Source: Spartobacteria bacterium (GTDB lineage Bacteria; Verrucomicrobiota; Verrucomicrobiia; Chthoniobacterales; UBA10450). From it: a stretch of 64,000 nucleotides of DNA. The translations under genes and the position numbers were made by a program. Location: contig PMTM01000012.1 in the NCBI GenBank assembly GCA_003167365.1, positions 3,255 through 67,254 of the forward strand, given 5' to 3'. The notes beneath the pieces are model-generated. The model did not search any database and was not told where the DNA came from. It worked only from the letters and a program-made list of their open reading frames with translations. This document shows positions 1 to 64,000 of the stretch, piece after piece. Every line of letters starts with the position of its first letter. The first letter of the stretch is position 1.

Positions 1-411
1 GCTCTTTTTTCTTCAGTACTAGTGCTTCCTTTTTCGGCGGCGGCGCGTTTACTTGTGCCGGAGCGGGTTTGCGATAGAACGGATTCCACCACTGACTCTT
101 TTCTTCTTTTTTCAGCGCTTCTTGCTTCTTCGGCGCGAGTTCTTCTTGCTTCAGCGTCGGCTTTTCCTTCTTCGCGATGACGGGTTCTTCCTTTTTCACC
201 ACCGGCTCTTTTTTCTTCAGTACTAGTTCTTGCTTCTTCGGTGCCGGCGGCGGCGGCGCGTTCACTTGTGGCGTAGCCGGCTTGTGATGGAACGGATTCC
301 ACCACTGACTCGTGGCCCCTTGTTCCTCTTTTTTCGGCGCTATTTCTTCCTTCTTCGCAACTGGCTTCTCCTTCTTCGCGACGATGGATTCTTCTTTCTT
401 CACCACCACCG
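1..411. repeat. Tandem repeat (204-207 bp) inside the secreted repeat protein
   Basis: Units begin at about 1 and 205, and the same opening string (gctcttttttcttc) recurs at 412. Both units carry the strongly conserved block gaacggattccaccactgact. The spacing is a multiple of three, so each unit encodes 68-69 residues in frame. The array may continue past the window start. Confidence 0.7.
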
Positions 412-832
412 GCTCTTTTTTCTTCGTCGCCGGTTCTGGCTTCGGCTCCGGCAGCATCGCGTTCATTTCGTTGTACTCCGCGTAAATCCGCACGCCCTTT
501 GTACCGGCAGGAACGGAAGAATCCTTAAAGGTTACCTTGACCTGCTTGAGCGTGTCCCCCGAATAGGGTTTTTGGGGTGGATTGAAAACGAGCTCGTATT
601 CCAAGAGGCCGTCTTGGTTGAGTTTCTGGCCGCGTTTCAAAAGTTGGCCGCCCCGCAGAGATGGCGTGCTCGCCATTCCCTCGACGTGAACGGTAAGGGT
701 TCCGCCCTTCATCACCGCGGTCACGGTATCTATCCGCGTGACGATTTTCGTACCTTGTGTAGCGCAAAGGCCCATTTCGGGCGTCAAAAAAATCGCCAGA
801 GAAATGAAAAACGCGAACAGAGTTGCTTTCAT
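1..832 (-). CDS. Secreted Lys/Glu/Pro-rich repeat protein (3' end beyond window)
   Basis: The minus-strand frame is open from an ATG at 832 to the window edge (277 codons, no stop seen). Residues 1-24 form a signal peptide with hydrophobic core LFAFFISLAIFL. Residues 25 to about 130 look like a compact globular domain. The rest is a highly charged linker of KKEEP-, KKEKP- and PKKQE-type runs, interrupted by the motif SQWWNPF followed by an HHKPA or YRKPA variant and a VNAPPP stretch. This block repeats with a 68-69 residue period. The composition suggests a periplasmic or cell-wall-spanning protein, the charged segment acting as a spacer. I do not recognise the family and give no function. 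The end of the gene lies outside, so total length and repeat number are unknown. Confidence 0.75.
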   Translation of the reverse strand, partial: MKATLFAFFISLAIFLTPEMGLCATQGTKIVTRIDTVTAVMKGGTLTVHVEGMASTPSLRGGQLLKRGQKLNQDGLLEYELVFNPPQKPYSGDTLKQVKVTFKDSSVPAGTKGVRIYAEYNEMNAMLPEPKPEPATKKKEPVVVKKEESIVAKKEKPVAKKEEIAPKKEEQGATSQWWNPFHHKPATPQVNAPPPPAPKKQELVLKKKEPVVKKEEPVIAKKEKPTLKQEELAPKKQEALKKEEKSQWWNPFYRKPAPAQVNAPPPKKEALVLKKKE

Positions 833-894
833 GGAAATCGGCATTGGCCTTTAATAGCGCGAACGCACACGGGCGCAAGGCGGCAAGAGAAAGG

Positions 895-967
895 TGGCTG
901 GGGGCGGAATCGAACCGCCGACACGTGGATTTTCAGTCCACTGCTCTACCAACTGAGCTACCCAGCC
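895..967 (-). tRNA. tRNA-Phe (GAA)
   Basis: The minus strand folds as a standard cloverleaf of 73 nt: acceptor arms GGCTGGG and CCCAGCC, D-arm AGCTCAGTTGGTAGAGC, anticodon loop CTGAAAA with anticodon GAA, and T-loop GGTTCGATTCC. The 3' CCA is not encoded (CCT follows the discriminator A). It lies between the secreted repeat protein gene and aat. Confidence 0.95.
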
Positions 968-1034
968 GCAATCGCTTGTCGATCCTACGCACGCAAGTTA
1001 AACGAGGCGCGGATGCTCACTAAAGCAGAAAACG

Positions 1035-1083
1035 CCCAACGCTCAACGCCCAACGCCCAACGCTCAACGCCCAATGCCCAATG
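1035..1083. repeat. Heptamer array, seven units of CYCAAYG
   Basis: Seven perfectly phased 7-nt units: CCCAACG, CTCAACG, CCCAACG, CCCAACG, CTCAACG, CCCAATG, CCCAATG. It is preceded by CAGAAAACG, the same leader as the arrays near 8 kb. It fills the gap between tRNA-Phe and the 3' end of aat. Confidence 0.85.
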
Positions 1084-1091
1084 CAGAAGAA

Positions 1092-1658
1092 TCAAAACTT
1101 GCGCGCCAGTTCCACGGCGCGGATCAATCGATGCAGGTAATCCTCGCGCGGTATCTCGATCGCGCCGAATTGCGCGAGATGCGGTGTGATCCATTGGGTG
1201 TCGAGCAAAACAAATTTCTTCGCGCGCAAACGTTCGACCAAAGCAACGAGCGCAATCTTCGAGGCATCAGTGACGCGATGAAACATCGACTCGCCAAAGA
1301 ACGCGCCGCCAATAGCCACGCCGTAAAGTCCGCCGGCAAGTTTGCCGGCGCTCCAAGCTTCGACCGAATGGGCGTAACCAAGTTCGTGCAATCGCTCATA
1401 GCTCTCGCGGATCTCGCCATTGATCCATGTGTCGGTGCGTTTCGCACAAGCACGAATGACTTCACCGAAGCGATGGTCGATCTTGATTTCGAAAAATTCC
1501 TTGCGCTGAATTCGCCGGAGCGCATGTGGAATATGAAATCGATCCAGCGGAATGATCGCGCGCGGCTCGGGTGAGAACCACGCGATGGAATCGTCCTCCA
1601 TCGCCATCGGAAAAACGCCGAGCCGATAAGCTTGCAATAAAAGTTCCGGCTCGATCAT
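1092..1658 (-). CDS. aat: Leucyl/phenylalanyl-tRNA--protein transferase
   Basis: Aat transfers Leu or Phe from charged tRNA to the N-terminal Arg or Lys of proteins, marking them for ClpS/ClpAP degradation (N-end rule). The 188-residue product carries the family's hallmarks: LLLQAYRLGVFPM near the N-terminus, WFSPEPRAIIPL, TWINGEIRESYERLHELGYAHSVE, GGLYGVAIGGAFFGESMF and the C-terminal LLDTQWITPHL. The frame is open further upstream, but the family start motif (MIEPELLLQAYRLG) and a GGAAG purine stretch 5 nt upstream point to the ATG at 1658. Length is slightly short for the family, because the C-terminal tail is trimmed. It is a single-gene unit between two short-repeat arrays. Confidence 0.93.
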   Translation of the reverse strand: MIEPELLLQAYRLGVFPMAMEDDSIAWFSPEPRAIIPLDRFHIPHALRRIQRKEFFEIKIDHRFGEVIRACAKRTDTWINGEIRESYERLHELGYAHSVEAWSAGKLAGGLYGVAIGGAFFGESMFHRVTDASKIALVALVERLRAKKFVLLDTQWITPHLAQFGAIEIPREDYLHRLIRAVELARKF

Positions 1659-1714
1659 ACAACTTCCGAGTTCATTCAATCGTAACGCCTCTGCCCTCGA
1701 CAATGCAGAAGAAT

Positions 1715-1857
1715 GGACAGGATTTACAGGATGGACTGGATTCGAAAAGAGGTTCGCGGATTTGGAATGGCCAGCATTAATTTCGATAGGCGCTCGGCAC
1801 AAGCGCTTCTACAAGCCAAAAGCAAATCCAGCAAAATCCCGTTAATCCTGTCGGATC
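1715..1857. repeat. Inverted pair of degenerate ACAGGATT arrays
   Basis: The left arm (1715-1743) holds three ACAGGATT-like units. The right arm (about 1825-1855) holds the same unit on the opposite strand, separated by roughly 80 nt. The left arm follows the leader CAATGCAGAAGAAT (1701-1714), which also occurs at 1079-1092 on the other side of aat. Together they could form a long imperfect hairpin in the gap before the lipoprotein gene; I see no gene in 1659-1924. Confidence 0.5.
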
Positions 1858-1924
1858 GGTTTTTCCGGAGGGCCTGATGGAATGTCATTCTTGCAATACT
1901 CTCTCTACTTCCTAAAATGGACAG

Positions 1925-2125
1925 ATGAAGCGTATGTCGATCTGGTTCGCGATCGCATGCGCGCTGGTCGCGGGCGGCTGCGCCGATCCGCTGGAACAAC
2001 GGAGCTCACAGGAAGTGGAAGAGCAACTTGAACGCGGCGTGACCGGTCAGGGCAAACTCGGTCCGATGAATCGCACCGAAGGCGATCAAGCTGACGAACA
2101 TGGCGTTCCGGAAACTCATCCATGA
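1925..2125 (+). CDS. Small lipoprotein translationally coupled to guaA
   Basis: A 66-residue product with a basic start (MKRMS), a hydrophobic stretch [12 protein letters not shown] and a Cys followed by AD. This is a plausible lipobox (AGGC), so lipidation and membrane anchoring are expected. The mature part is short and acidic ([20 protein letters not shown]). Its stop codon overlaps the guaA start as ATGA (2122-2125), which indicates coupling and one transcript. No enzymatic domain is visible. A translational lead gene with no protein role is an alternative, but the clean signal peptide argues for a real lipoprotein. Confidence 0.65.
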
Positions 2126-3723
2126 CAGTGAAGACGTCTGCTCCGCCCGCGCACTCCAAAATTCTCATCCTCGACTTCGGCTCGCAGTACACCCAGGTGA
2201 TCGCGCGCCGCATCCGCGAGCTGCAGGTTTACTCGGAGATCGTTCCCTTCAATATTTCGTCGGCAGAAATCGAGAACCTGCAACCGAAAGGCATCATTCT
2301 TTCAGGCGGACCGGCTAGCGTTTACGAGAAAGACGCGCCCCAAGTCGATCCGAAGATTTTTTCGCTCGGCATTCCGGTTCTAGGAATTTGTTACGGCCTG
2401 ATGCAGATGGCGCATCACCTCGGCGGCCAGGTTGAGTTCAGTGGACGGCGCGAATTCGGCGCGGGCATGTTGCGAATTACAAACGGTTCGGAGCTATTCG
2501 ATGGTTTGGGCGCGCAACTCGATGTCTGGAACAGTCACGGCGATGAAGTGACGGCGCTGCCAAAAGGTTTTCGCGCCGCCGGCCAGACCGACAGTTCAAA
2601 CTTCGCCGCGGTCGAGGATCCGCAGCGAAAACTTTACGGCCTGCAATTTCATCCGGAAGTCGCGCACACCCCGCGCGGCAAGGAGATTTTGCAGAACTTC
2701 GTCTATCACATCTGCCATTGCGCAATGGATTGGACGATGGGCTCGTTCATCGAGGAAGCGTGCGAACGGGTGCGGAGACAGGTGGGCGATGCAAAAGTCG
2801 TGCTCGGGTTGAGCGGCGGTGTCGATTCGTCCGTGGTAGCGGCGCTGCTGCATAAAGCGATCGGCGACCAACTCACCTGCATTTTCGTGAACAACGGATT
2901 GTTGCGCGACCGAGAAGAGGAAGTCGTGCAGCGCGTCTTCGGCGAGAATTTTCACGTCCGCCTAAAGTATGTCGATGCCAGTGACCGGTTTCTTTCCAAG
3001 CTGCGTGGCGTGACCGAGCCGGAGACGAAGCGCAAGATCATCGGCAACGAATTCATCGAGGTGTTTCAACACGCGACCGAGGAATTGCTCGCAGAAGATC
3101 GACAAAATGGCGCCGGTAAGCCCGGCGGCTACAAGTTTTTGGCCCAAGGCACGCTCTATCCCGACGTGATCGAAAGCGTTTCGATCGGCGGCAATCCCGC
3201 CCAAGTGATCAAGACACATCATAATGTCGGCGGTCTGCCGGAGAAAATGCATTTCGCGCTGGTCGAACCGTTGCGTCAACTTTTCAAAGACGAAGTGCGT
3301 CAAGCCGGTTCACAGCTCGGTTTGCCGAAGGAAGTTGTTTATCGTCAACCGTTCCCCGGCCCCGGCCTCGCGGTGCGCATCCTTGGCGAAGTCACGCCCG
3401 AGCGATTGTCGATCTTGCGCGCGGCCGACACCATCGTGCAAAGCGAAATGGAAGCGGCCGATTGGTATTACAAAGTCTGGCAATCGTTCGCCGTCTTGCT
3501 TCCCGTGCAAACCGTCGGCGTCATGGGCGACCAGCGCACCTACGAAAACACCGTCGCGCTACGCATCGTCGAAAGTCAGGACGGCATGACCGCCGATTGG
3601 GTGCGGTTGCCTTACGAATTGCTCGCCCGTATTTCCAATCGCATCAGCAACGAAGTCAAAGGCGTCAATCGCGTCTGCTACGACATCTCGAGCAAGCCAC
3701 CGAGCACAATCGAGTGGGAATGA
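2122..3723 (+). CDS. guaA: GMP synthase (glutamine-hydrolysing)
   Basis: GuaA converts XMP, ATP and glutamine to GMP, the last step of guanine nucleotide synthesis. The 533 residues match the family's usual size of about 525. An N-terminal class I glutamine amidotransferase domain (about 10-200) has the nucleophile C90 in GICYG and the H177/E179 pair in QFHPEV. The ATP-pyrophosphatase domain follows, with the P-loop SGGVDS at 231-236. The C-terminal dimerisation domain ends in the conserved STIEWE. Translation is coupled to the upstream lipoprotein through a 4-nt overlap. The frame stays open for 38 codons past the TGA, but the family terminus is complete here. Confidence 0.98.
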
Positions 3724-3888
3724 GATAATTTACGATTTCAGATTTTCGATTGCAGATTTGAAATCAAATCACTCGACGCCGAAGTCGCGCGCTGGCTTAA
3801 CCAAGTCCGCGAAGTCGGCGAGCAGAAGCATTTAGCTTGAATGTTTGGGTGCGTGTTGGCTCGATAAGCAACTTATCGCGTCCACGCC

Positions 3889-6555
3889 ATGAATGCCGAA
3901 CAAGAACGTCTCCAGGAAAACAATTCGTGCGACGAGCCGTGGCATTTTTGGGGGCCGTATTTGGCCGAGCGCGCGTGGGGAACGGTACGCGAGGATTACA
4001 GCGCGAACGGCGACGCGTGGAATTATTTTCCGCACGATCACGCGCGGTCGCGCGTCTATCGCTGGAATGAAGATGGCATCGGCGGGATTTCCGATTTCAA
4101 AGGCCGGCTTTGTTTCGCCTTCGCGTTTTGGAATGAGCGCGATCCGTTCTTAAAAGAGCGGCTCTTCGGTGTGACCGGGCCGCAGGGAAATCACGGTGAA
4201 GATGTGAAGGAAGTTTATTTCTACACCGATTGCACGCCGTCGCACAGTTACATGTCGATGTTGTACCGCTATCCGCAGGCGCGTTTTCCGTACGAAGAAT
4301 TGATGGCGCAAAGCGGCGCGCGCTCAAAGATGGAAGGCGAATTCGAGCTTTGGGAAACGGGCGCGCTGGCGGAGAACCGCTTTTTCGACATCGAGATCGA
4401 ATACGCCAAAGCGGAGACGCATGACATTTTGATCCGCGCGACCGCGACCAATCGCGGGCCCGATCCGGCGACGTTGCATCTCCTCCCAACGCTCTGGTTT
4501 CGCAACACCTGGAGCTGGGACCGGAACAGTCCCAAACCAATGCTGCGAACCGCTGATGAAAAAGGCAAACCGGACGTAATCGCGGCCAGTCATCACGTGC
4601 TCGGCGAATACAATCTATTTTGCGACGGCACTGACAAACTGCTCTTCACCGAAAACGAGAGCAATCTCCAACTGCTTTGGGGCGCGCCGAATCCGACTCC
4701 GTTCGTCAAAGATTCGATCAACGATTGCGTGGTTCACGACAAGATGGACATGGTCAATCCGCAGCGGGTCGGGACAAAAGCGGCCGCGCATTACAAGTTC
4801 ACTATTCCACCGGGCGAAAGCGTTTCCGTTCGGCTGCGACTGACGCGCGCTGGCGGAAGCAAGAATGATGGCGACGCATTCGCAGACTTCGACGGCATCT
4901 TCGCGACGAGGCGCAAGGAAGCGGACGCATTTTATGCGGAACTCGCGCCGGCATCTTTAGGCGAAGAACACCGCGCCATTCAACGCCAATCGCTCGCCGG
5001 GATGTTGTGGAGCAAACAGTTTTATCATTACATCATCGAGCAATGGTTGGACGGAGATCCGGCGCAGCCACCGCCGCCGCCCGAGCGTCAAGAAGGCCGT
5101 AACAGCGAGTGGCGGCATCTTTACAACGAACGCGTCATGTCGATGCCGGACAAATGGGAATATCCCTGGTACGCATCGTGGGACCTGGCCTTCCATTGCA
5201 TCCCGCTCGCCCTGGTCGATTGTCACTTCGCCAAGACGCAGCTCGATATCATCGTGCGCGAATGGTACCAGCATCCGAACGGACAGATCCCGGCCTACGA
5301 GTGGAATTTCGGCGACGTGAATCCACCCGTCCTCGCCTGGGCGGCGTGGCGCATTTATCAGATCGAGCGAAAAGAAACCGGCAAAGGCGATCGCGCGTTT
5401 CTCGAAACCATCTTCCACAAAATGCTCATCGCCTTTACCTGGTGGGTGAATCGCAAAGACTCGGAAGGCAACAACATCTTTCAGGGCGGGTTTCTCGGGC
5501 TCGATAACATTGGCGTGTTCGATCGGAACTACGCGTTCCCGGACGGCAGCCATCTCGAACAAAGCGACGGCACGAGTTGGATGGGAATGTTTAGCCTGAA
5601 CATGATGCGCATCGCGCTCGAGCTCGCGCTGGAGAATCATGTTTACGAAAATATCGCGACGAAGTTTTTCGAGCACTTCCTAGGAATCGCCGCGGCCATG
5701 AACAATCTCGGCGGCAAAGGTATTGGTCTGTGGAACGAAGAGGACGAATTTTACTACGATGTGCTGCACACGCCCGGCGGGCGATATCTGCCGTTGAAGG
5801 TGCGATCGGTGGTCGGCTTGATGCCGCTGCTAGCGGTCGAGACGGTGCAGCCTCAACTGCTTGATGCGGTGCCGGGTTTCAAGAGCCGGCTCGAATGGTA
5901 TCTCGAGAATCGCCCCGATCTATGCAGCCTCATTTCACGGTGGCAGGAGCCCGGCGCGGGCGAACGGCGTCTTATCGCTCTGACCCGCGGCCATCGCATG
6001 AAATCTTTATTGCGGCGCATGCTCGATCCCGAGGAATTTCTCAGCGATTACGGTGTGCGTTCGGTGAGCAAATATCACAGGGACCATCCGTACGTAGTGA
6101 CCGTGCGCGGCGAAGAGAAGTTCGTGAATTACGAGCCGGCGGAATCGCAGACCAATTTGTTCGGCGGCAATTCCAATTGGCGCGGGCCGGTTTGGTTTCC
6201 AATCAATTATCTGCTGATCGAATCGCTCCAACAATTTCATCATTACTACGGCGACGATTTCAAAGTGGAATGCCCGACCGGTTCCGGCCAGTTCATGCAC
6301 TTGAAGCAGATAGCGAACGAGCTTTCCAATCGGCTGATCAAGCTTTGGATGCGCGACGAAAAAGGCGAACGCGCCTTTGAGCGCGCGTCCGGCAATGCGC
6401 TTAACGGCGCGCCGGATCGACAGCGTTATTTGTTTCACGAATATTTTCACGGCGACACCGGCGCCGGCCTGGGCGCGTCGCATCAAACTGGCTGGACCGG
6501 GCTTGTCGCGAAATTGATTCAACAACAAGGCGAATTCGGCACGATCGCGAAATAA
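3889..6555 (+). CDS. GH63-type glycoside hydrolase (glucosidase / mannosylglycerate hydrolase-like)
   Basis: An 888-residue cytoplasmic-looking protein with no signal peptide. The N-terminal part has the 'glucosidase' signature ([30 protein letters not shown]). The C-terminal half is an (alpha/alpha)6 toroid typical of GH63, with WDLAF (D432, likely general acid), [14 protein letters not shown] and [14 protein letters not shown] (E778, likely base). Enzymes of this family hydrolyse alpha-glucosides or compatible solutes such as mannosylglycerate; which substrate applies here cannot be read from the sequence. It is monocistronic, ending in a hairpin shared with the convergent gene. Upstream, 3724-3888 has no convincing gene, only a GATTTCA/TGAAATC inverted motif near 3737-3768. 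Confidence 0.85.
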
Positions 6556-6601
6556 TGTGGGAGCGCCGCGATTATCGGGACACTAAGGTCCCTCCCACAT
6601 T
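6554..6601. terminator. Bidirectional terminator-like hairpin
   Basis: A perfect 10-bp stem (AATGTGGGAG paired with CTCCCACATT) encloses a loop of 28 nt. It lies exactly between the convergent stops of the GH63-like gene and the 6607 gene. There is no U-tract, so efficiency is uncertain. Confidence 0.55.
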
Positions 6602-6606
6602 GGGAA

Positions 6607-6933
6607 TCATCGCCGCATGATGTGGATGGCGAGAATGCGACTCTGATGTCGCGCGAGCAGATAGTCGATGAAGTCGCCGATGATGGAATTGGGTTTGTTT
6701 CCAAACTTCGTCACAACCCGGCAAATGAGGACGCCGGTGCGCCCATGCCATTCGAGATTTATCACGCCATGGGCTTCGCCGGCACTGTGGATTTTCGCCC
6801 AGCCATGCGGACGGCCCGGCCGCTGATGTTCGGTCGGCACCAATCCGAATTTCCGCTCGAGCTGCGGATCGCTCATGATCTTGTTGCGCAACGATCCGTG
6901 GCCGCTCGTGATGACTTGAATCACCGTTTGCAT
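6607..6933 (-). CDS. Hypothetical protein, 108 aa
   Basis: I do not recognise this family. The product looks like a small soluble alpha/beta protein with regular hydrophobic alternation (GVINLEWHGRTGVLICRVVTKFG) and a C-terminal helix rich in R and H (DYLLARHQSRILAIHIMRR). No signal peptide or membrane segment is seen. It starts 36 nt after the stop of the GNAT gene on the same strand, so the two are probably co-transcribed. Composition is that of its neighbours and the frame is free of stops throughout, which supports a real gene. Confidence 0.6.
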   Translation of the reverse strand: MQTVIQVITSGHGSLRNKIMSDPQLERKFGLVPTEHQRPGRPHGWAKIHSAGEAHGVINLEWHGRTGVLICRVVTKFGNKPNSIIGDFIDYLLARHQSRILAIHIMRR

Positions 6934-6969
6934 CGCTTGTTCTGCGAATCGACCCGAAGCGGCATTTCG

Positions 6970-7464
6970 TCAATCTTCGATTAGCGAGCGAAACATGACG
7001 TAAACATCGACATATCCTTTTTCGGAATGTCGAAAAGCGCCCGGTAATGTTCCGATAATTTTGAAGCCGAGATCTTGCCACAAGTGCACGGCTGACTCGT
7101 TCGTCGAAACAACAAAGTTGAATTGCATCGCTCGAAAGCCAAGACGGCGCGCTTCGATCAGACAATGTTCGCCCATGGCGCGACCGACACCGAGTCCGCG
7201 CGCGGTAGGCGCGACCATGAAACTCGCATTTGAAACATGCGCACCAAGGCCGGGTCGATTTGGTCTCAAGACGTAGGTGCCGACAACTTGTCGATCTTGC
7301 TCAGCCACGTAGGTGTGCGTGTCGGAGCGAAACCAGTATGCGAGCGCATCTTCGCGCGATGTGTTCGGGTCGAAGACATACGTGTCGCCAGCAGAGACCA
7401 CCTCGTGAAAGATTTTCCAGATCGCATCGCGATCCGCGTTGATTGTCGGACGAATGTTCAACAC
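6970..7464 (-). CDS. GNAT-family N-acetyltransferase
   Basis: A 164-residue single-domain GNAT protein. The acetyl-CoA pyrophosphate-binding loop is visible as ARGLGVGRAMGEHCL (about 89-103), preceded by the SNASFMVAPT strand. The C-terminal AVHLWQDLGFKIIGTLPGAF is motif B of the fold. Substrate is not predictable; the overall pattern (IRPTINADRDAIWKIF, DTYVFDP) resembles phosphinothricin/PAT-like or L-amino-acid N-acyltransferases. It is followed by the 108-residue hypothetical gene and probably shares its transcript. Confidence 0.88.
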   Translation of the reverse strand: MLNIRPTINADRDAIWKIFHEVVSAGDTYVFDPNTSREDALAYWFRSDTHTYVAEQDRQVVGTYVLRPNRPGLGAHVSNASFMVAPTARGLGVGRAMGEHCLIEARRLGFRAMQFNFVVSTNESAVHLWQDLGFKIIGTLPGAFRHSEKGYVDVYVMFRSLIED

Positions 7465-7521
7465 CTGCGCAATTAGCCTTTCACGGTAAGATGTCGATTT
7501 TTCAACCGCGGACTACGCAGA

Positions 7522-7983
7522 TTACCCGGATGTTGTAGAGGCGGCTGTGTCAGCCGCCTGTTTGCTTAGGTTCGACGCACGCCAAAGCAAAAGCATTAGC
7601 GCGCCGAGCAAAACGAAGTCCAATGCGAGATGTCCGGCAAAGTTTAAATATTTGCTGGCGTGACCGAAGCAACCGCAGGTGATATCGAGGCCACGAACTT
7701 TCGCGGCGATGCTGGCGACGATGAAGACCGAAGTGAGCGTTGCCAGAATTAACAATCCCCCGAAATAAAGTCGTCGCGCGATGAGCGCCAATCCGCAAAA
7801 AATTTCCAACCATGGCAGATAGAAGCCAAGCCGGACGCCGACGGACCATGGCAGAATTTTGTAGTTGTCGATGTCGTTGGCGAAACTAATTGGATCGAGC
7901 GCTTTGATCGCGCCCGCGTAAACAAAAAGCGCTCCGATGATAACGGCGAGAATGCGCCAGGCGATGTTGCGCCGGAAATCCAT
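7522..7983 (-). CDS. MauE/DoxX-family membrane protein
   Basis: A 153-residue polytopic membrane protein with four hydrophobic segments (ILAVIIGALFVYAGAIKAL, LGFYLPWLEIFCGLALI, LLILATLTSVFIVASIAAKV, LALDFVLLGALMLLLW) and a CGC motif in DITCGCFG between segments three and four. MauE/DoxX-type proteins act in thiol redox or disulfide relay at the membrane. The ATG at 7983 is chosen because the frame further upstream only translates a heptamer repeat array. The extreme C-terminus (QAADTAAST) is encoded by a palindromic repeat. It is the last gene of a DUF1573-rhodanese-MauE set on this strand. Confidence 0.82.
   Translation of the reverse strand: MDFRRNIAWRILAVIIGALFVYAGAIKALDPISFANDIDNYKILPWSVGVRLGFYLPWLEIFCGLALIARRLYFGGLLILATLTSVFIVASIAAKVRGLDITCGCFGHASKYLNFAGHLALDFVLLGALMLLLWRASNLSKQAADTAASTTSG
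7535..7558. repeat. GTAGAGGCGGCTG palindromic element
   Basis: Perfect 8-bp arms GGCGGCTG and CAGCCGCC with a 3-nt TGT loop (7540-7558), preceded by GTAGA. It encodes the C-terminal tail of the MauE-like protein. Related copies lie at 19514-19537 and 19677-19703. Confidence 0.7.
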
Positions 7984-7987
7984 TCTA

Positions 7988-8089
7988 CAGAAAACGCCCA
8001 ACGCCGAACGTCCAACGCCCAATCAGCAGAAATTCAGAGACTCTGCCTTCGGCGTTCGGCGTTCGGCGTTCAGCGTTCAGCGTTTTCTT
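7988..8089. repeat. Inverted pair of heptamer arrays
   Basis: The left array (7997-8024) has units CCCAACG, CCGAACG, TCCAACG and CCCAATC after the leader CAGAAAACG. The right array (8048-8082) has five CYGAACG-type units on the opposite strand, after the same leader (AGAAAACG read on the minus strand). A spacer of about 23 nt separates them. The pair can form a long imperfect hairpin in the gap between the rhodanese and MauE genes. Confidence 0.8.
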
Positions 8090-8508
8090 CATCTCTTCGC
8101 CTTGAGCCATGCCTCCCAGCCGCCCTCGAGGACGAACACGTTTTTCAATTGCGCTTCGTTCCGGAGACGATGCGCGATTTCGCGGCTGGCGTTACAGTTC
8201 TGCGTGCTGCAGTAGACCACGATCTTTTTCTCCGGCGACCAGAGCACAAGAAATTGCGGGAGCAATTCGTTCCAATGATCTTCGTTCAACAACATTGCGC
8301 CGGGAACGTGATCTTGCGCGAATTCTTCAGCCGGCCGCGCATCGATCCACGTGGCGTTATCACCCCATTCGCGCGCCTGCGCCACGGTAACCATCTCCGA
8401 CGCCGGCACCGGCGTTTGCCAGGAAACTTTGTCGCGAAAATAAATCGCTTGCCCGATCGCCGGCACAAACGCCAGCAGCACCAGCAGGACAGCCTGCTTC
8501 AACTTCAC
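8089..8508 (-). CDS. Membrane-anchored rhodanese-domain protein
   Basis: 139 residues: an N-terminal hydrophobic anchor or signal (AVLLVLLAFVPAIGQAIYF), then a single rhodanese domain with WIDARPAEEFAQDHVPGAM and the active-site loop VVYCSTQNCNAS, whose first Cys would carry the persulfide. The domain faces the periplasm. Its start overlaps the DUF1573 stop as ATGA (8505-8508), so the two are translationally coupled. Together with the MauE-like protein it suggests a periplasmic sulfur or thiol-redox pathway. The precise substrate is not inferable. Confidence 0.85.
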   Translation of the reverse strand: MKLKQAVLLVLLAFVPAIGQAIYFRDKVSWQTPVPASEMVTVAQAREWGDNATWIDARPAEEFAQDHVPGAMLLNEDHWNELLPQFLVLWSPEKKIVVYCSTQNCNASREIAHRLRNEAQLKNVFVLEGGWEAWLKAKR

Positions 8509-9182
8509 GGCTTGACCGCGGTTGTTACTGGGGGCGGTGAATTGATGACCCGCGCGCTTAGATAGAATGCTTTTGGTGAATTGTCCGGCTGAATCGCAAA
8601 TGTCGCCGCCACTGGACGAGTCGTGTCACGCGGCTGGACTTCGATCTTAAATTCACCCTCGCCAACTTTGCTTACCTTGACTTGAAAGTCGGTGCTCACA
8701 GGCGTCACCTTGATTTCCTTCACGGGAAAATCCTTACCTGCTTTCACGCTCACGGTTTTTGCTTTCAGCGCTTCACCACCCTGCCAATAGACCAGGGACG
8801 GCTGTACTTCGAGCATCTGCGGGATGACGGACTTGAGAGTGAGGACGGTTGTCGCATGGGCCGGATCGTCGGTCTCCACCGTCACGCTCTTCACTTGAGT
8901 ACCCGTCCGGTCACCGATGTTGAACGTCGCAGTGATCTCGCCGCTGTCGCCGGGAGCGACTTGATCTTTTTGCGATTGCGCGGTGGTACAACCGCAAGAG
9001 CTGTGAACGGATTTGAAATGAATCGGCGTGTTGCCGGCGTTCTTGTATTTGAAATGGCCGACCGCTTCTTTGTCGCCCACCGCGGGATGCAGCTCGAGCT
9101 GGGTCTGTTCCCATTTCAATTCGGCGCGCGCGGATGCGCAAAGCAAGATCGACAGTGTGAAGGTTACAATTTGGATTTTCAT
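8505..9182 (-). CDS. DUF1573-domain secreted protein
   Basis: 225 residues with a cleavable signal peptide (IVTFTLSILLCASARA). The DUF1573 domain (Ig-like, about 25-120) has the family's central Cys motif VHSSCGCTTAQS. A second beta-rich domain follows (about 125-215). The family is abundant in Verrucomicrobiota, Planctomycetota and Bacteroidota, but its biochemical role is unsettled. It heads the three-gene set with rhodanese and MauE-like genes, which suggests that the CGC motif takes part in thiol chemistry, as inference only. Confidence 0.85.
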   Translation of the reverse strand: MKIQIVTFTLSILLCASARAELKWEQTQLELHPAVGDKEAVGHFKYKNAGNTPIHFKSVHSSCGCTTAQSQKDQVAPGDSGEITATFNIGDRTGTQVKSVTVETDDPAHATTVLTLKSVIPQMLEVQPSLVYWQGGEALKAKTVSVKAGKDFPVKEIKVTPVSTDFQVKVSKVGEGEFKIEVQPRDTTRPVAATFAIQPDNSPKAFYLSARVINSPPPVTTAVKP

Positions 9183-9275
9183 TTTCAGAAAGATTCGAAT
9201 ATAGCGAAATTAATTTCTTGCGCCAAATGAAACTGGCACCAATTCGGCGTCCGGGCTTTTGCTACGAACGCCAAA

Positions 9276-12200
9276 TCAGTTCAATCCGTAAATTTCGACC
9301 AAGGCGACGCCGGTAGTGTTGTTCTTGCCCCGCACGATCGCGGTGTAACTGCCCGGCGCTAACGTTTGGAGAATCGCCGATTCGGCGGCGTTCGATGGCG
9401 CAAGGCCGGCGGCCTGGATCTGCGCCTGTTGGGTGTCTTCCCAATTGTCATTGGAAGCGAGCGTGACGCCGTTGCTATTGTACAAATCGAGTGTGGGATC
9501 TAACATGGCGTCGGCGATACCGAAACTGGCGAGGCTCGGGCCAATCGCGCGCACGATTACGTTTTCCGAATCCGGCCCGGCAACGACGAATCCACCGATC
9601 ATGACGTTGGCGCCGGTTTGCACCAAGGCACGTGCGGAAATATTGCCGAACTTGGAGTCCACGGTGCGATCCAGGTCGTATCCTTCCACCAATGCAACCC
9701 CGGTTCCGTTACTTACGCCGCGCACGATGGCGGTGTAAGCACCGGGATTAAGAGTCGTTAGAATAGCCGACTCCGAGCTGTTGCTCGGGGCCAATTGACT
9801 ATCGATGATCGCCTGCTTGTTGGCGGCGTCTCCCCAATTGTCGTTAGTAGCGATCAAGGCCCCGGTTCCATCGTGTAAATCGAGTGTCGGATTTTGCAGC
9901 GCATCGGTAATGCCGAAATTGGACAAGCTCGGGCCGATCGCCCGGATAATTACTTTCTTCGCTCCGGTGCCGGTAATGATGAATCCGCCGATCATGACGT
10001 TGCCGCCGGTTTGCACGAAGGCACGGGTGGAAATATTCGCGAGGGTAACGGGAATCGTGCCGCCAAATTCAAATGCGCCTTTATCCGGTGTGCCCGAACG
10101 CACATAATTGCGTTGATCCCGCGCCGGGGCCACGTTGACATTACTCGTGTTAATCGCCGGACTGTTGGTTAGCAGCGCCATCGTGTCAGTCAGCCCGCCA
10201 TTGTTTTGCAGCGAACCAAGAACGGCGTTCACGGGCGCGGCGTCGGTTCCCGATTGATCGCCAGTCGCACCAAAAAACGAGCTGCTGCCGGCGCTGCCAA
10301 TCAAGTTGTAGCCGCCCGAAGTAACGGACCCCTCGATATCCCTGTTACTATTGACGCTGCCGGTACCGAAATTACCAGCGATGATGGTACTCGTCACGGT
10401 AGTGTTGTTGGTGCTTAGTCCGCCTACGCCCGCACCGGGCCCACCGTTATTAGTTAGAAAATTGCCAGTGCCGCCGGCACCGCCGACGCCGGAGTTATTA
10501 CTGAAAGTGCTTCCAGTCACTGTCGTCGTGCCCTCATCGAAAACGCCGGCCACACCGCCGCCGCCGTTGCCGCCGAACTCGCCATTGCCGTGATCGCCAC
10601 CTTTACCGCCCAGGGCCGAATTACCGCTGAAGGTGCAATTATTGATCGTTAAGTGGCCAGCGATCTCGTTGTTAATAGCGCCACCGTAGCCACCGCCGCC
10701 GGCGCCGGCAAAAGGATTGCCATTCCCCGCACCGCTACCCTGACCGCCAATCCCGCCTTTCGCACCGTTGTTGCTAAAGGTGCACCGATCAAGCGTTAGG
10801 GTTCCGACGTTTTCAATCGCCCCCCCCAAACCGTAACTGCCGGTGTTATTAAGGAGCGAGCTGTCGCCACCCTGCACGAAATTGCCGCTAAACTCGCAAT
10901 CGGAAAACGACAACGTTTGGTTGACCGCATTGTAAACACCGCCCCCCGCCGCTTCCGTATCGGACGGGGCAACAATCCTGCCATTAATAATGCTGAGACC
11001 GGAGACCGAATTGGTCCCGCTGCTAAAAGTGAAGACGCGAATGGCGCTACCGCCGCTAACCGCTAACGAGCGAGCGCCCGGTCCAGTGATCGTAACCGAA
11101 TCGGTCACGGTTAACGGACCAAGTCCTGATTGTAAAGTGATGGTGCCTGTGACGCCGCTCTTAAAAGTAATCACATCCGCCCCGGCGGTCGCATTGGCCG
11201 CATTGATCGCTTCACGCAATGTGCAATCACTGCCATCGCAAACGCCGTCGTTATGATCATCCGTCGTGGTGACAACAAATGACGGGCTGACTTGCATCTC
11301 GACCGCGCCAATGTCGCTGCCGTCGCCGCCGCTGGCGTTCGCAAGAGTGGGAACATCAAAGGGCCGCGGCAGTCCGCGTCCATCTGTCGTCACACCGAAG
11401 TTCTTGCCTTGGTCCCACGCCAGACTCCCGTGTAGCAATGCCATCGTTTGGGTGGGACCGCCGTTGTCCTGCAACGGCCCAAGCTTTGGGTCGGTATTGA
11501 TCTGATCGCCCGCGGCCGTGAGAAATCCGCCGCCGTTATCACTGCTCAGGTTGTAGCCCTGCGAAGAGATGCTGGTGCCCGAACCGACATTCACCAGATT
11601 AGCGCCTGGCGTGCCGTTCGTGCTAAAGAGAATAGTATTCTTCAGGGTCACAAACGCGTTGCCGCTGTTAGTGCCCGTGTTGTAGATGCCGCCGCCGTTG
11701 GAAGCGCTGTTATTACTCAGCGTGCAGCTGCTCACGGTCGTAGTCCCCGTAAAACCATTGCCATCGCCCTGATTGTAAATGCCGCCACCGGCACCGGTAG
11801 AGACGCTGTTGCCGCTCAGCGTGCAGTTCGTCAGCGTCAAAGTCCCATCGTAATTGTATACCCCGCCGCCAAGAGTAGAGGAGCTGTTGCCGCTCAGCGT
11901 GCTGTTACTCACTGTTAGGGTTGAGGTGGAGTTATTCGAAGCCAGGACAGAGATGCCTCCGCCAACGGCAAACGTTTGAGACTGAGCGCTGTTGGCGACT
12001 ATCGTGCAATTGCGAATTGTTAACCCGGTATCGTTGCCAAATGAGTTGCTACAAATGGCACCACCACGCGCTTCCTGGAAGCCAGCGACTGTATTATTGC
12101 TAAAAGTGCACCCGGTCACGGTGGCGACGTTTTCGTTATAGATGGCGCCGCCATAAGCTGGAGTCCTGTCCGGATCGGTGCTAAAGATCTGACTGCCGGC

Positions 12201-12881
12201 AAAATTGCTGGTGAACGAGCTGTCCGAAACCGTCAAGGTGCCGTTGTTATCAATGGCGCCGCCCTCATTAGTGGAGGTATTGCCACTGAAAGTGCTATTC
12301 GTTATCGTCAGCGCTCCGGTGCTTTCGTAGAAAATAGCTCCACCGGACCCGACGATGTCGGAAGTAGCATTGCCGCTGAAGGTGCAATTGCTAACAGTTA
12401 AATTGCCATTGATGACGGCGATCGCGCCGCCTTGAAATTGCGCGGTATTTCCGCTGATGAGGCAATTGCTAATGGTCAGGTTCCCGCCAAAAAGTATGAT
12501 GGCACCGCCGTCAGAATTAAAAAGGCCTCCACCGGCAAAGCCATTGGTTAGCGCTAGCCCTGAGATGCTGACGTTGCCGGAATCGAGCTCAAAAATGCGA
12601 GCATCATTTGCGCTGCCACGCGTCACCTCCAGCAGGTTGGCGCCAGGGCCAGTGATGGTCATGTTCTTGGTTAAAAGTAGCTGACCGCTGGTTAGACTGA
12701 TCGTGCCGGTAACGGAAAAATTAATCGTGTCACCGTTGTCAGAAGCCTGGACTGCGTCACGCAACGTGCCGACGCCACTGTCGCCCAGGCTGGTGACGGT
12801 TCGGGTTGTGGCTCGGCACTCCACCGCAAATAACAAAACCACCCAAATAACCGACACAGCGAATAAGGAAGGAATTTTCAT
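9276..12881 (-). CDS. Secreted CSLREA/beta-helix exoprotein with duplicated C-terminal domain
   Basis: 1201 residues. A signal peptide (FAVSVIWVVLLFAVECRA) leads into a CSLREA-like segment (TVTSLGDSGVGTLRDAVQASDNGD), then many parallel beta-helix repeats of the polymorphic-outer-membrane-protein type (GGAI, NSTFSGNTS, NCTLSGNS, GGGIYN). A second CSLREA motif (DGVCDGSDCTLREAINAAN) opens a second beta-helix array. The C-terminus carries two tandem copies, about 125 residues each, of a domain beginning NIS(T/A)RA and containing RAIGPSL and DNW. The ATG at 12881 is chosen because it begins the signal peptide. No catalytic residues are evident, so it is likely a surface adhesin or structural exoprotein. 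It follows the rfbB-rfbD pair on the same strand, possibly by chance. Confidence 0.85.
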   Translation of the reverse strand: MKIPSLFAVSVIWVVLLFAVECRATTRTVTSLGDSGVGTLRDAVQASDNGDTINFSVTGTISLTSGQLLLTKNMTITGPGANLLEVTRGSANDARIFELDSGNVSISGLALTNGFAGGGLFNSDGGAIILFGGNLTISNCLISGNTAQFQGGAIAVINGNLTVSNCTFSGNATSDIVGSGGAIFYESTGALTITNSTFSGNTSTNEGGAIDNNGTLTVSDSSFTSNFAGSQIFSTDPDRTPAYGGAIYNENVATVTGCTFSNNTVAGFQEARGGAICSNSFGNDTGLTIRNCTIVANSAQSQTFAVGGGISVLASNNSTSTLTVSNSTLSGNSSSTLGGGVYNYDGTLTLTNCTLSGNSVSTGAGGGIYNQGDGNGFTGTTTVSSCTLSNNSASNGGGIYNTGTNSGNAFVTLKNTILFSTNGTPGANLVNVGSGTSISSQGYNLSSDNGGGFLTAAGDQINTDPKLGPLQDNGGPTQTMALLHGSLAWDQGKNFGVTTDGRGLPRPFDVPTLANASGGDGSDIGAVEMQVSPSFVVTTTDDHNDGVCDGSDCTLREAINAANATAGADVITFKSGVTGTITLQSGLGPLTVTDSVTITGPGARSLAVSGGSAIRVFTFSSGTNSVSGLSIINGRIVAPSDTEAAGGGVYNAVNQTLSFSDCEFSGNFVQGGDSSLLNNTGSYGLGGAIENVGTLTLDRCTFSNNGAKGGIGGQGSGAGNGNPFAGAGGGGYGGAINNEIAGHLTINNCTFSGNSALGGKGGDHGNGEFGGNGGGGVAGVFDEGTTTVTGSTFSNNSGVGGAGGTGNFLTNNGGPGAGVGGLSTNNTTVTSTIIAGNFGTGSVNSNRDIEGSVTSGGYNLIGSAGSSSFFGATGDQSGTDAAPVNAVLGSLQNNGGLTDTMALLTNSPAINTSNVNVAPARDQRNYVRSGTPDKGAFEFGGTIPVTLANISTRAFVQTGGNVMIGGFIITGTGAKKVIIRAIGPSLSNFGITDALQNPTLDLHDGTGALIATNDNWGDAANKQAIIDSQLAPSNSSESAILTTLNPGAYTAIVRGVSNGTGVALVEGYDLDRTVDSKFGNISARALVQTGANVMIGGFVVAGPDSENVIVRAIGPSLASFGIADAMLDPTLDLYNSNGVTLASNDNWEDTQQAQIQAAGLAPSNAAESAILQTLAPGSYTAIVRGKNNTTGVALVEIYGLN

Positions 12882-12946
12882 AGATAGGCAGACGGGAATC
12901 ATGTCTATCGAAGAGCGAAACCGCCGACAATCCAAATGTGCCTTCC

Positions 12947-13816
12947 TCAGGCACAAAAGTAACTTCGGACGTATTCGGCCACGGCGTCTTGCCATGAGCG
13001 CGGCGGTGCGCCGGCGAGCGCGTTGAATTTCGAAGTCGAGAGAACGGAATAGACCGGGCGGCGCGCGATGAAGTTTTTCATGTCGCTGAGTTTGAGCGGC
13101 GCAACGGTGCGCGCTTTCAACGGGAGGCCGAGTTTATGGCAGCAATCCAACGCGTGTTGCGCGTACTCCTGCCAACTGCATTCGCCGGCGTTGGCGAAAT
13201 GCAAAATGCCGCCGGCAACATCCGTATCAAAAAATCGCGGCAGCATTTCAGCGATATCTTTAGTGTAAGTTGGCGTGGCGAATTTGTCGGCGATGGCATC
13301 GACTTGTTCTTCAGTGAGCGCGCGTTTGATCACTGCGTCGATGAAACTTGGACGGTCCGGACCGAAAACCCAGGAGACGCGCACGACCAGATGCCGACCA
13401 AGCACGGCGAGAACATTCTCTTCTCCGGCCCGTTTCGATTCGCCGTAAACGCTGATCGGATTTGCCGGATCGCTTTCCAAGTAGGGCTCGCGCTTCTCGC
13501 CGTCGAAAACGTAATCGGTGCTGAAGTGAATGAGCTTTGCGTTTTTGGCGCGACAAATTTCCGCCAGCTCGCGCGGCACCTCCGAGTTGATAATGAACGC
13601 TCTCTTACGCTGGCTCTCACAAAGATCGACATTAGTAAACGCGGCGCAATTGATCAGAATCCTGAAATCGATCGGGTGAAGAGTCTCGCGGAGTTGCGCA
13701 AGATTCTCGACATCGAGCGCGGCCCGATTGTAACCGATGACTTCGTAGTTTTTGTGATATGCGCGGGCCAACTCAGTGCCAAGCCGCCCGTTAGAACCGA
13801 TGATGACGATTTTCAT
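12947..13816 (-). CDS. rfbD: dTDP-4-dehydrorhamnose reductase
   Basis: A 289-residue short-chain dehydrogenase/reductase of extended type. The N-terminal NAD(P)-binding GSNGRLGTEL, the HFSTDYVFDG strand and the YGESKRAGE catalytic Tyr/Lys motif are all present, as in RfbD/RmlD, which makes dTDP-L-rhamnose. It follows rfbB on the same strand with a 79-nt gap. rfbA and rfbC are not in the window, so the rhamnose pathway is incomplete here and its partners must be encoded elsewhere. Confidence 0.92.
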   Translation of the reverse strand: MKIVIIGSNGRLGTELARAYHKNYEVIGYNRAALDVENLAQLRETLHPIDFRILINCAAFTNVDLCESQRKRAFIINSEVPRELAEICRAKNAKLIHFSTDYVFDGEKREPYLESDPANPISVYGESKRAGEENVLAVLGRHLVVRVSWVFGPDRPSFIDAVIKRALTEEQVDAIADKFATPTYTKDIAEMLPRFFDTDVAGGILHFANAGECSWQEYAQHALDCCHKLGLPLKARTVAPLKLSDMKNFIARRPVYSVLSTSKFNALAGAPPRSWQDAVAEYVRSYFCA

Positions 13817-13895
13817 TTCTTATCCATCATTACGCGCGACGGAATAACCCTCTCGATAGATTGCGAGGTCCCTCACCTTCGTTCGGGATGACAGC

Positions 13896-14885
13896 TCAAT
13901 AGCGCCCCGCGCGCTCGAGCAAAGGTTCCCACCAGGATTGGTTGTCGAGGTACCATTGAATCGTTTCGTCGAGGCCTTCCTTAAACTTGTGGCGCGGTTT
14001 CCATCTCAATTCGCCCTTCGCAAACGAAGAATCGATCGCGTAACGGCGATCGTGTCCGAGCCGATCGGGCACGAACGAAATCAAGCTCTCGGGTTGGCCG
14101 AGCTTCTTCAGAATCATTTTCACCAGATCGAGGTTCGCGATCTCGTTGCCGCCGCCGAAATTGTAAACGCTTCCCGATTTTCCTTCGAAGAGAGCGGCGA
14201 CAATGGCGGCGCAATGATCCTTAACATGAATCCAGTCGCGCACATTCTTGCCGTCGCCGTAGACAGGCAGCGGCTCCTGGCGCAGCGCCTTGATGATCAT
14301 GAGCGGGATCAATTTTTCCGGAAATTGATACGGGCCGTAATTGTTCGAGCAGCGCGTGACGATCACTTCCTGTCCGTAGGTCTTAAAGCAGGCGAGCGCG
14401 AGAAGATCGGCGCCGGCTTTGCTGGCGGAGTAAGGCGAACTGGGATCGAGAGAACTTTGCTCGGTGAATTCTCCCGATTCGCCGAGCGAGCCGTAAACTT
14501 CGTCGGTCGAAATTTGGACGAACCGCTGGACGCCGTGCCGGCGCGCGCAATCGAGCAGCACACTGGTGCCGATGACGTTGGTGTGAATGAAGTTTTGCGG
14601 CGAATTGATGCTGCGATCGACATGCGACTCGGCCGCGAAATTGATCACCGCGTAAAATTGATGCTCGGTCATGAGCGCGTCCATTTGATCGAAGTTAGCG
14701 ATGTCGGCTTTGAAAAATTCGTAGCGTTCTCCATGTTCTTCGACCACGCCATCGAGATTGGCGGGATTTCCGGCGTAAGTAAGCGCATCGACATTGGTCA
14801 CGGACGCAGGCTTGTAATGTTGCAGAATGTAGCGAATAAAATTGCTGCCAATGAATCCGCAGCCGCCCGTAACCAATATGCGCAT
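13896..14885 (-). CDS. rfbB: dTDP-glucose 4,6-dehydratase
   Basis: 329 residues of the extended SDR family. The NAD-binding motif TGGCGFIGSNFIRYI is at the N-terminus. STDEVYG and YSASKAGAD provide the catalytic Asp-Glu and Tyr-Lys residues typical of RfbB/RmlB, which converts dTDP-glucose to the 4-keto-6-deoxy sugar. It is divergent from the Agl23-like membrane gene at 14938, sharing the promoter region between them, and is followed by rfbD. Confidence 0.95.
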   Translation of the reverse strand: MRILVTGGCGFIGSNFIRYILQHYKPASVTNVDALTYAGNPANLDGVVEEHGERYEFFKADIANFDQMDALMTEHQFYAVINFAAESHVDRSINSPQNFIHTNVIGTSVLLDCARRHGVQRFVQISTDEVYGSLGESGEFTEQSSLDPSSPYSASKAGADLLALACFKTYGQEVIVTRCSNNYGPYQFPEKLIPLMIIKALRQEPLPVYGDGKNVRDWIHVKDHCAAIVAALFEGKSGSVYNFGGGNEIANLDLVKMILKKLGQPESLISFVPDRLGHDRRYAIDSSFAKGELRWKPRHKFKEGLDETIQWYLDNQSWWEPLLERAGRY

Positions 14886-14937
14886 CGAAGCGCGTACTAG
14901 CAGTGGCGGCGGCGGCGCGCCAGCGGATTCTCCGGGG

Positions 14938-16500
14938 ATGCGCGATCAACTGGAAGCGTGGAAATTGCGCCTCGCGCAAATCGATTGGGTTCCGTGGATG
15001 ATCATCGGGTTTGGCGCGCTGCTGCGTTTCTTCCTTTTGGGAATCAAACCGCCGCATTTCGACGAAGGAATCAACGGCTGGTTTGTCGACGCTCACATCG
15101 TGAAGGATGGATTCTATAAATACGACCCGACCAATTATCACGGGCCGCTGCACTTTTACGTGTTGTTCCTTTCCCAGACTTTGCTCGGTCGCAATGTCTG
15201 GGCGTTGCGTTTGCCGGTAGTGCTGGTGAGCATCTTATGCGTCTGGCTCACCTTCAAATTCGAACCGTTCGCCGGCCGAACGGCCGTCCGAATCGCGGCG
15301 CTGGCCATGGCCGTTTCGCCCGGCTTCGTTTTCTACGGGCGCTACTCGATCCACGAAGTGTGGCTGGTGCTCTTTTCCATGCTGTTCATTCTCGGCCTGC
15401 TCGGTCTTTGGAAATTCGGAACGTCCAAATATCTTTGGTGCGCCGGGATGGGTTTCGCCGGCATGGTCCTGACCAAAGAAACCTACATCATTCATCTTGG
15501 CTGCGCGGCGATCGCGGCCGGCGTTTGCTACGTTTCAAATTCGCTCAGTCGCCTGCCCGACGCGCGTCCGGCAAAACAAAAATGGTCGTATGTCGATCTG
15601 GCCGTCGTGATCGCGGTCAGCATCGCGCTGATCGTCTTCTTCTACTCCGGCACTTTTTTCCATTGGCACGGCGTGAAGGATATTTTCAATGCTTACGCCG
15701 CCTGGTTCAAAACCGGGCATGCCGGCAACGGACACGAGAAACCATTTTACTATTGGTTGAAACTGATGGCGCCGTCGTTTCATTTTTCGCGCGCGGATTG
15801 CTTCGGTTACGAATTGCCAGCGCTTGCCGGGTTGATCCTTTGCATCTTCTGCCTGCGATTTAAGAACGTCAGCTTGCGTTACCTCGCCATCTATGGTGTG
15901 GGCACGCTGATTGCCTACAGCATCGTCCATTACAAAACACCCTGGTGCATCATCAGCATCATTTGGCCGTTCCTTTTTATGTTTGGCGCGGCGATGCTTG
16001 CGTTGCCTTCGAAATACCGTCGACCAGCCAATGTTATCTCGGCAATTCTGTTATTCGCATCGCTGGGATCGGAAATCTGGCTGAATTATTTTCACTGCAC
16101 GACCGAGACCGAGCCGTACGTCTATGTCCAGACTTACAACGATATCTTCAAGCTAACGAAACCAATACTCGCGCTGGCGAATCGCAATCCCGTTTTTTAC
16201 GAAATGACCGGGCACATTATCCGCGGCAGCGCCTACCCGTTGCCGTGGATTCTCGGTGATTTTCCGCATGTCGGATATTACGAAAATGACAATCTCCCGG
16301 CCAAGATGGATGCTGATTTTCTTCTCGTGGAAGAGGACAAGGTTGCCGAGGTCGAGGCGAAATTGAAAGAATCCTACTACACCGACTTGATGACAATCAG
16401 GGCCTACCAGGATCCTTCCAAGATCTATTTTAACGCGAAGATGTTTAAGGATTTCTTTCCGCACCAAGCCCCGGATTTCAAAAGCAAGGGAACCAATTAG
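14938..16500 (+). CDS. TIGR03663-type polytopic membrane protein (Agl23-like, GT-C fold)
   Basis: About 520 residues with some ten transmembrane segments. The first loop has PPHFDEGINGWF, the acidic DE motif typical of GT39/ArnT-like lipid-linked sugar transferases, and the pattern matches the family named TIGR03663 (flippase-associated Agl23). The frame opens at 14842, but that start would overlap the divergent rfbB start, so the ATG at 14938 (MRDQLEAWK), just ahead of the first membrane helix, is preferred. The soluble C-terminal part (FFPHQAPDF) is periplasmic. Glycosyl transfer from a polyprenyl-linked donor is inferred from the fold. The next gene starts 16 nt downstream. Confidence 0.75.
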   Translation: MRDQLEAWKLRLAQIDWVPWMIIGFGALLRFFLLGIKPPHFDEGINGWFVDAHIVKDGFYKYDPTNYHGPLHFYVLFLSQTLLGRNVWALRLPVVLVSILCVWLTFKFEPFAGRTAVRIAALAMAVSPGFVFYGRYSIHEVWLVLFSMLFILGLLGLWKFGTSKYLWCAGMGFAGMVLTKETYIIHLGCAAIAAGVCYVSNSLSRLPDARPAKQKWSYVDLAVVIAVSIALIVFFYSGTFFHWHGVKDIFNAYAAWFKTGHAGNGHEKPFYYWLKLMAPSFHFSRADCFGYELPALAGLILCIFCLRFKNVSLRYLAIYGVGTLIAYSIVHYKTPWCIISIIWPFLFMFGAAMLALPSKYRRPANVISAILLFASLGSEIWLNYFHCTTETEPYVYVQTYNDIFKLTKPILALANRNPVFYEMTGHIIRGSAYPLPWILGDFPHVGYYENDNLPAKMDADFLLVEEDKVAEVEAKLKESYYTDLMTIRAYQDPSKIYFNAKMFKDFFPHQAPDFKSKGTN

Positions 16501-16516
16501 GATTGGCGCAGTACCG

Positions 16517-18526
16517 ATGAAATGGCTTTCCGCCGGCCTGATCTTTGTCAATTTCGCAACGATTTCCGGATTGCTACTCGGAATGATTTTCCGCGGATTA
16601 GGTCCATCAATCGCAGGCATATCTTTAGTGCTGGGAGCCGTGGCCGCGGTGGCAGCATTTTTCCAAACGGCTGATGCGGGTAACCAGCCCGCGCCTACCG
16701 CACAAATTTCGCGCGCCGGCTATCGGTCGGTGTGGCTCTGGTTGCTGGCCGCCTGTTTCGTCATGTTCGCGGTCCGCTCCTTTTGCTGGCTGCTCTACCT
16801 AGATGGCGATGAACTGCGAATTCAATCGCCCAATAATCTCGGCGATCTCGCGTTGCACATCACTTACATCAAGAACTTCGCCAACGGTGTTTCGCTTTGG
16901 CCGGACAATCCGATCTACGTTTTTAGCAAACTGAGATATCCCGCCGGCACCGATTTGTTTAACGCGCTGCTCTGCTTGCTGCACATAGATCTCGCCCAAG
17001 GCTTGATCTGGACCGGATTGCTTGCGTCCCTCGCCACTTTTTATGCTTTCTTTCGATGGGGCGGCGCGTTCGGCGTGGCCGGCTTTCTGTTCAATGGCGG
17101 TATCGCCGGCTTCCAATTTTTCCAAACATTCAAGTTTCTCGATTACCAGGGCGACAAAACAATTGCCTGGAAAAGTATTCCGCTGGCCATGTTCGTGACT
17201 CAGCGCGGATTGCTTTACGCGATTCCGGCCGGACTGCTTCTTCTCTGGCATTGGCGCGAAAAATTCTTCCGAAGGAACGCGCAAGTTTCTCAGCGCGGCC
17301 CGCTGCCGTTTTGGATCGAGCTTTCTTTGTATGCCTCGATGCCGCTCTTTCATCTGCACACGTTTCTCGCGCTTACTATCATTTTGGTTTTCATTTTCCT
17401 TTCCGAATCTCTACCTGAACTGCAATTCATGGTTGATCTCATCGATCAAGAAGGCATCGCTGGAGTTCGGTCCCGGATCTTAAACAAGCAAACGTGGTGC
17501 AACTTTTTTCGCGACTGGCGTGGCTACAAATACATCGGACTGCTGTTCGGTTGCGCTTTCATTCCGGCGACTTTTTTCGTTTGGCTAATCACCGATCACT
17601 TCCAGGCGCACTCGGTCCTCGCCTTGCATTGGGGCTGGGTGCAAGATTCCGAGGAGTTCGCCGCACCGTTCTTTCAAATTGGCCCATTGAATTTCGGCAC
17701 AACCGTTCCGCTCGTGGGCTTGATTTTGCAGAAAACCTGGAGCGGTTTCATCGCTCCGTTTTTTCAATTTTGGCTAACAAACTTTGGGATCCTCATTCCG
17801 CTCGTGTTATTACTGATCACTCAGTGCGGCTGGCATGCGTGGAAAACCGGAATCCGCTGGGGTGATAAACTATCGGAAGAAGTGGTTTTTCCTTTGGCGG
17901 CGGCGGCAATTTTTCTTTTCGCGTTTTTCGTTCAAACGGCGCCGTGGGAATGGGACAATATCAAGATCATTATTTGGGCTTACTTCCTCGTATTGCCGTT
18001 TCTGTGGAGCGATCTGATCGCGCAACGATCGCTGGCCGCACGCGCGGCTGTTTGCATCGTGCTCTTCTTTTCAGGCTTTGTCAGTTTGTTCGGCGGGCTT
18101 GCCGCCGGACGGCCCGGTTATGCGTTTGCCAATCGCGCGGAAGTGGACGCAATCGGCGGCGCCATTCGCGAACTCCCGGTCGAAGCGCGTTTCGCTGCCT
18201 TTCCCATTTACAATCATCCACTCTTGCTCCAGGGCCGAAAAGTTGTGCTCGGTTATCCCGGCCACCTCTGGACCCAAGGTTTCGATTATTCGGGCGACTA
18301 CCAACAACTGGGTGAATTGATGCAAGGCGCTGGAGATTGGCGCGCGATCGCCCGGCATTTCGGGGTGCGCTACATTTTTTGGGGATCCGAGGAAAAGATC
18401 AATTATCCGACAAGCACGCGGCCATGGGAACAAACCGCGAAGAAAGTAAGTTACGGAAATTGGGGCGCGATTTACGATTTGGAGTCCGCGAATCAATCGC
18501 CCGCGGCCGCTAATTCACCGCGTTGA
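16517..18526 (+). CDS. Large polytopic membrane protein, probable GT-C glycosyltransferase
   Basis: 669 residues with a dozen or more hydrophobic helices. The first extracytoplasmic loop has YLDGDELRIQSP (D96, D98), resembling the catalytic DxD/DE loop of GT-C enzymes. A large soluble C-terminal region (about 560-669; FAAFPIYNHPLLLQGRKVVLGYPGHLWTQG) resembles that of uncharacterised membrane proteins next to polysaccharide genes. I do not recognise a named family. It follows the Agl23-like gene after 16 nt, so they probably form an operon. It overlaps the convergent FabZ-like gene by 17 nt at its 3' end. Confidence 0.75.
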   Translation: MKWLSAGLIFVNFATISGLLLGMIFRGLGPSIAGISLVLGAVAAVAAFFQTADAGNQPAPTAQISRAGYRSVWLWLLAACFVMFAVRSFCWLLYLDGDELRIQSPNNLGDLALHITYIKNFANGVSLWPDNPIYVFSKLRYPAGTDLFNALLCLLHIDLAQGLIWTGLLASLATFYAFFRWGGAFGVAGFLFNGGIAGFQFFQTFKFLDYQGDKTIAWKSIPLAMFVTQRGLLYAIPAGLLLLWHWREKFFRRNAQVSQRGPLPFWIELSLYASMPLFHLHTFLALTIILVFIFLSESLPELQFMVDLIDQEGIAGVRSRILNKQTWCNFFRDWRGYKYIGLLFGCAFIPATFFVWLITDHFQAHSVLALHWGWVQDSEEFAAPFFQIGPLNFGTTVPLVGLILQKTWSGFIAPFFQFWLTNFGILIPLVLLLITQCGWHAWKTGIRWGDKLSEEVVFPLAAAAIFLFAFFVQTAPWEWDNIKIIIWAYFLVLPFLWSDLIAQRSLAARAAVCIVLFFSGFVSLFGGLAAGRPGYAFANRAEVDAIGGAIRELPVEARFAAFPIYNHPLLLQGRKVVLGYPGHLWTQGFDYSGDYQQLGELMQGAGDWRAIARHFGVRYIFWGSEEKINYPTSTRPWEQTAKKVSYGNWGAIYDLESANQSPAAANSPR

Positions 18527-18968
18527 GCACGAGCTGGCCGGCGGCAACCAATTTGCCCTCAACCAGAGCTTCCACTTCGAATTGCAGCAAATCGTCCACC
18601 TGCGCCAACTTTGTCGCGCGCAAAACAATTCGCTCGTCCGGCCGCACCGCGTGAAAAAATTTCATCGCACGAATTCCCGAGAGCAGAAAGCGCGGCTTCG
18701 AGTCTCTTGAACCTGCCGGGGCCGCGGCGATGCCGGCCGTTTGCGCGAGCGCTTCGGTCAAGATCACTCCGGGCACGAGCGGATTTCCGGGAAAGTGTCC
18801 GGCGAACATCGGATCGTCATGATCGAAAACCATTGCGCATTCCGCGGAAACTCCTGGATCACGCACAATGATTTCACGAACAAACACAAACGGCGGCCGA
18901 TGCGGCAAACCAAGATCGGCGATGGATTGCGGCGTGGGTTTCGATTTGTTCACGAAACCAACTCTCAA
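18510..18968 (-). CDS. FabZ-like 3-hydroxyacyl-ACP dehydratase (hotdog fold)
   Basis: 152 residues. The motif LPHRPPFVFV and the catalytic helix region FAGHFPGNPLVPGVILTEALAQTAG, with the paired His and Glu, match the FabZ/FabA family. FabZ itself dehydrates 3-hydroxyacyl-ACP in fatty-acid elongation. This copy could instead be a specialised hotdog dehydratase, since no other fab genes are nearby. Its 3' end overlaps the convergent membrane gene. Confidence 0.85.
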   Translation of the reverse strand: MRVGFVNKSKPTPQSIADLGLPHRPPFVFVREIIVRDPGVSAECAMVFDHDDPMFAGHFPGNPLVPGVILTEALAQTAGIAAAPAGSRDSKPRFLLSGIRAMKFFHAVRPDERIVLRATKLAQVDDLLQFEVEALVEGKLVAAGQLVLNAVN

Positions 18969-18984
18969 CTCTCAACCTTTGAGC

Positions 18985-19440
18985 TCATCCGTTTACAAAG
19001 TAAACAAACTTCCAACTGCCATTGACGCGGCGAATGCCCGCGCGGTAACCGTCGTAATTAAGCGACTCATCGGCGAATTGCGGCGGCGCGACCATGTAGG
19101 CGCCCTTCTTCACGAATTTCTCCGAAAGAATCCCATCCAGTTCCGGCCAAAGATTATTCTCATCCCAATACTTGAAGACGCCGCTGCCCATCGCTTCCGG
19201 ACTTAGTTTGTAACCAAAGTCGGAAGTCATCATCTCGGTAAGCGTCTTGATATCCTTGGCGGCCACGGCCTTCCGCAGGCGGCCGGTGAAAGCCTGAAAA
19301 TCGATGTCGTTGTCCTCGCGTAACTCAGCTTTTGCTTTCTTCTTTAACGCTTCCTTCTTTGCCTTCTCCTTTTCCGCAGGCGTCTTACAACCGCCCAAGG
19401 CGAGCGCGAATATCAACAGAATGAAAGTGATGATCTTCAT
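18985..19440 (-). CDS. Small lipoprotein with a C-terminal nuclear-transport-factor-like region
   Basis: 151 residues. The signal (IITFILLIFALALGGCKT) ends in a clear lipobox with Cys18. A Lys/Glu-rich helical linker follows (AEKEKAKKEALKKKAKAEL), then a small alpha/beta domain (about 50-150) with FTGRLRKAVAAKDIKTLTEMMT and a terminal GSWKFVYFVNG strand, a pattern typical of SnoaL/NTF2-like modules. The domain assignment is by pattern only. It is expected to be membrane-anchored and to face the periplasm. Confidence 0.75.
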   Translation of the reverse strand: MKIITFILLIFALALGGCKTPAEKEKAKKEALKKKAKAELREDNDIDFQAFTGRLRKAVAAKDIKTLTEMMTSDFGYKLSPEAMGSGVFKYWDENNLWPELDGILSEKFVKKGAYMVAPPQFADESLNYDGYRAGIRRVNGSWKFVYFVNG

Positions 19441-19502
19441 CGGCTTAGGTTTGTCACGTTTATGCGATCAATTCAAGAACGACCTGCTCCAAAATCTTAT
19501 TC

Positions 19503-20264
19503 TTACTCAGATTGCGGCTGGGGACAGCCGCCCCTACACCGCCGCCTCCGAAATGGATGAGCGAGAAAGATGAAATAGATCGCACTGGCCAGATCATAAA
19601 GCGAACATGACGGACTCGCCAACCGGAGCGGGCCGCGACGCAAACCAGCAAAAACATTTTCGGGCGTCAACTCGCTGTAGAGGCGCGCGTCTTCGCGCGC
19701 AGGAGCCGGCATGCTTGTGTAATGCCGGCCGAAAGCATGCAATCGATGCGCATCCGATGTTGCGATCAACGGTTTGCGAAATTTCTTCGCGACCGCCGAC
19801 GCGCGGCGATTCGGATTCAAGAGCCATTTGTGAAAATGACAAAACTCGATCGCGTCGAAACAATCGATTTCGGCAATCAGGCGATCGCCGATTGAGCCGC
19901 CGAGAACGTAGAATGGATGCGGCGCGATAGTAAAGATCGAGTCGCTGCGGCGACCGCGCAGTTTTCTTAGATCGTCGAAGTTCTTCAGCTCGGCGATCTC
20001 CGCCGCGGTGACGTTCAATATGATGACGTCGGCGCCTTGCAAGCGAACTTCCGCGGCGGGAATGAGCAAGATTCCCATCGCCGCCGCGTCGGAAAAAACT
20101 TCCGACCGATCGAACACGGCGTCGTGCAACGTGATGGCGAGAACACGAAAGCCAAGCGATCGCGCGCGCTCGAGAAGTTGATGCGCCGAGTAATCGATAA
20201 CATCCTTCGGGTCGTCGAGCGTATGAATGTGCAGGTCGAGTTTGATCCAATCGTCGTTCGGCAT
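19503..20264 (-). CDS. PHP-domain metal-dependent phosphoesterase
   Basis: 253 residues starting MPNDDWIKLDLHIHTLDD, the PHP metal-binding DxHxHT motif. Further metal ligands appear in ITLHDAVF, IPAAEVRLQG, APHPFY and SDAHRLHAFGRHYT, which together cover the PHP motifs. The frame runs upstream through the tRNA-side repeat, but the ATG at 20264 sits right before the first motif. The last residues (RRRRCRGGCPQPQSE) are encoded by a palindromic repeat (19514-19537), and another repeat lies inside the gene at 19677-19703. Substrate is unknown; PHP proteins include 5'-3' nucleosidases and histidinol-phosphatase-like enzymes. Confidence 0.8.
   Translation of the reverse strand: MPNDDWIKLDLHIHTLDDPKDVIDYSAHQLLERARSLGFRVLAITLHDAVFDRSEVFSDAAAMGILLIPAAEVRLQGADVIILNVTAAEIAELKNFDDLRKLRGRRSDSIFTIAPHPFYVLGGSIGDRLIAEIDCFDAIEFCHFHKWLLNPNRRASAVAKKFRKPLIATSDAHRLHAFGRHYTSMPAPAREDARLYSELTPENVFAGLRRGPLRLASPSCSLYDLASAIYFIFLAHPFRRRRCRGGCPQPQSE
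19514..19537. repeat. GTAGGGGCGGCTG palindromic element in the PHP gene 3' end
   Basis: Arms GCGGCTG (19514-19520) and CAGCCGC (19525-19531) with a 4-nt loop, then CCCTAC; on the minus strand it reads GTAGGGGCGGCTG. It encodes the last Gly/Pro/Gln residues of the PHP protein. Confidence 0.65.
19677..19703. repeat. GTAGAGGCGCGCG palindrome inside the PHP gene
   Basis: Arms GCGCGCG and CGCGCGC with loop TCTT, preceded by GTAGAG as in the other family members. Here it is read through in frame and encodes the PAREDARLY segment of the PHP protein. Confidence 0.55.
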
Positions 20265-20286
20265 CGCTGAGAAATTACTCCGAATG

Positions 20287-20371
20287 AATCTGGAAACCAG
20301 GAAGCCAGGAAAATTTGGATGGGATGTAGGACTCGAATGGCAAGTCCTCCTGGTTTCCTGGCTTCCAGATT
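20287..20371. repeat. Long hairpin built of CCAGGAA units
   Basis: 24-nt arms (20287-20310 and 20348-20371) pair with only two mismatches and are made of repeated AACCAGGAAGCC-type units. The spacer is 37 nt. Further degenerate TTTCCTG units continue to about 20410. It fills the gap between the divergent PHP gene and tRNA-Leu. Confidence 0.7.
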
Positions 20372-20428
20372 TTTTCCTTTGCCCTGACTTCTTGCTTTCC
20401 TGCGTTCCTGATTCAATTTGCCGGGCAC

Positions 20429-20512
20429 GCTCGGGTGGTGAAATGGCAGACACGTACGTTTGAGGGGCGTATGCCGAAAGGCATGCGGGTTCAAGTCCCG
20501 CCCCGAGCACCA
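20429..20512 (+). tRNA. tRNA-Leu (GAG)
   Basis: 84 nt including an encoded CCA. Acceptor GCTCGGG pairs with CCCGAGC. The anticodon loop TTGAGGG gives GAG. A long variable arm (TGCCGAAAGGCA) and the T-arm GGTTCAAGTCC are typical of class II tRNA-Leu. An accessory region follows directly, but the tRNA 3' end is not seen duplicated downstream. Confidence 0.95.
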
Positions 20513-20520
20513 TCGCTTCG

Positions 20521-20790
20521 CGAATCTGTACCTTCACGGAATAATTGAGTCATCTAGTGAATAGCCCGAAATAGCCCGAAATAGTGCGAATTAGCCTGAT
20601 TTGGTGCGATTTACGACGATTGCGATCACGGCATGTTTACAGAATATTTGAGTACTTTTTTGGGAAATGAGCCGAGGGCATGTCCAAAGGGCTTCATACC
20701 CTGCCGCTCATTTTTACGAGGGAAGATGGCCGCGTCAGGACATCCTATCTCCAAAACGACTCAAATATTTTGTGAAGGCCAGAGGTGTGA
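20521..20790. repeat. Composite intergenic element (copies also near 55.75 and 57.85 kb)
   Basis: It has three parts. (1) AATCTGT-CCTTC-AATAATTGAG (about 20522-20549) matches 57900-57926. (2) A 25-nt block at 20635-20659 is the exact reverse complement of 55774-55798. (3) AAAACGACTCAAATATT at 20753-20769 is identical to 57870-57886. The two CTCAAATATT blocks face each other, giving the 20635-20769 stretch inverted ends. No coding potential is seen. Confidence 0.7.
20561..20620. repeat. Six-unit 10-bp direct repeat array
   Basis: Six phased decamers: ATAGCCCGAA twice, ATAGTGCGAA, TTAGCCTGAT, TTGGTGCGAT, TTACGACGAT. The 10-bp period follows the DNA helix, so iteron-like binding on one face is possible. 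Confidence 0.55.
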
Positions 20791-20820
20791 GGTGTGAGGT
20801 GCGCGGGCAATTTTTACAAA

Positions 20821-21163
20821 CCAATCATTCGCACATAAACTGCCGTGGGTAGTGATTTGATGTCCCAATAGAGAAATTTACGGTGCCTTGATGGGCGTCA
20901 GAATTTCCAGCTTCAATGGTAATGCGGCACAGGCTGAGACTTTTTGCGCTACAAGCGTTGATGCAGATTAAGAGATACCCAACTTGTTTTCGAGAGGCCA
21001 AGAGCATCGACAGCGCTATCGATTGGTAAAGCGACACCTAAAGATAAGCTCTCGGATCGCCAGTTCTTTAAGGACCCACCCCAAGTCAATCTGATAGGGA
21101 TCGGGCACCTTTCGGGCGTGATTTTTGGTTTGAATCGAACGATGCCCTGATTCCAAGAACTTC
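20821..21163. other. No convincing gene; possible left end of the accessory element
   Basis: Only short, broken minus-strand frames are seen here (70 and 76 codons, overlapping each other in different frames). They could be remnants of one frameshifted small gene, but I cannot support a call. No terminal inverted repeat matching the right side could be identified. Confidence 0.3.
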
Positions 21164-21658
21164 TTATTTAACCGGTGTGTACCAGAGGTTGTAGCCCACA
21201 AACACTCCCAGTAGAAGCACACCGAGCACGAATGCGCTGATCGCAAGAATATTAAGGCGTTCCACTAGGAGATTGTTGGTCACCTTCGTGGTCAATTTTT
21301 GCATTGGTACCTTAAAGAAGGAGTGAATAGGCTTGTTTTGTTCGATTGCCTCAGCGGCAAGCTTCAGGTTGCCCATACCTTTGACGAGCGCATTCTGCAC
21401 GTTACGGATAGCGAATATGACAGAGAGCATTGAAGTTCCGAAAGCTGCCCAAGATAAGAACAGGACCCATAGGGCGAGTTTCGCTGGCGCCAGCGAGCTC
21501 ACAAACGTCATTGAAAATACCAAAGCTCCTGCGGAGAGTGAAATTAGAGTCTTGTCGAGGTCGGCGGCGACCCGACCGCCGCGCTCTAGATTTTGCTCTA
21601 TCCGTTCAATCAGGTCTTTATCTACCTGCGAAAACGATTCTGCGACCGGATCATCCAC
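21164..21658 (-). CDS. Unknown membrane protein of the accessory module
   Basis: 164 residues, GTG start at 21658. The N-terminal part is a soluble helix rich in acid residues (FSQVDKDLIERIEQNLERGG). A membrane hairpin follows at about 40-85 (SLSAGALVFSMTFVSSLA then LALWVLFLSWAAFGTSMLSVIFAI), then a cytoplasmic helical segment and a third membrane helix near the C-terminus (ILAISAFVLGVLLLGVFVGYNLW). The layout resembles SLATT-type small membrane effectors in a general way, but I do not recognise the family. It begins 18 nt after the stop of the 21677 gene, so they form a two-gene unit. The high A+T of this stretch compared with its neighbours fits acquired DNA. Confidence 0.65.
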   Translation of the reverse strand: MDDPVAESFSQVDKDLIERIEQNLERGGRVAADLDKTLISLSAGALVFSMTFVSSLAPAKLALWVLFLSWAAFGTSMLSVIFAIRNVQNALVKGMGNLKLAAEAIEQNKPIHSFFKVPMQKLTTKVTNNLLVERLNILAISAFVLGVLLLGVFVGYNLWYTPVK

Positions 21659-21676
21659 TTTAATTGTCGTAATTGG

Positions 21677-22228
21677 TTAGTCTCGAAAACTGAAAGAGAT
21701 TTGCGCGGCGACGCTGCCAACGTGGTGAAAAACCCTCGCTCGAAGTTCCGCGTCGGTTTTGAGATTCTCAGTAAAACGGAGGATCCCATTGTAGAACGCG
21801 TGCGTGTAATTATATATCGAAACAACAACCACGTTGTGTCCCTTCGAATCACAAATTTTCTGAAGCCGATCAACGCCGCTTTGCTTATTGAGATAAGAGA
21901 TTTGCTTAGCGTGTCCGTCGCGTGACAACTGAGAAGAAAGCGAAAGCGTGTGGAGAATTCCACATCTCGCCGCGTAAATATCGGCGGCGCTACATTTCAG
22001 GCCGGAATCAGACAACATATAGGTGGTAACCCAGTTTTTGAACACTGGCCGGGTAGTATCTTCTAGGTTAATGGGCCTAGATAAAGACGAAATGATATCG
22101 ATCGAAGCGTAAAGAAGCACCAGACCGGGGAAATTGGGGGTATCCTTCGCAAAAACTTTCTTCAGAGCCTCAACTAATTCAAAAACGAGCGCTGCGTATG
22201 TCTCTTCTGGGGTTAGCATAACGGACAC
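21677..22228 (-). CDS. Unknown soluble protein of the accessory module
   Basis: 183 residues; start either GTG at 22228 or ATG at 22219. No signal or membrane segment. Conserved-looking features include FPGLVLLYASIDIISSLSRP, an acidic linker, FKNWVTTYML, and SAADIYAARCGILHTLSLSSQLSRDG with a Cys-His pair in a helix. I have the impression that such proteins recur in accessory regions, but I know no function. It is followed after 18 nt by a membrane protein and preceded by an Xre regulator on the same strand, a layout typical of cargo modules in transposons. Confidence 0.65.
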   Translation of the reverse strand: MSVMLTPEETYAALVFELVEALKKVFAKDTPNFPGLVLLYASIDIISSLSRPINLEDTTRPVFKNWVTTYMLSDSGLKCSAADIYAARCGILHTLSLSSQLSRDGHAKQISYLNKQSGVDRLQKICDSKGHNVVVVSIYNYTHAFYNGILRFTENLKTDAELRARVFHHVGSVAAQISFSFRD

Positions 22229-22374
22229 TAACCATTCTCGACTAACATGCGAACTGAGCGGTTCTTTGGCGCAAATACCAGATTGCCCCGTAATGCATAT
22301 ATTTCGCCCTTTCCTGTTGGAATTTGGTCAGACGACGACGAAATTCGCACCCGGGACTAATGTTTACAAAATCT

Positions 22375-22617
22375 TTAGTGCTCCTGCGACGCCTGCTTAA
22401 GCAGCATCCACAAGTCAACATCTAACGCAATCGCGATCCGAAGAAGAGTGTCCAGCGTTGGATTGCGCATCCCGCGCTCAACGTAACTGACCATTGGCTG
22501 AGAAAGACCGGATTTCTCCGCAAGGCGGGTCATAGAAAGTTCTTGCCGCACGCGTTCCGTCCGCAGCAATCGCGCGACCTCCAGCGCGATAATCTTTGGA
22601 ACGTTTTCTTTCGACAC
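22375..22617 (-). CDS. Xre-family HTH regulator
   Basis: 80 residues with one HTH_3 domain: LLRTERVRQELSMTRLAEKSGLSQPMVSYVERGMRNPTLDTLLRIAIALDV, with recognition helix SQPMVSYVERG. The start is taken as GTG at 22617; longer frames upstream run through the divergent promoter and are unlikely. It is divergent from the transposase gene across a 73-nt gap with a palindromic operator, the arrangement of a repressor that controls itself and the transposition genes (compare the c repressor of phage Mu). It may also control the two-gene module downstream on its own strand. Confidence 0.82.
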   Translation of the reverse strand: MSKENVPKIIALEVARLLRTERVRQELSMTRLAEKSGLSQPMVSYVERGMRNPTLDTLLRIAIALDVDLWMLLKQASQEH

Positions 22618-22652
22618 GATTCCAAAATAGCAAAGCAAAGGTTGATCATGCC

Positions 22653-22672
22653 AATAACTATAGTTAGTTATT
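22653..22672. promoter_or_regulatory. Palindromic operator between Xre regulator and transposase
   Basis: AATAACTA and TAGTTATT form inverted arms around a 4-nt TAGT spacer, and a 12-nt perfect palindrome (TAACTATAGTTA) overlaps them. The site is A+T-rich and lies 36 nt upstream of the regulator start and 19 nt before the transposase ATG. It is the likely binding site of the adjacent Xre protein. Confidence 0.6.
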
Positions 22673-22690
22673 AAAAGAACGAAATTGGAA

Positions 22691-25123
22691 ATGATTGAAG
22701 AAAAACTGTTCACCGCCGCGCAAATCGCTGTTGCGCTCCAACGATCGAAGCGAAGTGTTCTCGACACCTTGGAGCAAACGCGGCCAGCGGGAATGAAAAT
22801 TATCCGTGGCAATCAAGCGCGAGCATGGTCAATAAAACAGCTACCGGAGAAACTCCGGACGTCACTTGAAGACATCGCATCGCAGTGGCAATTGACCATT
22901 GATGTATTACTTGCGTCGCCACCACGACTTTGGCTTCCCCCGTATCCGCTGAGTAAGCTATCGAGAGAGGCAATCGAGCGCGCTTCGTTGTTGCAACGCG
23001 CTCTCGGTCCGACGTTGGGGCGACTCAACGATACTGGTTTGAACGCTACTAAATTCGAACTTCTTGCCGTCGAAGATTATCGCAGAGCTTTTGGCCGCGG
23101 TGTATCAACGCGGCATTGGCGGCGGCTGTTTCGACGGACGCTGAACCGCGATGGCGGCGCGGAGAATTGGGGGCGGCTGGAAATCTATCTCGATGAATCG
23201 CCAGTGCGCCGACCGGAATTAAGAAAACGTACGCCGTTCATTCCTGCCGATTTTCGGCCTATGCAAGAATTGATTTCATCCTTCGCTAACCCCGCTTTTC
23301 CCACCGAGCTCGAGAGAACCTGTCTCTGGATTTATGCGTTCGAACACTGCGAGTGCGAAACGGAGCGATTTGGAAAACCGCGCGCGGTCAAACGCGCGAC
23401 GCTCAAGTTTCTTTTCGAGAGTGCATCGTTTCTTGGGAAATCGGAGAAAGGGATCAAGCTTCAGTTTGATCGGAAACTGAAGCGGTGGATCAATGGTGGC
23501 CGCGTTCCTGCTGCAATAGCGGATGCGCGCAGAAAGAATCCAGGACGACCGGCTCCCAAATTTTCAAAGGAAGAGGAACATGCGCTGATCGCGAAGTCGC
23601 TTCGTTCCGGCGGAGGCCTCGCGCAGGCTTGGCGAGAGTCGCGCGAAAAGGGGTTTTCCAACGCCCGCGTCTCGCAGCACTACACCTCAACGCCAGCGAG
23701 CAAATCGTACGTGCCAGGCCGGGTTAGAAAATTGATCGCGAACAAAATCAAAATTCTCCGCGATCATCATCGTGGTCCGCGAAGAGCGAAATTGAATGGC
23801 GCTTACATCAACCGCGATCCATCGACTTTCAACGCGGGTGATTGGTTTCAGGCGGATGATTGCACGTTGCCAAATTACTACTACACGGAGAGCGACGAAG
23901 GTTTCGCCCTCGTGCGCGGTCAGTTTCTGGCTATGTGCGATGTCCGCACCACGTTCATTCTTGGATTCGTACTGATTCCACAGCGCAATTACACCGCGCA
24001 CCACATCCGTAACCTGACAACCGTCGTGGCCGATCGCTACGGTCTTCCAAGACGGGGATTCTATTACGAGAATGGAATGTGGAGGAATGCGCGACTACTT
24101 CACGGCCGACGAGACGAGATCAACTGGCACGAAACGGAAATGGGATTGCGTGGGCTAGGCCTTCAGTTCCGGCATGCCAAGCTTCCGCGCGGAAAAGTAA
24201 TCGAGCGCGTCTTTGGACTCCTGCAGAACCATCTCGAAAGCGAACCTGGATACGCGGGCCGGGACGAGAGGCACGACAAATTCGAGCGGGTGCAGGAACA
24301 GCTTTCTCTGGTGCGAAGAGGGAAAGCGCAGCCGGAAGACTTCTTTTTGTCTGAAACAGAGTATCTGAAGCGGCTCGACGCGATCGTACATACATATAAT
24401 GAGGAGCGGCAGGAGGGGAAGTACTGCCCCGGCCTAAGCCCAAGAGAAGCCTTTGAGAAGTTTCATGGGGAGGAGCCTCGGATCCGACTTGCTGGGTCAT
24501 CCCGTCACCTACTCGCTACTCACAAAATGCGGGCTCGCTCTGGCCGCAACGGCATCAGCTTCCGCTTCGGTAAGCAGCAGTTCACCTACAAGAGTCGGGA
24601 AACCGGCGAGTTGCGCGGCCAGGAATTGATCGTGTGGTTCAATGTTGAGAACCCTTCCGTCATTTCTGTCACCAATCTCAAAGAAGATCCGAGGACCTTG
24701 TTCACGGTGGAACGCGAAATCAGTGTGCCCGGAATGGATGCGCCTCCCGAAGTTCTCGAAGCAGCGCTCGCGCAAAACGAAGCGCATGAAGCCTACCGCA
24801 AAGGTCTGTACCGCGCCGTCTCACAAAACTTCTCGACCGGTTTCGCCGGCCGAATGTTCCGCCAGAACCTGATTGATCACAAAACCGCTGCGCTTGGCAA
24901 CGCTATGCAGAAACAGCATGCCAAAATCAAACGACAGCGAAGCGAAGAAAGAAAGCGGGCGGCCGCGATCGATAGGAAGGCGGCTCGGCTTGGCATTGCT
25001 CCGGGTGTGATCAGTCGTCGTCCCGGCGCCAAAGAAGGCGTTGAACAGATGACCAGCGCGATGCGCAATCTAGGTCTTCTGGACGCAGATCGGGGCACAT
25101 CAAAGAAAAGAGAGACCCAATGA
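22691..25123 (+). CDS. Mu-type DDE transposase
   Basis: About 810 residues. The N-terminus has the Mu DNA-binding HTH (FTAAQIAVALQRSKRSVLDTL, then RAWSIKQLPEKLR). The integrase core lies at about 385-520: GDWFQADDCTLPNYYY (D391/D392), then CDVRTTFILGFVL, FYYENGMWRN (position of the second acidic residue, here E462) and KLPRGKVIERVF (E507). Mu-family beta-barrel and a basic C-terminal tail follow. The usual DNG of the second motif is ENG here. A TTG six nucleotides earlier is an alternative start. The stop overlaps the ATPase start as ATGA. Numbering counts from that TTG. Confidence 0.88.
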   Translation: MIEEKLFTAAQIAVALQRSKRSVLDTLEQTRPAGMKIIRGNQARAWSIKQLPEKLRTSLEDIASQWQLTIDVLLASPPRLWLPPYPLSKLSREAIERASLLQRALGPTLGRLNDTGLNATKFELLAVEDYRRAFGRGVSTRHWRRLFRRTLNRDGGAENWGRLEIYLDESPVRRPELRKRTPFIPADFRPMQELISSFANPAFPTELERTCLWIYAFEHCECETERFGKPRAVKRATLKFLFESASFLGKSEKGIKLQFDRKLKRWINGGRVPAAIADARRKNPGRPAPKFSKEEEHALIAKSLRSGGGLAQAWRESREKGFSNARVSQHYTSTPASKSYVPGRVRKLIANKIKILRDHHRGPRRAKLNGAYINRDPSTFNAGDWFQADDCTLPNYYYTESDEGFALVRGQFLAMCDVRTTFILGFVLIPQRNYTAHHIRNLTTVVADRYGLPRRGFYYENGMWRNARLLHGRRDEINWHETEMGLRGLGLQFRHAKLPRGKVIERVFGLLQNHLESEPGYAGRDERHDKFERVQEQLSLVRRGKAQPEDFFLSETEYLKRLDAIVHTYNEERQEGKYCPGLSPREAFEKFHGEEPRIRLAGSSRHLLATHKMRARSGRNGISFRFGKQQFTYKSRETGELRGQELIVWFNVENPSVISVTNLKEDPRTLFTVEREISVPGMDAPPEVLEAALAQNEAHEAYRKGLYRAVSQNFSTGFAGRMFRQNLIDHKTAALGNAMQKQHAKIKRQRSEERKRAAAIDRKAARLGIAPGVISRRPGAKEGVEQMTSAMRNLGLLDADRGTSKKRETQ

Positions 25124-26394
25124 GCAGTACGCGGCACGCGCCGCAGGGCGCTCCGATTTCTTATCACCGGTACATGAGCAGTCCGGAGTTTGTCGAAATG
25201 CGCGGCATTCCGGGAACGGTGGTGGCAGCCAAAGCGCAACTATGCGCCAGCGCCCGCGCGCGCAGTCTTTTATTTTTCCTTCAATCACTGTCTTTCAAAG
25301 AGGGCGGTCTGCAGCGGGTGGCGCAGACTTTGTCGAAAAGACTTGGCCATTATGGCGAAGACGAATTAGCCAATTTGCTCATAGAGGTTTGCATCAATCC
25401 GAAGTTCGTTATCGACCCCACCGGCAGGGAATCAGCAAGATCCTCTTCGATTCGGTCTCGCTTGGAAGTAGTGGACGCACTACTCGATTACCAAGATCGC
25501 TATGAGGCGGGGATTAAGTCGAACTTCGTTCTCACAACTATCGGAGCAGAAGTTTTCGAAACTTTGGATCACGCCCTGGCGATCGGAAAAATGGTCGTAA
25601 TCGAAGGCGAGTCCGGGAGTGGGAAAACGACTGCCGCTGAAGCTTGGTGCGCTCAGCATCAGGGACAAGTACGCTTCATCAGCTTAAGCGGAATTTCCCA
25701 CAAGACCGGCTTCTTTAGGAAGCTGGCCACGGCGGTCGGCCTTTCTTCTGCAAACCGGAAATCGATCGATATGCAGTTGAAGGTAGAAGAGTTCTTTCGC
25801 AAGACCGGCCTCATGCTTGTAATCGACGAAGCGCATTACCTTTTTCCACAGCATCAGCGCAGTAATTGCAACCCTGAGCTTGTCGATTGGGTTAACACCG
25901 CGCTCGTCAACCATCACGTCCCGGTTGCTCTAATCTGCACGGATCAATTCGCGAAACTGAAGGCTCGCGTGGAAAAGCGAACGGGCTGGACAAGTGAACA
26001 GTTCGAACATCGCGTCAGCCGCTACAAGAAACTGCCCACGACACCGACCAAACAAGACTTGGAAGCAGTCGCCGCGAAATTGCTCAGGATGAGATGGAAT
26101 TCAGTTCAGCAACAATGGGAAACCGCTGGTCCTGCTCCGCCTCGCGATTTTATCAAAATGATTGTGGGCTACTCGTTGACTTGCAAGATGCGCTTACCGG
26201 CGGTGTCGGACACTATTCAAGAGGCGCGCTATCAAGCACGCAAGAACGGGCGCTCACAAATTGCGGCCACAGACATTCGCACCGCGCTTCTCGATTATCG
26301 GATTCCTTCGGATGAAGCGTTGCAAGAGGCCTTCGAAACACGAGCAAACCATCTCCGAGGTCAAACGCTACTAAGACAACCGGCGTTGCGATAA
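25120..26394 (+). CDS. AAA ATPase, MuB/TnsC-like transposition partner
   Basis: 424 residues. Walker A is GESGSGKTT (163-171) and Walker B LMLVIDEAH (231-239). A helical N-terminal domain precedes the ATPase core and a C-terminal domain (about 330-424) has QARKNGRSQIAATDIRTALLDYR. In Mu and Tn7 such ATPases coat target DNA and direct or activate the transposase. Coupling to the transposase gene by a 4-nt overlap supports the pairing. The N-terminal 120 residues are longer than in IstB-type helpers, closer to MuB/TnsC. Confidence 0.85.
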   Translation: MSSTRHAPQGAPISYHRYMSSPEFVEMRGIPGTVVAAKAQLCASARARSLLFFLQSLSFKEGGLQRVAQTLSKRLGHYGEDELANLLIEVCINPKFVIDPTGRESARSSSIRSRLEVVDALLDYQDRYEAGIKSNFVLTTIGAEVFETLDHALAIGKMVVIEGESGSGKTTAAEAWCAQHQGQVRFISLSGISHKTGFFRKLATAVGLSSANRKSIDMQLKVEEFFRKTGLMLVIDEAHYLFPQHQRSNCNPELVDWVNTALVNHHVPVALICTDQFAKLKARVEKRTGWTSEQFEHRVSRYKKLPTTPTKQDLEAVAAKLLRMRWNSVQQQWETAGPAPPRDFIKMIVGYSLTCKMRLPAVSDTIQEARYQARKNGRSQIAATDIRTALLDYRIPSDEALQEAFETRANHLRGQTLLRQPALR

Positions 26395-26567
26395 CGCTCG
26401 AATCTTGCAGTCCTGCCGCAACGGTGTTGCAAGGGCATTGCATAGCGATCCGACTGGCTCAATCTGCTGGTCACACACAACAATCGCCGCTGCAGTTCCG
26501 ACCTTTCGCGAGTGGGTCGCAAGCCTCCGTTTCCGAAGGGAAAGCGGCTTCTCGTCGCTTCATTTGT
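26395..26567. other. Gap after the transposition genes; right boundary region
   Basis: Non-coding by my reading. It contains a GCAAC/GTTGC stem at about 26417-26429, related to the TGCAA hairpins near 55.7 and 57.8 kb. The right end of the transposon should be here but no terminal repeat is obvious. Confidence 0.35.
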
Positions 26568-26607
26568 TTGTCACACAGCTGTCACTTAGCGCGCGTCCAA
26601 ATGTTAC
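26568..26607 (+). promoter_or_regulatory. PHO-box array upstream of a PEP-CTERM gene
   Basis: Half-sites TTGTCAC (26568-26574) and CTGTCAC (26579-26585) are spaced by 4 nt, as in the E. coli PHO box. A further in-phase ATGTTAC stands at 26601-26607. The site is 107 nt before the ATG at 26714 and is the best-matching box in the window. Confidence 0.75.
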
Positions 26608-26713
26608 CCTTCGTTGCTCGACCTTATCTCCGGAGATCTTAGCATTTCGGGCAACAACAAAGCGGATTTCGACTCCGGTCCGGGTCCGCGGCGGCAACCT
26701 CAAAAACAAAAAA

Positions 26714-27571
26714 ATGATAAAAACACATAATCTTCTGAAAACGGCGCTGCTGGCTTTAGCCGGAACAGCGCTAGTTGCGTCATCGTCCATGGCGCAATCG
26801 GCTACCACGTATGCGCAGGGGGACTTCCTCCTCGGCTTCCGCGCCACCGGCGGGACAGGGTCGGGAAGCAATGTCCTAGTCGATATCGGACCGGGCTCGA
26901 GCTTTTTAACCTCAACCACTCCGGTCACGTTTAGTTTGAGCAACCTGTTTGCTACCTTGAACGGCGTATATAGTAGTGGGTGGACCACTCGTTCGGATGT
27001 CTTCTGGAGCGTCGCCGGCGCTGACTCTTCGAGTAATAGCACGGTCTACATCACAGTGCCCGAGACGGTGGGCGGCAGCGAAGCGACGCCTTGGACCAAA
27101 CTAGGCACTTCGTCACAGACCGGAGTCCGGAACAAGATCAACACCGAAGGCGGTACCCCGAACACCTCTGGGTACAATTTTTATACCGGAAATGCGAACC
27201 CCTACGGTGCGGGCCCGGCGGTGATCGAAGGCCAGACCGATAACAACAGCTACGGATCTTACCACCCGGGTGGCACGAGCTCGAACGCGGGACCTGCGCC
27301 GGGAATTAGCTACGCTGTATTCAATCCTACGATCGAAGGCACTTTCGCCAATGGAACAGGCGGAATCACGTTGGACCTTATCAAACTCGGAACTGGAACC
27401 GGGCCCGGCCAGGATCTTGGGGACTTTACCATTAGCAACAATGGTATCCTCACTTTCAAGCCGGATATCCTGGAAGTGCCCGAGCCATCAACCTATGCCA
27501 GTGCGGCGCTTGGGGCCGGCCTCCTCCTTTTGATCGTAGTTCGCCGGCGACGGCAATCCGCGAAGCTCTAA
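26714..27571 (+). CDS. PEP-CTERM sorting-domain exoprotein
   Basis: 285 residues. The signal peptide (LLKTALLALAGTALVASSSMAQ) is followed by a beta-rich mature domain with Gly/Ser/Thr-rich strands. The C-terminus has the exosortase recognition signal VPEPSTYASAALGAG, a hydrophobic helix and the basic end RRRRQSAKL. Such proteins are exported, processed by exosortase/EpsH and attached to or released at the surface. The ATG at 26714 is chosen because it begins the signal peptide; the open frame further upstream crosses the PHO-box. It starts a three-gene set (PstS-like, then a membrane-anchored protein) that the PHO-box may drive. Confidence 0.88.
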   Translation: MIKTHNLLKTALLALAGTALVASSSMAQSATTYAQGDFLLGFRATGGTGSGSNVLVDIGPGSSFLTSTTPVTFSLSNLFATLNGVYSSGWTTRSDVFWSVAGADSSSNSTVYITVPETVGGSEATPWTKLGTSSQTGVRNKINTEGGTPNTSGYNFYTGNANPYGAGPAVIEGQTDNNSYGSYHPGGTSSNAGPAPGISYAVFNPTIEGTFANGTGGITLDLIKLGTGTGPGQDLGDFTISNNGILTFKPDILEVPEPSTYASAALGAGLLLLIVVRRRRQSAKL

Positions 27572-27632
27572 TTCACACCTCAACTCAAACCAAACCATTA
27601 GCTTATTAACCGTAGGAAACATCCTTATCAAT

Positions 27633-28883
27633 ATGAAGACATTAAAAAACTTACTGGCGATTACAATCGCCTTAACGATGGTCGGAACCGTATCCGCCCA
27701 GACACATATATATGTTACGGGCTCGACCGCATTTCGATCGAGCGCGGTAGGCGCAATCAACACCCTCGTGGGTAAGACCCCCGACGCCTGGGACGGCAAT
27801 TCGAGCGGTGTCACTACCTCCACCAACGCGAACGCGCAGATCTGGAATACCGCGACATACATCGTCAAAGCATCCTGGTCTGGTTCTACCGGAGGCATTC
27901 AAACCGTGGCAGGTGCCCCGAACTTCAACGTCCGTTTTCTTGCCAACATTGGAACGAACGGCGTGGTGGCCGGCAGCAATAACAGCGACCCTCGTGGTTC
28001 AAGCAGCACGAACGCCGAAGCGCATGTTCCAGACATGAACTTTGCAGACACGTTCCAAGGTGGCACACCATTTAACGGCAAAGTTAATGGCGTGACGTAC
28101 GCGAACGAAACGGACAACTCAATCGGCATTGTTACCTTCCGTTGGACGGCCAGCGAGAACTTTCCGGGGACAAATATGACGCCGCAGCTCGCTCAGTACT
28201 TGTATACAAATGTTGGCGTTGCTCCGTTATCTCTTTGGACTGGAAATTCTGTCGACGCCGCCAAGGTCGTGTATGCGGGAGGACGCGACCCGGATTCCGG
28301 AACGCGCGCCACCACATATGCCGAAAGTGGCATCGGCATCTTCACAGGCGTACAACAGTGGCAGCCGATCAACATCTCGAGCGGTGTGATCGGCGACATC
28401 CAGTTGTATCCCCCGGAGACCGTCAACGGTATCTCCTTACCACAAGGTCAGGGTGGCGAGAGCAGCGGAAGTTCGTTACGCGCCTTTTTAACCAATACGC
28501 TGTCAGCAACTGCCGCCGGAGAATATAACGGTGCCACCACTGCCTATTTAATGGCTTATCTGGGTGTCAGCGATTCCAACGGAGTGATCAGCGGACAAGT
28601 GGCTCCAAACGGAAATGCGGTCGGGCTTACCTGGAACGGCGTCGCCTTCTCGCAAACTGCCGTTGAGCAGGGCCAGTACACCTTTTGGGGCTATGAACAT
28701 CTCGATTACGTTGGCAACCTGGATGGTAATAGTGGCACGGGCGGTAAACTCGCCTTCGCGACAAACCTGAAAAACGGTGTTGCCGGGTCGTCGTCTGCAA
28801 CTCTCAACCCGAATGTTGCGTTGGGCGACATGCAGGTCCAGCGCTTCTCGGATGGTGGCAACGTGCAGCCTATCGGATTCTAA
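27633..28883 (+). CDS. Secreted PstS-like substrate-binding protein
   Basis: 416 residues with signal peptide (LLAITIALTMVGTVSAQ). The mature start IYVTGSTAFRSSAVGAI resembles the phosphate-binding opening of PstS (GSTT-type loop), and VYAGGRDPDSGTRATTYAE corresponds to the R-x-SGT phosphate loop found further along in PBP-like domains. It lacks a PEP-CTERM or other anchor. Function in phosphate binding is inferred from these motifs and from the PHO-box of the preceding gene; the protein could also bind another oxyanion. No PstCAB transporter is encoded in the window. Confidence 0.65.
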   Translation: MKTLKNLLAITIALTMVGTVSAQTHIYVTGSTAFRSSAVGAINTLVGKTPDAWDGNSSGVTTSTNANAQIWNTATYIVKASWSGSTGGIQTVAGAPNFNVRFLANIGTNGVVAGSNNSDPRGSSSTNAEAHVPDMNFADTFQGGTPFNGKVNGVTYANETDNSIGIVTFRWTASENFPGTNMTPQLAQYLYTNVGVAPLSLWTGNSVDAAKVVYAGGRDPDSGTRATTYAESGIGIFTGVQQWQPINISSGVIGDIQLYPPETVNGISLPQGQGGESSGSSLRAFLTNTLSATAAGEYNGATTAYLMAYLGVSDSNGVISGQVAPNGNAVGLTWNGVAFSQTAVEQGQYTFWGYEHLDYVGNLDGNSGTGGKLAFATNLKNGVAGSSSATLNPNVALGDMQVQRFSDGGNVQPIGF

Positions 28884-28919
28884 TTGCGGCTCTTGACCTT
28901 GAGCCCAAGATAGTCTCAG

Positions 28920-28958
28920 AAACGGTGCGGGTGGCAACGCCCGCACCGTTTGCCTTTT
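28920..28958 (+). terminator. Intrinsic terminator
   Basis: A 12-bp perfect stem (AAACGGTGCGGG with CCCGCACCGTTT) with an 8-nt loop, followed by GCCTTTT. Located 37 nt after the PstS-like gene, it probably ends that transcript, with possible readthrough to the 28976 gene. Confidence 0.85.
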
Positions 28959-28975
28959 AGCGAGAGGACAAGACG

Positions 28976-29635
28976 ATGCGAATTCCCAAGCTCAGCGGCA
29001 GTGGCAAGCGAACGCTTATACGGTTTCTGGTCCCGTTTACCGTTACATACGCAGTCGGCCTTGCCGCTCTAATTCTGTACTTACGAAGCACCTCCGACGG
29101 ACCGGTAACAATCCTGCCAGCGAGGGCATCTGGTGAAGAGGCCGTTAATGAGCCGGCTGTTGGCGACGTGACAGAAACCACACAAACGAGTGAACCCGCA
29201 AACCGCGACCGCTCGGATAGTAACGCTTTAGCCGCGGCCAGCCGGAACGATTTCACCACGGATTACAGAAATAATGACCAATCATCGCCGCAGCCTGCGG
29301 CAAGCGATCGCGATAGCGCTGATCGATCTGTCACCTCGCCACCGCCAGGATCGAGCGGCTCCGACATGGCAGCGACGAACCAGAATGGTTTATCGGCAAT
29401 CGCATCGTCTGGATCTTTGACCAACGTTTCCCCTGCCGACATTGCGGCTCAGAACAGCGCACCGAATGCTACCACAACGAGTGCCACTGAACCAAATAAC
29501 GGCTTAAGTGAATATCCAGCAAGGCGGATCCCGTGGCACGACGGGTTCACCTTGGAACAAGAGTGGTATCGCAGCTGGTATGGCTGGGCTGCGTTCAATG
29601 GCCCGCAAACAGACGCCGCCAATCAGGGCAACTAA
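28976..29635 (+). CDS. Membrane-anchored low-complexity protein
   Basis: 219 residues. An N-terminal basic stretch and one membrane helix (FLVPFTVTYAVGLAALILYL) are followed by a long Ser/Thr/Asn/Asp-rich, disordered region, and a short conserved-looking C-terminus (IPWHDGFTLEQEWYRSWYGWAAFNG) rich in Trp and aromatic residues. I do not recognise it. It starts just after the terminator of the PstS-like gene and its stop is 14 nt from that of the convergent Sel1 gene. It may be an envelope protein partner of the nearby secreted proteins. Confidence 0.55.
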   Translation: MRIPKLSGSGKRTLIRFLVPFTVTYAVGLAALILYLRSTSDGPVTILPARASGEEAVNEPAVGDVTETTQTSEPANRDRSDSNALAAASRNDFTTDYRNNDQSSPQPAASDRDSADRSVTSPPPGSSGSDMAATNQNGLSAIASSGSLTNVSPADIAAQNSAPNATTTSATEPNNGLSEYPARRIPWHDGFTLEQEWYRSWYGWAAFNGPQTDAANQGN

Positions 29636-29649
29636 GCGCGATTCGCTCT

Positions 29650-30564
29650 TTAAGGATTTTGGCCCGGCGAGACGGATGGCATTGTAAAATCCATTTTGCC
29701 GGCCCGAAGCTTTTCGGCCAACCGGTTGCCTTCTTCAATCTGCGCCGGAGTGATGCCGTTTTCCCACTGGGCCAGAAAGGTTCTTGCCGTCACTTCGCCT
29801 TTTTCCGCGCTCAGCTTTAGCCATGCATACGCCCGCACGGGATCTCGATCGGCGGCGGCACCGGAGACATAATACTGACCGAGATTACTTTGCGCCTTGG
29901 CGTCGCCTTGCTCGGCCGCTTTCCGGTACCAATCGGCTGCTGCCTTCGGGTCCACGCTCACGCCCAATCCATGTTCGGACATGAAGCCCAGCGCGTTCTG
30001 CGCCCACGCGTTACCTTCCCGGGCGGGATGTGTCAGCCATTTCGCCGCATCTGTGTAATTCGGCGGGACGCCTTCATCTCCAAAATAATAAAGGCGGCCG
30101 AGATGAACTTGCGCATCGACGAACCCCTGATCGGCAGCTTTTTGAAACCATTTCGCGGCTTCCTTTGCGTCCTTTTTCACTCCAACGCCGTTCAGAAACA
30201 TGGTTCCGACGGTGTCCTGAGATTGCGGTATTTTCTGATCGGCGGCCACGTGGAACCATTTGAACGCCTCGGCTTCGTCTTTTTTCACCCCCCTTCCCTG
30301 AAGATACATGGTCGCCAGATTATGCTGTGCCTTCCCATGACCTTGCCCAGCGGCTTGCCGGAATAATTGCGCCGCCTTTGCGTCATCCTGCGCGGCGCCG
30401 TTGCCGTAAAAGTAAGCGCGGCCGAGTTGAAATTCCGCCTCGGTATCGCCTCTCGCCACCGCAGTCTTCAACTTTTCGATCTCCGCTGGATCCGCGGCAT
30501 CGACTACGGCGATGGCTAGTATTGCGCTCGCCAATATTGCGATACTCGCCGTGAGCCACGTCAT
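29650..30564 (-). CDS. Sel1-like repeat protein (periplasmic)
   Basis: 304 residues with signal peptide (ASIAILASAILAIAVVDA). At least six Sel1-type 36-residue repeats are visible (AEFQLGRAYFYGNGAAQDD, AQHNLATMYLQGRGVKKDE and similar), a TPR-like solenoid used for protein contacts. The start overlaps the giant exoprotein stop as ATGA (30561-30564), so it is co-translated with it and is likely dedicated to it, perhaps as a periplasmic assembly or folding factor (inference). The last residues are a Pro/Ser tail (MPSVSPGQNP). Confidence 0.9.
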   Translation of the reverse strand: MTWLTASIAILASAILAIAVVDAADPAEIEKLKTAVARGDTEAEFQLGRAYFYGNGAAQDDAKAAQLFRQAAGQGHGKAQHNLATMYLQGRGVKKDEAEAFKWFHVAADQKIPQSQDTVGTMFLNGVGVKKDAKEAAKWFQKAADQGFVDAQVHLGRLYYFGDEGVPPNYTDAAKWLTHPAREGNAWAQNALGFMSEHGLGVSVDPKAAADWYRKAAEQGDAKAQSNLGQYYVSGAAADRDPVRAYAWLKLSAEKGEVTARTFLAQWENGITPAQIEEGNRLAEKLRAGKMDFTMPSVSPGQNP

Positions 30565-33500
30565 CGGTGAGGGATTCGACTACTGTTTTGCGTGTTGGAA
30601 ACTTGGAGCGACTGCTGCTCCGCGGATGTTTGCGGTTGTTCCTGCTGCTTTTTCTTACGCCGACGTTGCTCTTCGTCCTGATCGTCGCCACCGCCATACC
30701 CGATCACTTCAACGGAAATGATGGAAGGCGTATCTTGCTGCGCGATAGGAGCGTTGTTTTGATTGGCGATCTGTGCAGCCGCGTCCGAAGTAGCCGCCGT
30801 GGTAGTCGATGCATTCGTCAACCCGGCTATGTTGGGAGCCGCGACCGTGGGAACGCCTGCACTCGAGCCACCCACCTGGATATTGCCCACGTTCAGAACG
30901 AGCAGCGCGGCGATGTTAATATTCCCCGAAACACGAATCCCGGCATCGCCCGCGTTAATCGTCCCTACGGGCGCGATGAGATCGACGTCCGCCGGCGGAA
31001 CACCGGCGACGGTTTCGAGGACACCTATCCCGCCCCCGGTAGCCAAGCCCGCGAGATCGGTTTTGACGTCCCCGCTCTGCGGATCGATAAGCACGCGAGT
31101 TGGCGGTGCCGACTGCACGGTCTTTGAAGAAGAACCAGCGTCAATATTTCCGACGGTGGACCAAATGATTTCATTGCCGCCGCGCAGTGTGAAAATGCGC
31201 GACGTGCCGACATTAACGTCGCTGTGAGTGAAGATTGATATGTTTCCTCCGTCCTCGGTCAGGATGCCCTGATCGGCTGCCTGACCCCCGGTGACATTAA
31301 TGCCCACATTCAACGCGCCGCCCGGCGCAAACAGGCTGATGTTGCCACCGTTCGCAGTCTTAATCTCACGCGACGTGAGAGAGATGTCGCCTTGCCACGT
31401 ATTCCCGGGGAATAGCGCAGCGATTGCGGCCAGTCCATTTGTATACTGCCCGAAGCCGGGGCTTGAAGGATCATTGTGATCGCGTCCCGCGTCGCGTAAA
31501 ACGAGATAGAAAATATCGAGGGCGAGCTGGTCTTGTTTTTCGGGTGGCAACTGGTCGAATCGCGACCAAATTTCGGAGTCACTCGCGCCAGTCAAACCTA
31601 ACAGGGTGCCCAAATCCGGAAGATACCGTGCTGACTGTACGCTGTCATTGGTGGGATCAAGAAACTGATCGACAAAGGTTTTGAAGTCGAGAGTGCTGTG
31701 GGCCAAACCATTGGCAATATCGATGCCGGCACCTGCGATGACATCCGCTCCTACGAAAGGCAGAAAAGGATTCCGCGCATTGCCGATGCTGGTGATACCG
31801 ACGCCCGTGCCATCAGGGTTGTTCGGTCCGACGCCGAGATCGAGATTGCGTCCTGCCAGTACTTCCAGCGTGCCCGGTCCGCTGATTTGGATATCGCCCG
31901 CCGCCGGACCGTTTTGAACTTCGTTCCCGACAGCCTGGGCCGAGACACGCAGCGAGGAATTTGGGTCGTAGGCGATGATATCACGGCCGGCTGCCACCAC
32001 GCTGATATCACTTGGTTTATCGTTTTGAATATAGAGAGCGATGTCGGTAATGTCCTTACTGGCCACCACACGCGCCGCCTTGCCGGAAAACAATGTGAAT
32101 CCAGAGATGTCACCAGTTCCAGCGTAGATATGAATTGGATTCGGATCATCGGCATGGAGAATTCCCTGAGCGTGGAGGGCCTGCTTTGCCTGTAGAACGG
32201 CGGCGGCTCCCTGAGTCGATCCGGTCTCGGCGAACAAATTATCGATGAAAGTGAGAAAATCGAGGTCGGTGCTTTGATTAGCTGAGCTACCGGTCGGCGT
32301 AGCCAGCACCGTCCGGAAGGCGAAGGGCGAAGTGATCCCCGGAATGCGCGCCGGGTCTGCGTCGGAGAGATTGATGGTGCTCGCCATCCAAGTTGTTAAC
32401 GAAGCGTTAACAAGCCCGTTTGGTTGCAGTCCGTTGATCGCTCCCTTTGCCGCAAGATCGACGGTTCCGTTGGGCGCCGGAAACAAGGTGAGATTACCGT
32501 CAACATTCAGATTTCCCGAAAACGCCGAAACGCGGAGCGTGGAAGGCATCAATGAGACAACCGTAGTAAACGGAGGAGCAGTGACACTATTCTCGTCGAG
32601 TCTTAACCATGGTTGGTAAAACGAGGCGCTTTGCTGTCCAGAGATAGTCCCCAGCAGCGAGATCGCGGAAAGCCACGCTTGTAGAATTGGCGACGAAGCC
32701 GTCGGTAGGGTGGCATTCTCGCGGAGAGTCACATCACCCGTCAGCGAAGAGACATTGACCGCATCGGTGGAGGCATAAGTCGAAAAATACGTCTTGTACC
32801 AAAAGACATTGTTAACGCCTTCGGGCAATAAGAATGGATTTGCGACGGGGCCGAGCAACACATCACCGCGCGCCGACACGTCGAAGCTGCCTTTGCCTAG
32901 GAATAGCGTGGTGGGCAGCCAGGTAATGGAGGGCAATATGTCATCGGGAGTAACAAGCGTTGTGCGTGACGGCGAGCGCGTGCTGTTGGTATGGATGCTG
33001 TTGCCGGCCGTAAGCGTTCCCTGGCCACGCTCGACATAATAGACACCGCCGTTGATGTCGTTGCCGGACGTCACCGTTACATCACCGCCGCCCAACTCCA
33101 CCAGGTTAGCCGCGTTCGGCGCGATCGCATGTCCCATCGAATCTTTGCCTGGCATGCGCGCATTTGTCGGCGCAACCGCGTCAACGTTGCTCACGTCATG
33201 CCCGGCGGTGAGCGTCACGTTTCCACCTCCGAGTGCTCCCACCCCTTCGAAAAAGTTGCTGAAATCGACCCACCATGTCGTCGACCCGACGTCGTTGCCT
33301 GTGTTTCTGGTTACTGGCGCGAAAAGCCCGGTCGTAGGATCAATGTAACCCCGCCGATAAAGCCAGTTGTTGGGAAGCTCGCGTGATGAGTCGTCAATGA
33401 CAGTGCCATCTGTCATCTGTGTTAGATGACTGATGTCACGTTGAGCAGAGATGGTAACGTTGCCGCCCGCGTAGCTGTACTGCGGGAGATAACCTGGCCG

Positions 33501-36500
33501 GGCCTGTTGCGCCACACCAAGGTTGCCTGTGCTTTGACCAACCGGATCGGTCTTGGGGAGATCGAAGGTTCCGCCCATGGTCGGATCGCTTACTCGCGTG
33601 CCGGCCGTAAAAATCGTGGCGAATTGATTGAGTAGCTGCACATCTCGGCCAGCCGAGATATCGATGTCGCCAGTGCCCGTGCGAATCACCTGATACCGGG
33701 TTGCGACCGCTGTGCTGGTCAACGCGCTCGGCCCAGACACCCCAAAGACATTATTGCCGTAGTTCTTGCCAAGTTGCAGAGAACCGGAGCTCTGCGCCAG
33801 GAGCGACAACGGCTCGACTTGTTGAAAATCCACCGCGCTAAAGTCCGCCCCGGCGACCAGCCGATAGGACCAGGATTGGACGTTAGCCGGCAGAAGTGAA
33901 TTCTGAGCTAACAACACGGCATTGTAAGCGCTCGAGGTAAAGCCATCGCTCAGCGCGTTGTAGAAAACTAGGTTCCCCGCGGCGCGCAACGTCAACACAC
34001 CGGGAGCATTGTTTGGCCCGAAGCGATAAGTGGAGAGATCCCAATCGCTCGACGAGTCGGAATTTGGAGAACCGAGCGTCAAATCTCCATTCGGGTTGAT
34101 AATCTCAGCCCCAGGCACAACTACCGTGACGGGCGCGAGGCTGGCGTTGTTTGCGAGCAGCCGAGCGCTGATCGCGGCGCTGTTCCCGCCGAAAGTCGTC
34201 CCATTCGCAAAAACGTTTGCCTCTTGATTGTTGATCGAGCCGGCCGTCGCACTGAAAATCTTGTACCCCTCCACCAGGATGCTCGAGGCGTTCAAAATCG
34301 TGCCGTCGATTGGATTAATTTGAAGATCGGTGCTACTGGCAGTTTGCGGCGCACGCAAATGCAGCGTGCCGGTGAAATCGCCAAGACTCGCGCTGTTTGC
34401 GTTGTTGCTGGCAACCGATAAATCGATTGTCGATCCGTTCTCGATGTCTACGACCGCGGTCGTGCTGTAAGTACCGTTTGTTTCCGATCCGGCCTCAAGC
34501 GAGACGGCCCCGCCTTTGCCTGCGTCATCGAAATTCTGGCCAGCGACTGTGAGAATTGAGCCGGACGAAAGCGTCACGCTGCCATAGGCAATCAAGTTAA
34601 TGGTTCCGCCCGTCGCACCCGAAGCATCGATTGACCCTGTCACATCAATTGAACCTTGATCCGCTGATAAATCGAAAGTGTGACTCGTCGCTGTCCCATC
34701 AACAACCACGTCACCCGTGCGCACGCGAATGGAACGCGACTGAGTAAAGGAAGCGGTGTTGAGCATGGCGTCGAGATTTCCGAGTGAGGACAGACTGCCG
34801 ACATCGAGACTGAAACTCCCGTTCAGGCCATTGGCTCCGCCTTGACCATTCAGGGTTCCGTTAACAATGAACGAACCGTTTGGCGCGCTTACGGAAAGCG
34901 TTCCAGCGTTTCCGCCACCACTTTGCGCGGCGATATTAATCGTCCCGCCGCTATCGACATTCACCGCGCCGTTGTCGGCGATCAGATTAATCTGCCCGCC
35001 ACTGGTGTATTTGACCAAATCAAAAAACGTTTGCGCGGTTCCGCTGACATCGAGCGTGCTCGGAGACGCGCTGCCGATCACGAGGTCGCCATTGGTCGCG
35101 TGTAATGTGAGTTGTCCGCTTGGCAAACTGATGTTCGTATCGACCGATAGGCTCGCGCCCGAGATCGTCAGGTTCGCCCCGAGTCCAGCAATCACGGTTG
35201 CGATCGAGGGACTGCCCGGAGCCTCCAAATGAACCGCGCCGCTTGCTGTGAGCGATTGTGTAGACCCGAGCGCGCCGGTGATAAGCGGCGTGATCAGCGT
35301 CAAATCGCCTTGTGTGGCAAAACCTCCGGAGCCTTGGGTCAAGATTCCGCCGCTGGCATTGAGCGTTAGCGCAGCAAACTGGTCCACGTTCAATTGATTA
35401 CTGCCGATCTGAATTGTGCCCGCGTCGAACTGAAGGGTGCCGCTCGGTGAAGCGACCGCTCCCGGAGCACTGGCGTTCGCGACATTGTCCAGGGTGATGT
35501 TTTTTGCCGCGAAATCGACCGCACCGCCATTGTTGAATCCGCGGATTTCGCCGGCATGAAGTTGCAGAGCGTTTGAGGCTTTGATAGTGCCCGATCCGTA
35601 TATGTCGATGGAAGAATAACTGAGGAGCGAGAGAGATTGCACCGACTCAACATTCTGAAGAGCGACTCCGGCCAGCACCAAACCCGCAGTAGGCTGCGAG
35701 ACAATTCCGTTAGGCAATTGAATGCTGATCTGGCCGCTATCGAGGTTCACTGCCGTCCCACGGATAGTTGCGGTAGGATCGAGACTCGTGCCATAGGTAG
35801 AGTCCAGCGTTACACTCGCGCCAGCGAGGAGCGTATTTGCCCCGATCACTTCACGTGGAACCGTTGAAGAATCCACACCGAGTCGGCTGATTGATGCGTT
35901 CGGATCTGCACTCACTCTTAGTAAAACGCCGTCGCCGCTTCCGGGAATAGATAAATTTCCAAACTGGAGAGACGTCGCCGATGAAAGCGAACCGGATGCT
36001 TCGATGTCAGCCCCTGGAGCGAGAGTAAGGTTGCTGTTTGCGGCGAGTATTAGATCCCGCACGGACAATGGAGCTCCAGCATTATCTACCGTGATTTCAT
36101 CCGTCGTCACGGTCACCGTCGTGCCGGTGGAGCTTGTCGTGCGAAAACCGCCGATCAATAAACTTTCAGCGCCGAACGCGCTAAGCTCGGACGAATTGAG
36201 AACGAGCACGCCTGCCTCGGGAGCAGTCCCAGATCCCGCAATCAGAATGTCGAGCGGACTGCTGATATCGACCTCGCCGCCGCGACCGCCAGTGGGCGCC
36301 TGTGCGAGCAAAGCGCCCTGTATATTCATCGATTGCGTTGCGTCCAGCAAAAGATAGCCGGCATCAATGGGCAAACGCGGAACGGATTGATTATTAGTTA
36401 GCGCACTCTGCTTCAAAAAGGTGTTGGCCGAAAAATCGGTGTACTGAGCGCGCTGCCGAACGACCGTTTGGGGAGCAACTTCAAAAGAGGAGAAGAGTGG

Positions 36501-39500
36501 CTGACTCGCAGGAGTGTCGAAACCGCTGAAGCGATAACCCGCGACGATGGTCGACCCATCGGCTTGCAGTGAGGCAGTCGTTGGAGTTCCGGCTTCCGGG
36601 GTGATCAGGAATGCTCCCGGCAACAACGCGTATCGCGCTGGAAGCAGTGTGTACGTTCCGGCAGGAAGGCCGTTGCTGGCGTTGAGAAAGACCTGCTCGC
36701 CGACTGTCAGATTCCCATTCACGTAACCCTGGTCCGTCCCGAATACGCCGCCCGCGCTTGTGCTATAGGGTGCAAACGGTGCGTACGCTGCCTGGTATCC
36801 CGGGATAACCGCGAAACTGGAAGATGAGCCGAGAATGTCGCTAGTCCCGCCGGTTCCGGAAACGAATTCGTAAGCGTAGAGGTCGCCTCCCCCGCGGACA
36901 TCAATGGTCGATCCCGCCAGATTAGAGACGTTCGCCCCCGCGATGTTGATGGACTTGGTCGGAACGCCTCCAGCGGTTATGTCGATTCCCGTCGGATCAA
37001 TCCAGGATGTCCCGTTAGGGTTCGTGCCGTACGGAATAGTCAGGGCGGTTCCGGTCACGGGATCAACAGCCGAAACGGAAGTGACGCTGGTCGATGAAAG
37101 GGTCACTTGCTGCGCCACCGGCACGGCATGGCCTGTGATTAAATCTATAGGACCTGTTCCAGTGCCGTCCCAACCAATGTTGATCGTGCCGATCGGCGCA
37201 CGTAAAACACCACCATCATTGATGACTGAACTGTAAAGGTTGAGTTGTCCGCCGGCGGACAAAGGCAGTTGGCGATTTCCCGACGCAGTCAACTCGATTG
37301 AACCCTGGTTTGTTACACTACCCACCTTATAATCGTAGGCTGCGATGGTGAAACTTACGGCCGTGGGCGGATAGATCTGGCCAGCCGTGATCGAAAGGTT
37401 GCCGGCTACATCAAAGGTGCCGTCGCCACGAACATCGCCGTTGTTCGCCACCAGATTGGCATTGCCGATTCCCTGAAGCGACAGATTGCCCACATCGATC
37501 AAAGTGGCGGAGATATTTAAGCTGCCCGCGCCGTACATCGGCAAAAAATTGAACGCTCCCGAGCCAAGTAGAAATGCGCTCATCACTTGCTGCGGCTGGA
37601 CCGGTGCGGCAAAGGCCGTTCCGATCTGAACATACGGAGCATTTAGATTGATGGCCGCATCGCCAAAGACGACTCCGCCATTAGCAACACTGATGCTGCG
37701 CCCAGCATCGATCGTGACCGGACCCGAAAACTGGACGAATCCTTGCAACGTAAGTGAAGCCAGTCCGGAGTTGTTAAACTTGTCAGCGGCAAAATAGCCA
37801 AGACCAGCCAGCGGCTGGTTGTTGGCGTCGACCACCGCATGACCAATCGCGGTTTGACCGGCGGGATAGAAAGACGCCGGTATCGTCAGAGCGCTTTGCG
37901 TGACCACCAGTGTTTCGTCGAGCGGTGTGAGTTGGGACAGCGTGAAGCGGCCTGATGAGATCGACAAGCTCCCACCAAAGGCAGACGGGCCACCAGCTGC
38001 ACCTTCAAAGGTCGCATCGGTGAATAGTTCCTCAGTTCCTGTAAGCGTGATGAAGCCGCCGTTGCTGTCGACGCGAGTGGCAACAAACGGAGCTCCAGTT
38101 AGTGATCCAGTGACGGCCGTTCCCCCGAAGCCGGGCGCCAGATCCAGTATGCCAGTCGCGCCCGAAACGTCCATTCGCGACCCATTTTCAGCTACGATGT
38201 TGCCGGAGACCGTGATATTGCCACCAGCCAGCACGCGTCCAGTTCGAAGGTCGAGAGAATTGGGTGTTAGAACAGTCATCCCAGCAGCGGACAGAAAGCT
38301 CGTTGGCCCTAGATCCACGGTTGGGAGAGCCTCTGACGGATTCGCATTCAATACTGTCGACTTGTCGCCAGTGATCGAAATGGTGCCGCCAGGTGCGATG
38401 ATCGACCCTAGAACCGCGACCGTATTGCCCGTGATGGAAATCTTGGCCAGAGGGTCGGTTTGAATGAGCGAGCCCTCACCCATGACAAAGTCGCCGCGAA
38501 CTACCGGTAGAATGCCCGCCGTGATAAAGGGACTGCGAACGCCCGGCGTGCGAAATGACAAGCTCACCGGCGTACGCAAACCTTGCGGCAAGACCGTCGG
38601 CGTCAATGTAACTGTCCCCCGCCCGTTCAGATCGAGATTCGCCAGCAAACTTTGCGCTACTGGTTCGATCGTTGTTCCCGGCGCGATCAAGACTCCGGGG
38701 AGAAATTGATTTGGTTGCGCAGTTGCCGCTCCCAGACCCGTGAGGGTGAAAGAGTCGAACCCTCCCTGACTGAAGAAGTCGGGCGAGAGTAAAAGTGTAT
38801 CGAGGTCGGTGGTGCTTCCTCCCACTTGAATCAATGGCGCTTGGATACTTAATGAGCCGCCCGTGTCCCCGGAATATCCAGTCAGGTTTCCGGCCAGGGT
38901 CAGCTGGCCCCCGAGTAACGACGGAATGTTTGGATCCTGGCCTGATCTGATCGTAATCGCCCCAGCTGTGCCATAGGCGACCTGACCGGTGCCGCTGACG
39001 GTCACGCAACCAGAGACATCAATGCTGCTGCCCTGAGCGAGATCGACATCATAACTATTGACCGTAACGTTTCCGCCGTTCGGCGTATAGGTCGGACTTA
39101 CCGGCAACACCGACGTGGAGCGGTTATCCGTGATCATTCCCGCTGCGTCCAGCGATGCCTTCGCTCCGAGAATGAAATGGCCGCGGGCGGGATCGGGCGG
39201 CGGCGTTTGCGGGTTGAGACTCAGCTTGAGAAAGCCAAGTTGGAATGGCGAAAAATCATAGACATTGAAAGCCAAACTACCGTCGGGCGACGTCAATCTG
39301 CCTTCGATATCAATATTCGCCGCCGAAAAACTGATTCCGTTCGTAAATTTGAAGAGTTTAGTCGTCGGATCAATTTCCCCGCCAATTCCAGTCGTTAACA
39401 CTACATCGGCAGGCACAGTGATGTTTCCGTCGCTATTGTCGATCTTAAGGCTTCCGAAGCCATCGACGTTCACGAAATCGGGTGAAAGAATCACTTCATG

Positions 39501-41963
39501 TTTTCGGTCGGCTCGCAGCGGGATAGGATTACCGGAATTATCGAGAGCAAATGGATCAGCCGGAGGCAGGCTGCCCGATCCGAAAACAATATTCGGCGGC
39601 GTTGGCGAAATGGACAGGAAGGGAACCACGGTCGGATCTTGCGCTTGAAACACCAAAGATAACGAACTCGGTGCTGGAGGTGTCGTGGTTTGGCGCGGAC
39701 CTGCAATCGTGGTGCCGCTAAGCTGTCCATCCACCGCCATGGAAGGCGCCGAAATGGTCAAGCTTCCGCCGTTTCCGCCTTGAATATAGCCCGCTTCGAA
39801 CTGGCCGCTCCCGGGCAACGGATTGCCAAAGGTATCAATCACTCCCCATTTCGTATGAACGGTTGAGAATCCATTAAGAATCCCGTCATAAACCCGATCG
39901 GGCGTTGCCTGGGAAATATCGAAAACATGCCCACCCGAAACCACCTGCGTCGTTTGGACATTGGCGCCGGCATAGTTGATCCAGCCGCCGGAAACGTTAA
40001 TGCTCGATCCGGGTTGCATAATGACCGACTCACCGGCACTAAGTGTCACGTTGCCGCCGTTGGTCGTTAGTTCGCCAACCGTGCGCTGCACCAGATTCAC
40101 ATAGCCGGAAACATCTGCCAATGGTGTGCCAACCCAAGTTTGCCCGTTATAGGTTCCTGTTTTGGTGATGTCGATGTAAACGGTTTGGCCGCGCAGCGGG
40201 CCGTTGCGTTGCAAGGGAGAGTCGGCTAATTCCGGACCTAGCAGCTGCGCGGCGACAATATTTTCCGCAACTGACGCGATCACATCCTGCGAACCAGAAA
40301 CATCGATGATTGCATCGGCATCGAGATAAATTTGTCCGCCGGAAAAAACAAAATTACTGACGGAATAAAAACCGGTGACCGGAATCCAGTTGCCCGCTTC
40401 GATCGTGACGCTGGCGCTGGGCGCGAGCAAGATCGCGCCGGCAGCCTCATGGACGGCCAAGCCTTGGAGATTGATCTGTGAGGAAAGAGCCAGCTGAGTG
40501 CCGACCACTCGGTCTATGCTCGTGAGCTCCGGCAGAATCTGAGTCACACTGTTCGTGCCCAGCGTTACAGTGCCGCTCGATTGGAAAACAAATGGAGGCA
40601 AGTTCGCAGGAACCGAGTTACTGCCGAAGACAAAGCTGTTGGCGTTGAAATCGGCGAGCAGATCGATCCGTCCATTCAGGGAGACAGAGGTCGAACTGTT
40701 AATGAAGCCAAATTGATCGACCATTTTGCCTGCGATCGTCACGTCAGCTCGCGGCGCGTCGATCAAACCGCTGTTTGTCGCGGTACCGGCGTAAGGAGCC
40801 AGAAGGGAGAGAGGGTCTGCAACCGCGCCGACGTAGACGTCCAAGCCGCGTAAGCTCGGATCGCTACTATCATGCGCGCCAAATCCAACCTGCAGCCCGG
40901 CGGCAAGAATAGTTTGCCCATCGGGTGTCGTAATTGTTCCGTCATTTGTTACATTCGCTCCGATCAACGCAACGCGGCCGCCGACGTGATCTGCTGATGT
41001 CGGACTGGTGATCTGTGCGCCTGCTTGAACGGTTACATCGCCATAATGTCCATCCGGCGTGTTCGAGGTAGGGGGAGTGAAGGTCGGGGTACCGCCGTTG
41101 TTGCCGCCCGGAGCCAACGGCAAAGCCGAGAAAAGAAACTGGTTATCAGGATTGTTGAGTAACCCGCGCGCGATCAGATTATCATTAATCGGCAGCGCTG
41201 AAGCGACGAGCGCGTGCAAATTAATCTGGGATGAGCCGCCGAAAATGATTCCATTTGCGTTAATGACATAGACTTGGCCAATCGCATCGAGCGATCCAAG
41301 AATTTGCGATGGCACACCAGAGGGATCGTTGACTTTGTTGAACGCGATCCACTGACTCGCGTTGGCACCGCCCGCGGTTTGGTCAAAGGTTAAGTGCGTG
41401 TCCCTGCCGATGTTAAACGTCTGCCAATTCAGCAGTGCCTGTTGCGCTGTCTGAACGATCGAAACGTTTGTTTGTGCGCCGCTAGTTGTTTGTGTCGGTA
41501 GACTTGCGCCTTGCCAAAGATCGGGGTTATCGCCTGGGCTTGGATGGGCAAGATCGACAGGAACTCCGGGCGCAATTTGCAAACCGCCGACGCCCAAGCC
41601 ATTTGGAACATTCGGTAATTGCTGACCAGGATGATTCGGGTCCAATCCAAGATTGTTTGCGCCGGTAACCGCCGCGGCATGAGCCGCTGCCTGCATCGCC
41701 TGCACGGCCTGCAGAGCCTGCGTCGTTCGCGCAAGCGTATCGTGTCCGTTAAGTCCCGCCTGTACAGCCGCAGCTGTGGGATTTCCCGTTTCGGGCGCGG
41801 TGCTGTGCGATTCCTGAGACCCGCCGCCTCCGCGCAGGATGTCGCCGGCCAGCAGTGTAAACCATGGCGGGACCGCCAGAAATAATGTCAGAAATAAGGC
41901 GAGCGTGCTTTGAATTGCGCCGGGCCGTCGACTTGTTCGTGAACGGAAGTTGTGTGAAGACAT
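30561..41963 (-). CDS. Giant filamentous-haemagglutinin-type TPS exoprotein (TpsA)
   Basis: 3800 residues. A long basic n-region and hydrophobic core (STLALFLTLFLAVPPWFTLLAGD) form the signal. The TPS secretion domain at about 160-290 (QTAQQALLNWQTFNIGRDT and INANGIIFGGSSQINLHALVAS) is the FHA N-terminal domain recognised by a TpsB transporter. The rest is low-complexity beta-helix with GNVTLSAG- and GDVTLTA-type strands. The C-terminus is a very charged tail (DDQDEEQRRRKKKQQEQPQ). No C-terminal toxin domain is seen. It lies 153 nt after the TonB-linked operon, with its own PHO-box in the gap. A PEP or LPXTG signal is absent. The family is annotated as a filamentous haemagglutinin outer-membrane protein in many genomes. 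Confidence 0.93.
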   Translation of the reverse strand: MSSHNFRSRTSRRPGAIQSTLALFLTLFLAVPPWFTLLAGDILRGGGGSQESHSTAPETGNPTAAAVQAGLNGHDTLARTTQALQAVQAMQAAAHAAAVTGANNLGLDPNHPGQQLPNVPNGLGVGGLQIAPGVPVDLAHPSPGDNPDLWQGASLPTQTTSGAQTNVSIVQTAQQALLNWQTFNIGRDTHLTFDQTAGGANASQWIAFNKVNDPSGVPSQILGSLDAIGQVYVINANGIIFGGSSQINLHALVASALPINDNLIARGLLNNPDNQFLFSALPLAPGGNNGGTPTFTPPTSNTPDGHYGDVTVQAGAQITSPTSADHVGGRVALIGANVTNDGTITTPDGQTILAAGLQVGFGAHDSSDPSLRGLDVYVGAVADPLSLLAPYAGTATNSGLIDAPRADVTIAGKMVDQFGFINSSTSVSLNGRIDLLADFNANSFVFGSNSVPANLPPFVFQSSGTVTLGTNSVTQILPELTSIDRVVGTQLALSSQINLQGLAVHEAAGAILLAPSASVTIEAGNWIPVTGFYSVSNFVFSGGQIYLDADAIIDVSGSQDVIASVAENIVAAQLLGPELADSPLQRNGPLRGQTVYIDITKTGTYNGQTWVGTPLADVSGYVNLVQRTVGELTTNGGNVTLSAGESVIMQPGSSINVSGGWINYAGANVQTTQVVSGGHVFDISQATPDRVYDGILNGFSTVHTKWGVIDTFGNPLPGSGQFEAGYIQGGNGGSLTISAPSMAVDGQLSGTTIAGPRQTTTPPAPSSLSLVFQAQDPTVVPFLSISPTPPNIVFGSGSLPPADPFALDNSGNPIPLRADRKHEVILSPDFVNVDGFGSLKIDNSDGNITVPADVVLTTGIGGEIDPTTKLFKFTNGISFSAANIDIEGRLTSPDGSLAFNVYDFSPFQLGFLKLSLNPQTPPPDPARGHFILGAKASLDAAGMITDNRSTSVLPVSPTYTPNGGNVTVNSYDVDLAQGSSIDVSGCVTVSGTGQVAYGTAGAITIRSGQDPNIPSLLGGQLTLAGNLTGYSGDTGGSLSIQAPLIQVGGSTTDLDTLLLSPDFFSQGGFDSFTLTGLGAATAQPNQFLPGVLIAPGTTIEPVAQSLLANLDLNGRGTVTLTPTVLPQGLRTPVSLSFRTPGVRSPFITAGILPVVRGDFVMGEGSLIQTDPLAKISITGNTVAVLGSIIAPGGTISITGDKSTVLNANPSEALPTVDLGPTSFLSAAGMTVLTPNSLDLRTGRVLAGGNITVSGNIVAENGSRMDVSGATGILDLAPGFGGTAVTGSLTGAPFVATRVDSNGGFITLTGTEELFTDATFEGAAGGPSAFGGSLSISSGRFTLSQLTPLDETLVVTQSALTIPASFYPAGQTAIGHAVVDANNQPLAGLGYFAADKFNNSGLASLTLQGFVQFSGPVTIDAGRSISVANGGVVFGDAAINLNAPYVQIGTAFAAPVQPQQVMSAFLLGSGAFNFLPMYGAGSLNISATLIDVGNLSLQGIGNANLVANNGDVRGDGTFDVAGNLSITAGQIYPPTAVSFTIAAYDYKVGSVTNQGSIELTASGNRQLPLSAGGQLNLYSSVINDGGVLRAPIGTINIGWDGTGTGPIDLITGHAVPVAQQVTLSSTSVTSVSAVDPVTGTALTIPYGTNPNGTSWIDPTGIDITAGGVPTKSINIAGANVSNLAGSTIDVRGGGDLYAYEFVSGTGGTSDILGSSSSFAVIPGYQAAYAPFAPYSTSAGGVFGTDQGYVNGNLTVGEQVFLNASNGLPAGTYTLLPARYALLPGAFLITPEAGTPTTASLQADGSTIVAGYRFSGFDTPASQPLFSSFEVAPQTVVRQRAQYTDFSANTFLKQSALTNNQSVPRLPIDAGYLLLDATQSMNIQGALLAQAPTGGRGGEVDISSPLDILIAGSGTAPEAGVLVLNSSELSAFGAESLLIGGFRTTSSTGTTVTVTTDEITVDNAGAPLSVRDLILAANSNLTLAPGADIEASGSLSSATSLQFGNLSIPGSGDGVLLRVSADPNASISRLGVDSSTVPREVIGANTLLAGASVTLDSTYGTSLDPTATIRGTAVNLDSGQISIQLPNGIVSQPTAGLVLAGVALQNVESVQSLSLLSYSSIDIYGSGTIKASNALQLHAGEIRGFNNGGAVDFAAKNITLDNVANASAPGAVASPSGTLQFDAGTIQIGSNQLNVDQFAALTLNASGGILTQGSGGFATQGDLTLITPLITGALGSTQSLTASGAVHLEAPGSPSIATVIAGLGANLTISGASLSVDTNISLPSGQLTLHATNGDLVIGSASPSTLDVSGTAQTFFDLVKYTSGGQINLIADNGAVNVDSGGTINIAAQSGGGNAGTLSVSAPNGSFIVNGTLNGQGGANGLNGSFSLDVGSLSSLGNLDAMLNTASFTQSRSIRVRTGDVVVDGTATSHTFDLSADQGSIDVTGSIDASGATGGTINLIAYGSVTLSSGSILTVAGQNFDDAGKGGAVSLEAGSETNGTYSTTAVVDIENGSTIDLSVASNNANSASLGDFTGTLHLRAPQTASSTDLQINPIDGTILNASSILVEGYKIFSATAGSINNQEANVFANGTTFGGNSAAISARLLANNASLAPVTVVVPGAEIINPNGDLTLGSPNSDSSSDWDLSTYRFGPNNAPGVLTLRAAGNLVFYNALSDGFTSSAYNAVLLAQNSLLPANVQSWSYRLVAGADFSAVDFQQVEPLSLLAQSSGSLQLGKNYGNNVFGVSGPSALTSTAVATRYQVIRTGTGDIDISAGRDVQLLNQFATIFTAGTRVSDPTMGGTFDLPKTDPVGQSTGNLGVAQQARPGYLPQYSYAGGNVTISAQRDISHLTQMTDGTVIDDSSRELPNNWLYRRGYIDPTTGLFAPVTRNTGNDVGSTTWWVDFSNFFEGVGALGGGNVTLTAGHDVSNVDAVAPTNARMPGKDSMGHAIAPNAANLVELGGGDVTVTSGNDINGGVYYVERGQGTLTAGNSIHTNSTRSPSRTTLVTPDDILPSITWLPTTLFLGKGSFDVSARGDVLLGPVANPFLLPEGVNNVFWYKTYFSTYASTDAVNVSSLTGDVTLRENATLPTASSPILQAWLSAISLLGTISGQQSASFYQPWLRLDENSVTAPPFTTVVSLMPSTLRVSAFSGNLNVDGNLTLFPAPNGTVDLAAKGAINGLQPNGLVNASLTTWMASTINLSDADPARIPGITSPFAFRTVLATPTGSSANQSTDLDFLTFIDNLFAETGSTQGAAAVLQAKQALHAQGILHADDPNPIHIYAGTGDISGFTLFSGKAARVVASKDITDIALYIQNDKPSDISVVAAGRDIIAYDPNSSLRVSAQAVGNEVQNGPAAGDIQISGPGTLEVLAGRNLDLGVGPNNPDGTGVGITSIGNARNPFLPFVGADVIAGAGIDIANGLAHSTLDFKTFVDQFLDPTNDSVQSARYLPDLGTLLGLTGASDSEIWSRFDQLPPEKQDQLALDIFYLVLRDAGRDHNDPSSPGFGQYTNGLAAIAALFPGNTWQGDISLTSREIKTANGGNISLFAPGGALNVGINVTGGQAADQGILTEDGGNISIFTHSDVNVGTSRIFTLRGGNEIIWSTVGNIDAGSSSKTVQSAPPTRVLIDPQSGDVKTDLAGLATGGGIGVLETVAGVPPADVDLIAPVGTINAGDAGIRVSGNINIAALLVLNVGNIQVGGSSAGVPTVAAPNIAGLTNASTTTAATSDAAAQIANQNNAPIAQQDTPSIISVEVIGYGGGDDQDEEQRRRKKKQQEQPQTSAEQQSLQVSNTQNSSRIPHR

Positions 41964-42077
41964 TAAGCAATCGGATGGGTTGAATCGAAGAACGAAAAAA
42001 TCGGAGAACCATTTCGATCTTCCGCTGCCTGCACTTGCATGCTGATCGGAAGCAACGCGAGAATTTCAGGAAATCGA

Positions 42078-42116
42078 GTAACAAAGTGTGACATTCTCGT
42101 CTTAATCTTGTCTTAA
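42078..42116 (-). promoter_or_regulatory. PHO-box-like array before the giant exoprotein gene
   Basis: On the minus strand, heptamers TTAAGAC (twice), ATGTCAC and TTGTTAC follow each other with 4-, 4- and 3-nt spacers. The direct repeats at 11- and 10-nt spacing fit PhoB-family binding, though the first two half-sites diverge from the E. coli consensus. It abuts the preceding coiled-coil gene stop and lies 115 nt before the exoprotein ATG. Confidence 0.55.
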
Positions 42117-42731
42117 TTATTGCCGCTCCGGCTTCGCCCGCTGGTCGGCGATTTTGTCCTGATAATCCTGCACGAGATTCTCCAGTTTCACCCGAGCGAT
42201 GCCCGTAAATGGCTCGCGTGCGGCCAGCGCGTCACCGAGTCCAAATTTCTCGTAACGTGTCAAAATTTCGTTGCCGAGTTTGAACAACTCCGCGTTTTTC
42301 CGTTCTCGATCTTCGAGCTTGTGCTTAAGAACAATCGACTCGCCAGCCAGCTTTGCGCGTTCCGCTTCCGTTTTCTGCGCAGTGGCAGTGACCTGTTCGT
42401 AGCCGGCTTTCCATTTACCAAGCGCCTCCTTCGTTTCGATCAGTTCTTTTTCTTGATCGCCGGCTTTCGAGTTAAGGGTATCGATCTGTGCCTTGTCGGT
42501 CGCGGCCTGTTTTGTCAGCACGTCGATTTTCCCGGTGAGTGTTTTCTTTTCCTGCTCGAACTGTGCTTTATCGCTGAGCAGGTTATTGCGTTCGGTTTCG
42601 TCAGAACGCAGCCGAAGCGTTAAAGTACGCAACGTTTCGCGCAAGCGCGCTTCATCGGCTGCGGTCGCATTTCCGGCGAGAAGCAAGCAGGTAACGGTGG
42701 AGGCAATGAATAATCGGATTTTCGGTTTCAT
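42117..42731 (-). CDS. Periplasmic coiled-coil protein of the TPS operon
   Basis: 204 residues starting MKPKIRLFIASTVTCLLLAGNATAAD, a signal peptide. The body is almost entirely helical with heptad-rich Lys/Glu segments (ETERNNLLSDKAQFEQEKKTLTGKIDVLTKQ, ELIETKEALGKWKAGYEQV), ending in NLVQDYQDKIADQRAKPERQ. This is a long coiled-coil spanning much of the chain. Its ATG shares one base with the porin stop (TAATG), so it is translationally coupled and last in the TpsB operon. A role as a periplasmic bridge or chaperone for the exoprotein is inference. Confidence 0.75.
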   Translation of the reverse strand: MKPKIRLFIASTVTCLLLAGNATAADEARLRETLRTLTLRLRSDETERNNLLSDKAQFEQEKKTLTGKIDVLTKQAATDKAQIDTLNSKAGDQEKELIETKEALGKWKAGYEQVTATAQKTEAERAKLAGESIVLKHKLEDRERKNAELFKLGNEILTRYEKFGLGDALAAREPFTGIARVKLENLVQDYQDKIADQRAKPERQ

Positions 42732-44779
42732 TAGAATTTCGCGTTGAAGTCGAACTGCAGAATGTCGTTGCGAAGGGTGGGGCCTCCGATCTCGTCTGCA
42801 CTCATCCAACGCAAAAAAATTGAGGTGCGAGATGACAGTGCGAGCGATCCAAATAGCGTGTAGCCCTTGAGGTTGGTGCCTGCGAAATTGCCGCCAAAGT
42901 CCGAATCAACAAAACCGTCGACAGTCGCATCCGACTCGACGTAGCGATAACTGATGCCAACATTCCAGTCCCATAGCTTCTCGAACGCGGGGGTCCCCGC
43001 CTTCAGGCCAACGATCCAACCAATGTTACCGCCAGCGAAGGTGCCCGGCTTACCATTGGGTTGATTCGGTCCGCGATTGTTGATCGCCTTGCTGTTGATG
43101 TCCTGCCAATTGAAGGCAACGTTGTTGAGATAAGCGCCGAACAACGATAGGTGAAACGGGTCGAAATGCGCGTAATCGAGTTTGCCATCAAAGTCCACCA
43201 CGCGGAAAGGCGTAGCTAACCCAAAATACTGGAACTGATTGGTCGTGCCGAAGCCGTTATCGGCCGTCGGAATGATATCGCGGATCGGGAAGTAAGTGTT
43301 TCCATTCTGCGCAAATGATGGCCGGCTATCGTCCGTGTTACCTTGATCAGAGGCGGTGAGGGGAACGAATGGATCGGACAATTTGCCTTCTACATTTTCG
43401 AAATGGTAATAAGCGCCGGCGATTGTTGCGCTAAAATCCTTGTTAAACCGGAGATTGGTGCCGAGCTGACCGGCAAACAGGTATTTGTCTTCGCTTGAAA
43501 ATTTGTCCGGGCGATTCGAAGAGAAGTTCAGTTCGGTATTGAAGATTGGGAAACCACCGACGACAGCGAACGGCGTCACTCCTTCGTGAACACGATACCT
43601 TCCCGATATCGCAAGGCCATCGAATCCCAAATCTTCGTACCACATAATTCCACTGGTCGTAAAAAATGGGTTGTCAAAACGGCCGAGGTTGACCTGGAAA
43701 TCCCGGCTCGGTGTTCCTCCAGTTTCGTAACGCAGAAACGCGCGATCGAGCCAAATCTGGTATTTGCTGAAGTCACCCCCCTGCCCTCCATTGGCGGTCC
43801 CAAAGGACTGATTCGGCGATACTGGCGTGTCTGTGTCGCCCGTGGCAAGACGCAGGCCCATGGTAAAGCCATTCTCCAGATCCATTTCAGCGCCAACCCG
43901 CACCCGCAGACGAAAGCGCTCTCGGTCTTGATTGGCATTTAACTGCGGCGAGAAGGTTGTGCCGGTCACATCAAAAGGCGCTCCGGTGTTGATAGCGTTG
44001 AAACTCGGAAACGCGCCGGTATCGTCATTGCCGTCAGGAAAGAAAATGCCCTCGTATCTAATTCGAATATCCGCAAAAGGTGTTATGCGCGTCGCCCAAG
44101 CCGGGAAGCTTCGCGGCGCGGCCCAGTTTTCTTCACGTGCCTGTTCCATCACCTCCTGGCGGATTTCGTCGCGCAATTGCTGCTTTACGACTTCCGGCAC
44201 ATAAGTGACGCGCACCGCATCTTCCTCATCCAACGCTTCGCGTTCGGGAATGCCGTCCGCCGGAGGCGCAACTGTCGTCGCAGCGGGTGTCGTGGTTAGC
44301 AACGGCGGCTCCGGAGTAATGAGCGATGGATCGCTCTCTTCTGGCCGCGACGGGTGCGTTCGTTCCTTTGCTGCAAGTGTTCGTGCGATCACGGCGTCTT
44401 CTTCCGCCTGATTGATCAACTCGTCCGCATCCTCTTGCGTCAACACGCCGCGCTGCACGAGTCGATGAATGAGATTGATCGTGACACTCTGCGACGGCGT
44501 CGGCTTCGGCACCGCCGAACCCGTGGTATCCGCGGCGGCCTGAAGGCCTGGTTGATTAGTTGCGACGAGGTTGCCGCCTTCGAACGACATTTGCGGGATC
44601 GGATTCGTTTTCTGTGAAACGATTTCGTTCTGAGCCAAAGTTGGTGGGTCGTGCGCGACTCTATCGACTGGCGCAGGCGGTGGATCCGCGGCGAACATTG
44701 ACAACAGTGCGGTCGCGAAAAATCCGACAGTAATGAACGCCGCGACTCGTTGAGCAAAACGTGATTTGGTGAAAAACAT
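42731..44779 (-). CDS. Putative outer-membrane porin
   Basis: 682 residues. Signal peptide (FITVGFFATALLSMFAADPP), a Pro/Thr-rich linker with a helical segment (LIHRLVQRGVLTQEDADELINQAEEDAV, then VPEVVKQQLRDEIRQEVMEQAREE) and a beta-barrel domain of about 430 residues (ADIRIRYEGIFF..., MGLRLATGD, FLRYETGG, YRYVESD, LRWMSADEIG) ending in a terminal aromatic residue (DFNAKF), the usual outer-membrane signature. The helix-plus-barrel arrangement resembles the OprP/OprO and DUF3373-type porins. In a PHO-controlled operon a phosphate or organophosphate porin is plausible, but selectivity residues cannot be assigned. Confidence 0.8.
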   Translation of the reverse strand: MFFTKSRFAQRVAAFITVGFFATALLSMFAADPPPAPVDRVAHDPPTLAQNEIVSQKTNPIPQMSFEGGNLVATNQPGLQAAADTTGSAVPKPTPSQSVTINLIHRLVQRGVLTQEDADELINQAEEDAVIARTLAAKERTHPSRPEESDPSLITPEPPLLTTTPAATTVAPPADGIPEREALDEEDAVRVTYVPEVVKQQLRDEIRQEVMEQAREENWAAPRSFPAWATRITPFADIRIRYEGIFFPDGNDDTGAFPSFNAINTGAPFDVTGTTFSPQLNANQDRERFRLRVRVGAEMDLENGFTMGLRLATGDTDTPVSPNQSFGTANGGQGGDFSKYQIWLDRAFLRYETGGTPSRDFQVNLGRFDNPFFTTSGIMWYEDLGFDGLAISGRYRVHEGVTPFAVVGGFPIFNTELNFSSNRPDKFSSEDKYLFAGQLGTNLRFNKDFSATIAGAYYHFENVEGKLSDPFVPLTASDQGNTDDSRPSFAQNGNTYFPIRDIIPTADNGFGTTNQFQYFGLATPFRVVDFDGKLDYAHFDPFHLSLFGAYLNNVAFNWQDINSKAINNRGPNQPNGKPGTFAGGNIGWIVGLKAGTPAFEKLWDWNVGISYRYVESDATVDGFVDSDFGGNFAGTNLKGYTLFGSLALSSRTSIFLRWMSADEIGGPTLRNDILQFDFNAKF

Positions 44780-44796
44780 AATGAAAAATTGAGTCG

Positions 44797-45465
44797 TTAG
44801 TGAGGACGTCGCGCGGTAACGCGAAGCGTGATTGGCGCGGGCATCCCGGCTGGTGGCGGCTCCTGCAATTGCAGACCGGTCAGAACTTCGTCGCGAAGGG
44901 CGCTGTCGAGTGCCGGATCGCCGGTTGAGCCAGCAATCTGCGCGCGATTGATTCTGCCGGTTGCATCGGGCCAGACCCGAACGTTGACGCTCAAACTGGC
45001 GCTACGTGTCTTCCGATTGCGCCGGAGCGCCTCTTCGATTTTCGTTTGTACCTGACTGGCGTACCAACCCCACTTGCTGCCGTTGCCGCCGGGGCCAATT
45101 CGTCCGTTTCCCGCTTTGTCGCTCAGGCCGAAGCTATCTGGTCCGTCACCCTTGATGCCTGTTCCTAGTGGCGGCTCATCTTTCGGTGGCGCTTCCTTCG
45201 GCTGTTCTTCTTTGATCATCGGTTGTTCCATTTTTTGCTCGTCTTGTGGTGGCAGCGGAGGCGGCGTCATTTGCTGCGGCGGAGGTGGTGGCGGCGGCAA
45301 ACTGACCATGGTGATTGGGTCGCGACGCGACGATCCACCTCCACTCGACGCGAGTTTCGCGACAACGATGACGCACACGAGCAATACTCCCGTAACGATG
45401 ATCGCGACGCGGTATCGTCGCAGGAAATTCTGCGGCGGTGGTTCAAGTTCATCATCGAAATCCAT
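44797..45465 (-). CDS. TonB-family energy transducer
   Basis: 222 residues. A membrane anchor near the N-terminus (VAIIVTGVLLVCVIVVAKL), a Pro- and Lys/Glu-rich spacer (PPPPPPPQQMTPPPLPPQDE) and a C-terminal TonB-type domain (about 140-222: YASQVQTKIEEALRRN, DATGRINRAQIAGSTGDPALDSALRDEVLTGLQL) fit the TonB/TolA class. It transmits proton-motive force from ExbB/ExbD to outer-membrane transporters. It sits 17 nt after exbD and 17 nt before the porin, inside the TPS operon, so its partner should be one of these outer-membrane proteins. Confidence 0.88.
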   Translation of the reverse strand: MDFDDELEPPPQNFLRRYRVAIIVTGVLLVCVIVVAKLASSGGGSSRRDPITMVSLPPPPPPPQQMTPPPLPPQDEQKMEQPMIKEEQPKEAPPKDEPPLGTGIKGDGPDSFGLSDKAGNGRIGPGGNGSKWGWYASQVQTKIEEALRRNRKTRSASLSVNVRVWPDATGRINRAQIAGSTGDPALDSALRDEVLTGLQLQEPPPAGMPAPITLRVTARRPH

Positions 45466-45482
45466 CCTTTTCTCGCGCGCCG

Positions 45483-45884
45483 CTACTTGCCTTGCGGTTT
45501 TGTCGCCAAACCCACCTGGGAAATTCCCAGCCGTCCGATTACATCGAGCACATCCATCACAGCCTGGTATTGCGTGAGGCTGTCGCCTCTAACGACCACT
45601 GGAAAATCCGGTGTCTGCGCTTTTTGAGAATTCAGTCGCTGCTCAAGCTCGGGAATCGTGACTGGAATGGTGTCGAGGAAAATTTTGCCCTCGTTGTTGA
45701 TCGTGATCGCCTTCGTTTGCGGCTTCGCCAGGCTGGGCGAAGTGCTCGCTTTGGGCAGGTTCACTTTCAAACCCTGCACCGTCGCCGTCGTCATCAGGAT
45801 GAAGATGACGAGGAGCACGTAAGCGAGGTCCAACATCGGCGTGATGTTGATATCGTCGTACGGTTTATCGCCTTGAACTTGCAT
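45483..45884 (-). CDS. exbD: ExbD/TolR-family biopolymer transporter
   Basis: 133 residues with one membrane helix (MLDLAYVLLVIFILMTTATV) containing the proton-channel Asp (D19 in NITPMLDL), followed by the periplasmic domain. This is the usual ExbD length. The protein forms the motor with the ExbB-type protein encoded 16 nt upstream. It is followed by the TonB gene, completing the energy-coupling set. Confidence 0.9.
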   Translation of the reverse strand: MQVQGDKPYDDINITPMLDLAYVLLVIFILMTTATVQGLKVNLPKASTSPSLAKPQTKAITINNEGKIFLDTIPVTIPELEQRLNSQKAQTPDFPVVVRGDSLTQYQAVMDVLDVIGRLGISQVGLATKPQGK

Positions 45885-45900
45885 GGTTAGTGATTGTCGA

Positions 45901-47790
45901 TCATGCGATCAGCTCCAACGGCATCTCGCTCCCCACGCGATCGCGCGCGCCATTCGTGCGTCCGCCGTAGTACTCCGCGATTTTGGTGACGAACTCGTCG
46001 ACGAAAACTTGCATGTCGCTCGTGGCGTCCTTGACGCGTGACAACAAATAATTGTAACCAAACAAGGCGGGAATCGCGACGATCAGGCCGGCAACGGTTG
46101 CGGCAAGAGCGGCGGCAATGCCGGGTGCAATTGCGTTCACGTTCACATCGCCCTGCGCGGCTATGGCGGCAAAGGTGATCATGACGCCGATGACCGTCCC
46201 GAGAAGTCCGAGAAATGGGCCGCCGGAAATCGCGATTGTCAGCAGGACCATCAAGCGATTCAGTTTCTGCGATTCGCGGACGAGGCCACCGTCGAGACTC
46301 GCGCGAATCGCCTGGATCGAGCGCGCGGAAAGGATGTGCAATTCCGCTGCTCCCTCTACAGCCAGACGATGGCGGATCTCTTCTGCGCCAATTTTGTAAA
46401 TGCGATAAACGGACGCGTTCTTTACAATCTGCCGTTCTCGTGCGTCGATGCGCCCGCCCAGCGTGATGACTTTGCGGGCATCCGCGTCACCAAGAAAACT
46501 CAGATCCGCGGCAACATGTTTCCAGTCGGCAAAGAATTGCGCGTTGCCTTTCGTCGCCGCTGCCAGATAACGCGCCTTATTTACCATCACGACCCAGCTG
46601 ATGGCTGACATCACGACGAGAATGCAGATGACGAACCAGCCGTCTGCGGTGAGTGAACGCAGGATTACGCCGACGTAGCCGCCGCTGAACCAACTCGATG
46701 CTTGTTCGTCCTGTCCAAAGCTAAGGAGCTTCGATGCTTTGTCGGCACCCTGGCTGAGCGCAGCGACTTTGATAAATCCAATTGGTCGCACGACCTTGGA
46801 AATTTCTAACTCATCCATCTCGCCGGAGAAACCGGAGCCCTCGTTCGCCGGGTCTCCGCCGAGACTTGCTACGCTATTCAACGCCGGAATTGCGGCATTC
46901 AGCGTGGCCGTGCTCTGGCCATCTATATATAGAGTGATGGTCGATCCAGCCGCGGTGACCGCCACATGATGCCAACTATTCGGTGCCATTGGCGGTGCGC
47001 CTTGCGTTCGTTGCATCCCGCTGGCACCGCTAACTTCGACAAATGGAACGCCGTTATCGGCACCGATAACAAATACACTGGCGCCGTCGCGTCGGCTAAA
47101 AATGATCGCATTCGACTGCGCAGCGATCGGTTTGATCCACGCTGACCACGTCAGGGTTGCGCCTTCACTCCAGGTCAGCGATTCCGAATTTGGAATGGCG
47201 ATCGTATTTTGGCCGTCAAGACGAATGCCGGGGCCGATCAACGCACCGGAAACGGGAACGCCGGGGTTCTGCGCGTTGTTGCCATAAGTCGTCGAATCAT
47301 GCGCGGGCGCGTTGTTCTCGGCGAAGTGATAAACGAGGACCGTATTAACATCGTAAGTCCCTTTTGGATCATCGACACGCGTCGCGCTCGAACCGGCATT
47401 GCCGTAATAGAGCCAAACGCTCGTCTTTGCGCCCGGCTTCAAGTCTGGAATTTTTACCCAGACGAACGCTTCATTGAGCAGCGCATCGTATCGCTCGATG
47501 TGGTAAGTGAGCAACGTTTTGTCGTCCGCTGCGACAAAGCGAATGTCACTGCCGTCTTCCTTCGCGTCGGTGAATCGGAAATTTCCATCATGTAAACGAA
47601 TCAAAATCGCCGTCGTGCCGATTTGGTCCGCGATCGGCGCGCCTGCGGTTGATGTGTCGATGTCGATCTTCTTGCGAATGGTCCAGTCACTGTTCCAGCG
47701 CGCGCGCGCATTGCTTACGAAGGAAAGCAACAACAGGCAAACGAGAAGACTGGCGAAGCGAGAACTGGAAGTGAAGAGATTCGATTTCAT
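45901..47790 (-). CDS. DUF2341-LamG-ExbB fusion protein
   Basis: 629 residues. After a signal peptide (LLVCLLLLSFVSNARA), a DUF2341-like domain (about 30-130: WTIRKKIDID, DIRFVAADDKTLL, VWVKIPDL, SVWLYYGNA) precedes a concanavalin-like LamG domain (about 140-320). Then come a linker, a transmembrane helix (FVICILVVMSAISWVVMV) and an ExbB/MotA/TolQ proton-channel domain with two further helices (LMVLLTIAISGGPFLGLLGTVIGVMITF and AALAATVAGLIVAIPALF). The extra periplasmic lectin-like part is absent from ordinary ExbB. DUF2341-ExbB proteins are known from other genomes. Here, next to TpsB, it might sense or bind a glycan or the exoprotein. Confidence 0.88.
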   Translation of the reverse strand: MKSNLFTSSSRFASLLVCLLLLSFVSNARARWNSDWTIRKKIDIDTSTAGAPIADQIGTTAILIRLHDGNFRFTDAKEDGSDIRFVAADDKTLLTYHIERYDALLNEAFVWVKIPDLKPGAKTSVWLYYGNAGSSATRVDDPKGTYDVNTVLVYHFAENNAPAHDSTTYGNNAQNPGVPVSGALIGPGIRLDGQNTIAIPNSESLTWSEGATLTWSAWIKPIAAQSNAIIFSRRDGASVFVIGADNGVPFVEVSGASGMQRTQGAPPMAPNSWHHVAVTAAGSTITLYIDGQSTATLNAAIPALNSVASLGGDPANEGSGFSGEMDELEISKVVRPIGFIKVAALSQGADKASKLLSFGQDEQASSWFSGGYVGVILRSLTADGWFVICILVVMSAISWVVMVNKARYLAAATKGNAQFFADWKHVAADLSFLGDADARKVITLGGRIDARERQIVKNASVYRIYKIGAEEIRHRLAVEGAAELHILSARSIQAIRASLDGGLVRESQKLNRLMVLLTIAISGGPFLGLLGTVIGVMITFAAIAAQGDVNVNAIAPGIAAALAATVAGLIVAIPALFGYNYLLSRVKDATSDMQVFVDEFVTKIAEYYGGRTNGARDRVGSEMPLELIA

Positions 47791-47819
47791 TTTTATTTAA
47801 TGTTCGTGTTCGCGATAAA

Positions 47820-49514
47820 TCAAAAATCAGCCCAGACCCGAAAGGTCATTTGCAAAGCAAACGCGGCCGTTCGCGTTTGACTGATCAGCGGTACAGCCGC
47901 GTCGAGCGAGGCGTTGAAATGATTTTGAAAGCGAATTCGATCACCGACGCCGACGCTGGCGAGACCAAACGACGCGTCCTGTTCCGGGAGCGGACTAATC
48001 AGCATGAGGTAACCGCCGTCCGCAAAAACGTAGAACCTCCATTCATTCGCGTCGGCCCCAAGCGCGCCGAGCAACGATGGAGTGCGAAGTTCGACCGAGC
48101 CAAATGCGCCGTTGTCGCCGAGAGTTTCGGCCTCGAGGTAACCACGCACAGTTGCAAGTCCACCCCCTGCAAATTGCTCGCTGCTTACCAGCGGCTGATC
48201 GGAAACCTGGCCCTGTATTTTTCCGAATACCTGAAACCCAGCCGGAAGGTCATGCTGATGGGAGAGGTCGCTTCGCAAATAGATGAAATTCCCGTGCGCG
48301 TCGAAACGATTAAGATCGAACTCACGCGGACTGCTGCCCATTCCGCGCACGTGAAAAGTCACGCCGGCGTTGGCACTTGTTTGTGAATCTTTCGTCGCCC
48401 AAGTCGCGCTGTAATTAGCGCTAAACGGGTAATAAGTCACAGGCGTAAGCCCGTCTATGCTTAGGTTCGTGAAGTGCTTGAAATCAAAACCAAAGGTGAT
48501 CGAATGAAAGAAACCAGTTTCGGGCGGCAACGTGATGATGGCGCGTTCACCAATTACTTCGCCGCGTCCGGAGACCGCGATATCGCCGAGGGTAGAAACG
48601 TTCGATTCCTGTTTGACGCCTTGCACAACCAACGTGAGCCAGCTGGGGTCAGCGAACCGAATGATATAGTAACCGGAAAAAACTTTTACCTCGTTTAGAT
48701 TTTCTGGTGAAAATTGAACGCTGCCGCCGATCGAGTGGCCAAGTTGCCAAAGATTATTGTAACTTACCGACTCGTTTACCCGTAGCGGAGTCGTGTCTGC
48801 GCTGTAGCGATTATTGAGCTCGACGCTGCCATGCAGCGGCATGGTGTCTTTTACGGTGAGATCGACATCTACCGTTCCAGGTACGACTCCCGTTTTTAAC
48901 GATGGCGTGATGCGGCGATCCGGCCACTGATTCAGTGCGACGATATCGCTTGAGACTTCGTTGAAATCTGGAACGCCGCCTTCAGCGAGAGACGGAGCTG
49001 CTTCTTTGATTTTGTGAAGTGAAAAGTAACGTGAATCACGCACTCGCAAACGTCCCACCGTGTTTTCTGCTACCTTTAAGACAATGATGCCATGTGCAGC
49101 CCGTTGTGGCGGCACTTGAACCGAAACGGTCTGATAACCTTTCGCTTGATACGCTTTCTCGAGCGCAGCGCGTGCTTGCTCGACATCCTGCGCGGTTCGG
49201 CCAGGACCGAGATATGGGTACACGGCCTCCTCAATTTCGATCTGGCTCAAGTGATGAGCGCCGAGAACTCGATATTCCCGAATCAAACGTCTCGGCGCAT
49301 CCGCCGTGGCGGGCGCAGACAGGGTTGCGTTGGCCAACGTGTTGTTTTCTGGACTAGGATTTTCCTGGCGTGTCGTTAAAGGAGCCTCCGCAGCAGCGCA
49401 CTGAAGCCAATTTCCCAACAGCAAGATCGACATCGCGACAGCGAAAGGAACTCCGTTGCGCACATTGCGCTCCAGAATCCAAAAGAAAACGCACTGTATC
49501 GGGGATGCACGCAC
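47820..49514 (-). CDS. TpsB-family outer-membrane transporter (FhaC/ShlB/HecB)
   Basis: 564 residues from the upstream ATG; an alternative ATG at 49433 begins the signal peptide core (SILLLGNWLQCAAAEA). The POTRA-like region (about 70-190: REYRVLGAHHLSQIEIEEAVYPYLG, EQARAALEKAYQAKGYQTVSVQVPP) precedes a 16-stranded barrel with VELNNRYSADTTPL, the conserved loop-6 motif VRGY (GGLATVRGYLEAE) and a C-terminal VWADF with terminal Phe. It exports the giant TpsA exoprotein, encoded by the same gene set. It is first in the operon with ExbB, ExbD and TonB, unusual for a classical TPS, and has a PHO-box upstream. Confidence 0.93.
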   Translation of the reverse strand: MRASPIQCVFFWILERNVRNGVPFAVAMSILLLGNWLQCAAAEAPLTTRQENPSPENNTLANATLSAPATADAPRRLIREYRVLGAHHLSQIEIEEAVYPYLGPGRTAQDVEQARAALEKAYQAKGYQTVSVQVPPQRAAHGIIVLKVAENTVGRLRVRDSRYFSLHKIKEAAPSLAEGGVPDFNEVSSDIVALNQWPDRRITPSLKTGVVPGTVDVDLTVKDTMPLHGSVELNNRYSADTTPLRVNESVSYNNLWQLGHSIGGSVQFSPENLNEVKVFSGYYIIRFADPSWLTLVVQGVKQESNVSTLGDIAVSGRGEVIGERAIITLPPETGFFHSITFGFDFKHFTNLSIDGLTPVTYYPFSANYSATWATKDSQTSANAGVTFHVRGMGSSPREFDLNRFDAHGNFIYLRSDLSHQHDLPAGFQVFGKIQGQVSDQPLVSSEQFAGGGLATVRGYLEAETLGDNGAFGSVELRTPSLLGALGADANEWRFYVFADGGYLMLISPLPEQDASFGLASVGVGDRIRFQNHFNASLDAAVPLISQTRTAAFALQMTFRVWADF

Positions 49515-49581
49515 GCACGCTGATTATGTTCTCGCGACGAATGCCCTCAAGCCGACGGTTGTTACATTTGGAAGACACTAA

Positions 49582-49599
49582 GTGGCAAAAATGTGACAG
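49582..49599 (-). promoter_or_regulatory. PHO-box upstream of the TpsB operon
   Basis: On the minus strand, CTGTCAC-ATTT-TTGCCAC, an 18-nt match to the E. coli consensus of two 7-nt half-sites spaced by 4 nt. A further TGTAAC follows about 20 nt downstream. It lies 67 nt before the transporter ATG at 49514. Confidence 0.75.
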
Positions 49600-49724
49600 C
49601 GATTTGAACTCTGATCGCGCCACTCGATTCTGGAGATTCTGAGTCCCGGTTTCCGTGACCAACACGCCCTACATCCTTCCCGAGACCAGCGAGCTACTGG
49701 GATCGCCATCTAAGCGGATGTGAG

Positions 49725-49753
49725 TTGTCACAGAACTTTAACCTAACGGTAAC
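49725..49753 (+). promoter_or_regulatory. PHO-box triplet before the response-regulator gene
   Basis: Three heptamers, TTGTCAC (49725-49731), CTTTAAC (49736-49742) and CGGTAAC (49747-49753), each separated by four A-rich nucleotides. The 11-nt period is that expected for PhoB-family direct repeats. It lies 69 nt before the regulator start, so autoregulation is likely. Confidence 0.7.
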
Positions 49754-49822
49754 GCTATCGCCACGTTGCTGCGTATAGGCTGGCGGGAGTTTTGATGACA
49801 AAGCTCACACAACAGAAATTCG

Positions 49823-50605
49823 ATGACGCTTCCAACGGACGTTTTGATGAATCGCTATTCCGCGCAGGTCGCCGCGGAGGATCACTCTAGCGCTTCATCG
49901 ACCCACTTCTATATGCCGCGCCAGCCAAGCAAGAATATTCTCATAATCGAAGACGAACAGGATGTGATCGACCTCCTGGCAATACATCTTCTCAAAGACG
50001 CCACTTTCAACGTTTCGACAGCGACGAACGGTTTGGCTGGCTTGGAGAAAGCGCGCAGCGAACTGCCTTGGATGATAATCCTCGACCTCATGCTGCCAAA
50101 ATTATCTGGCATGGAAGTTTGTAAGATTCTGAAAGCTGATCGAGTCACACGGCACATCCCGATCATTATGTTGACAGCGAAAGCCTCTGAGAAGGATCGC
50201 GTCGCCGGTCTTGAGCTTGGCGCCGACGATTATGTGACAAAACCGTTCAGCCCGCGTGAAGTTCTCCTGCGAATCAAATCGATCGAGCGCCGCCGAAGCG
50301 ATCAAGGTGAACAGAAAATGGTGTGCGGCATGATCACGATTGACCCCCTTCGGCACCGAGTAGACGTGGAGGGGAAATTGATTCGACTTACTACCGCTGA
50401 ATTCAAATTGCTTACCATGCTCATGAAAAGACCGGGCCAATTGATGTCGAGAGAAATGCTGCTCACCGGAGCCTGGGGCTACGAAACCATGATTAACACA
50501 CGCACGGTCGATACCCATATCCGGCGATTGCGCCAGAAATTGGGTCGAGGCGCCAACTCTGTCGAAACGGTTCGAGGCTTCGGGTACCGTTTGCGCGAAA
50601 ACTAG
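49823..50605 (+). CDS. OmpR/PhoB-family response regulator
   Basis: 260 residues. A receiver domain starting KNILIIEDEQDV has the acidic pocket (E44/D45), the phosphoacceptor Asp in MIILDLMLPKLSG and the conserved Thr/Lys of TAKAS and VTKPFSP. A winged-helix output domain follows (about 165-260: LIRLTTAEFKLLTMLMKRPGQLMSREMLL, TRTVDTHIRRLRQKLG, VETVRGFGYRL). The order is that of PhoB. The first 30 residues are an N-terminal extension and a start at 49913 is also possible. The flanking phoU, the PHO-box triplet upstream and the surrounding boxes support a PhoB role. No sensor kinase gene (phoR) is in the window. Confidence 0.88.
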   Translation: MTLPTDVLMNRYSAQVAAEDHSSASSTHFYMPRQPSKNILIIEDEQDVIDLLAIHLLKDATFNVSTATNGLAGLEKARSELPWMIILDLMLPKLSGMEVCKILKADRVTRHIPIIMLTAKASEKDRVAGLELGADDYVTKPFSPREVLLRIKSIERRRSDQGEQKMVCGMITIDPLRHRVDVEGKLIRLTTAEFKLLTMLMKRPGQLMSREMLLTGAWGYETMINTRTVDTHIRRLRQKLGRGANSVETVRGFGYRLREN

Positions 50606-50638
50606 GCGCTCCGGTCGGGACTATTAGACGGTTTCGTC

Positions 50639-51319
50639 TCATAGCGAATTATTTGGATGCCGAATGCCTTCGGCGACGACCGCGTAAATCGCATCTTCGG
50701 CGATGTTCTTCGCGTGATTGCCGACTCGTTCCAGGTGTCGCGCGATGAATATTAGATTGAGGCGATCACTGATTTGTTCCGGATGAAGGACAATTTGCTT
50801 CGTTAGTTGCGTTTCAATCAGTCGACTAACTTCATCTAACTTGCGGTCGCGCTTTAGCAGTGAATGTGCGAGATCGACATCGGAATTTGTAAAGGCACTG
50901 ACGCTGTCGCGAAAGAGAATCCTCGCCTCCAAGAACATGAGATCGATTGATTTTGTTTCGGATAGGATCCTTGAGTTTCCAAGCTTGCGCCCACGCCGGG
51001 CAATCTTGGTCGCTTGATCGGCGACCCGCTCGAGGTTGTTGCCGAATCTCATGGTCGCAATTACTTTCCGCAAATCCGAGGCGACGGGTTGAAACCGCAC
51101 CAATATTTCCACACCGTCGCCGTCTACCTTTTGCTCGAGCGCGTCGATCTCGTCTTCGTCGGCGATAGTAGCGACGCAGGCTTCTTGATCACAATGGAGC
51201 AAACAGGCCATGGCATTTTGCAAACTTCGTTCCGTGAGGCTCGCCATCATCGAAGCATCCGCATGCAGAGCAGCGAGCGCATCGCCGAAATCGGTGAGGA
51301 TATGTTTGGTCTCAGACAT
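50639..51319 (-). CDS. phoU: Phosphate signalling protein PhoU
   Basis: 226 residues built of two three-helix repeats, each carrying the acidic metal-binding helix of PhoU ([19 protein letters not shown] and [22 protein letters not shown]). PhoU represses the phosphate regulon when the PstSCAB transporter signals sufficiency. Its start codon overlaps the stop of the truncated pstB remnant, as in intact pst-phoU operons. It is convergent with the response-regulator gene. With no pst transporter here, how it senses phosphate is unclear unless a second pst locus exists. Confidence 0.95.
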
Positions 51320-51476
51320 AGCCGAAGCGGCCCGTGATGTAATCCTTGGTCTTTTTCTCCTTCGAATGGGTAAAGATTTCCGTGGTTTCGTCGAACTCGA
51401 TCAACTTTCCAACGTAAAAAAAGGTGGTCCGATCCGAAACGCGGCTCGCCTGATTATCGCTTTGGATTTGTAGTCC
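51312..51476 (-). pseudogene. 3' remnant of pstB overlapping phoU
   Basis: Minus-strand frame of 54 codons plus stop, ending within the phoU start. It reads ...[42 protein letters not shown] and RFGYV, the C-terminal 45-50 residues of the phosphate ABC transporter ATPase PstB (typical end [10 protein letters not shown]). The reading frame begins after an in-frame TGA; Walker A, signature and Walker B are absent. Homology starts at about the position following the H-loop. There is no start codon that would express it. It is a deletion scar of a pst operon. Confidence 0.85.
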
Positions 51477-51528
51477 TCATATTAATAGAGCGTGCGGTAG
51501 CGGCATTCGTCCGGTCAAAATTTTTCGG

Positions 51529-51546
51529 GTTACAATTGGATGACAG
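51529..51546 (-). promoter_or_regulatory. PHO-box upstream of the pstB remnant and phoU
   Basis: On the minus strand, CTGTCAT-CCAA-TTGTAAC: the first half-site equals the E. coli consensus and the spacing is exactly 4 nt. It sits 53 nt before the pstB remnant and 210 nt before phoU, where the original pst promoter would be, so the promoter seems to have survived the deletion. Confidence 0.78.
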
Positions 51547-51596
51547 TGTCAAGTGCTTCCTCGGAATCGATTGTCGAGGGTGGCCGAGATAACAGG

Positions 51597-51911
51597 CTAT
51601 TTCACGAGTGCGCTGAGAGCTTCTGTTAGCGGGAAAGCCGACCAGGCGGAGATCGCCACGATGACTCCAAAAAGGAATAGTTCGGTTAGAAACGACCAAC
51701 GTTTTTCATTCTCCGAAAGCTCGCCGCTAATCTCGCGAACCGAGCGAGGAGTGAACCTATTTCCGGCATTCCTTTCTGAGGGCGCATGCCCAAGCGGAAC
51801 ACCGTCATTCGATTTATAATTGTAATCGACGAGCGGAAATTGGGAGATACGAAGATGTATCGACTTGCAACGGCAAGATTTCGGATTGGTTAGTTTCGGT
51901 GTGGGCTTCAT
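51597..51911 (-). CDS. Small protein with C-terminal membrane anchor
   Basis: 104 residues starting MKPTPKLTNPKSCRCKS. No signal peptide; a Pro/Ser/Asn-rich soluble region, and a single hydrophobic helix at about 75-95 (FLTELFLFGVIVAISAWSAF) followed by PLTEALSALVK. A tail-anchored topology is likely. I do not recognise it. The PHO-box array at 51971-52009 lies 60 nt upstream, suggesting phosphate control. The ATG at 51911 is preferred over one 18 codons upstream, which would overlap the box region. Confidence 0.5.
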   Translation of the reverse strand: MKPTPKLTNPKSCRCKSIHLRISQFPLVDYNYKSNDGVPLGHAPSERNAGNRFTPRSVREISGELSENEKRWSFLTELFLFGVIVAISAWSAFPLTEALSALVK

Positions 51912-51970
51912 AAGTGTGGTTGGATGAAATGCTATTTTTGCCTGATACGCTGGCGAGAAAACCACGTCAC

Positions 51971-52009
51971 GTTACGAAAGGTAACGATTAGGTGACGAAA
52001 TGGTAATAT
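51971..52009 (-). promoter_or_regulatory. Four-unit PHO-box-like array
   Basis: On the minus strand, half-sites ATATTAC, TCGTCAC, TCGTTAC and TCGTAAC are separated by 4, 4 and 3 nt, an 11-, 11-, 10-nt period. It is oriented towards the 51911 gene, 60 nt away; the plus-strand CHAD gene starts 172 nt on the other side. Confidence 0.6.
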
Positions 52010-52181
52010 GCGGGCCTACTACGCGAATCTGCTTTGACGGTTAGTTGAATGCGATTGCTTGCCTTTTTGAGCACAGTTCAGGATAATTGCCGGCCAAGGT
52101 CAGTGTTTATCCACGGAATCGGCGATTCCATGATTGATAATTACGCTGGAGTAATGGTGAGAGCGGTCCGCTAATGATCTT

Positions 52182-53141
52182 ATGAGTTATCAGCTGCAAA
52201 GAGATGAAACTCTGGGAAATGGACTGCGACGAATTTGCCGCAAGCAGGTAGAGCTCGCGCTGGCGATCGCGACCGGCAATAAAGAAACGGAAGACACACC
52301 TGTTCATGCGACACGCAAACATTTGAAAAAAGCTCGGGCCGCTTTGCTCTTAGTGAGAAAGGAAATTGGCCGCAGTCTATTTAAGCGGCAGGACCATTGT
52401 TTGCGCGACATTGGCCGCTTGATCTCCGATATTCGCGACGCCGAGGTGCGTCTGCAAACAGTCCGGCAACTGCAAAACATTAGCCGGCGACAAAAGGGCC
52501 GCAATTATCGAAAAGTCGAAGAGGTCTTGATGATCGAGATGGAGAATTTCATCGCCGCGTTCGCCGAATGGCAAGCTCAAGCGGTTCCGATGTTGGAACG
52601 TATGCGTGACGACATCGACCACTGGCCGATTGAACACTTCGATCGCAGACAATTTTGCCAAAGTGTCCAACGGACCTATAAGCGTGGTCGCAATGCCCTC
52701 GCCGATGCGAAACGTAATCCGACCGCGGAATGCTTTCACGTTTTCCGAACCGAGGCGAAGCAACTCTGGTATCAATTGCGTATTTTGCGCCCGGTAAATC
52801 CGATGGTCCTAAAAGAGTTGACCGACGAATTAAGGTCGCTGGGCGATCTCCTAGGACGCGCCCATGATTTGAGTTTCCTCGGTGAGCGTTTGCGTCAGGA
52901 GTCTGGCCGTAGCGCTTGGCAGCACGAAGGTCATGAATTGCTCGCGATCATCGAAACCAGCCAATCGGATTTGCAACGCGGAGCGGCGGATTTAGCGCAA
53001 CGATTCTATGCGGAACGGCCGCGCAATTTAGGAGCACAAATTTCGACGTGGCTGGACACTTGGATCGTCGCCGAATCTCCGTCCGTCGCTACGGCGCTTA
53101 TGATTACCGATTCTGATGTGGTTCGGACGGTACCCATTTAG
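52182..53141 (+). CDS. CHAD-domain protein (polyphosphate-binding type)
   Basis: 319 residues covering a full CHAD domain: helical repeats with conserved His/Arg/Lys, such as PVHATRKHLKKARAALLLVR near the N-terminus and CFHVFRTEAKQLWYQLRIL in the second half. CHAD proteins bind polyphosphate through these basic residues, usually with CYTH or in stand-alone form. The two-repeat layout is complete. It stands between PHO-box sites and the LpxH-like operon, fitting the phosphate theme. Whether it associates with polyP granules here is inference. Confidence 0.85.
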   Translation: MSYQLQRDETLGNGLRRICRKQVELALAIATGNKETEDTPVHATRKHLKKARAALLLVRKEIGRSLFKRQDHCLRDIGRLISDIRDAEVRLQTVRQLQNISRRQKGRNYRKVEEVLMIEMENFIAAFAEWQAQAVPMLERMRDDIDHWPIEHFDRRQFCQSVQRTYKRGRNALADAKRNPTAECFHVFRTEAKQLWYQLRILRPVNPMVLKELTDELRSLGDLLGRAHDLSFLGERLRQESGRSAWQHEGHELLAIIETSQSDLQRGAADLAQRFYAERPRNLGAQISTWLDTWIVAESPSVATALMITDSDVVRTVPI

Positions 53142-53156
53142 CGTTTTGTTGAGCCC

Positions 53157-53477
53157 TTAATGCGATGTACCCGGATGTGTTACCGAATGTAGGTCGTCAA
53201 TCAGGGAATCGATCTTGCGCAAATCTTTGCGCCGACCTTTTTCGGGTCTCAATTTGCGTTTCCGCAACAGGATAGTTATATCGCGAATTTCCTGCACAAG
53301 TTCTCGGGGCAATTTTTCGACGCTTTCATAAGCCCCGATTTTATTGGCGCTTTCGGCCAGAGTGATTTCAAGACGTGCCGAATAAGCACGGAGTGTCGCC
53401 CGCAACTCCTGCCGCAACACGGCTATTTCGGAGGCGAGAATTTGCGTCGGGCCCGACTTCTCGTTTTTCTTCTTCAT
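53157..53477 (-). CDS. Small coiled-coil protein downstream of LpxH-like gene
   Basis: 106 residues starting MKKKNEKSG at 53477, chosen because it overlaps the preceding gene's stop as ATGA. The protein is helical and very charged (ILASEIAVLRQELRATLRAYSARLEITL, ELVQEIRDITILLRKRKLRPEKGRRKDL), without signal or membrane segment. No known family. Translational coupling to the phosphoesterase suggests a partner role. Confidence 0.6.
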   Translation of the reverse strand: MKKKNEKSGPTQILASEIAVLRQELRATLRAYSARLEITLAESANKIGAYESVEKLPRELVQEIRDITILLRKRKLRPEKGRRKDLRKIDSLIDDLHSVTHPGTSH

Positions 53478-54349
53478 GCGCTGGATCCCGCCAGCGCGTT
53501 GGGCTGCCCCAGTGTCTTCAACTGTGCCTGCGGCAGATAAGTGACGATGTCGATCTTGCCATCGTAACCTTCCACAAGTGCGGAGCAGGATTCGACCCAG
53601 TCGCCACAATTGTAGTAGGTCACCTTTGCGATTGTTCGAATCGATGCGCTATGGATGTGTCCACACAACACTGCCTGAACATTAAATTTTTCTGCGTAAT
53701 ACACCACGGCCTCTTCAAATTTGCCGATAAAACTGACCGCGTCTTTCACTCGCTTTTTCGCGTAAGCGCTGAGTGACCAGTAACCGAGACCGAAACGCCG
53801 GCGCACGAAATTGATCACCGGATTGAGTGAGAGCAAGAATTGATAACCGATGTCACCGGCAAAGGCCAACCACTTTACATTTTGCACGACCGTGTCGAGT
53901 TCGTGTCCATGGATAATGAGCATGCGACGACCATCAGCCAGATGGTGTATGACGTGCTTCTGGACGGTGATGTTGCCGTAGTCGCCGTCGAAATCCCCTA
54001 CCAACTCGTCATGGTTGCCTGGAATGTATACGACACGCGTGCCTTTGCGCGCCTTGCGCAGAATTTTTTGAATGACGTCATTGTGTTGTTGCGGCCAATA
54101 GCGGCTGCGGCGCAGTTGCCAAATGTCGATCAAATCTCCGACGACGTAGAGGGTTTCGAAATCATAGTCGCGTAAGAAGTCGAGCAGTGGTCCGGCATTC
54201 GCGCCGCGTGTTCCGAGATGCACGTCGGAAATCCAGGCCGTTCGTACTTTGTGGATTGACTCTGATTGGATCTCGTCCGGTCCGAAAGAGAAACGCTCGT
54301 CTAAGGAAATGTCCGAGGTCGACCTTGCGAAACCGTTTGTTACTTCCAC
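53474..54349 (-). CDS. Metallophosphoesterase, LpxH-like
   Basis: 291 residues. All five metal-binding motifs of calcineurin-like phosphoesterases are present: SDVHLG, GDLIDIW, GNHDE, HGHE and GHIHS. The pattern (WISDVHLGTRGANAGPLLDFL, LYVVGDLIDIWQLRR, RRRFGLGYWSLSAYAKKRVKDAV, YYNCGDWVESC) matches the UDP-2,3-diacylglucosamine pyrophosphatase group and its paralogues, which act in lipid A synthesis or other membrane-lipid phosphate turnover. A short N-terminal extension (about 35 residues) precedes the domain. It is coupled to a small coiled-coil gene downstream. Confidence 0.88.
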   Translation of the reverse strand: MEVTNGFARSTSDISLDERFSFGPDEIQSESIHKVRTAWISDVHLGTRGANAGPLLDFLRDYDFETLYVVGDLIDIWQLRRSRYWPQQHNDVIQKILRKARKGTRVVYIPGNHDELVGDFDGDYGNITVQKHVIHHLADGRRMLIIHGHELDTVVQNVKWLAFAGDIGYQFLLSLNPVINFVRRRFGLGYWSLSAYAKKRVKDAVSFIGKFEEAVVYYAEKFNVQAVLCGHIHSASIRTIAKVTYYNCGDWVESCSALVEGYDGKIDIVTYLPQAQLKTLGQPNALAGSSA

Positions 54350-54389
54350 TTAGATGCCTCGCTTAAGTGGCCGTTCAAGCGCAGATACT

Positions 54390-54722
54390 TTACGTTGAGC
54401 AAGAAGCCCACTGGGTAAAATAAAACACGTGCCGGCACGAAGTCATCGTAAGAATCGTGAAGATTAAGTTACGATCCGATGACGATCCGGTGTCACAATA
54501 GAGGGACGGCGCGATGACCGTTCTTGCACGAGTGTTCGCCGCGCAACTAGCAAGTGCGCTAAACAATGCGATGCGATAGACGAGCACGATCCTCTTTCGT
54601 TTGCGACGGCCCGAACGATGAAAGGCTCTCTGTTTTTTCCAGCGAAGGCGCGAGAAGAGTGCAGCGACGATTCCACAGAGTGTGCAGGCAGCCATCAAGA
54701 TGAAACTTAGAGAAGCTCTCAT
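54390..54722 (-). CDS. Possible small membrane protein
   Basis: 110 residues. The N-terminus is hydrophobic (LSFILMAACTLCGIVAALF), followed by a very basic segment (RLRWKKQRAFHRSGRRKRKRIVL) and a second hydrophobic stretch (VYRIALFSALASCAA). The remainder has no clear pattern. It is a weak call, supported mainly by the PHO-box array 36 nt upstream and by the plausible inner-membrane topology. Confidence 0.4.
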   Translation of the reverse strand: MRASLSFILMAACTLCGIVAALFSRLRWKKQRAFHRSGRRKRKRIVLVYRIALFSALASCAANTRARTVIAPSLYCDTGSSSDRNLIFTILTMTSCRHVFYFTQWASCST

Positions 54723-54757
54723 GTGCTTTTTCTAAATGCTGGAGTTAAAAGCGCGAA

Positions 54758-54786
54758 GTTACATTCCTGTAACGACTCTGCGACAT
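54758..54786 (-). promoter_or_regulatory. PHO-box-like triplet (minus strand)
   Basis: On the minus strand, ATGTCGC, TCGTTAC and ATGTAAC separated by 4-nt spacers (AGAG, AGGA). It directs to the small membrane gene at 54722, 36 nt away. Confidence 0.6.
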
Positions 54787-54818
54787 CGAGACGCGCACTA
54801 CGTAACCGTAAAAGCAGA

Positions 54819-54847
54819 CCGTCATCCAAATATAACCCAATTGTAAC
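54819..54847 (+). promoter_or_regulatory. PHO-box triplet before a PEP-CTERM gene
   Basis: CCGTCAT, ATATAAC and TTGTAAC, each separated by CCAA. It lies 35 nt before the ATG at 54883, with a TAGTAT -10-like hexamer at 54870. The half-site and spacer TTGTAAC/CCAA are the same as in the phoU box. Confidence 0.68.
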
Positions 54848-54882
54848 AACACGATGTCGCGCATTGAAGTAGTATCGACCGC

Positions 54883-55674
54883 ATGAAATCGATTCGATTG
54901 CTTGGGTTGGTTGCGGCCTCCCTGTACCTTTGCACAACCATTGGCAACGCGGCCTCGATTGCCTACGGGGATTTTGGACCGGTCTCGCCGGGCGTACGCT
55001 TCCGGAGTGTGATCGAGTCTTCCGTCACAGATCCGGTACCTCTTTACGGTCCTCCGACACCGTATTCTGTCGGCTTGGATTTTAACCCGCTCGGATTCGG
55101 CGCCGTTGGCCTCGGCGGGAGCAGCGATATCACGGATGGTCAGCTCAATTTCGGCGTCGAAGGCGGGGTGAGTTCGGCGCAGCTCGTCGGCATCAGTTCG
55201 ATCCGCCTCTTTGAATCAGGAGATTTTACGCTTGCCGGGCTTGGAACTGCCGCGACTCAGGATTTTGCCGGAGCGATAATGCGTATAACGGTCACGCAAA
55301 TCGACGGCGTCAATGTTGCTCCAATCGCCCTCAGCCCTGCTAATGCTTCGGTTGGTTTCAATTTGATCGCTAATCCTGGAATAGTTCAGCCGTGGTCGCT
55401 CGGTCTGAGCTTGGATATCAACTCGCAGTTGACTGCAATGGGCCTACAATTCACTGCTGGTGCGACGAAGTTGGAAGTAGTCATCGACAACCAGTTGATT
55501 GCGCTAAGCGAAACGGACAGCGTTGCGGCGATTCTGAAAAAAGATTTCCGAATTGACGTTACCCCGGATATCGTGCCCGTTCCTGAACCTGCGTCTGCGG
55601 CATTGCTCGGAATCGGCGGGGTGATGATGGCAATTGCCGGGTGGCTCAATCGCCGCGGTGGGTTGCGCGCTTAA
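54883..55674 (+). CDS. PEP-CTERM sorting-domain exoprotein
   Basis: 263 residues. Signal peptide (LLGLVAASLYLCTTIGNAAS), a beta-rich mature domain and the C-terminal exosortase signal VPEPASAALLGIGG, a hydrophobic helix and the basic end RRGGLRA. The function of the mature domain is unknown. A PHO-box triplet directly upstream suggests induction by phosphate limitation, as for the other PEP-CTERM gene at 26714. It is the last gene of the island. Confidence 0.88.
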   Translation: MKSIRLLGLVAASLYLCTTIGNAASIAYGDFGPVSPGVRFRSVIESSVTDPVPLYGPPTPYSVGLDFNPLGFGAVGLGGSSDITDGQLNFGVEGGVSSAQLVGISSIRLFESGDFTLAGLGTAATQDFAGAIMRITVTQIDGVNVAPIALSPANASVGFNLIANPGIVQPWSLGLSLDINSQLTAMGLQFTAGATKLEVVIDNQLIALSETDSVAAILKKDFRIDVTPDIVPVPEPASAALLGIGGVMMAIAGWLNRRGGLRA

Positions 55675-55718
55675 GAGTCACTTGCTCTGCATTAGGCTAG
55701 CGTCACAAGAATAATGCT

Positions 55719-55798
55719 GGCTGCAATGGCGTTGCAGCCCCTTTGTTCTTCGATATCGGACATTGGAGATGCCAAAAGTACTCAAATATTCTGTAAAC
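55719..55798. repeat. Dispersed hairpin element (GCTGCAA stem and CTCAAATATT block)
   Basis: A hairpin GGCTGCAA/TTGCAGCC with loop TGGCG (55719-55739), then GGACATTGGA (55758-55767), and a 25-nt block (55774-55798) whose exact reverse complement is at 20635-20659. The same order of parts is found at 57823-57886. It fills the gap between the PEP-CTERM and Lnt-like genes. Confidence 0.7.
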
Positions 55799-55923
55799 CA
55801 AGGGGGTGCGAGGTGTGCGGCCGGTTTGCACTTGTTTTGCAGCAGCGCTGCAGAGCAGTAATCATCGGTCATCGCGCGCACATTGCAGGCCGGACGAGGC
55901 GACCCTATCCTCCGAACACGTAG

Positions 55924-57372
55924 TTGAATTCTCTTTTTGATAGCAGGTTGAAACGATTCGGGGCTGCGCTACTCGCGGGCGGGCTGCTACATTTCACTGT
56001 TGGTCTAAATCCGTGCTGGCCCATCGCCTGGATCGCACTCGTTCCGCTGCTCCTGGCAGCGTTTTATGCGTCGCGCGGCGAGACGCGACTGCTCGCTGCG
56101 ATCGCCTCTTTCATTGGGCTAATGAGTCTTTTTGGTTACTACGCGGTCGTGGCTAGCTGGCTGGGCGGTCTCGTAATCGTTCTCCTGCAAATGCTCGAGT
56201 GGATGTTCATCGTTGACTTCACTCGCGGGATCGTGCGGCGTTCCGATCGCTGGTTCACGGTGTTCGCCTATCCATTGGTTGCGTCCGCACTCGATACCTT
56301 GATCTCAGCCTTCTCGCCGCACGGCACCTTCGGCAGTCTTGCTTATACGCAAATGAATGATCTGCCTGTCATTCAAGTCGCGTCCATCGCGGGGACACCC
56401 GGTATCGTTTTTGTTATCAGTCTTTTCGCTTCGGCGCTTGCGCTCGCCTTATACCGCAAGAAGCCGCGCACACAACCGCTGCGCGCTTATGGGATCTCCA
56501 TATTAATCATCGCGAGCGCAATCGCTTTTGGCGCTTTTCGCTTAACGAATAATATGACCACGGAGAACGTACCAATCGGCATGGTCGCGATCGATGATTT
56601 TCTCGGTCCAGAAGTTCCGCGCGAGAAAGCGCAAGCGATTTGGAATGGATATAGCGAAGCGATTGCACGTCTGGCGAAGCAAGGCGCGCGCGTTGTCGTC
56701 CTCCCGGAAAAAATTGATGTCAAGGAACCCGCCGCGGCGCAGCGTCACGAGGCGCTGGCTGAAATTGCGCGCCGGAATGCCATCTATCTCGTCGTTGGCC
56801 TCGGGGTGCCGACTAACGCGGGCTGGAAAAACCGCGCATGGCTCTTTGATCCAAATGGCGACCTGCTTGCGGAGTATGACAAGCAACATCTCGTCCCGGG
56901 TTTGGAAGCCGCGATGACGCCAGGGCACGAGAATGTCGTTTGCGAAATCGAGGGGCACCGTCTCGGGATCGCGATCTGCAAGGACATGCATTTCGCTTCG
57001 CTCGGCCGCAGTTATGGAAAGGAGCAGGTGGTGGCGATGCTAGAGCCCGCCTGGGATTTTAATCGCGATGGGTGGATGGCGGCGCGCATCGCCGCGTTAC
57101 GGGGAGTGGAAAATGGCTATGCCGTCGTGCACTCGGCGCGCGAAAGCATTCTCTCGGCCAGCGATCGCTATGGACACTTTGTGGCTGAGGCGCGCAGCCG
57201 GGAGTTGCCGGGAACTTCAATCATCGCGCAGGTGCCGATTAGTGAGCAATCGCCGACGCCTTACGCCCGTTTCGGCGATTGGTTTGGCTGGTTGTGCGTG
57301 ATTGGCGCAGTTGTGCTTCGGCTCATGGCAGATCGCTGTGACCAACTAGGAGATCAAACGGCTCCACGGTAG
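55924..57372 (+). CDS. Apolipoprotein N-acyltransferase-like protein
   Basis: 482 residues. The first 210 are membrane helices; a nitrilase-type domain follows (about 215-460). The catalytic triad is visible: Glu in VVLPEKIDV, Lys in EYDKQHLVPG and Cys in GIAICKDMHF. Lnt adds the third acyl chain to lipoproteins. A stop lies just upstream, so the start is TTG at 55924. Length is close to the family's 500. Because ADP/substrate residues are not checked, an Lnt paralogue or a nitrilase of another kind remains possible. Confidence 0.82.
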   Translation: MNSLFDSRLKRFGAALLAGGLLHFTVGLNPCWPIAWIALVPLLLAAFYASRGETRLLAAIASFIGLMSLFGYYAVVASWLGGLVIVLLQMLEWMFIVDFTRGIVRRSDRWFTVFAYPLVASALDTLISAFSPHGTFGSLAYTQMNDLPVIQVASIAGTPGIVFVISLFASALALALYRKKPRTQPLRAYGISILIIASAIAFGAFRLTNNMTTENVPIGMVAIDDFLGPEVPREKAQAIWNGYSEAIARLAKQGARVVVLPEKIDVKEPAAAQRHEALAEIARRNAIYLVVGLGVPTNAGWKNRAWLFDPNGDLLAEYDKQHLVPGLEAAMTPGHENVVCEIEGHRLGIAICKDMHFASLGRSYGKEQVVAMLEPAWDFNRDGWMAARIAALRGVENGYAVVHSARESILSASDRYGHFVAEARSRELPGTSIIAQVPISEQSPTPYARFGDWFGWLCVIGAVVLRLMADRCDQLGDQTAPR

Positions 57373-57428
57373 AATCGCCGAGGCGCGCAGCGAAGGCTGA
57401 GCTAAATCCAGCGCGCGAATATTCGCTG

Positions 57429-57626
57429 TTACTGAATTGCCACGTCCTTGTCTTTTGTTTGCGCAAGTTGTTCGCGATAGGTCTGTAATTCTGTGGACAG
57501 AATTTCTTGTTCGTGCGATGCCTTATCAGGCTCGGTAGCAGTCCGGAGACGGGCGTAATCTCCGAGAATTTCGGAGACGCTCTTGCCAGAATCCCGCTGA
57601 TCAAGAATGCGAATTATCTCTAGCAC
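57429..57626 (-). CDS. Small coiled-coil hypothetical protein
   Basis: 65 residues, helical throughout (MLEIIRILDQRDSGKSVSEILGDYAR, SHEQEILSTELQTYREQLAQTKDKD). No signal or known domain. It is convergent with the Lnt-like gene. Confidence is moderate, since the composition looks like a real short helical protein but no neighbour explains it. Confidence 0.4.
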   Translation of the reverse strand: MLEIIRILDQRDSGKSVSEILGDYARLRTATEPDKASHEQEILSTELQTYREQLAQTKDKDVAIQ

Positions 57627-57822
57627 ATCAGATCGTCACATTTCGCCTAACGGCGAATGTGACGAAAGAAAACTTCTGTAATCCAGAAAATCCTCGGAGC
57701 CTAACCCGAACCTGAATCGGTAGCTTATTTGGTTACGGCCCGATAAATATCCAGGGGACATTGTGGTTAAGAGTCAGTTCCAATGGTAGCTCATTTGGTA
57801 GCGCCTTAGTGGCTGAAGTCGC

Positions 57823-57996
57823 GCTGCAAGACCATTGCAGCAGCCCGGTTTTCGGACATTGGACACGCTAAAACGACTCAAATATTCAGCGAAGGTACAA
57901 ATCTGTCCCTTCGCTAAATAATTGAGCCAAGCAATGAATCGCTCCGTCGTCAGATGCTCTAATTAACCCGCATCGCAGATGCAATCACATTGCATC
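57823..57996. repeat. Dispersed hairpin element, second copy with extra hairpin
   Basis: A hairpin GCTGCAA/TTGCAGC (57823-57841, loop GACCA), GGACATTGGA, AAAACGACTCAAATATT (57870-57886, identical to 20753-20769) and AATAATTGAG with flanking matches to 20520-20560. A further hairpin GATGCAA/TTGCATC with loop TCACA is at 57978-57996. No gene is seen in 57627-58017. Confidence 0.7.
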
Positions 57997-58017
57997 GTTA
58001 TTGCAGTGCCAGACAAG

Positions 58018-58740
58018 TTACAGCTCGCCCAAGTTTTGTTGCAGAAGCTTTTGCAGCTCGCGCGGCTTCATCACAGTGATCGTGGTGCCTTTCACGCGTA
58101 AAAGGTTTTTGTGGCGAAACTTGGCGAGCGTGCGGGATAACGTCTCGCTCGTCGTTCCCATCTCGGCCGCGAGCACGCGTTTCGTGCGATCCAGTTCAAT
58201 CACGGCGGCTGCACCGCTTAGCGGGCGCGGACACCGCTTCAAGAGCCAGTTTGCGAGGCGCGTTCCCATGTCCTTAAGCATCAGATCGTCGAGTAACCCG
58301 ACGAGCACGCGCAAATGCTGGCTCATTGAACCAAGCATGCGCAGCGCGAGCTCGGGGCGTTTACGGAGCAATTCGATGAAATCCGATTTCGGGACGAGCA
58401 AGACCGTCGTTGACTCAGTCGCGCGTGCATCAGCTGGATAACCGGCATCAGTCGCGAGGGCTGCCTCGGCGAACGATTCGATTGGGCGAAATAGATGAAT
58501 GACCTGCTCCTTCCCGGCGACGTTGACGCGGTGGATATTGATCGCGCCTTTTTGCACGATGTAAAAACCTTCGGCTCGCGCTCCTTCACGAAAAAGGTAA
58601 TCGCCCTTCGCGAGGTGCTTCGGAACGATGAATGAGGCGATGGTCGCAATATCAACCGTTGGCAGACCCATGAAAAGCTGACAACTACGCAGCGTGTTTT
58701 CGACGATAGCCTGCCTGAATTTGGTCGCTTCCAGCGGCAT
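58018..58740 (-). CDS. Crp/Fnr-family regulator of the nos operon
   Basis: 240 residues. A cNMP-binding-fold effector domain (about 25-135: IVPKHLAKGDYLFREGARAEGFYIVQKGAINIHR) and a C-terminal winged HTH (about 165-235: ELDRTKRVLAAEMGTTSETLSRTLAKFRHKNLL). Only one N-terminal Cys is present, so it is not an oxygen-sensing FNR with a 4Fe-4S cluster; DNR-type NO sensing is a reasonable alternative. It is the last gene of the nos cluster, 24 nt after the DUF2249 gene, and probably controls it. Confidence 0.85.
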   Translation of the reverse strand: MPLEATKFRQAIVENTLRSCQLFMGLPTVDIATIASFIVPKHLAKGDYLFREGARAEGFYIVQKGAINIHRVNVAGKEQVIHLFRPIESFAEAALATDAGYPADARATESTTVLLVPKSDFIELLRKRPELALRMLGSMSQHLRVLVGLLDDLMLKDMGTRLANWLLKRCPRPLSGAAAVIELDRTKRVLAAEMGTTSETLSRTLAKFRHKNLLRVKGTTITVMKPRELQKLLQQNLGEL

Positions 58741-58764
58741 TCCGGGAAGCTATCTGTCCGCCTG

Positions 58765-58998
58765 CTAGTCGTCCCGCCAAAAATGTGTCACCCACAATCC
58801 ACCCAGGTCGCGTTCGACGCGCGATTGAAAACCTTCGCTGCCAAGTTTTTCGATAAGCGGTGATGGGAGAAATGGCGCAATGACCGAAAGTCCTTCGCCT
58901 GGAGCGAGGTTAGCAACGCGCGTACGAATCTCCGCGAATGGTTCGACCCCGCGAGCAAGAATCGGCCGCACATCGAGTGTTTTGAATTTGTGCGGCAT
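58765..58998 (-). CDS. DUF2249-domain protein
   Basis: 77 residues covering one DUF2249 domain: LDVRPILARGVEPFAEIRTRVANLAPGEGLSVIAPFLPSPLIEKLGSEGF and the WVTHFWRDD end. It resembles the TusA-like fold. Such proteins often accompany denitrification and microaerobic-respiration genes, but the function is not established. It begins 4 nt after nosY and precedes the Crp/Fnr regulator by 24 nt. Confidence 0.82.
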   Translation of the reverse strand: MPHKFKTLDVRPILARGVEPFAEIRTRVANLAPGEGLSVIAPFLPSPLIEKLGSEGFQSRVERDLGGLWVTHFWRDD

Positions 58999-59002
58999 TT
59001 TG

Positions 59003-59806
59003 TCATTCCTCCCAACGGTTCAAACGCAGACCGGCCAAGGCAACCAGCGCCACAGTCCAAAACGCGGCGACCATGCTGAACCAGAGGCCGGCGTGCCCGA
59101 TCCACCAACTCGCGAGCGGAGTTTTATTGGCGGCTTCGGCCGGAATTTGCTCTAGGGCGAAGAGCGCTTCGATCCGGAAGGAATCGAGCGGATTCAACAT
59201 CAGCAGTCCGACCCAGAGATCGGGAAATTTTTGAACGAAATCCCAGCGCGCCGCGAAGAGCGCGACAAGATCAAAGCCAAAAAGAAAGAGCAGCCATGCA
59301 CTCACGCCGGCGATGAGCGCCTGCGCACGATCGTGTGCGAGAAACCCTGCAGCGAGGCCAACAGCAAGAAACGCAGCGGCCAGGAGTAGCGTTTGTAAAT
59401 AAAGCATCGCGATCCGTTGCGCACCCGATCCCGCAACCAAGCCGGGAAGAAAAAGCAACACCAACACCGCGCTGAAGATCGACAAGTAGGCAATGAATTT
59501 CCCAATGATATAAGCTGCGCGCGGCACCGGCTGTGCAAACAACATTTGCCATTCCTCGCGTTCGGCTTGCGCGCTGCTTGCGCCGGCAAGAAGCGCGAAA
59601 AGCGAAACGAAATAAAGCGAGACCTGCAAAATCAAAAACGCAATGCTGTGCGTGTCTTCGCTCAAAACAAACGCTGCCGCTCCGCCCAGCAGCGACAGAA
59701 CGGAAAAAACCTGAAAGTAGCGATTGATGAGCGCATCGCGAAACTCGCGCAGCAGCACGGCGCGCAATGGCGCGACCTCAACCAACGATGGAAAAAGGCG
59801 GCTCAT
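59003..59806 (-). CDS. nosY: NosY-like ABC transporter permease
   Basis: 267 residues, six hydrophobic segments (FSVLSLLGGAAAFVL, FLILQVSLYFVSLFALLAGASSA, AYLSIFSAVLVLLFLPGLVAGSG, LLLAAAFLAVGLAAGFLAH, ALIAGVSAWLLFLFGFDL, WFSMVAAFWTVALVALAGL) with the EREEWQMLF coupling segment. It partners with NosF in the copper/sulfur delivery system for nitrous oxide reductase. The ATG at 59806 overlaps the nosF 3' end by 29 nt; a start at 59830 is possible. Confidence 0.88.
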   Translation of the reverse strand: MSRLFPSLVEVAPLRAVLLREFRDALINRYFQVFSVLSLLGGAAAFVLSEDTHSIAFLILQVSLYFVSLFALLAGASSAQAEREEWQMLFAQPVPRAAYIIGKFIAYLSIFSAVLVLLFLPGLVAGSGAQRIAMLYLQTLLLAAAFLAVGLAAGFLAHDRAQALIAGVSAWLLFLFGFDLVALFAARWDFVQKFPDLWVGLLMLNPLDSFRIEALFALEQIPAEAANKTPLASWWIGHAGLWFSMVAAFWTVALVALAGLRLNRWEE

Positions 59807-60512
59807 TAATTGTCGATCTCTTGTGCGCATCGGGCGCGACCTGTTCCATTTCGTCGAAATTGTGCGGGAGGTTTGTCGGATCGAGTTCACGCTCGATTTT
59901 CCCATCGCGACAAAGCAGGCAGCGATGCGCGACGTTGTTCCATTCTCGCACCAGATGCGTGGTGACAAGGACGGTCTTGCCGCGTTCGGCTTCAAAGCGA
60001 AGCGTGTCTTGCAGTCGTTGTCGCCAGCCCGGATCGAGACTCAAGCCCGGTTCATCGAGCAACAACACTGGCGCGTCGGGCAAGAGCAATAGGGCGAGCC
60101 CGAGTCGCTGGCGCGTTCCGCCGGAAAGCGCGCTGGTGCGAACGCGCTCGAACTCGCGCAAGCCGGCGAGATCGATCACCGCTTCGTACCGTGATGCGGC
60201 CACGGCGCGCAGCCGCGCGTAAAAACGCAAAATCTCCGCGCAGGTCATACGCGGATGAAAACTCGGCCGTTGCGGCAGGTAAGCGAGTGATCGCTGCGCC
60301 GCGATTCGTTGATCGACGATGTCGATTCTATTTATATGCGCGCTCCCTTTTTGGGGGCGAATCAAACCGGCCAGCACTTTCATGGTCGTGCTCTTGCCCG
60401 CGCCGTTCGCACCCACCAGCAAAGTGATTTCCCGCGGAGCTGCGTTAAAGGTCATGCCGCGCAAAACAAGATTACGCCCGTAACTTTTGGTGAGGGCCTC
60501 GACTGCAATCAT
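59778..60512 (-). CDS. nosF: NosF ABC transporter ATPase
   Basis: 244 residues with Walker A (GANGAGKSTT), signature (LSGGTRQRLGL) and Walker B (APVLLLDEP) in the right order, and H-loop VLVTTH. Its position between nosD and nosY and its overlap with both (1 nt with nosD, 29 nt with nosY) make it the NosF subunit. It drives transfer of sulfur- or copper-related material for assembly of the CuZ site of NosZ, together with NosD and NosY. Confidence 0.92.
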   Translation of the reverse strand: MIAVEALTKSYGRNLVLRGMTFNAAPREITLLVGANGAGKSTTMKVLAGLIRPQKGSAHINRIDIVDQRIAAQRSLAYLPQRPSFHPRMTCAEILRFYARLRAVAASRYEAVIDLAGLREFERVRTSALSGGTRQRLGLALLLLPDAPVLLLDEPGLSLDPGWRQRLQDTLRFEAERGKTVLVTTHLVREWNNVAHRCLLCRDGKIERELDPTNLPHNFDEMEQVAPDAHKRSTINEPPFSIVG

Positions 60513-61840
60513 TATTTGGTGTTGGAAGAAATGACGCTCCGGGCCGCGCGTTGCGCACGTAATGTCCAGAAGCGCGAATTGAGCGGCGCCGGGTCTTCGA
60601 TGTAGCTTGCGCCCGGCAACGCCGCGCGCTCCTCCGCGAATCGCAAGAGCTTCAGCGCGGGACTGTCGGAGAGAAATGCGACCGCTGGAAAATCGCGCCG
60701 CAACACGCCGAAGAGATCGAGCTCGCGATGCGGCAAGTCGTTGATCCCATCGCCATCCAAATCCAGTTCGAAACTATCGTCCCAAAAATTGCCGACGCCG
60801 TTCACAGCCCAGCGGCTCCCGGAAACATCTGAGCCGCCGGTCTCGACCGGATGCAGATTGCGCACAAAAATATTTTCCGTGAAAGCGTTGCCGTCGGAGT
60901 TCGAACCGAAGCGCAAGCCAATGTAATTATGCGTCACGCGATTGCCGACGATCCTATTTTCGTTGCACTGATTGAACGAAAGTCCGACGGCGTTTTCACT
61001 GATCTCGTTTTGTTCGAGCCGGCTCCGATCGCATGATTGAAAAATGAGTCCGTAAGCCCGGTGGCCACGGTTGTTGATGAAACGATTGCCGCGCACGACC
61101 AGTTCTTTCGAAAACATGATCGCGGCGCCGGCCGCGTTCTCGGAGAAGGTGTTGTTCTCAAAAACATTGCCGTCCGAATACATGTAATGCAGGCCGTAGC
61201 GGACGTGGTGGACGAGATTGTTTTCGACGCGCGAATTGTTCGTGAAGGAAAAATAAATTCCGTCGCGCGTATCGCTGATTTCGTTGCCGCGGATCAAAGT
61301 GCCCTCGCAATTCCACTGATGAATGCCGTTGCCGCGGCGATTTGCGACCAGGGTCGTGTCGCAGTTCTCCGTGCTCGTTCCGATTCCTTTTTCGACCGGC
61401 TCGGTGGAGGCGGTCAGGGTCGTTTTACCCTGGATGCGATTATTGAGAATTTGCGCGCCGGAAATTTTCTTCAGATAGATCCCATGGAGCGAATCGGCGA
61501 TGACGTTGTTGTCGATCTTGGCGCGATTGCCGGTAACGAAAACGGCGGCGTCATCGTCCGACAATTGCAAGCCCGAACCGGCAATGCGCAGTCCACTTAG
61601 TGCTACGTCGTCCGCCGCGATCGTCACGACGTTACCGCGGCCGGCGCCGCGAATTTCCGCGCCGCGCTCGCCGACGATTGTGAGCGGTTTGTTGATCACG
61701 ATCGGGCCTGCATGCACACCCGCTTCGATGCGAATCGTGTCGCCGGGCGCGGCGGCGTCGATTCGTTCTTGTAGCGTCGCGCTATTCGCGTGGTTTGTTA
61801 TGCCAAGCACGATCGCGAGGCAAAAAATGCGCGCATTCAT
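60512..61840 (-). CDS. nosD: NosD periplasmic copper-maturation protein
   Basis: 442 residues. Signal peptide (NARIFCLAIVLGITNHANSA), then a CASH/beta-helix domain (about 40-330: ATLQERIDAAAPGDTIRIEAG, LHGIYLKKISGAQILNNRIQG, NGIHQWNCEGTLIRGNEISD), typical of NosD, and a C-terminal segment. The long upstream frame is not translated: the signal peptide starts at 61840. It overlaps the membrane gene upstream by 4 nt and the nosF start by 1 nt. NosD binds substrates for CuZ assembly. Confidence 0.92.
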   Translation of the reverse strand: MNARIFCLAIVLGITNHANSATLQERIDAAAPGDTIRIEAGVHAGPIVINKPLTIVGERGAEIRGAGRGNVVTIAADDVALSGLRIAGSGLQLSDDDAAVFVTGNRAKIDNNVIADSLHGIYLKKISGAQILNNRIQGKTTLTASTEPVEKGIGTSTENCDTTLVANRRGNGIHQWNCEGTLIRGNEISDTRDGIYFSFTNNSRVENNLVHHVRYGLHYMYSDGNVFENNTFSENAAGAAIMFSKELVVRGNRFINNRGHRAYGLIFQSCDRSRLEQNEISENAVGLSFNQCNENRIVGNRVTHNYIGLRFGSNSDGNAFTENIFVRNLHPVETGGSDVSGSRWAVNGVGNFWDDSFELDLDGDGINDLPHRELDLFGVLRRDFPAVAFLSDSPALKLLRFAEERAALPGASYIEDPAPLNSRFWTLRAQRAARSVISSNTK

Positions 61841-62472
61841 GCGGATTGTTCCTTTCGCGAAAACCAACCGGCCAGCACGATTAGCAAGACTGAAAGACAC
61901 AGCAGGTAAGCGCCGGCCTGCGGAAAGCTGTGTTCGCGGAAATTTGCAATCTGTTCCACGCCGATCAGCCGCGGCGTGAAAGCTTTGATGTGGACCGGTG
62001 CGTGCGGATCGAGACTGTGACCGTAGGTGTAAAGCCGATACCAAAACGACGCAATTGAGAACGAGCCGAAGTAAGAATAGATCGCGAAAAGATCGACAAC
62101 GTTGCTCATCTCGCCGAACACGACCGAGCGCAGGGTCATCAAAATAATCAGACCGAAAACGAACGGCATCCAGCGCATCTCCAAGAAATCCGCTTCCTGA
62201 ATCGGTTTCATGCCGATGTAATGATTGAGGCCGTTGATCTCGTTGAGATGCTGGCCATTCAATCCGCCGCCCTGGATCTTGTACGAGAAGATGTAGAGAT
62301 CGAGTCCATCGGAATATTGGGGCGCGACCAAATGCATTTTCCACAACGGAAAAAAGATCGATGCGGCAATGGTCACCGCGGCGGCCAAAAGAAGGAGCCG
62401 CGACCAGGGATTGAGCGGTTTGTGCAGAAACCGAAACTCGCGTCGAAGAAAAGTGGAAACCTGTTGGACCAT
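61837..62472 (-). CDS. NosB-like membrane protein
   Basis: 211 residues, four hydrophobic helices (LLLLAAAVTIAASIFFPLW, FVFGLIILMTLRSVVF, LFAIYSYFGSFSIASFW, AYLLCLSVLLIVLAGWF). A large periplasmic loop follows the first helix (KMHLVAPQYSDGLDLYIFSYKIQGGGLNGQHLNEINGLN). A membrane protein at this place, between nosZ and nosD, is characteristic of clade II (epsilon-, Bacteroidetes- and Verrucomicrobia-type) nos clusters and is called NosB there. The assignment is by position and topology. Stop overlaps nosD start (ATGA). Confidence 0.65.
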   Translation of the reverse strand: MVQQVSTFLRREFRFLHKPLNPWSRLLLLAAAVTIAASIFFPLWKMHLVAPQYSDGLDLYIFSYKIQGGGLNGQHLNEINGLNHYIGMKPIQEADFLEMRWMPFVFGLIILMTLRSVVFGEMSNVVDLFAIYSYFGSFSIASFWYRLYTYGHSLDPHAPVHIKAFTPRLIGVEQIANFREHSFPQAGAYLLCLSVLLIVLAGWFSRKEQSA

Positions 62473-62493
62473 TTTTGCCCTAGGGTTGTGAGC

Positions 62494-64000
62494 TTATCGT
62501 TGTGCAGTTGCTCCGGCGGGAGCTGGGTTGGCCGGTCCTTCGCCTGTTTTCCATACCACGAGGTAGCCCTGCATTTCCTGGTGCAGCGCCGAACAGAAAT
62601 TCGTGCAGTAAAAGGGAAACACGCCGGTCTTGGTTAACTTCAGCTTCATCGTTTTTGTTTCACCCGGATCGACGGTGATGTTGATGTTGTTTTCCACGAT
62701 GCCAAACCCATGAATCATGTCCCGCGTCTGTTCGATATTGGTCAGATAAATCGTGAGCGTGTCGCCCACCTGCGCGTCAATCCGGTCCGGCGTGAAGCGG
62801 CTGCGAATGGCGGTGAGCTTGGCGACGACTTGGTTGCCGTTGCGCGTTACGCCGGTCTGCGCTTTATCCCAAACGGCATTTGGATCCTTGTTTTCGTCTT
62901 TGGGATAAACTTCGGCTGGCTGGATTTCGCTGACCTTGAGAATCTGTGCGAAGTGCGGCTCCGGTTCGGTGTACGCTTCGGCAACCATTTTCATTTTGTC
63001 GCCGCTGATGTCGATCAATTGGCTCGACTCCGGCTCCGCCGGGCCGACATTGATGTGCCGGCCGGCTGAAAGCTTGTTCATGGCCACCAGCCATTTTCCA
63101 TACGGATTTTTCGTGTCGCTGCCGGCGACGACAAGATGGCCGGTGGCGAAATGCGTCTGCACTTTGTCGAGCACGACTTTGTTCAAATCTTTTTTCTCTT
63201 CGCCACTCCACGGCGGCAGTTTCCATTTCACGATGCACGAATCGATGAACATCGATGTGTAGGCGAAACCTTTGCCGTCATACTGGGTGTGGAGCGGCCC
63301 GAGCCCGACCGGCACCTCGCCTTCCACGACTGCTTCGTATTTCAAAATCGGCACGCCGCGAAAATTGCCTTCGAATGTTTTGTTATTAATCGCCGCCTGG
63401 ACTTTTTCGAAGTTCAGCACCGTCGTCGCGGGTTGCAGCTTTCCGCCGGCCACGACCCATTTGCCGGTGGGATCGACATCGAACCCGTGCGGCGATTTGC
63501 CGATCGGCACGAAATATAAAATGCCCGGAACTTTCGCCGGATCTATGATCGGCACGCCGTCCATCATTTGCGCTTTGCCGTCGGCGACTGCTTGCGCGGC
63601 TGCGCGCCAGTTCACGATCGCGCACAGGTCGCGGTCCTTCTGAGTCGCGTTCGCCTCGAGGACGTCGTGGGCCATGGCCGTGTTGTAATTCGTCCAGAAC
63701 GCCCAACCGCTGCTCGGTCCTTTGCCGGTTGAGCCGAGGTCCCAATCGAATGGCGGTGTCAAAATCTGCCATCCCACTTTCATCTCGCCAGTCTGCGGAT
63801 CGACTTTGATGCCGCTGACCATGCCGTTGAATTCTTTCTCGTAATCTTTCGGATCGGCCACGCGGCCTTTCGGCAGCGGTACCGAGAAACGCGTCGCGCA
63901 CAGGATGTATTCGGTGTTTTCGGTTACGAACGAGGATCCGTGATTACCCATCGAATTCGGAATCGGGCCGAGAATCTGGTGTGTTTTGAAATCGCGCAGA
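62494..64000 (-). CDS. nosZ: Nitrous oxide reductase (5' end beyond window)
   Basis: 502 codons in the window, frame open at the edge; it covers most of the mature enzyme, which reduces N2O to N2. The CuA-binding C-terminal domain has the motif FYCTNFCSALHQEMQGY. Seven-bladed propeller His ligands for CuZ are represented by HGFDVDPTGKW, LGPLHTQYD and others. The rest of the cluster (NosB-like, NosD, F, Y) reads on the same strand. The N-terminal signal and the promoter with any FNR/DNR site lie outside. Clade II assignment is inferred from the neighbours. Confidence 0.95.
   Translation of the reverse strand, partial: LRDFKTHQILGPIPNSMGNHGSSFVTENTEYILCATRFSVPLPKGRVADPKDYEKEFNGMVSGIKVDPQTGEMKVGWQILTPPFDWDLGSTGKGPSSGWAFWTNYNTAMAHDVLEANATQKDRDLCAIVNWRAAAQAVADGKAQMMDGVPIIDPAKVPGILYFVPIGKSPHGFDVDPTGKWVVAGGKLQPATTVLNFEKVQAAINNKTFEGNFRGVPILKYEAVVEGEVPVGLGPLHTQYDGKGFAYTSMFIDSCIVKWKLPPWSGEEKKDLNKVVLDKVQTHFATGHLVVAGSDTKNPYGKWLVAMNKLSAGRHINVGPAEPESSQLIDISGDKMKMVAEAYTEPEPHFAQILKVSEIQPAEVYPKDENKDPNAVWDKAQTGVTRNGNQVVAKLTAIRSRFTPDRIDAQVGDTLTIYLTNIEQTRDMIHGFGIVENNINITVDPGETKTMKLKLTKTGVFPFYCTNFCSALHQEMQGYLVVWKTGEGPANPAPAGATAQR

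Follow-up and report, generated by a model that had tools for sequence, protein, structure and literature searches.

A putative Verrucomicrobiota version of the Pho-controlled locus combining a secreted PstS-like protein with TPS exoprotein and TonB-porin genes

Introduction

The closest described counterparts of the locus presented here come from Pseudomonas. P. fluorescens makes Psp, a PstS-like protein of the DING type, which is Pi-induced and secreted mainly by the Hxc system, and its gene adjoins that of a 4083-aa protein with a haemagglutination domain; its authors propose a role in extracellular phosphate scavenging (PMC2225411). In P. aeruginosa, the VreI/PhoB regulon includes Hxc, lapA, lapB, pdtA, pdtB, exbB2, exbD2, tonB4 and PA0696-PA0699, with PA0696 being a putative porin, PA0698 YbjN-like and PA0699 PpiC-like (PMC7035377, PMC2729926, PMC9769906). 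Among the targets of PhoB are the pdtA promoter, whose pho box is required for expression, and the phdA promoter, which drives pdtB-exbB2D2-tonB4-PA0696 (PMC4971064). In PMC7035377, exbB2-exbD2-tonB4 is termed uncharacterised and PA0696-PA0700 is termed of unknown function.

Here we describe a gene for a PstS-like protein, F1, and its surroundings in the window, by which we mean the whole 64-kb stretch of Spartobacteria DNA that was analysed. The combination of F1 with TPS and TonB-porin genes in Verrucomicrobiota is undescribed among the literature matches listed.

Results

The F1 gene occupies positions 27633..28883 of the forward (+) strand, starts with ATG and encodes 416 aa; it is defined by its open reading frame, a 57-member family profile and the conservation of its loops. 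Its first 22 codons (27633..27698, +) are predicted to encode a Sec-type signal peptide, read from the sequence as MKTLKNLLAITIALTMVGTVSA-Q, without a lipobox, as judged from sequence, hydrophobicity and cysteine count, and the mature N-terminus would be QTHIYVTGSTAFR. The whole 416-aa sequence contains no cysteine and no hydrophobic C-terminus, so that the suggestion of the earlier note that the protein is exported without an anchor agrees with the sequence evidence. A PEP-CTERM signal is absent from F1 itself according to Pfam and NCBIfam, whereas the neighbouring protein F0 carries one, and the DINGGG motif is absent from the mature N-terminus.

Searched as a single sequence, F1 gave no match in Pfam or NCBIfam at E<=10, and its sole match in the PDB was a ribosomal protein (E 1). 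The profile of the family, in contrast, retrieved two solved PstS structures from the PDB, 4ecf (E 6.9e-14) and 4exl (PstS 1; E 2e-12), the next match having an E-value of 1.6, and the alignments to them include the DSGTR loop as well as, towards the C-terminus, a W-S-Y-E-H motif. No solved DING protein was among the PDB matches of the profile at E<=10. The possibility that F1 binds molybdate or tungstate was set aside, there being no such PDB protein among the matches of the profile. Conversely, the Pfam family PBP_like_2 (PF12849) recognised none of the 57 members at E<=1. When the F1 profile was run with filters off, the best E-value among 38 ORFs of the order's PstS set was 2.3e-6. AlphaFold2 predictions made from 7 and 6 sequences were of low confidence (mean pLDDT 39 and 36). 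By profile similarity, F1 is a remote relative of PstS that is invisible to standard family libraries. Like classical PstS (PF12849; 4ecf, 4exl), F1 has the ligand-loop motifs, and the profile similarity extends to both ends of the protein; unlike classical PstS, it has no adjoining PstCAB genes, its mature part is about 130 aa longer than 4ecf, it lacks a Pfam match and it is encoded in the context of surface proteins.

A protein search detected F1 homologues in 11 of 58 genomes, including its own. Five loci from named Verrucomicrobiota genomes also carry a homologue; two of these loci belong to Chthoniobacter and one each to Akkermansiaceae, Spartobacteria and an unclassified genome. With the profile, F1 was found in 49 of the 117 genomes of the order that are >=90% complete, but in only 8 of 288 genomes sampled evenly across the phylum, each of the 8 belonging to the same class. 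That F1 is mobile cargo was considered and set aside: there was no relative in 31 viral-contig stretches, and a search of plasmids with F1 gave no match.

Four loops of F1 were delineated by motif and homologue alignment, all on the forward (+) strand: loop 1, TGSTAFR (residues 29-35; 27717..27737); loop 2, WSGSTGG (residues 82-88, with Ser85; 27876..27896); loop 3, PDMNFADTFQ (residues 133-142, with Asp139; 28029..28058); and loop 4, GRDPDSGTR (residues 217-225, with Arg218, Ser222, Gly223 and Thr224; 28281..28307). By motif, we take F1 residues S85, D139, R218, S222, G223 and T224 to correspond to the contacts S38, D56, R135, S139, G140 and T141 that we assume for E. coli PstS. All six PstS-type ligand residues (Ser/Asp/Arg/Ser/Gly/Thr) are kept in the F1 of the window. 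In the alignment of 57 members, R218 and G223 are invariant (57/57), Ser85, Asp139 and Ser222 are each present in 48/57, and position 224 is Thr or Ser in 47/57, i.e. 47-57 of the 57 members keep the residue, depending on the position. Three of 60 F1 sequences were left out of this alignment, namely those of locus L073, which keeps loops 2-4, and of L080 and L081, in which the loop-4 pattern is absent. Because the loops recur across homologues and the profile retrieves solved PstS proteins, the resemblance to PstS is more than chance. The reading frame is present at the coordinates given in the earlier note, and its PstS-like loops, which had been noticed in the single sequence, stand up to comparison with other genomes.

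Eight of the 57 members have lost ligand residues jointly: loop 1 has become SNGD, S85 is Ala, D139 is Thr, S222 is Ala and T224 is Gln. They form one clade with a support of 1.0, which persists in a tree built without the loop columns. The clade is encoded at loci L027, L028, L044, L045, L048, L050, L056 and L057 (SNGD / GA / ST / AGQ). Seven of the eight genomes with a changed-site F1 hold a canonical copy too, and one (G053) has the changed type alone. The joint change of the residues suggests that they work as one pocket, which may be given up or re-tooled. In view of this clade, and of the divergence of L080 and L081, the site would be dispensable for the family as a whole.

The surroundings of F1 are organised as follows. 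Directly 5' of F1 lies the gene of F0 (26714..27571, +), a 285-aa PEP-CTERM protein scoring above the Pfam and TIGR02595 cut-offs, and a Pho-box-like site, TTGTCACACAGCTGTCAC (26568..26585, +; 15.6 bits with the pstS-promoter matrix), is located 129 bases 5' of the F0 start. The PEP-CTERM neighbour of which the earlier note spoke is confirmed, and the genome contains three exosortase genes above cut-off. Downstream of F1, a small protein with an N-terminal membrane segment (28976..29635, +) is encoded at the position taken by TM3/TM7 in other loci; it is unmatched by the TM3/TM7 profiles. The genes that follow are on the reverse (-) strand and encode a Sel1-repeat protein (29650..30564; Pfam), a giant TPS exoprotein of 3800 aa with a TPS domain and DUF3739 (30561..41963), CC12, a small exported coiled-coil-like protein at the position of PA0697 (42117..42731), a Porin_5 putative porin (42731..44779; Pfam, E 6e-189), TonB (44797..45465; Pfam), an ExbD-like protein of 133 aa, assigned by sequence and lying between ExbB and TonB (45483..45884), a DUF2341-LamG-ExbB protein (45901..47790; Pfam) and a TpsB of the ShlB/FhaC type with POTRA (47820..49514; Pfam). 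An OmpR/PhoB-type response regulator (49823..50605, +; Pfam) with a Pho-box-like site at 49725 (17.5 bits), and PhoU (50639..51319, -; Pfam) with one at 51529 (19.4 bits), complete the set.

According to Pfam, no phosphate permease is encoded by the window ORFs scanned, and pstS-C-A-B-phoU is present elsewhere in the same genome (G000:C1). The statement that F1 occurs without a pst transporter is thus true for the locus and not for the cell. The genome's GspD-like secretins score below the curated cut-off. Two other regions of the window deserve mention. Just 5' of F0-F1, at 22685-26394, an 812-aa ORF without Pfam match and an AAA ATPase (AAA_22, 5.7e-13) form a pair that, we presume, resembles the MuA/TniB-type transposition pair; and at 60512-63951, NosD and nos_propeller/cupredoxin genes mark a nitrous oxide reductase region with adjoining ABC transporter genes.

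The order TpsB, ExbB, ExbD, TonB, porin, small gene and TPS giant is that of the PUMA3 (sigma-VreI/PhoB) module, the comparison being one of published gene order and not of sequences. Also like PUMA3, the locus has putative PhoB control, for which the evidence in the window is Pho boxes only, and adjoining genes for PstS-like secreted proteins (PMC7035377, PMC2729926, PMC4971064, PMC9769906). Unlike PUMA3, the window contains Sel1 and PEP-CTERM genes and another PstS subfamily, and no Pfam match to VreAIR, Hxc, PpiC or YbjN was obtained among the 33 window ORFs scanned. The similarity to the Psp locus of P. fluorescens SBW25 consists of a secreted PstS-like protein, a predicted Pho box, a position apart from the pst operon and an adjoining giant protein; Psp, however, has DINGGG at its N-terminus, and genes for Hxc type II secretion flank its own gene (PMC2225411), whereas F1 lacks the DING signature, matches PstS structures other than those of DING proteins and is accompanied by a PEP-CTERM protein.

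Plasmid records of Proteobacteria provide a bridge to Pseudomonas. An ExbB query yielded 11 records, and eight stretches were examined with profiles of the Verrucomicrobiota locus: ExbB, TonB and the small gene were found in 8/8 and TpsB and the porin in 7/8, and the order TpsB-ExbB-TonB-porin-small gene was the same in six of the eight. The giant gene is annotated in four of the five annotated stretches, and DUF3739 is common to the giants of the window, Methylosinus and Aquabacterium. In Methylosinus, a DING-like protein that matches a solved DING protein at 1.9e-8 is encoded directly after the giant gene, and in Burkholderia arboris two PstS-like ORFs lie about 13-16 kb from TpsB. Aquabacterium encodes an F0-like PEP-CTERM protein (E 1.3e-10). 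A 426-aa protein without family or PDB match is encoded between its PEP-CTERM and TpsB genes (L124, 5464-6741), and the RPQTSGT loop of this protein could be the mark of a very diverged PBP. The Cupriavidus sp. USMAA2-4 stretch contains a gsp type II secretion cluster. Judged by these sequence comparisons, the locus would be the Verrucomicrobiota version of a Pho-controlled secreted-PstS / TPS / TonB-porin locus, one in which the PstS-like protein belongs to a separate subfamily and is accompanied by PEP-CTERM proteins. The earlier note had touched neither on this context, a conserved TPS / TonB-ExbBD / porin locus like the Pho-controlled Pdt locus of Pseudomonas (PA0690-PA0699), nor on the pst operon that the genome carries at another place.

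The gene company of F1 was counted at 59 of 65 loci, those at which F1 was called; the F1 ORF was not called at L024, L033, L038, L041, L054 and L063, and L021 and L022, which are repeats of L032 and L036, were kept outside the counts. It should be noted that most of these stretches are short (3.9-20 kb), compared with 64 kb for the window. The F0 PEP-CTERM family is present at 46 loci, the giant TPS exoprotein at 35, Sel1 at 23, the small membrane proteins TM3 and TM7 at 20 and 9, the response regulator at 10 and TpsB at 9. F0 lies on the same strand and directly 5' of F1 in 38 of the 56 cases evaluated. At the level of whole genomes, a TPS domain is found in 47/49 genomes with F1 versus 15/68 without (Fisher p 6e-17, uncorrected for kinship), and a full-length Porin_5 class in 47/49 versus 7/68 (p 1e-22, likewise uncorrected for kinship). 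Of 61 F1 copies (collapsed rows of the profile search, two short G081 pieces left out), 38 have a TPS domain encoded on their own contig no more than 25 kb away, many of the remaining copies being on short contigs. Genes for PstC/PstA-like proteins are found by F1 at one of the 65 loci (L081), with weak matches, and a PF12849-type PstS gene at one other, two genes away (L074, 6802-7764, in G042; E 6e-35). At L033 (5738-8083; genome G046), PEP-CTERM and F1 sequences share one unbroken 781-aa frame, which is either a natural fusion or the result of a lost stop, and L025, L047 and L052 encode F0-family proteins of 1,000-1,500 aa near F1, compared with the usual 250-320 aa.

The matrix used to score Pho boxes was built from pstS promoters, the ten best being taken out of 30, and the threshold was 12 bits. 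A plain E. coli consensus separated none of the sets, the pstS controls included, and the starts of the control genes were poorly placed; the consensus was loosened after window sites such as TTGTCAC, so that sites of the window, and not of other loci, helped to choose it. Thirty-nine F0 genes with a start that could not be placed were left out. Sites of >=12 bits precede 11/24 F0 genes adjoining F1, 8/12 other F0 genes, 9/18 F1 genes without F0 upstream, 5/10 TpsB genes and 3/11 response regulators, compared with 13/271 unrelated genes of the same loci. None was found for F1 genes located behind F0 (0/38), which fits a single F0-F1 transcript. Ten sites in the 64-kb window score >=11.5 bits, and none of them falls outside the interval from 26,568 to 57,426. 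Nine further Pho-box-like sites occur at 49725-57443, around the response regulator, PhoU, CHAD, metallophosphatase and a second PEP-CTERM gene, and this part of the window is likely to be a Pho island. The enrichment of Pho boxes supports, computationally, PhoB-type control of F0-F1 and the neighbouring module, a control that had previously been an inference.

The porin family is tied to phosphate independently of F1 through its proximity to pst genes. Of 70 shorter Porin_5 matches in the order, counted without the second pieces of split matches, at least 28, each from a different genome, have their start no more than 3 kb away from a PF12849 gene. Five such stretches were read: the porin is directly 5' of pstS in L129 and L131 and upstream of pstC-A-B-phoU in L133; pst genes are present in L130 and L132, and the porin position is overlapped by another ORF. 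The Porin_5 protein of the window had no meaningful match in the PDB. The position of Porin_5 genes beside pstS or the pst operon suggests a family of phosphate porins.

Discussion

The reading that we favour, and that we consider reasonably probable, is that the F1 locus serves in the extracellular capture of phosphate by a Pho-induced surface apparatus. It is based on the match between the F1 profile and PstS, the kept ligand residues, the linkage to TPS and porin genes, the Pho boxes and the synteny of the module, all of which were computed, together with the published work on Psp and PhoB; the ligand and the outer steps are inferred. According to this reading, F1 would be a substrate-binding protein of the PstS family that has turned into a secreted one. 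Phosphate starvation would, through PhoB-type regulation, switch on the PEP-CTERM/F1 operon and the TpsB-ExbB-ExbD-TonB-porin-TPS genes. Exported by Sec, F1 would bind its ligand, orthophosphate or an anion resembling it, on the far side of the inner membrane. The outer membrane or the space outside it is the most likely place for this, and there F1 may lie beside the TPS giant and the PEP-CTERM protein after its sorting. The bound anion would then enter through the Porin_5 channel, possibly with the help of the TonB/ExbBD motor, and be imported by the PstSCAB system encoded elsewhere in the genome.

Several observations count against phosphate capture, among them the joint loss of ligand residues in one clade and the diverged loops of L080 and L081. 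The hhalign comparison of the F1 profile with the order's own PstS profiles was weak (probability 54, 19 and 1), no type II secretion genes were found among the window ORFs scanned, and the site at the TpsB gene of the window scores 9.7 bits, under the threshold. In the 59 mostly short F1 stretches, DUF2341-LamG-ExbB is present at only 8 and the porin at 7, and no PstS-like gene was found near the plasmid loci of Klebsiella and Cupriavidus sp. USMAA2-4. Finally, according to PMC2225411, P. fluorescens that had lost Psp was not limited in competitive growth under laboratory conditions.

Other explanations differ from phosphate capture in what the PstS-like fold would be used for. The main role of F1 could be that of a structural component or a part of the matrix that accompanies the TPS and PEP-CTERM proteins, its PBP fold serving for contacts or another ligand and phosphate controlling its expression only. 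In favour of this explanation, the changed-site clade stays in the same type of locus and the loops of L080 and L081 have diverged too, and a surface layer is suggested by the TPS fibres together with F0 proteins of giant size; nevertheless, the site residues are kept in 48/57 members at 26-46% identity to the window F1, and all but one of the eight genomes that have the changed type retain a canonical copy, and we regard it as unlikely. It is decidedly unlikely, in our judgement, that F1, as a secreted protein with a PstS fold, acts as an enzyme in the manner of LapA or assists phosphatases, freeing phosphate from organic esters rather than storing or carrying it. F1 is not close to DING/LapA proteins, given that its family profile retrieved no DING structure at E<=10, and neither a phosphatase motif nor an enzyme family match was recognised in it. 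This must be set against the description of LapA and LapB, which are DING-like and encoded beside pdtA in P. aeruginosa, as secreted alkaline phosphatases (PMC2225411, PMC9769906), and against the two alkaline phosphatase genes in the Methylomagnum plasmid stretch.

The remaining explanation concerns location: F1 might never leave the cell and instead buffer or sense phosphate in the periplasm, supplying the PstCAB system encoded elsewhere. The genes that recur together with it encode surface proteins (TPS, PEP-CTERM) and a porin of the outer membrane, and its Pseudomonas analogue Psp is described as extracellular (PMC2225411), which makes a periplasmic location very improbable, even though F1 has a plain Sec signal only, a secretion partner is not encoded beside it in the window, and the genome has PstSCAB. 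Extending phosphate capture at the surface to both phyla, one may speculate that Verrucomicrobiota and Proteobacteria share an energised import of phosphate across the outer membrane, in which a secreted PstS-type protein at a TPS fibre delivers to a Porin_5 channel driven by TonB/ExbBD, with a side branch re-tooled for another ligand; we put this forward tentatively, as something that is rather doubtful.

In summary, standard libraries (Pfam, NCBIfam) miss the F1 family, and a gene context is now supplied for it. One PEP-CTERM family, F0, is now tied to phosphate starvation by its predicted Pho boxes, and the changed-site clade offers a natural control for the role of the ligand. The presence of the same module with a PstS-like exported protein in a second phylum, together with Porin_5 genes beside PF12849 genes in at least 28 genomes, points to phosphate capture. 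A phosphate role for the TonB module of P. aeruginosa, termed uncharacterised, thereby becomes testable in non-pathogens.

Follow-up and report, generated by a model that had tools for sequence, protein, structure and literature searches.

A DUF2341-LamG-ExbB fusion in a conserved phosphate-linked cassette, best read as part of a motor-equipped variant of two-partner secretion

The cassette and its genes

The window, meaning the whole stretch of 64,000 nucleotides analysed, carries a cassette in the order TpsB, fusion ExbB, ExbD, TonB, Porin_5, coiled coil, (PpiC) and DUF3739-type TpsA, in which all the genes from TpsB to TpsA lie on one strand (-). The following genes were assigned.

47820..49514 (-): TpsB transporter with POTRA_2 and ShlB barrel; translation probably starts downstream of 49514
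45901..47790 (-): fusion ExbB gene of 629 aa (signal peptide, DUF2341, LamG, ExbB/TolQ channel)
45483..45884 (-): ExbD, with the conserved TM Asp (INITPMLDL; TPM-x-DL motif)
44797..45465 (-): TonB/TolA-like protein with a TM, a Pro-rich linker and a TonB_2 C-terminal domain
42731..44779 (-): Porin_5 outer-membrane protein, with a modelled 16-strand barrel and a cassette-specific N-terminal region
42117..42731 (-): small exported coiled-coil protein, starting at about 42731
30561..41963 (-): TpsA exoprotein of 3800 aa, with a TPS/NPXG N-domain and a C-terminal DUF3739
30846..31181 (-): DUF3739 (TpsA residues 3595-3706), a mark of the TpsAs accompanying the cassette

The hallmarks of two-partner secretion (TPS) are present, namely a TPS/NPXG TpsA, with an N-domain matching PF05860 (65.2 bits) and TIGR01901, and a TpsB with POTRA and ShlB/FhaC barrel. 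The window's genome encodes six ExbB-type channels but only a single TpsB, TPS-domain protein, Porin_5 and DUF2341, these last four all inside the cassette. Genes for a DUF3450 TtpB or a TPR TtpD were absent from the window cassette. Classical systems (FhaB/FhaC, HMW, HxuA/HxuB) share the TpsA N-domain and the POTRA and ShlB/FhaC barrel of TpsB, but are described as independent of any energy source, whereas the window cassette adds a dedicated ExbB-ExbD-TonB set, Porin_5 and the C-terminal DUF3739 on TpsA.

The fusion protein and its channel

The fusion gene is an unbroken ORF (45901-47790, -) over 629 aa, encoding in order a signal peptide, DUF2341, LamG, TM1 and the ExbB/TolQ channel.

47311..47556 (-): DUF2341 Pfam match (residues 79-160), E 2e-16
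46792..47214 (-): Laminin_G_3/concanavalin-like domain (residues 193-333), E 3e-21
46576..46647 (-): TM1 (about residues 382-405), from the model, joining the periplasmic module to the channel, with a topology taken from ExbB/TolQ analogy
46009..46383 (-): MotA_ExbB channel domain (residues 470-594), E 4e-27, with Thr532 and Thr565 invariant and Ala560 at the place of the pore Glu

Judged by the curated Pfam cut-offs, all three domains were above threshold, with 60.6 bits against 23.4 for DUF2341 (PF10102), 76.7 against 27.6 for the concanavalin-like sandwich Laminin_G_3 (PF13385) and 94.9 against 22.9 for MotA_ExbB (PF01618); the best NCBIfam match, TIGR tolQ, fell under its own cut-off. A confident AlphaFold2 model (mean pLDDT 89.2) contains an N-terminal hydrophobic helix (11-24), a DUF2341 beta domain (residues about 32-148), a second beta domain (about 149-336), TM1 and the ExbB/TolQ helices. 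TolQ chains were among the top fold matches of the channel part, and TolQ was its best match by sequence and by fold. For the LamG part (residues 149-346) the fold match was domain 4 of the arabinanase AbnA, at a Z of about 24 and an rmsd of 2.0 over 188 residues, in a structure solved with an arabino-oligosaccharide; toxin binding domains, which share this common fold, ranked lower and have no bearing on function here. The concanavalin-like domain of the preliminary description thus stands, and its modelled fold additionally resembles a carbohydrate-binding module. As regards a possible calcium site or carbohydrate-binding residues, the LamG motifs are retained and Asp165 is invariant in the homologue alignment. 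By analogy with the ExbB arrangement, the signal peptide, the periplasmic DUF2341-LamG module, TM1 and the cytoplasmic loop would be placed as in other channel subunits, in agreement with the earlier proposal that the extra domains are periplasmic.

Sixty-two non-redundant homologues (42-64% identity), spread over several phyla, have the fusion at full length, and it was present at all 87 loci analysed, which confirms it as real and rules out a chance fusion, a frameshift or a sequencing artefact. The architecture is conserved and not rare, and a DUF2341 appendage was already mentioned in print in 2025, with no function given (PMC12505986).

The fusion shares with ExbB/TolQ energisers the channel fold and the TM2/TM3 Thr residues, but differs from them by a periplasmic N-terminal extension of about 345 aa and by the change of the pore Glu to A/S/G. 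When the channel residues, whose absence had been named as a possible objection, were compared, Thr532 (TM2) and Thr565 (TM3) were invariant in 86/86 family sequences, and the ExbB/TolQ pore Glu (APGIAEAL) was found to be replaced in every one of the same 86, by Ala (66), Gly (14) or Ser (6). The missing Glu counts against the motor reading. It is also missing from TolQ-like paralogues of the same verrucomicrobial order and is therefore not a strict mark of the family, which weakens its loss as a special trait of the fusion. The invariant Thr pair and the retained ExbD Asp indicate that the channel is probably active, though with a changed pore side chain.

Distribution and co-occurrence

In a first search of relatives, the full-length fusion was found, among genomes of the same family, only in the window's own, and six others of the order had one, a patchy distribution. 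In GTDB genomes, 80 fusion loci were located, belonging to Verrucomicrobiota, Anaeromyxobacter and the Alpha-, Beta- and Gammaproteobacteria; these were picked by similarity to the whole fusion and cannot alone exclude fusions elsewhere, the later searches being less biased. With profiles built in this analysis, TpsB and ExbD were detected at 87/87 fusion loci and, where the contig was long enough, TonB at 79/79, Porin_5 at 74/74 and the coiled coil at 69/69. TpsA lay within about 10 kb of the machine at only 31/65 loci, which counts against the reading of the complex as a motor for TpsA. At none of the 87 loci were DUF2341-LamG and the ExbB channel seen as separate genes inside the cassette, a separation in relatives having been raised as a further objection. 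Tandem ExbD pairs follow the fusion at four loci (L030, 14394-15214; L082; L097; L118, 10649-11465).

Among 289 sampled genomes of the phylum, the fusion was present in eight (G000, G024, G109, G163, G201, G274, G277 and G238, the last cut off by a contig end), and full-length Porin_5 and DUF3739 TpsA were each found in exactly the same eight; nearly all other Porin_5 matches covered only profile positions beyond about 140-150. On plasmids, 11 of 72,556 carried the fusion and the same 11 carried the cassette-type Porin_5, a twelfth match being remote (23% identity). These 11 also headed the TpsB list, where identity fell from 34% to 29% at the next match. TpsB adjoined the fusion in 9/11 of them; in an Aquabacterium plasmid TpsA sits between TpsB and the fusion, and in a Methylomagnum plasmid TpsB lies 27 kb from the fusion. 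The annotated Methylosinus, Aquabacterium and Klebsiella plasmids have an identical order from the fusion on, with PpiC and YbjN genes in two. Three plasmids (L193, L195 and L196) bear DUF3739 TpsA genes without the machine, and in L193 a gene for a sigma-70 family factor directly follows the TpsA. A single machine may serve several TpsAs.

The conservation of the cassette and its co-occurrence with Porin_5 and DUF3739 TpsA sustain the link to an exoprotein exporter that had been proposed. They also bear on the view that DUF2341-LamG is a passive appendage on an ordinary ExbB, the cassette being merely co-regulated with no mechanical coupling. Such extensions are common on channel subunits (PMC12505986), but the cassette genes strictly occur together and in order across several phyla, and DUF2341 is conserved to the same degree as the channel (median pairwise identity 0.58, against 0.59 for the ExbB part), which makes this view very improbable.

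Sister channels without the module

Three verrucomicrobial ExbBs (L133-L135) have a channel part 50-52% identical to that of the fusion and a different N-terminal region, which in L133 contains a weak DUF3450-like stretch. Their genes cluster with those for ExbD, TonB and TPR proteins, and in L133 also with a DUF3450 gene (L133 7092-12165). This arrangement resembles the Vibrio TonB2 system (TtpB-TtpC-ExbB2-ExbD2-TonB2-TtpD), which is likewise a TonB system, with an ExbB-like accessory protein and further periplasmic partners on which its function depends (PMC6957404), but differs in its DUF3450 and TPR partners, its iron-siderophore clients and the lack of TPS genes and of DUF2341-LamG. In the ExbB tree the three were nested within the fusion clade, beside the fusion from one of the same genomes, and a tree with the fusions monophyletic to their exclusion was rejected (AU p 0.0013, an optimistic value because the grouping was first noticed in the tree itself). 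The simplest reading of these sequences is that DUF2341-LamG was lost when the channel left the TPS cassette. The three ExbBs amount to a natural domain swap.

The loss of the module in sister ExbBs outside the cassette suggests that DUF2341-LamG follows the client and not the motor, and supports a role of the domain for the exporter instead of the channel. It also bears on the proposal that the collar binds glycan strands and anchors the stator to peptidoglycan, with no contact to the exporter. Related A/B-subunit complexes do anchor to peptidoglycan, which favours this proposal, as does the match of the LamG part to a carbohydrate-binding module. Nevertheless, the sister ExbBs keep ExbD and TonB yet lost the module, which is thus not a general need of the stator, and peptidoglycan anchoring appears improbable.

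Phosphate regulation

Upstream of tpsB stands a Pho-box-like repeat, itself upstream of a weak promoter-like pair, and phosphate-related genes adjoin it.

49582..49599 (-): Pho-box-like 18-bp direct repeat, CTGTCAC-ATTT-TTGCCAC, upstream of tpsB
49823..50605 (+): PhoB-type (OmpR-family) response regulator, divergent from tpsB
50639..51319 (-): PhoU

The pattern TGTCACN5YGYMAC had seven matches in the window's own genome and none when reversed; the matches include the gaps before pstS-pstC-pstA-pstB-phoU and before phoU-ppk, as well as the tpsB cassette and a site at window position 26569 ahead of a PEP-CTERM gene. Across the family, a Pho-box-like site was located upstream of 14/35 verrucomicrobial cassettes (0.12 expected from shuffles) and in none inside the gene; the independent test is the whole-genome count, because the pattern was built from some of the same cassette sites. 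At the remaining loci, mostly from Proteobacteria, no such site was found (0/44), and a Pho box common to all phyla was rejected, the upstream sites occurring only in verrucomicrobial cassettes.

Other features of the surroundings were also recorded. Beyond phoU, a CHAD-domain protein (polyphosphate-associated) and a calcineurin-like phosphoesterase (52182-54349) extend a phosphate-themed neighbourhood. A PEP-CTERM protein (26507-28883) has a Pho-box-like site at 26569-26585 and lies next to a gene for a protein with a PstS-like start (THIYVTGSTAFRSS) and no Pfam family match; in L032, L138, L139 and L140 (in part) a similar gene pair immediately precedes the cassette. The PEP-CTERM gene is adjoined by an 812-aa transposase-like ORF followed by an ATPase-like ORF, of MuB type by eye (22685-26394). 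Three more Pho-box-like sites lie elsewhere in the genome (C10:9052, C13:20419 and C1:440281).

A Pseudomonas aeruginosa locus with exbBD and tonB homologues was described in 2009 (PMC2729926), and the phdA-pdtB-exbB2D2-tonB4-PA0696-PA0701 operon was placed under the control of PhoB, which binds homologous promoters (PMC4971064). The window cassette matches the pdtB-exbB2D2-tonB4 operon by gene set. This PUMA3-regulated locus (pdtA/phdA-pdtB-exbB2D2-tonB4-PA0696 to PA0701) has in common with the cassette TpsA, TpsB, ExbB, ExbD, TonB, exported proteins and PpiC, and its phosphate-starvation expression through PhoB (PMC2729926, PMC4971064) may have a parallel in the Pho-box-like site here. The P. 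aeruginosa exporter genes also depend on cell-surface signalling and on the ECF sigma factor VreI, whereas next to the window cassette lie this site and a gene for a PhoB-type regulator. No paper was found giving a role to the DUF2341 appendage or to the P. aeruginosa exbBD/tonB homologues, and none that treats DUF3739 or, for Verrucomicrobia, TPS together with TonB; the coverage of the literature was partial, and an earlier suggestion of energised TPS is possible.

Candidate docking points and the direction of transport

Two conserved motifs were noted in the putative partners of the complex.

44183..44215 (-): conserved RVTYVPEVVK motif ahead of the Porin_5 barrel, a candidate docking strand
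30693..30713 (-): VEVIGYG C-terminal tail motif of TpsA, conserved across phyla in DUF3739 TpsAs

In cassette Porin_5 proteins, a conserved (R/H)VTY(V/I)PExVK stretch and a helix stand immediately before the 16-strand barrel. The DUF3739 TpsAs examined (L183-L197), from Verrucomicrobiota, Burkholderiales, Methylosinus and Klebsiella, end in flexible-looking tails with (V/L)(E/R)V(L/I)G(Y/F)G or close variants. No TonB box or conserved docking motif was found in the TpsB linker before POTRA, which speaks against the motor reading. Over 58 loci, partial distance correlations were 0.57 for ExbB-ExbD, the positive control, 0.43 for TpsB and the Porin_5 barrel, 0.40 for TonB and the Porin_5 barrel and 0.03 for TonB-TpsB; the signal is modest and the sequences compared are not independent. 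These values suggest coupling of TonB and of TpsB to Porin_5 rather than of TonB to TpsB, as leads and not as proof.

The main rival to a motor for export is an energised uptake of the HxuABC kind, in which a surface TpsA would capture a phosphorus-containing ligand and TonB would power its import through Porin_5. HxuA-HxuB-HxuC provides the precedent of a TPS working with a TonB-dependent importer, and uptake would also suit the phosphate-starvation control of the P. aeruginosa homologue, the Pho-box-like site here, the TonB-Porin_5 correlation and the modelled 16-strand barrel of Porin_5, which has OprP/OprO, the phosphate porins, as fold neighbours alongside many general porins. Against it, the Porin_5 model contains no plug domain of the TonB-receptor type, the periplasmic PpiC and the coiled-coil gene better suit export of a giant protein, and at least one genome (G238) has two DUF3739 TpsAs, as would fit a shared exporter. 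Energised uptake is accordingly considered unlikely.

A proposed mechanism

In the proposal with motor and export, which we rate as evenly poised between right and wrong, the fusion would supply the channel subunit (stator A) to an ExbB-ExbD-TonB complex reserved for phosphate-starvation-induced TPS, energising a late step for TpsA. Five copies around ExbD would form the proton channel, with a periplasmic collar of DUF2341-LamG acting as a client-side adaptor that keeps the motor near its outer-membrane partners or the exoprotein. TonB would pass force to the outer membrane, most likely via Porin_5 with its extra N-terminal region and VTYVPExVK motif, and the energised work would be a late step by which the giant TpsA (DUF3739, VEV(L/I)G(Y/F)G tail) is exported, anchored or released. 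The coupling of motor to TpsA, the pentamer collar, the docking on Porin_5, TpsA export as the energised step and the ligand of the collar are all inferred. The earlier interpretation is supported in part; its idea that the module could bind a glycan or the nascent exoprotein and thereby gate proton flow stands as a hypothesis. A more specific version, a TPS subtype driven by the proton motive force, is possible but leans towards the doubtful; here the ExbB-pentamer collar would grip TpsA (e.g., its DUF3739/VEVLGYG tail) or TpsB-Porin_5 while TonB pulls, so that the giant exoprotein is actively exported, anchored or released under phosphate starvation. Against any motor stands the view that in type Vb secretion no gradient is necessary, translocation having been reconstituted without energy input (2017 review, PMC5422565).

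Implications for type V secretion

Overall, the cassette is best read as two-partner secretion in a variant equipped with a motor. The standard teaching is that type V secretion requires neither ATP nor a gradient; here a proton-channel protein with two domains of sugar-binding type is a constant member of a conserved gene set for the export of giant surface proteins under phosphate starvation, which suggests that an export route deemed energy-free can have a motor of its own. Across a widespread lineage, the TPS pair goes inseparably with a dedicated proton-driven complex that has its own periplasmic adaptor, and this bears on what drives type V secretion. The cassette also offers a likely setting for four features that had no function, the DUF2341 on ExbB, the N-terminal region of Porin_5, DUF3739 and the VEVLGYG tail. 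All four are thereby linked to phosphate starvation, in two phyla that are far apart.
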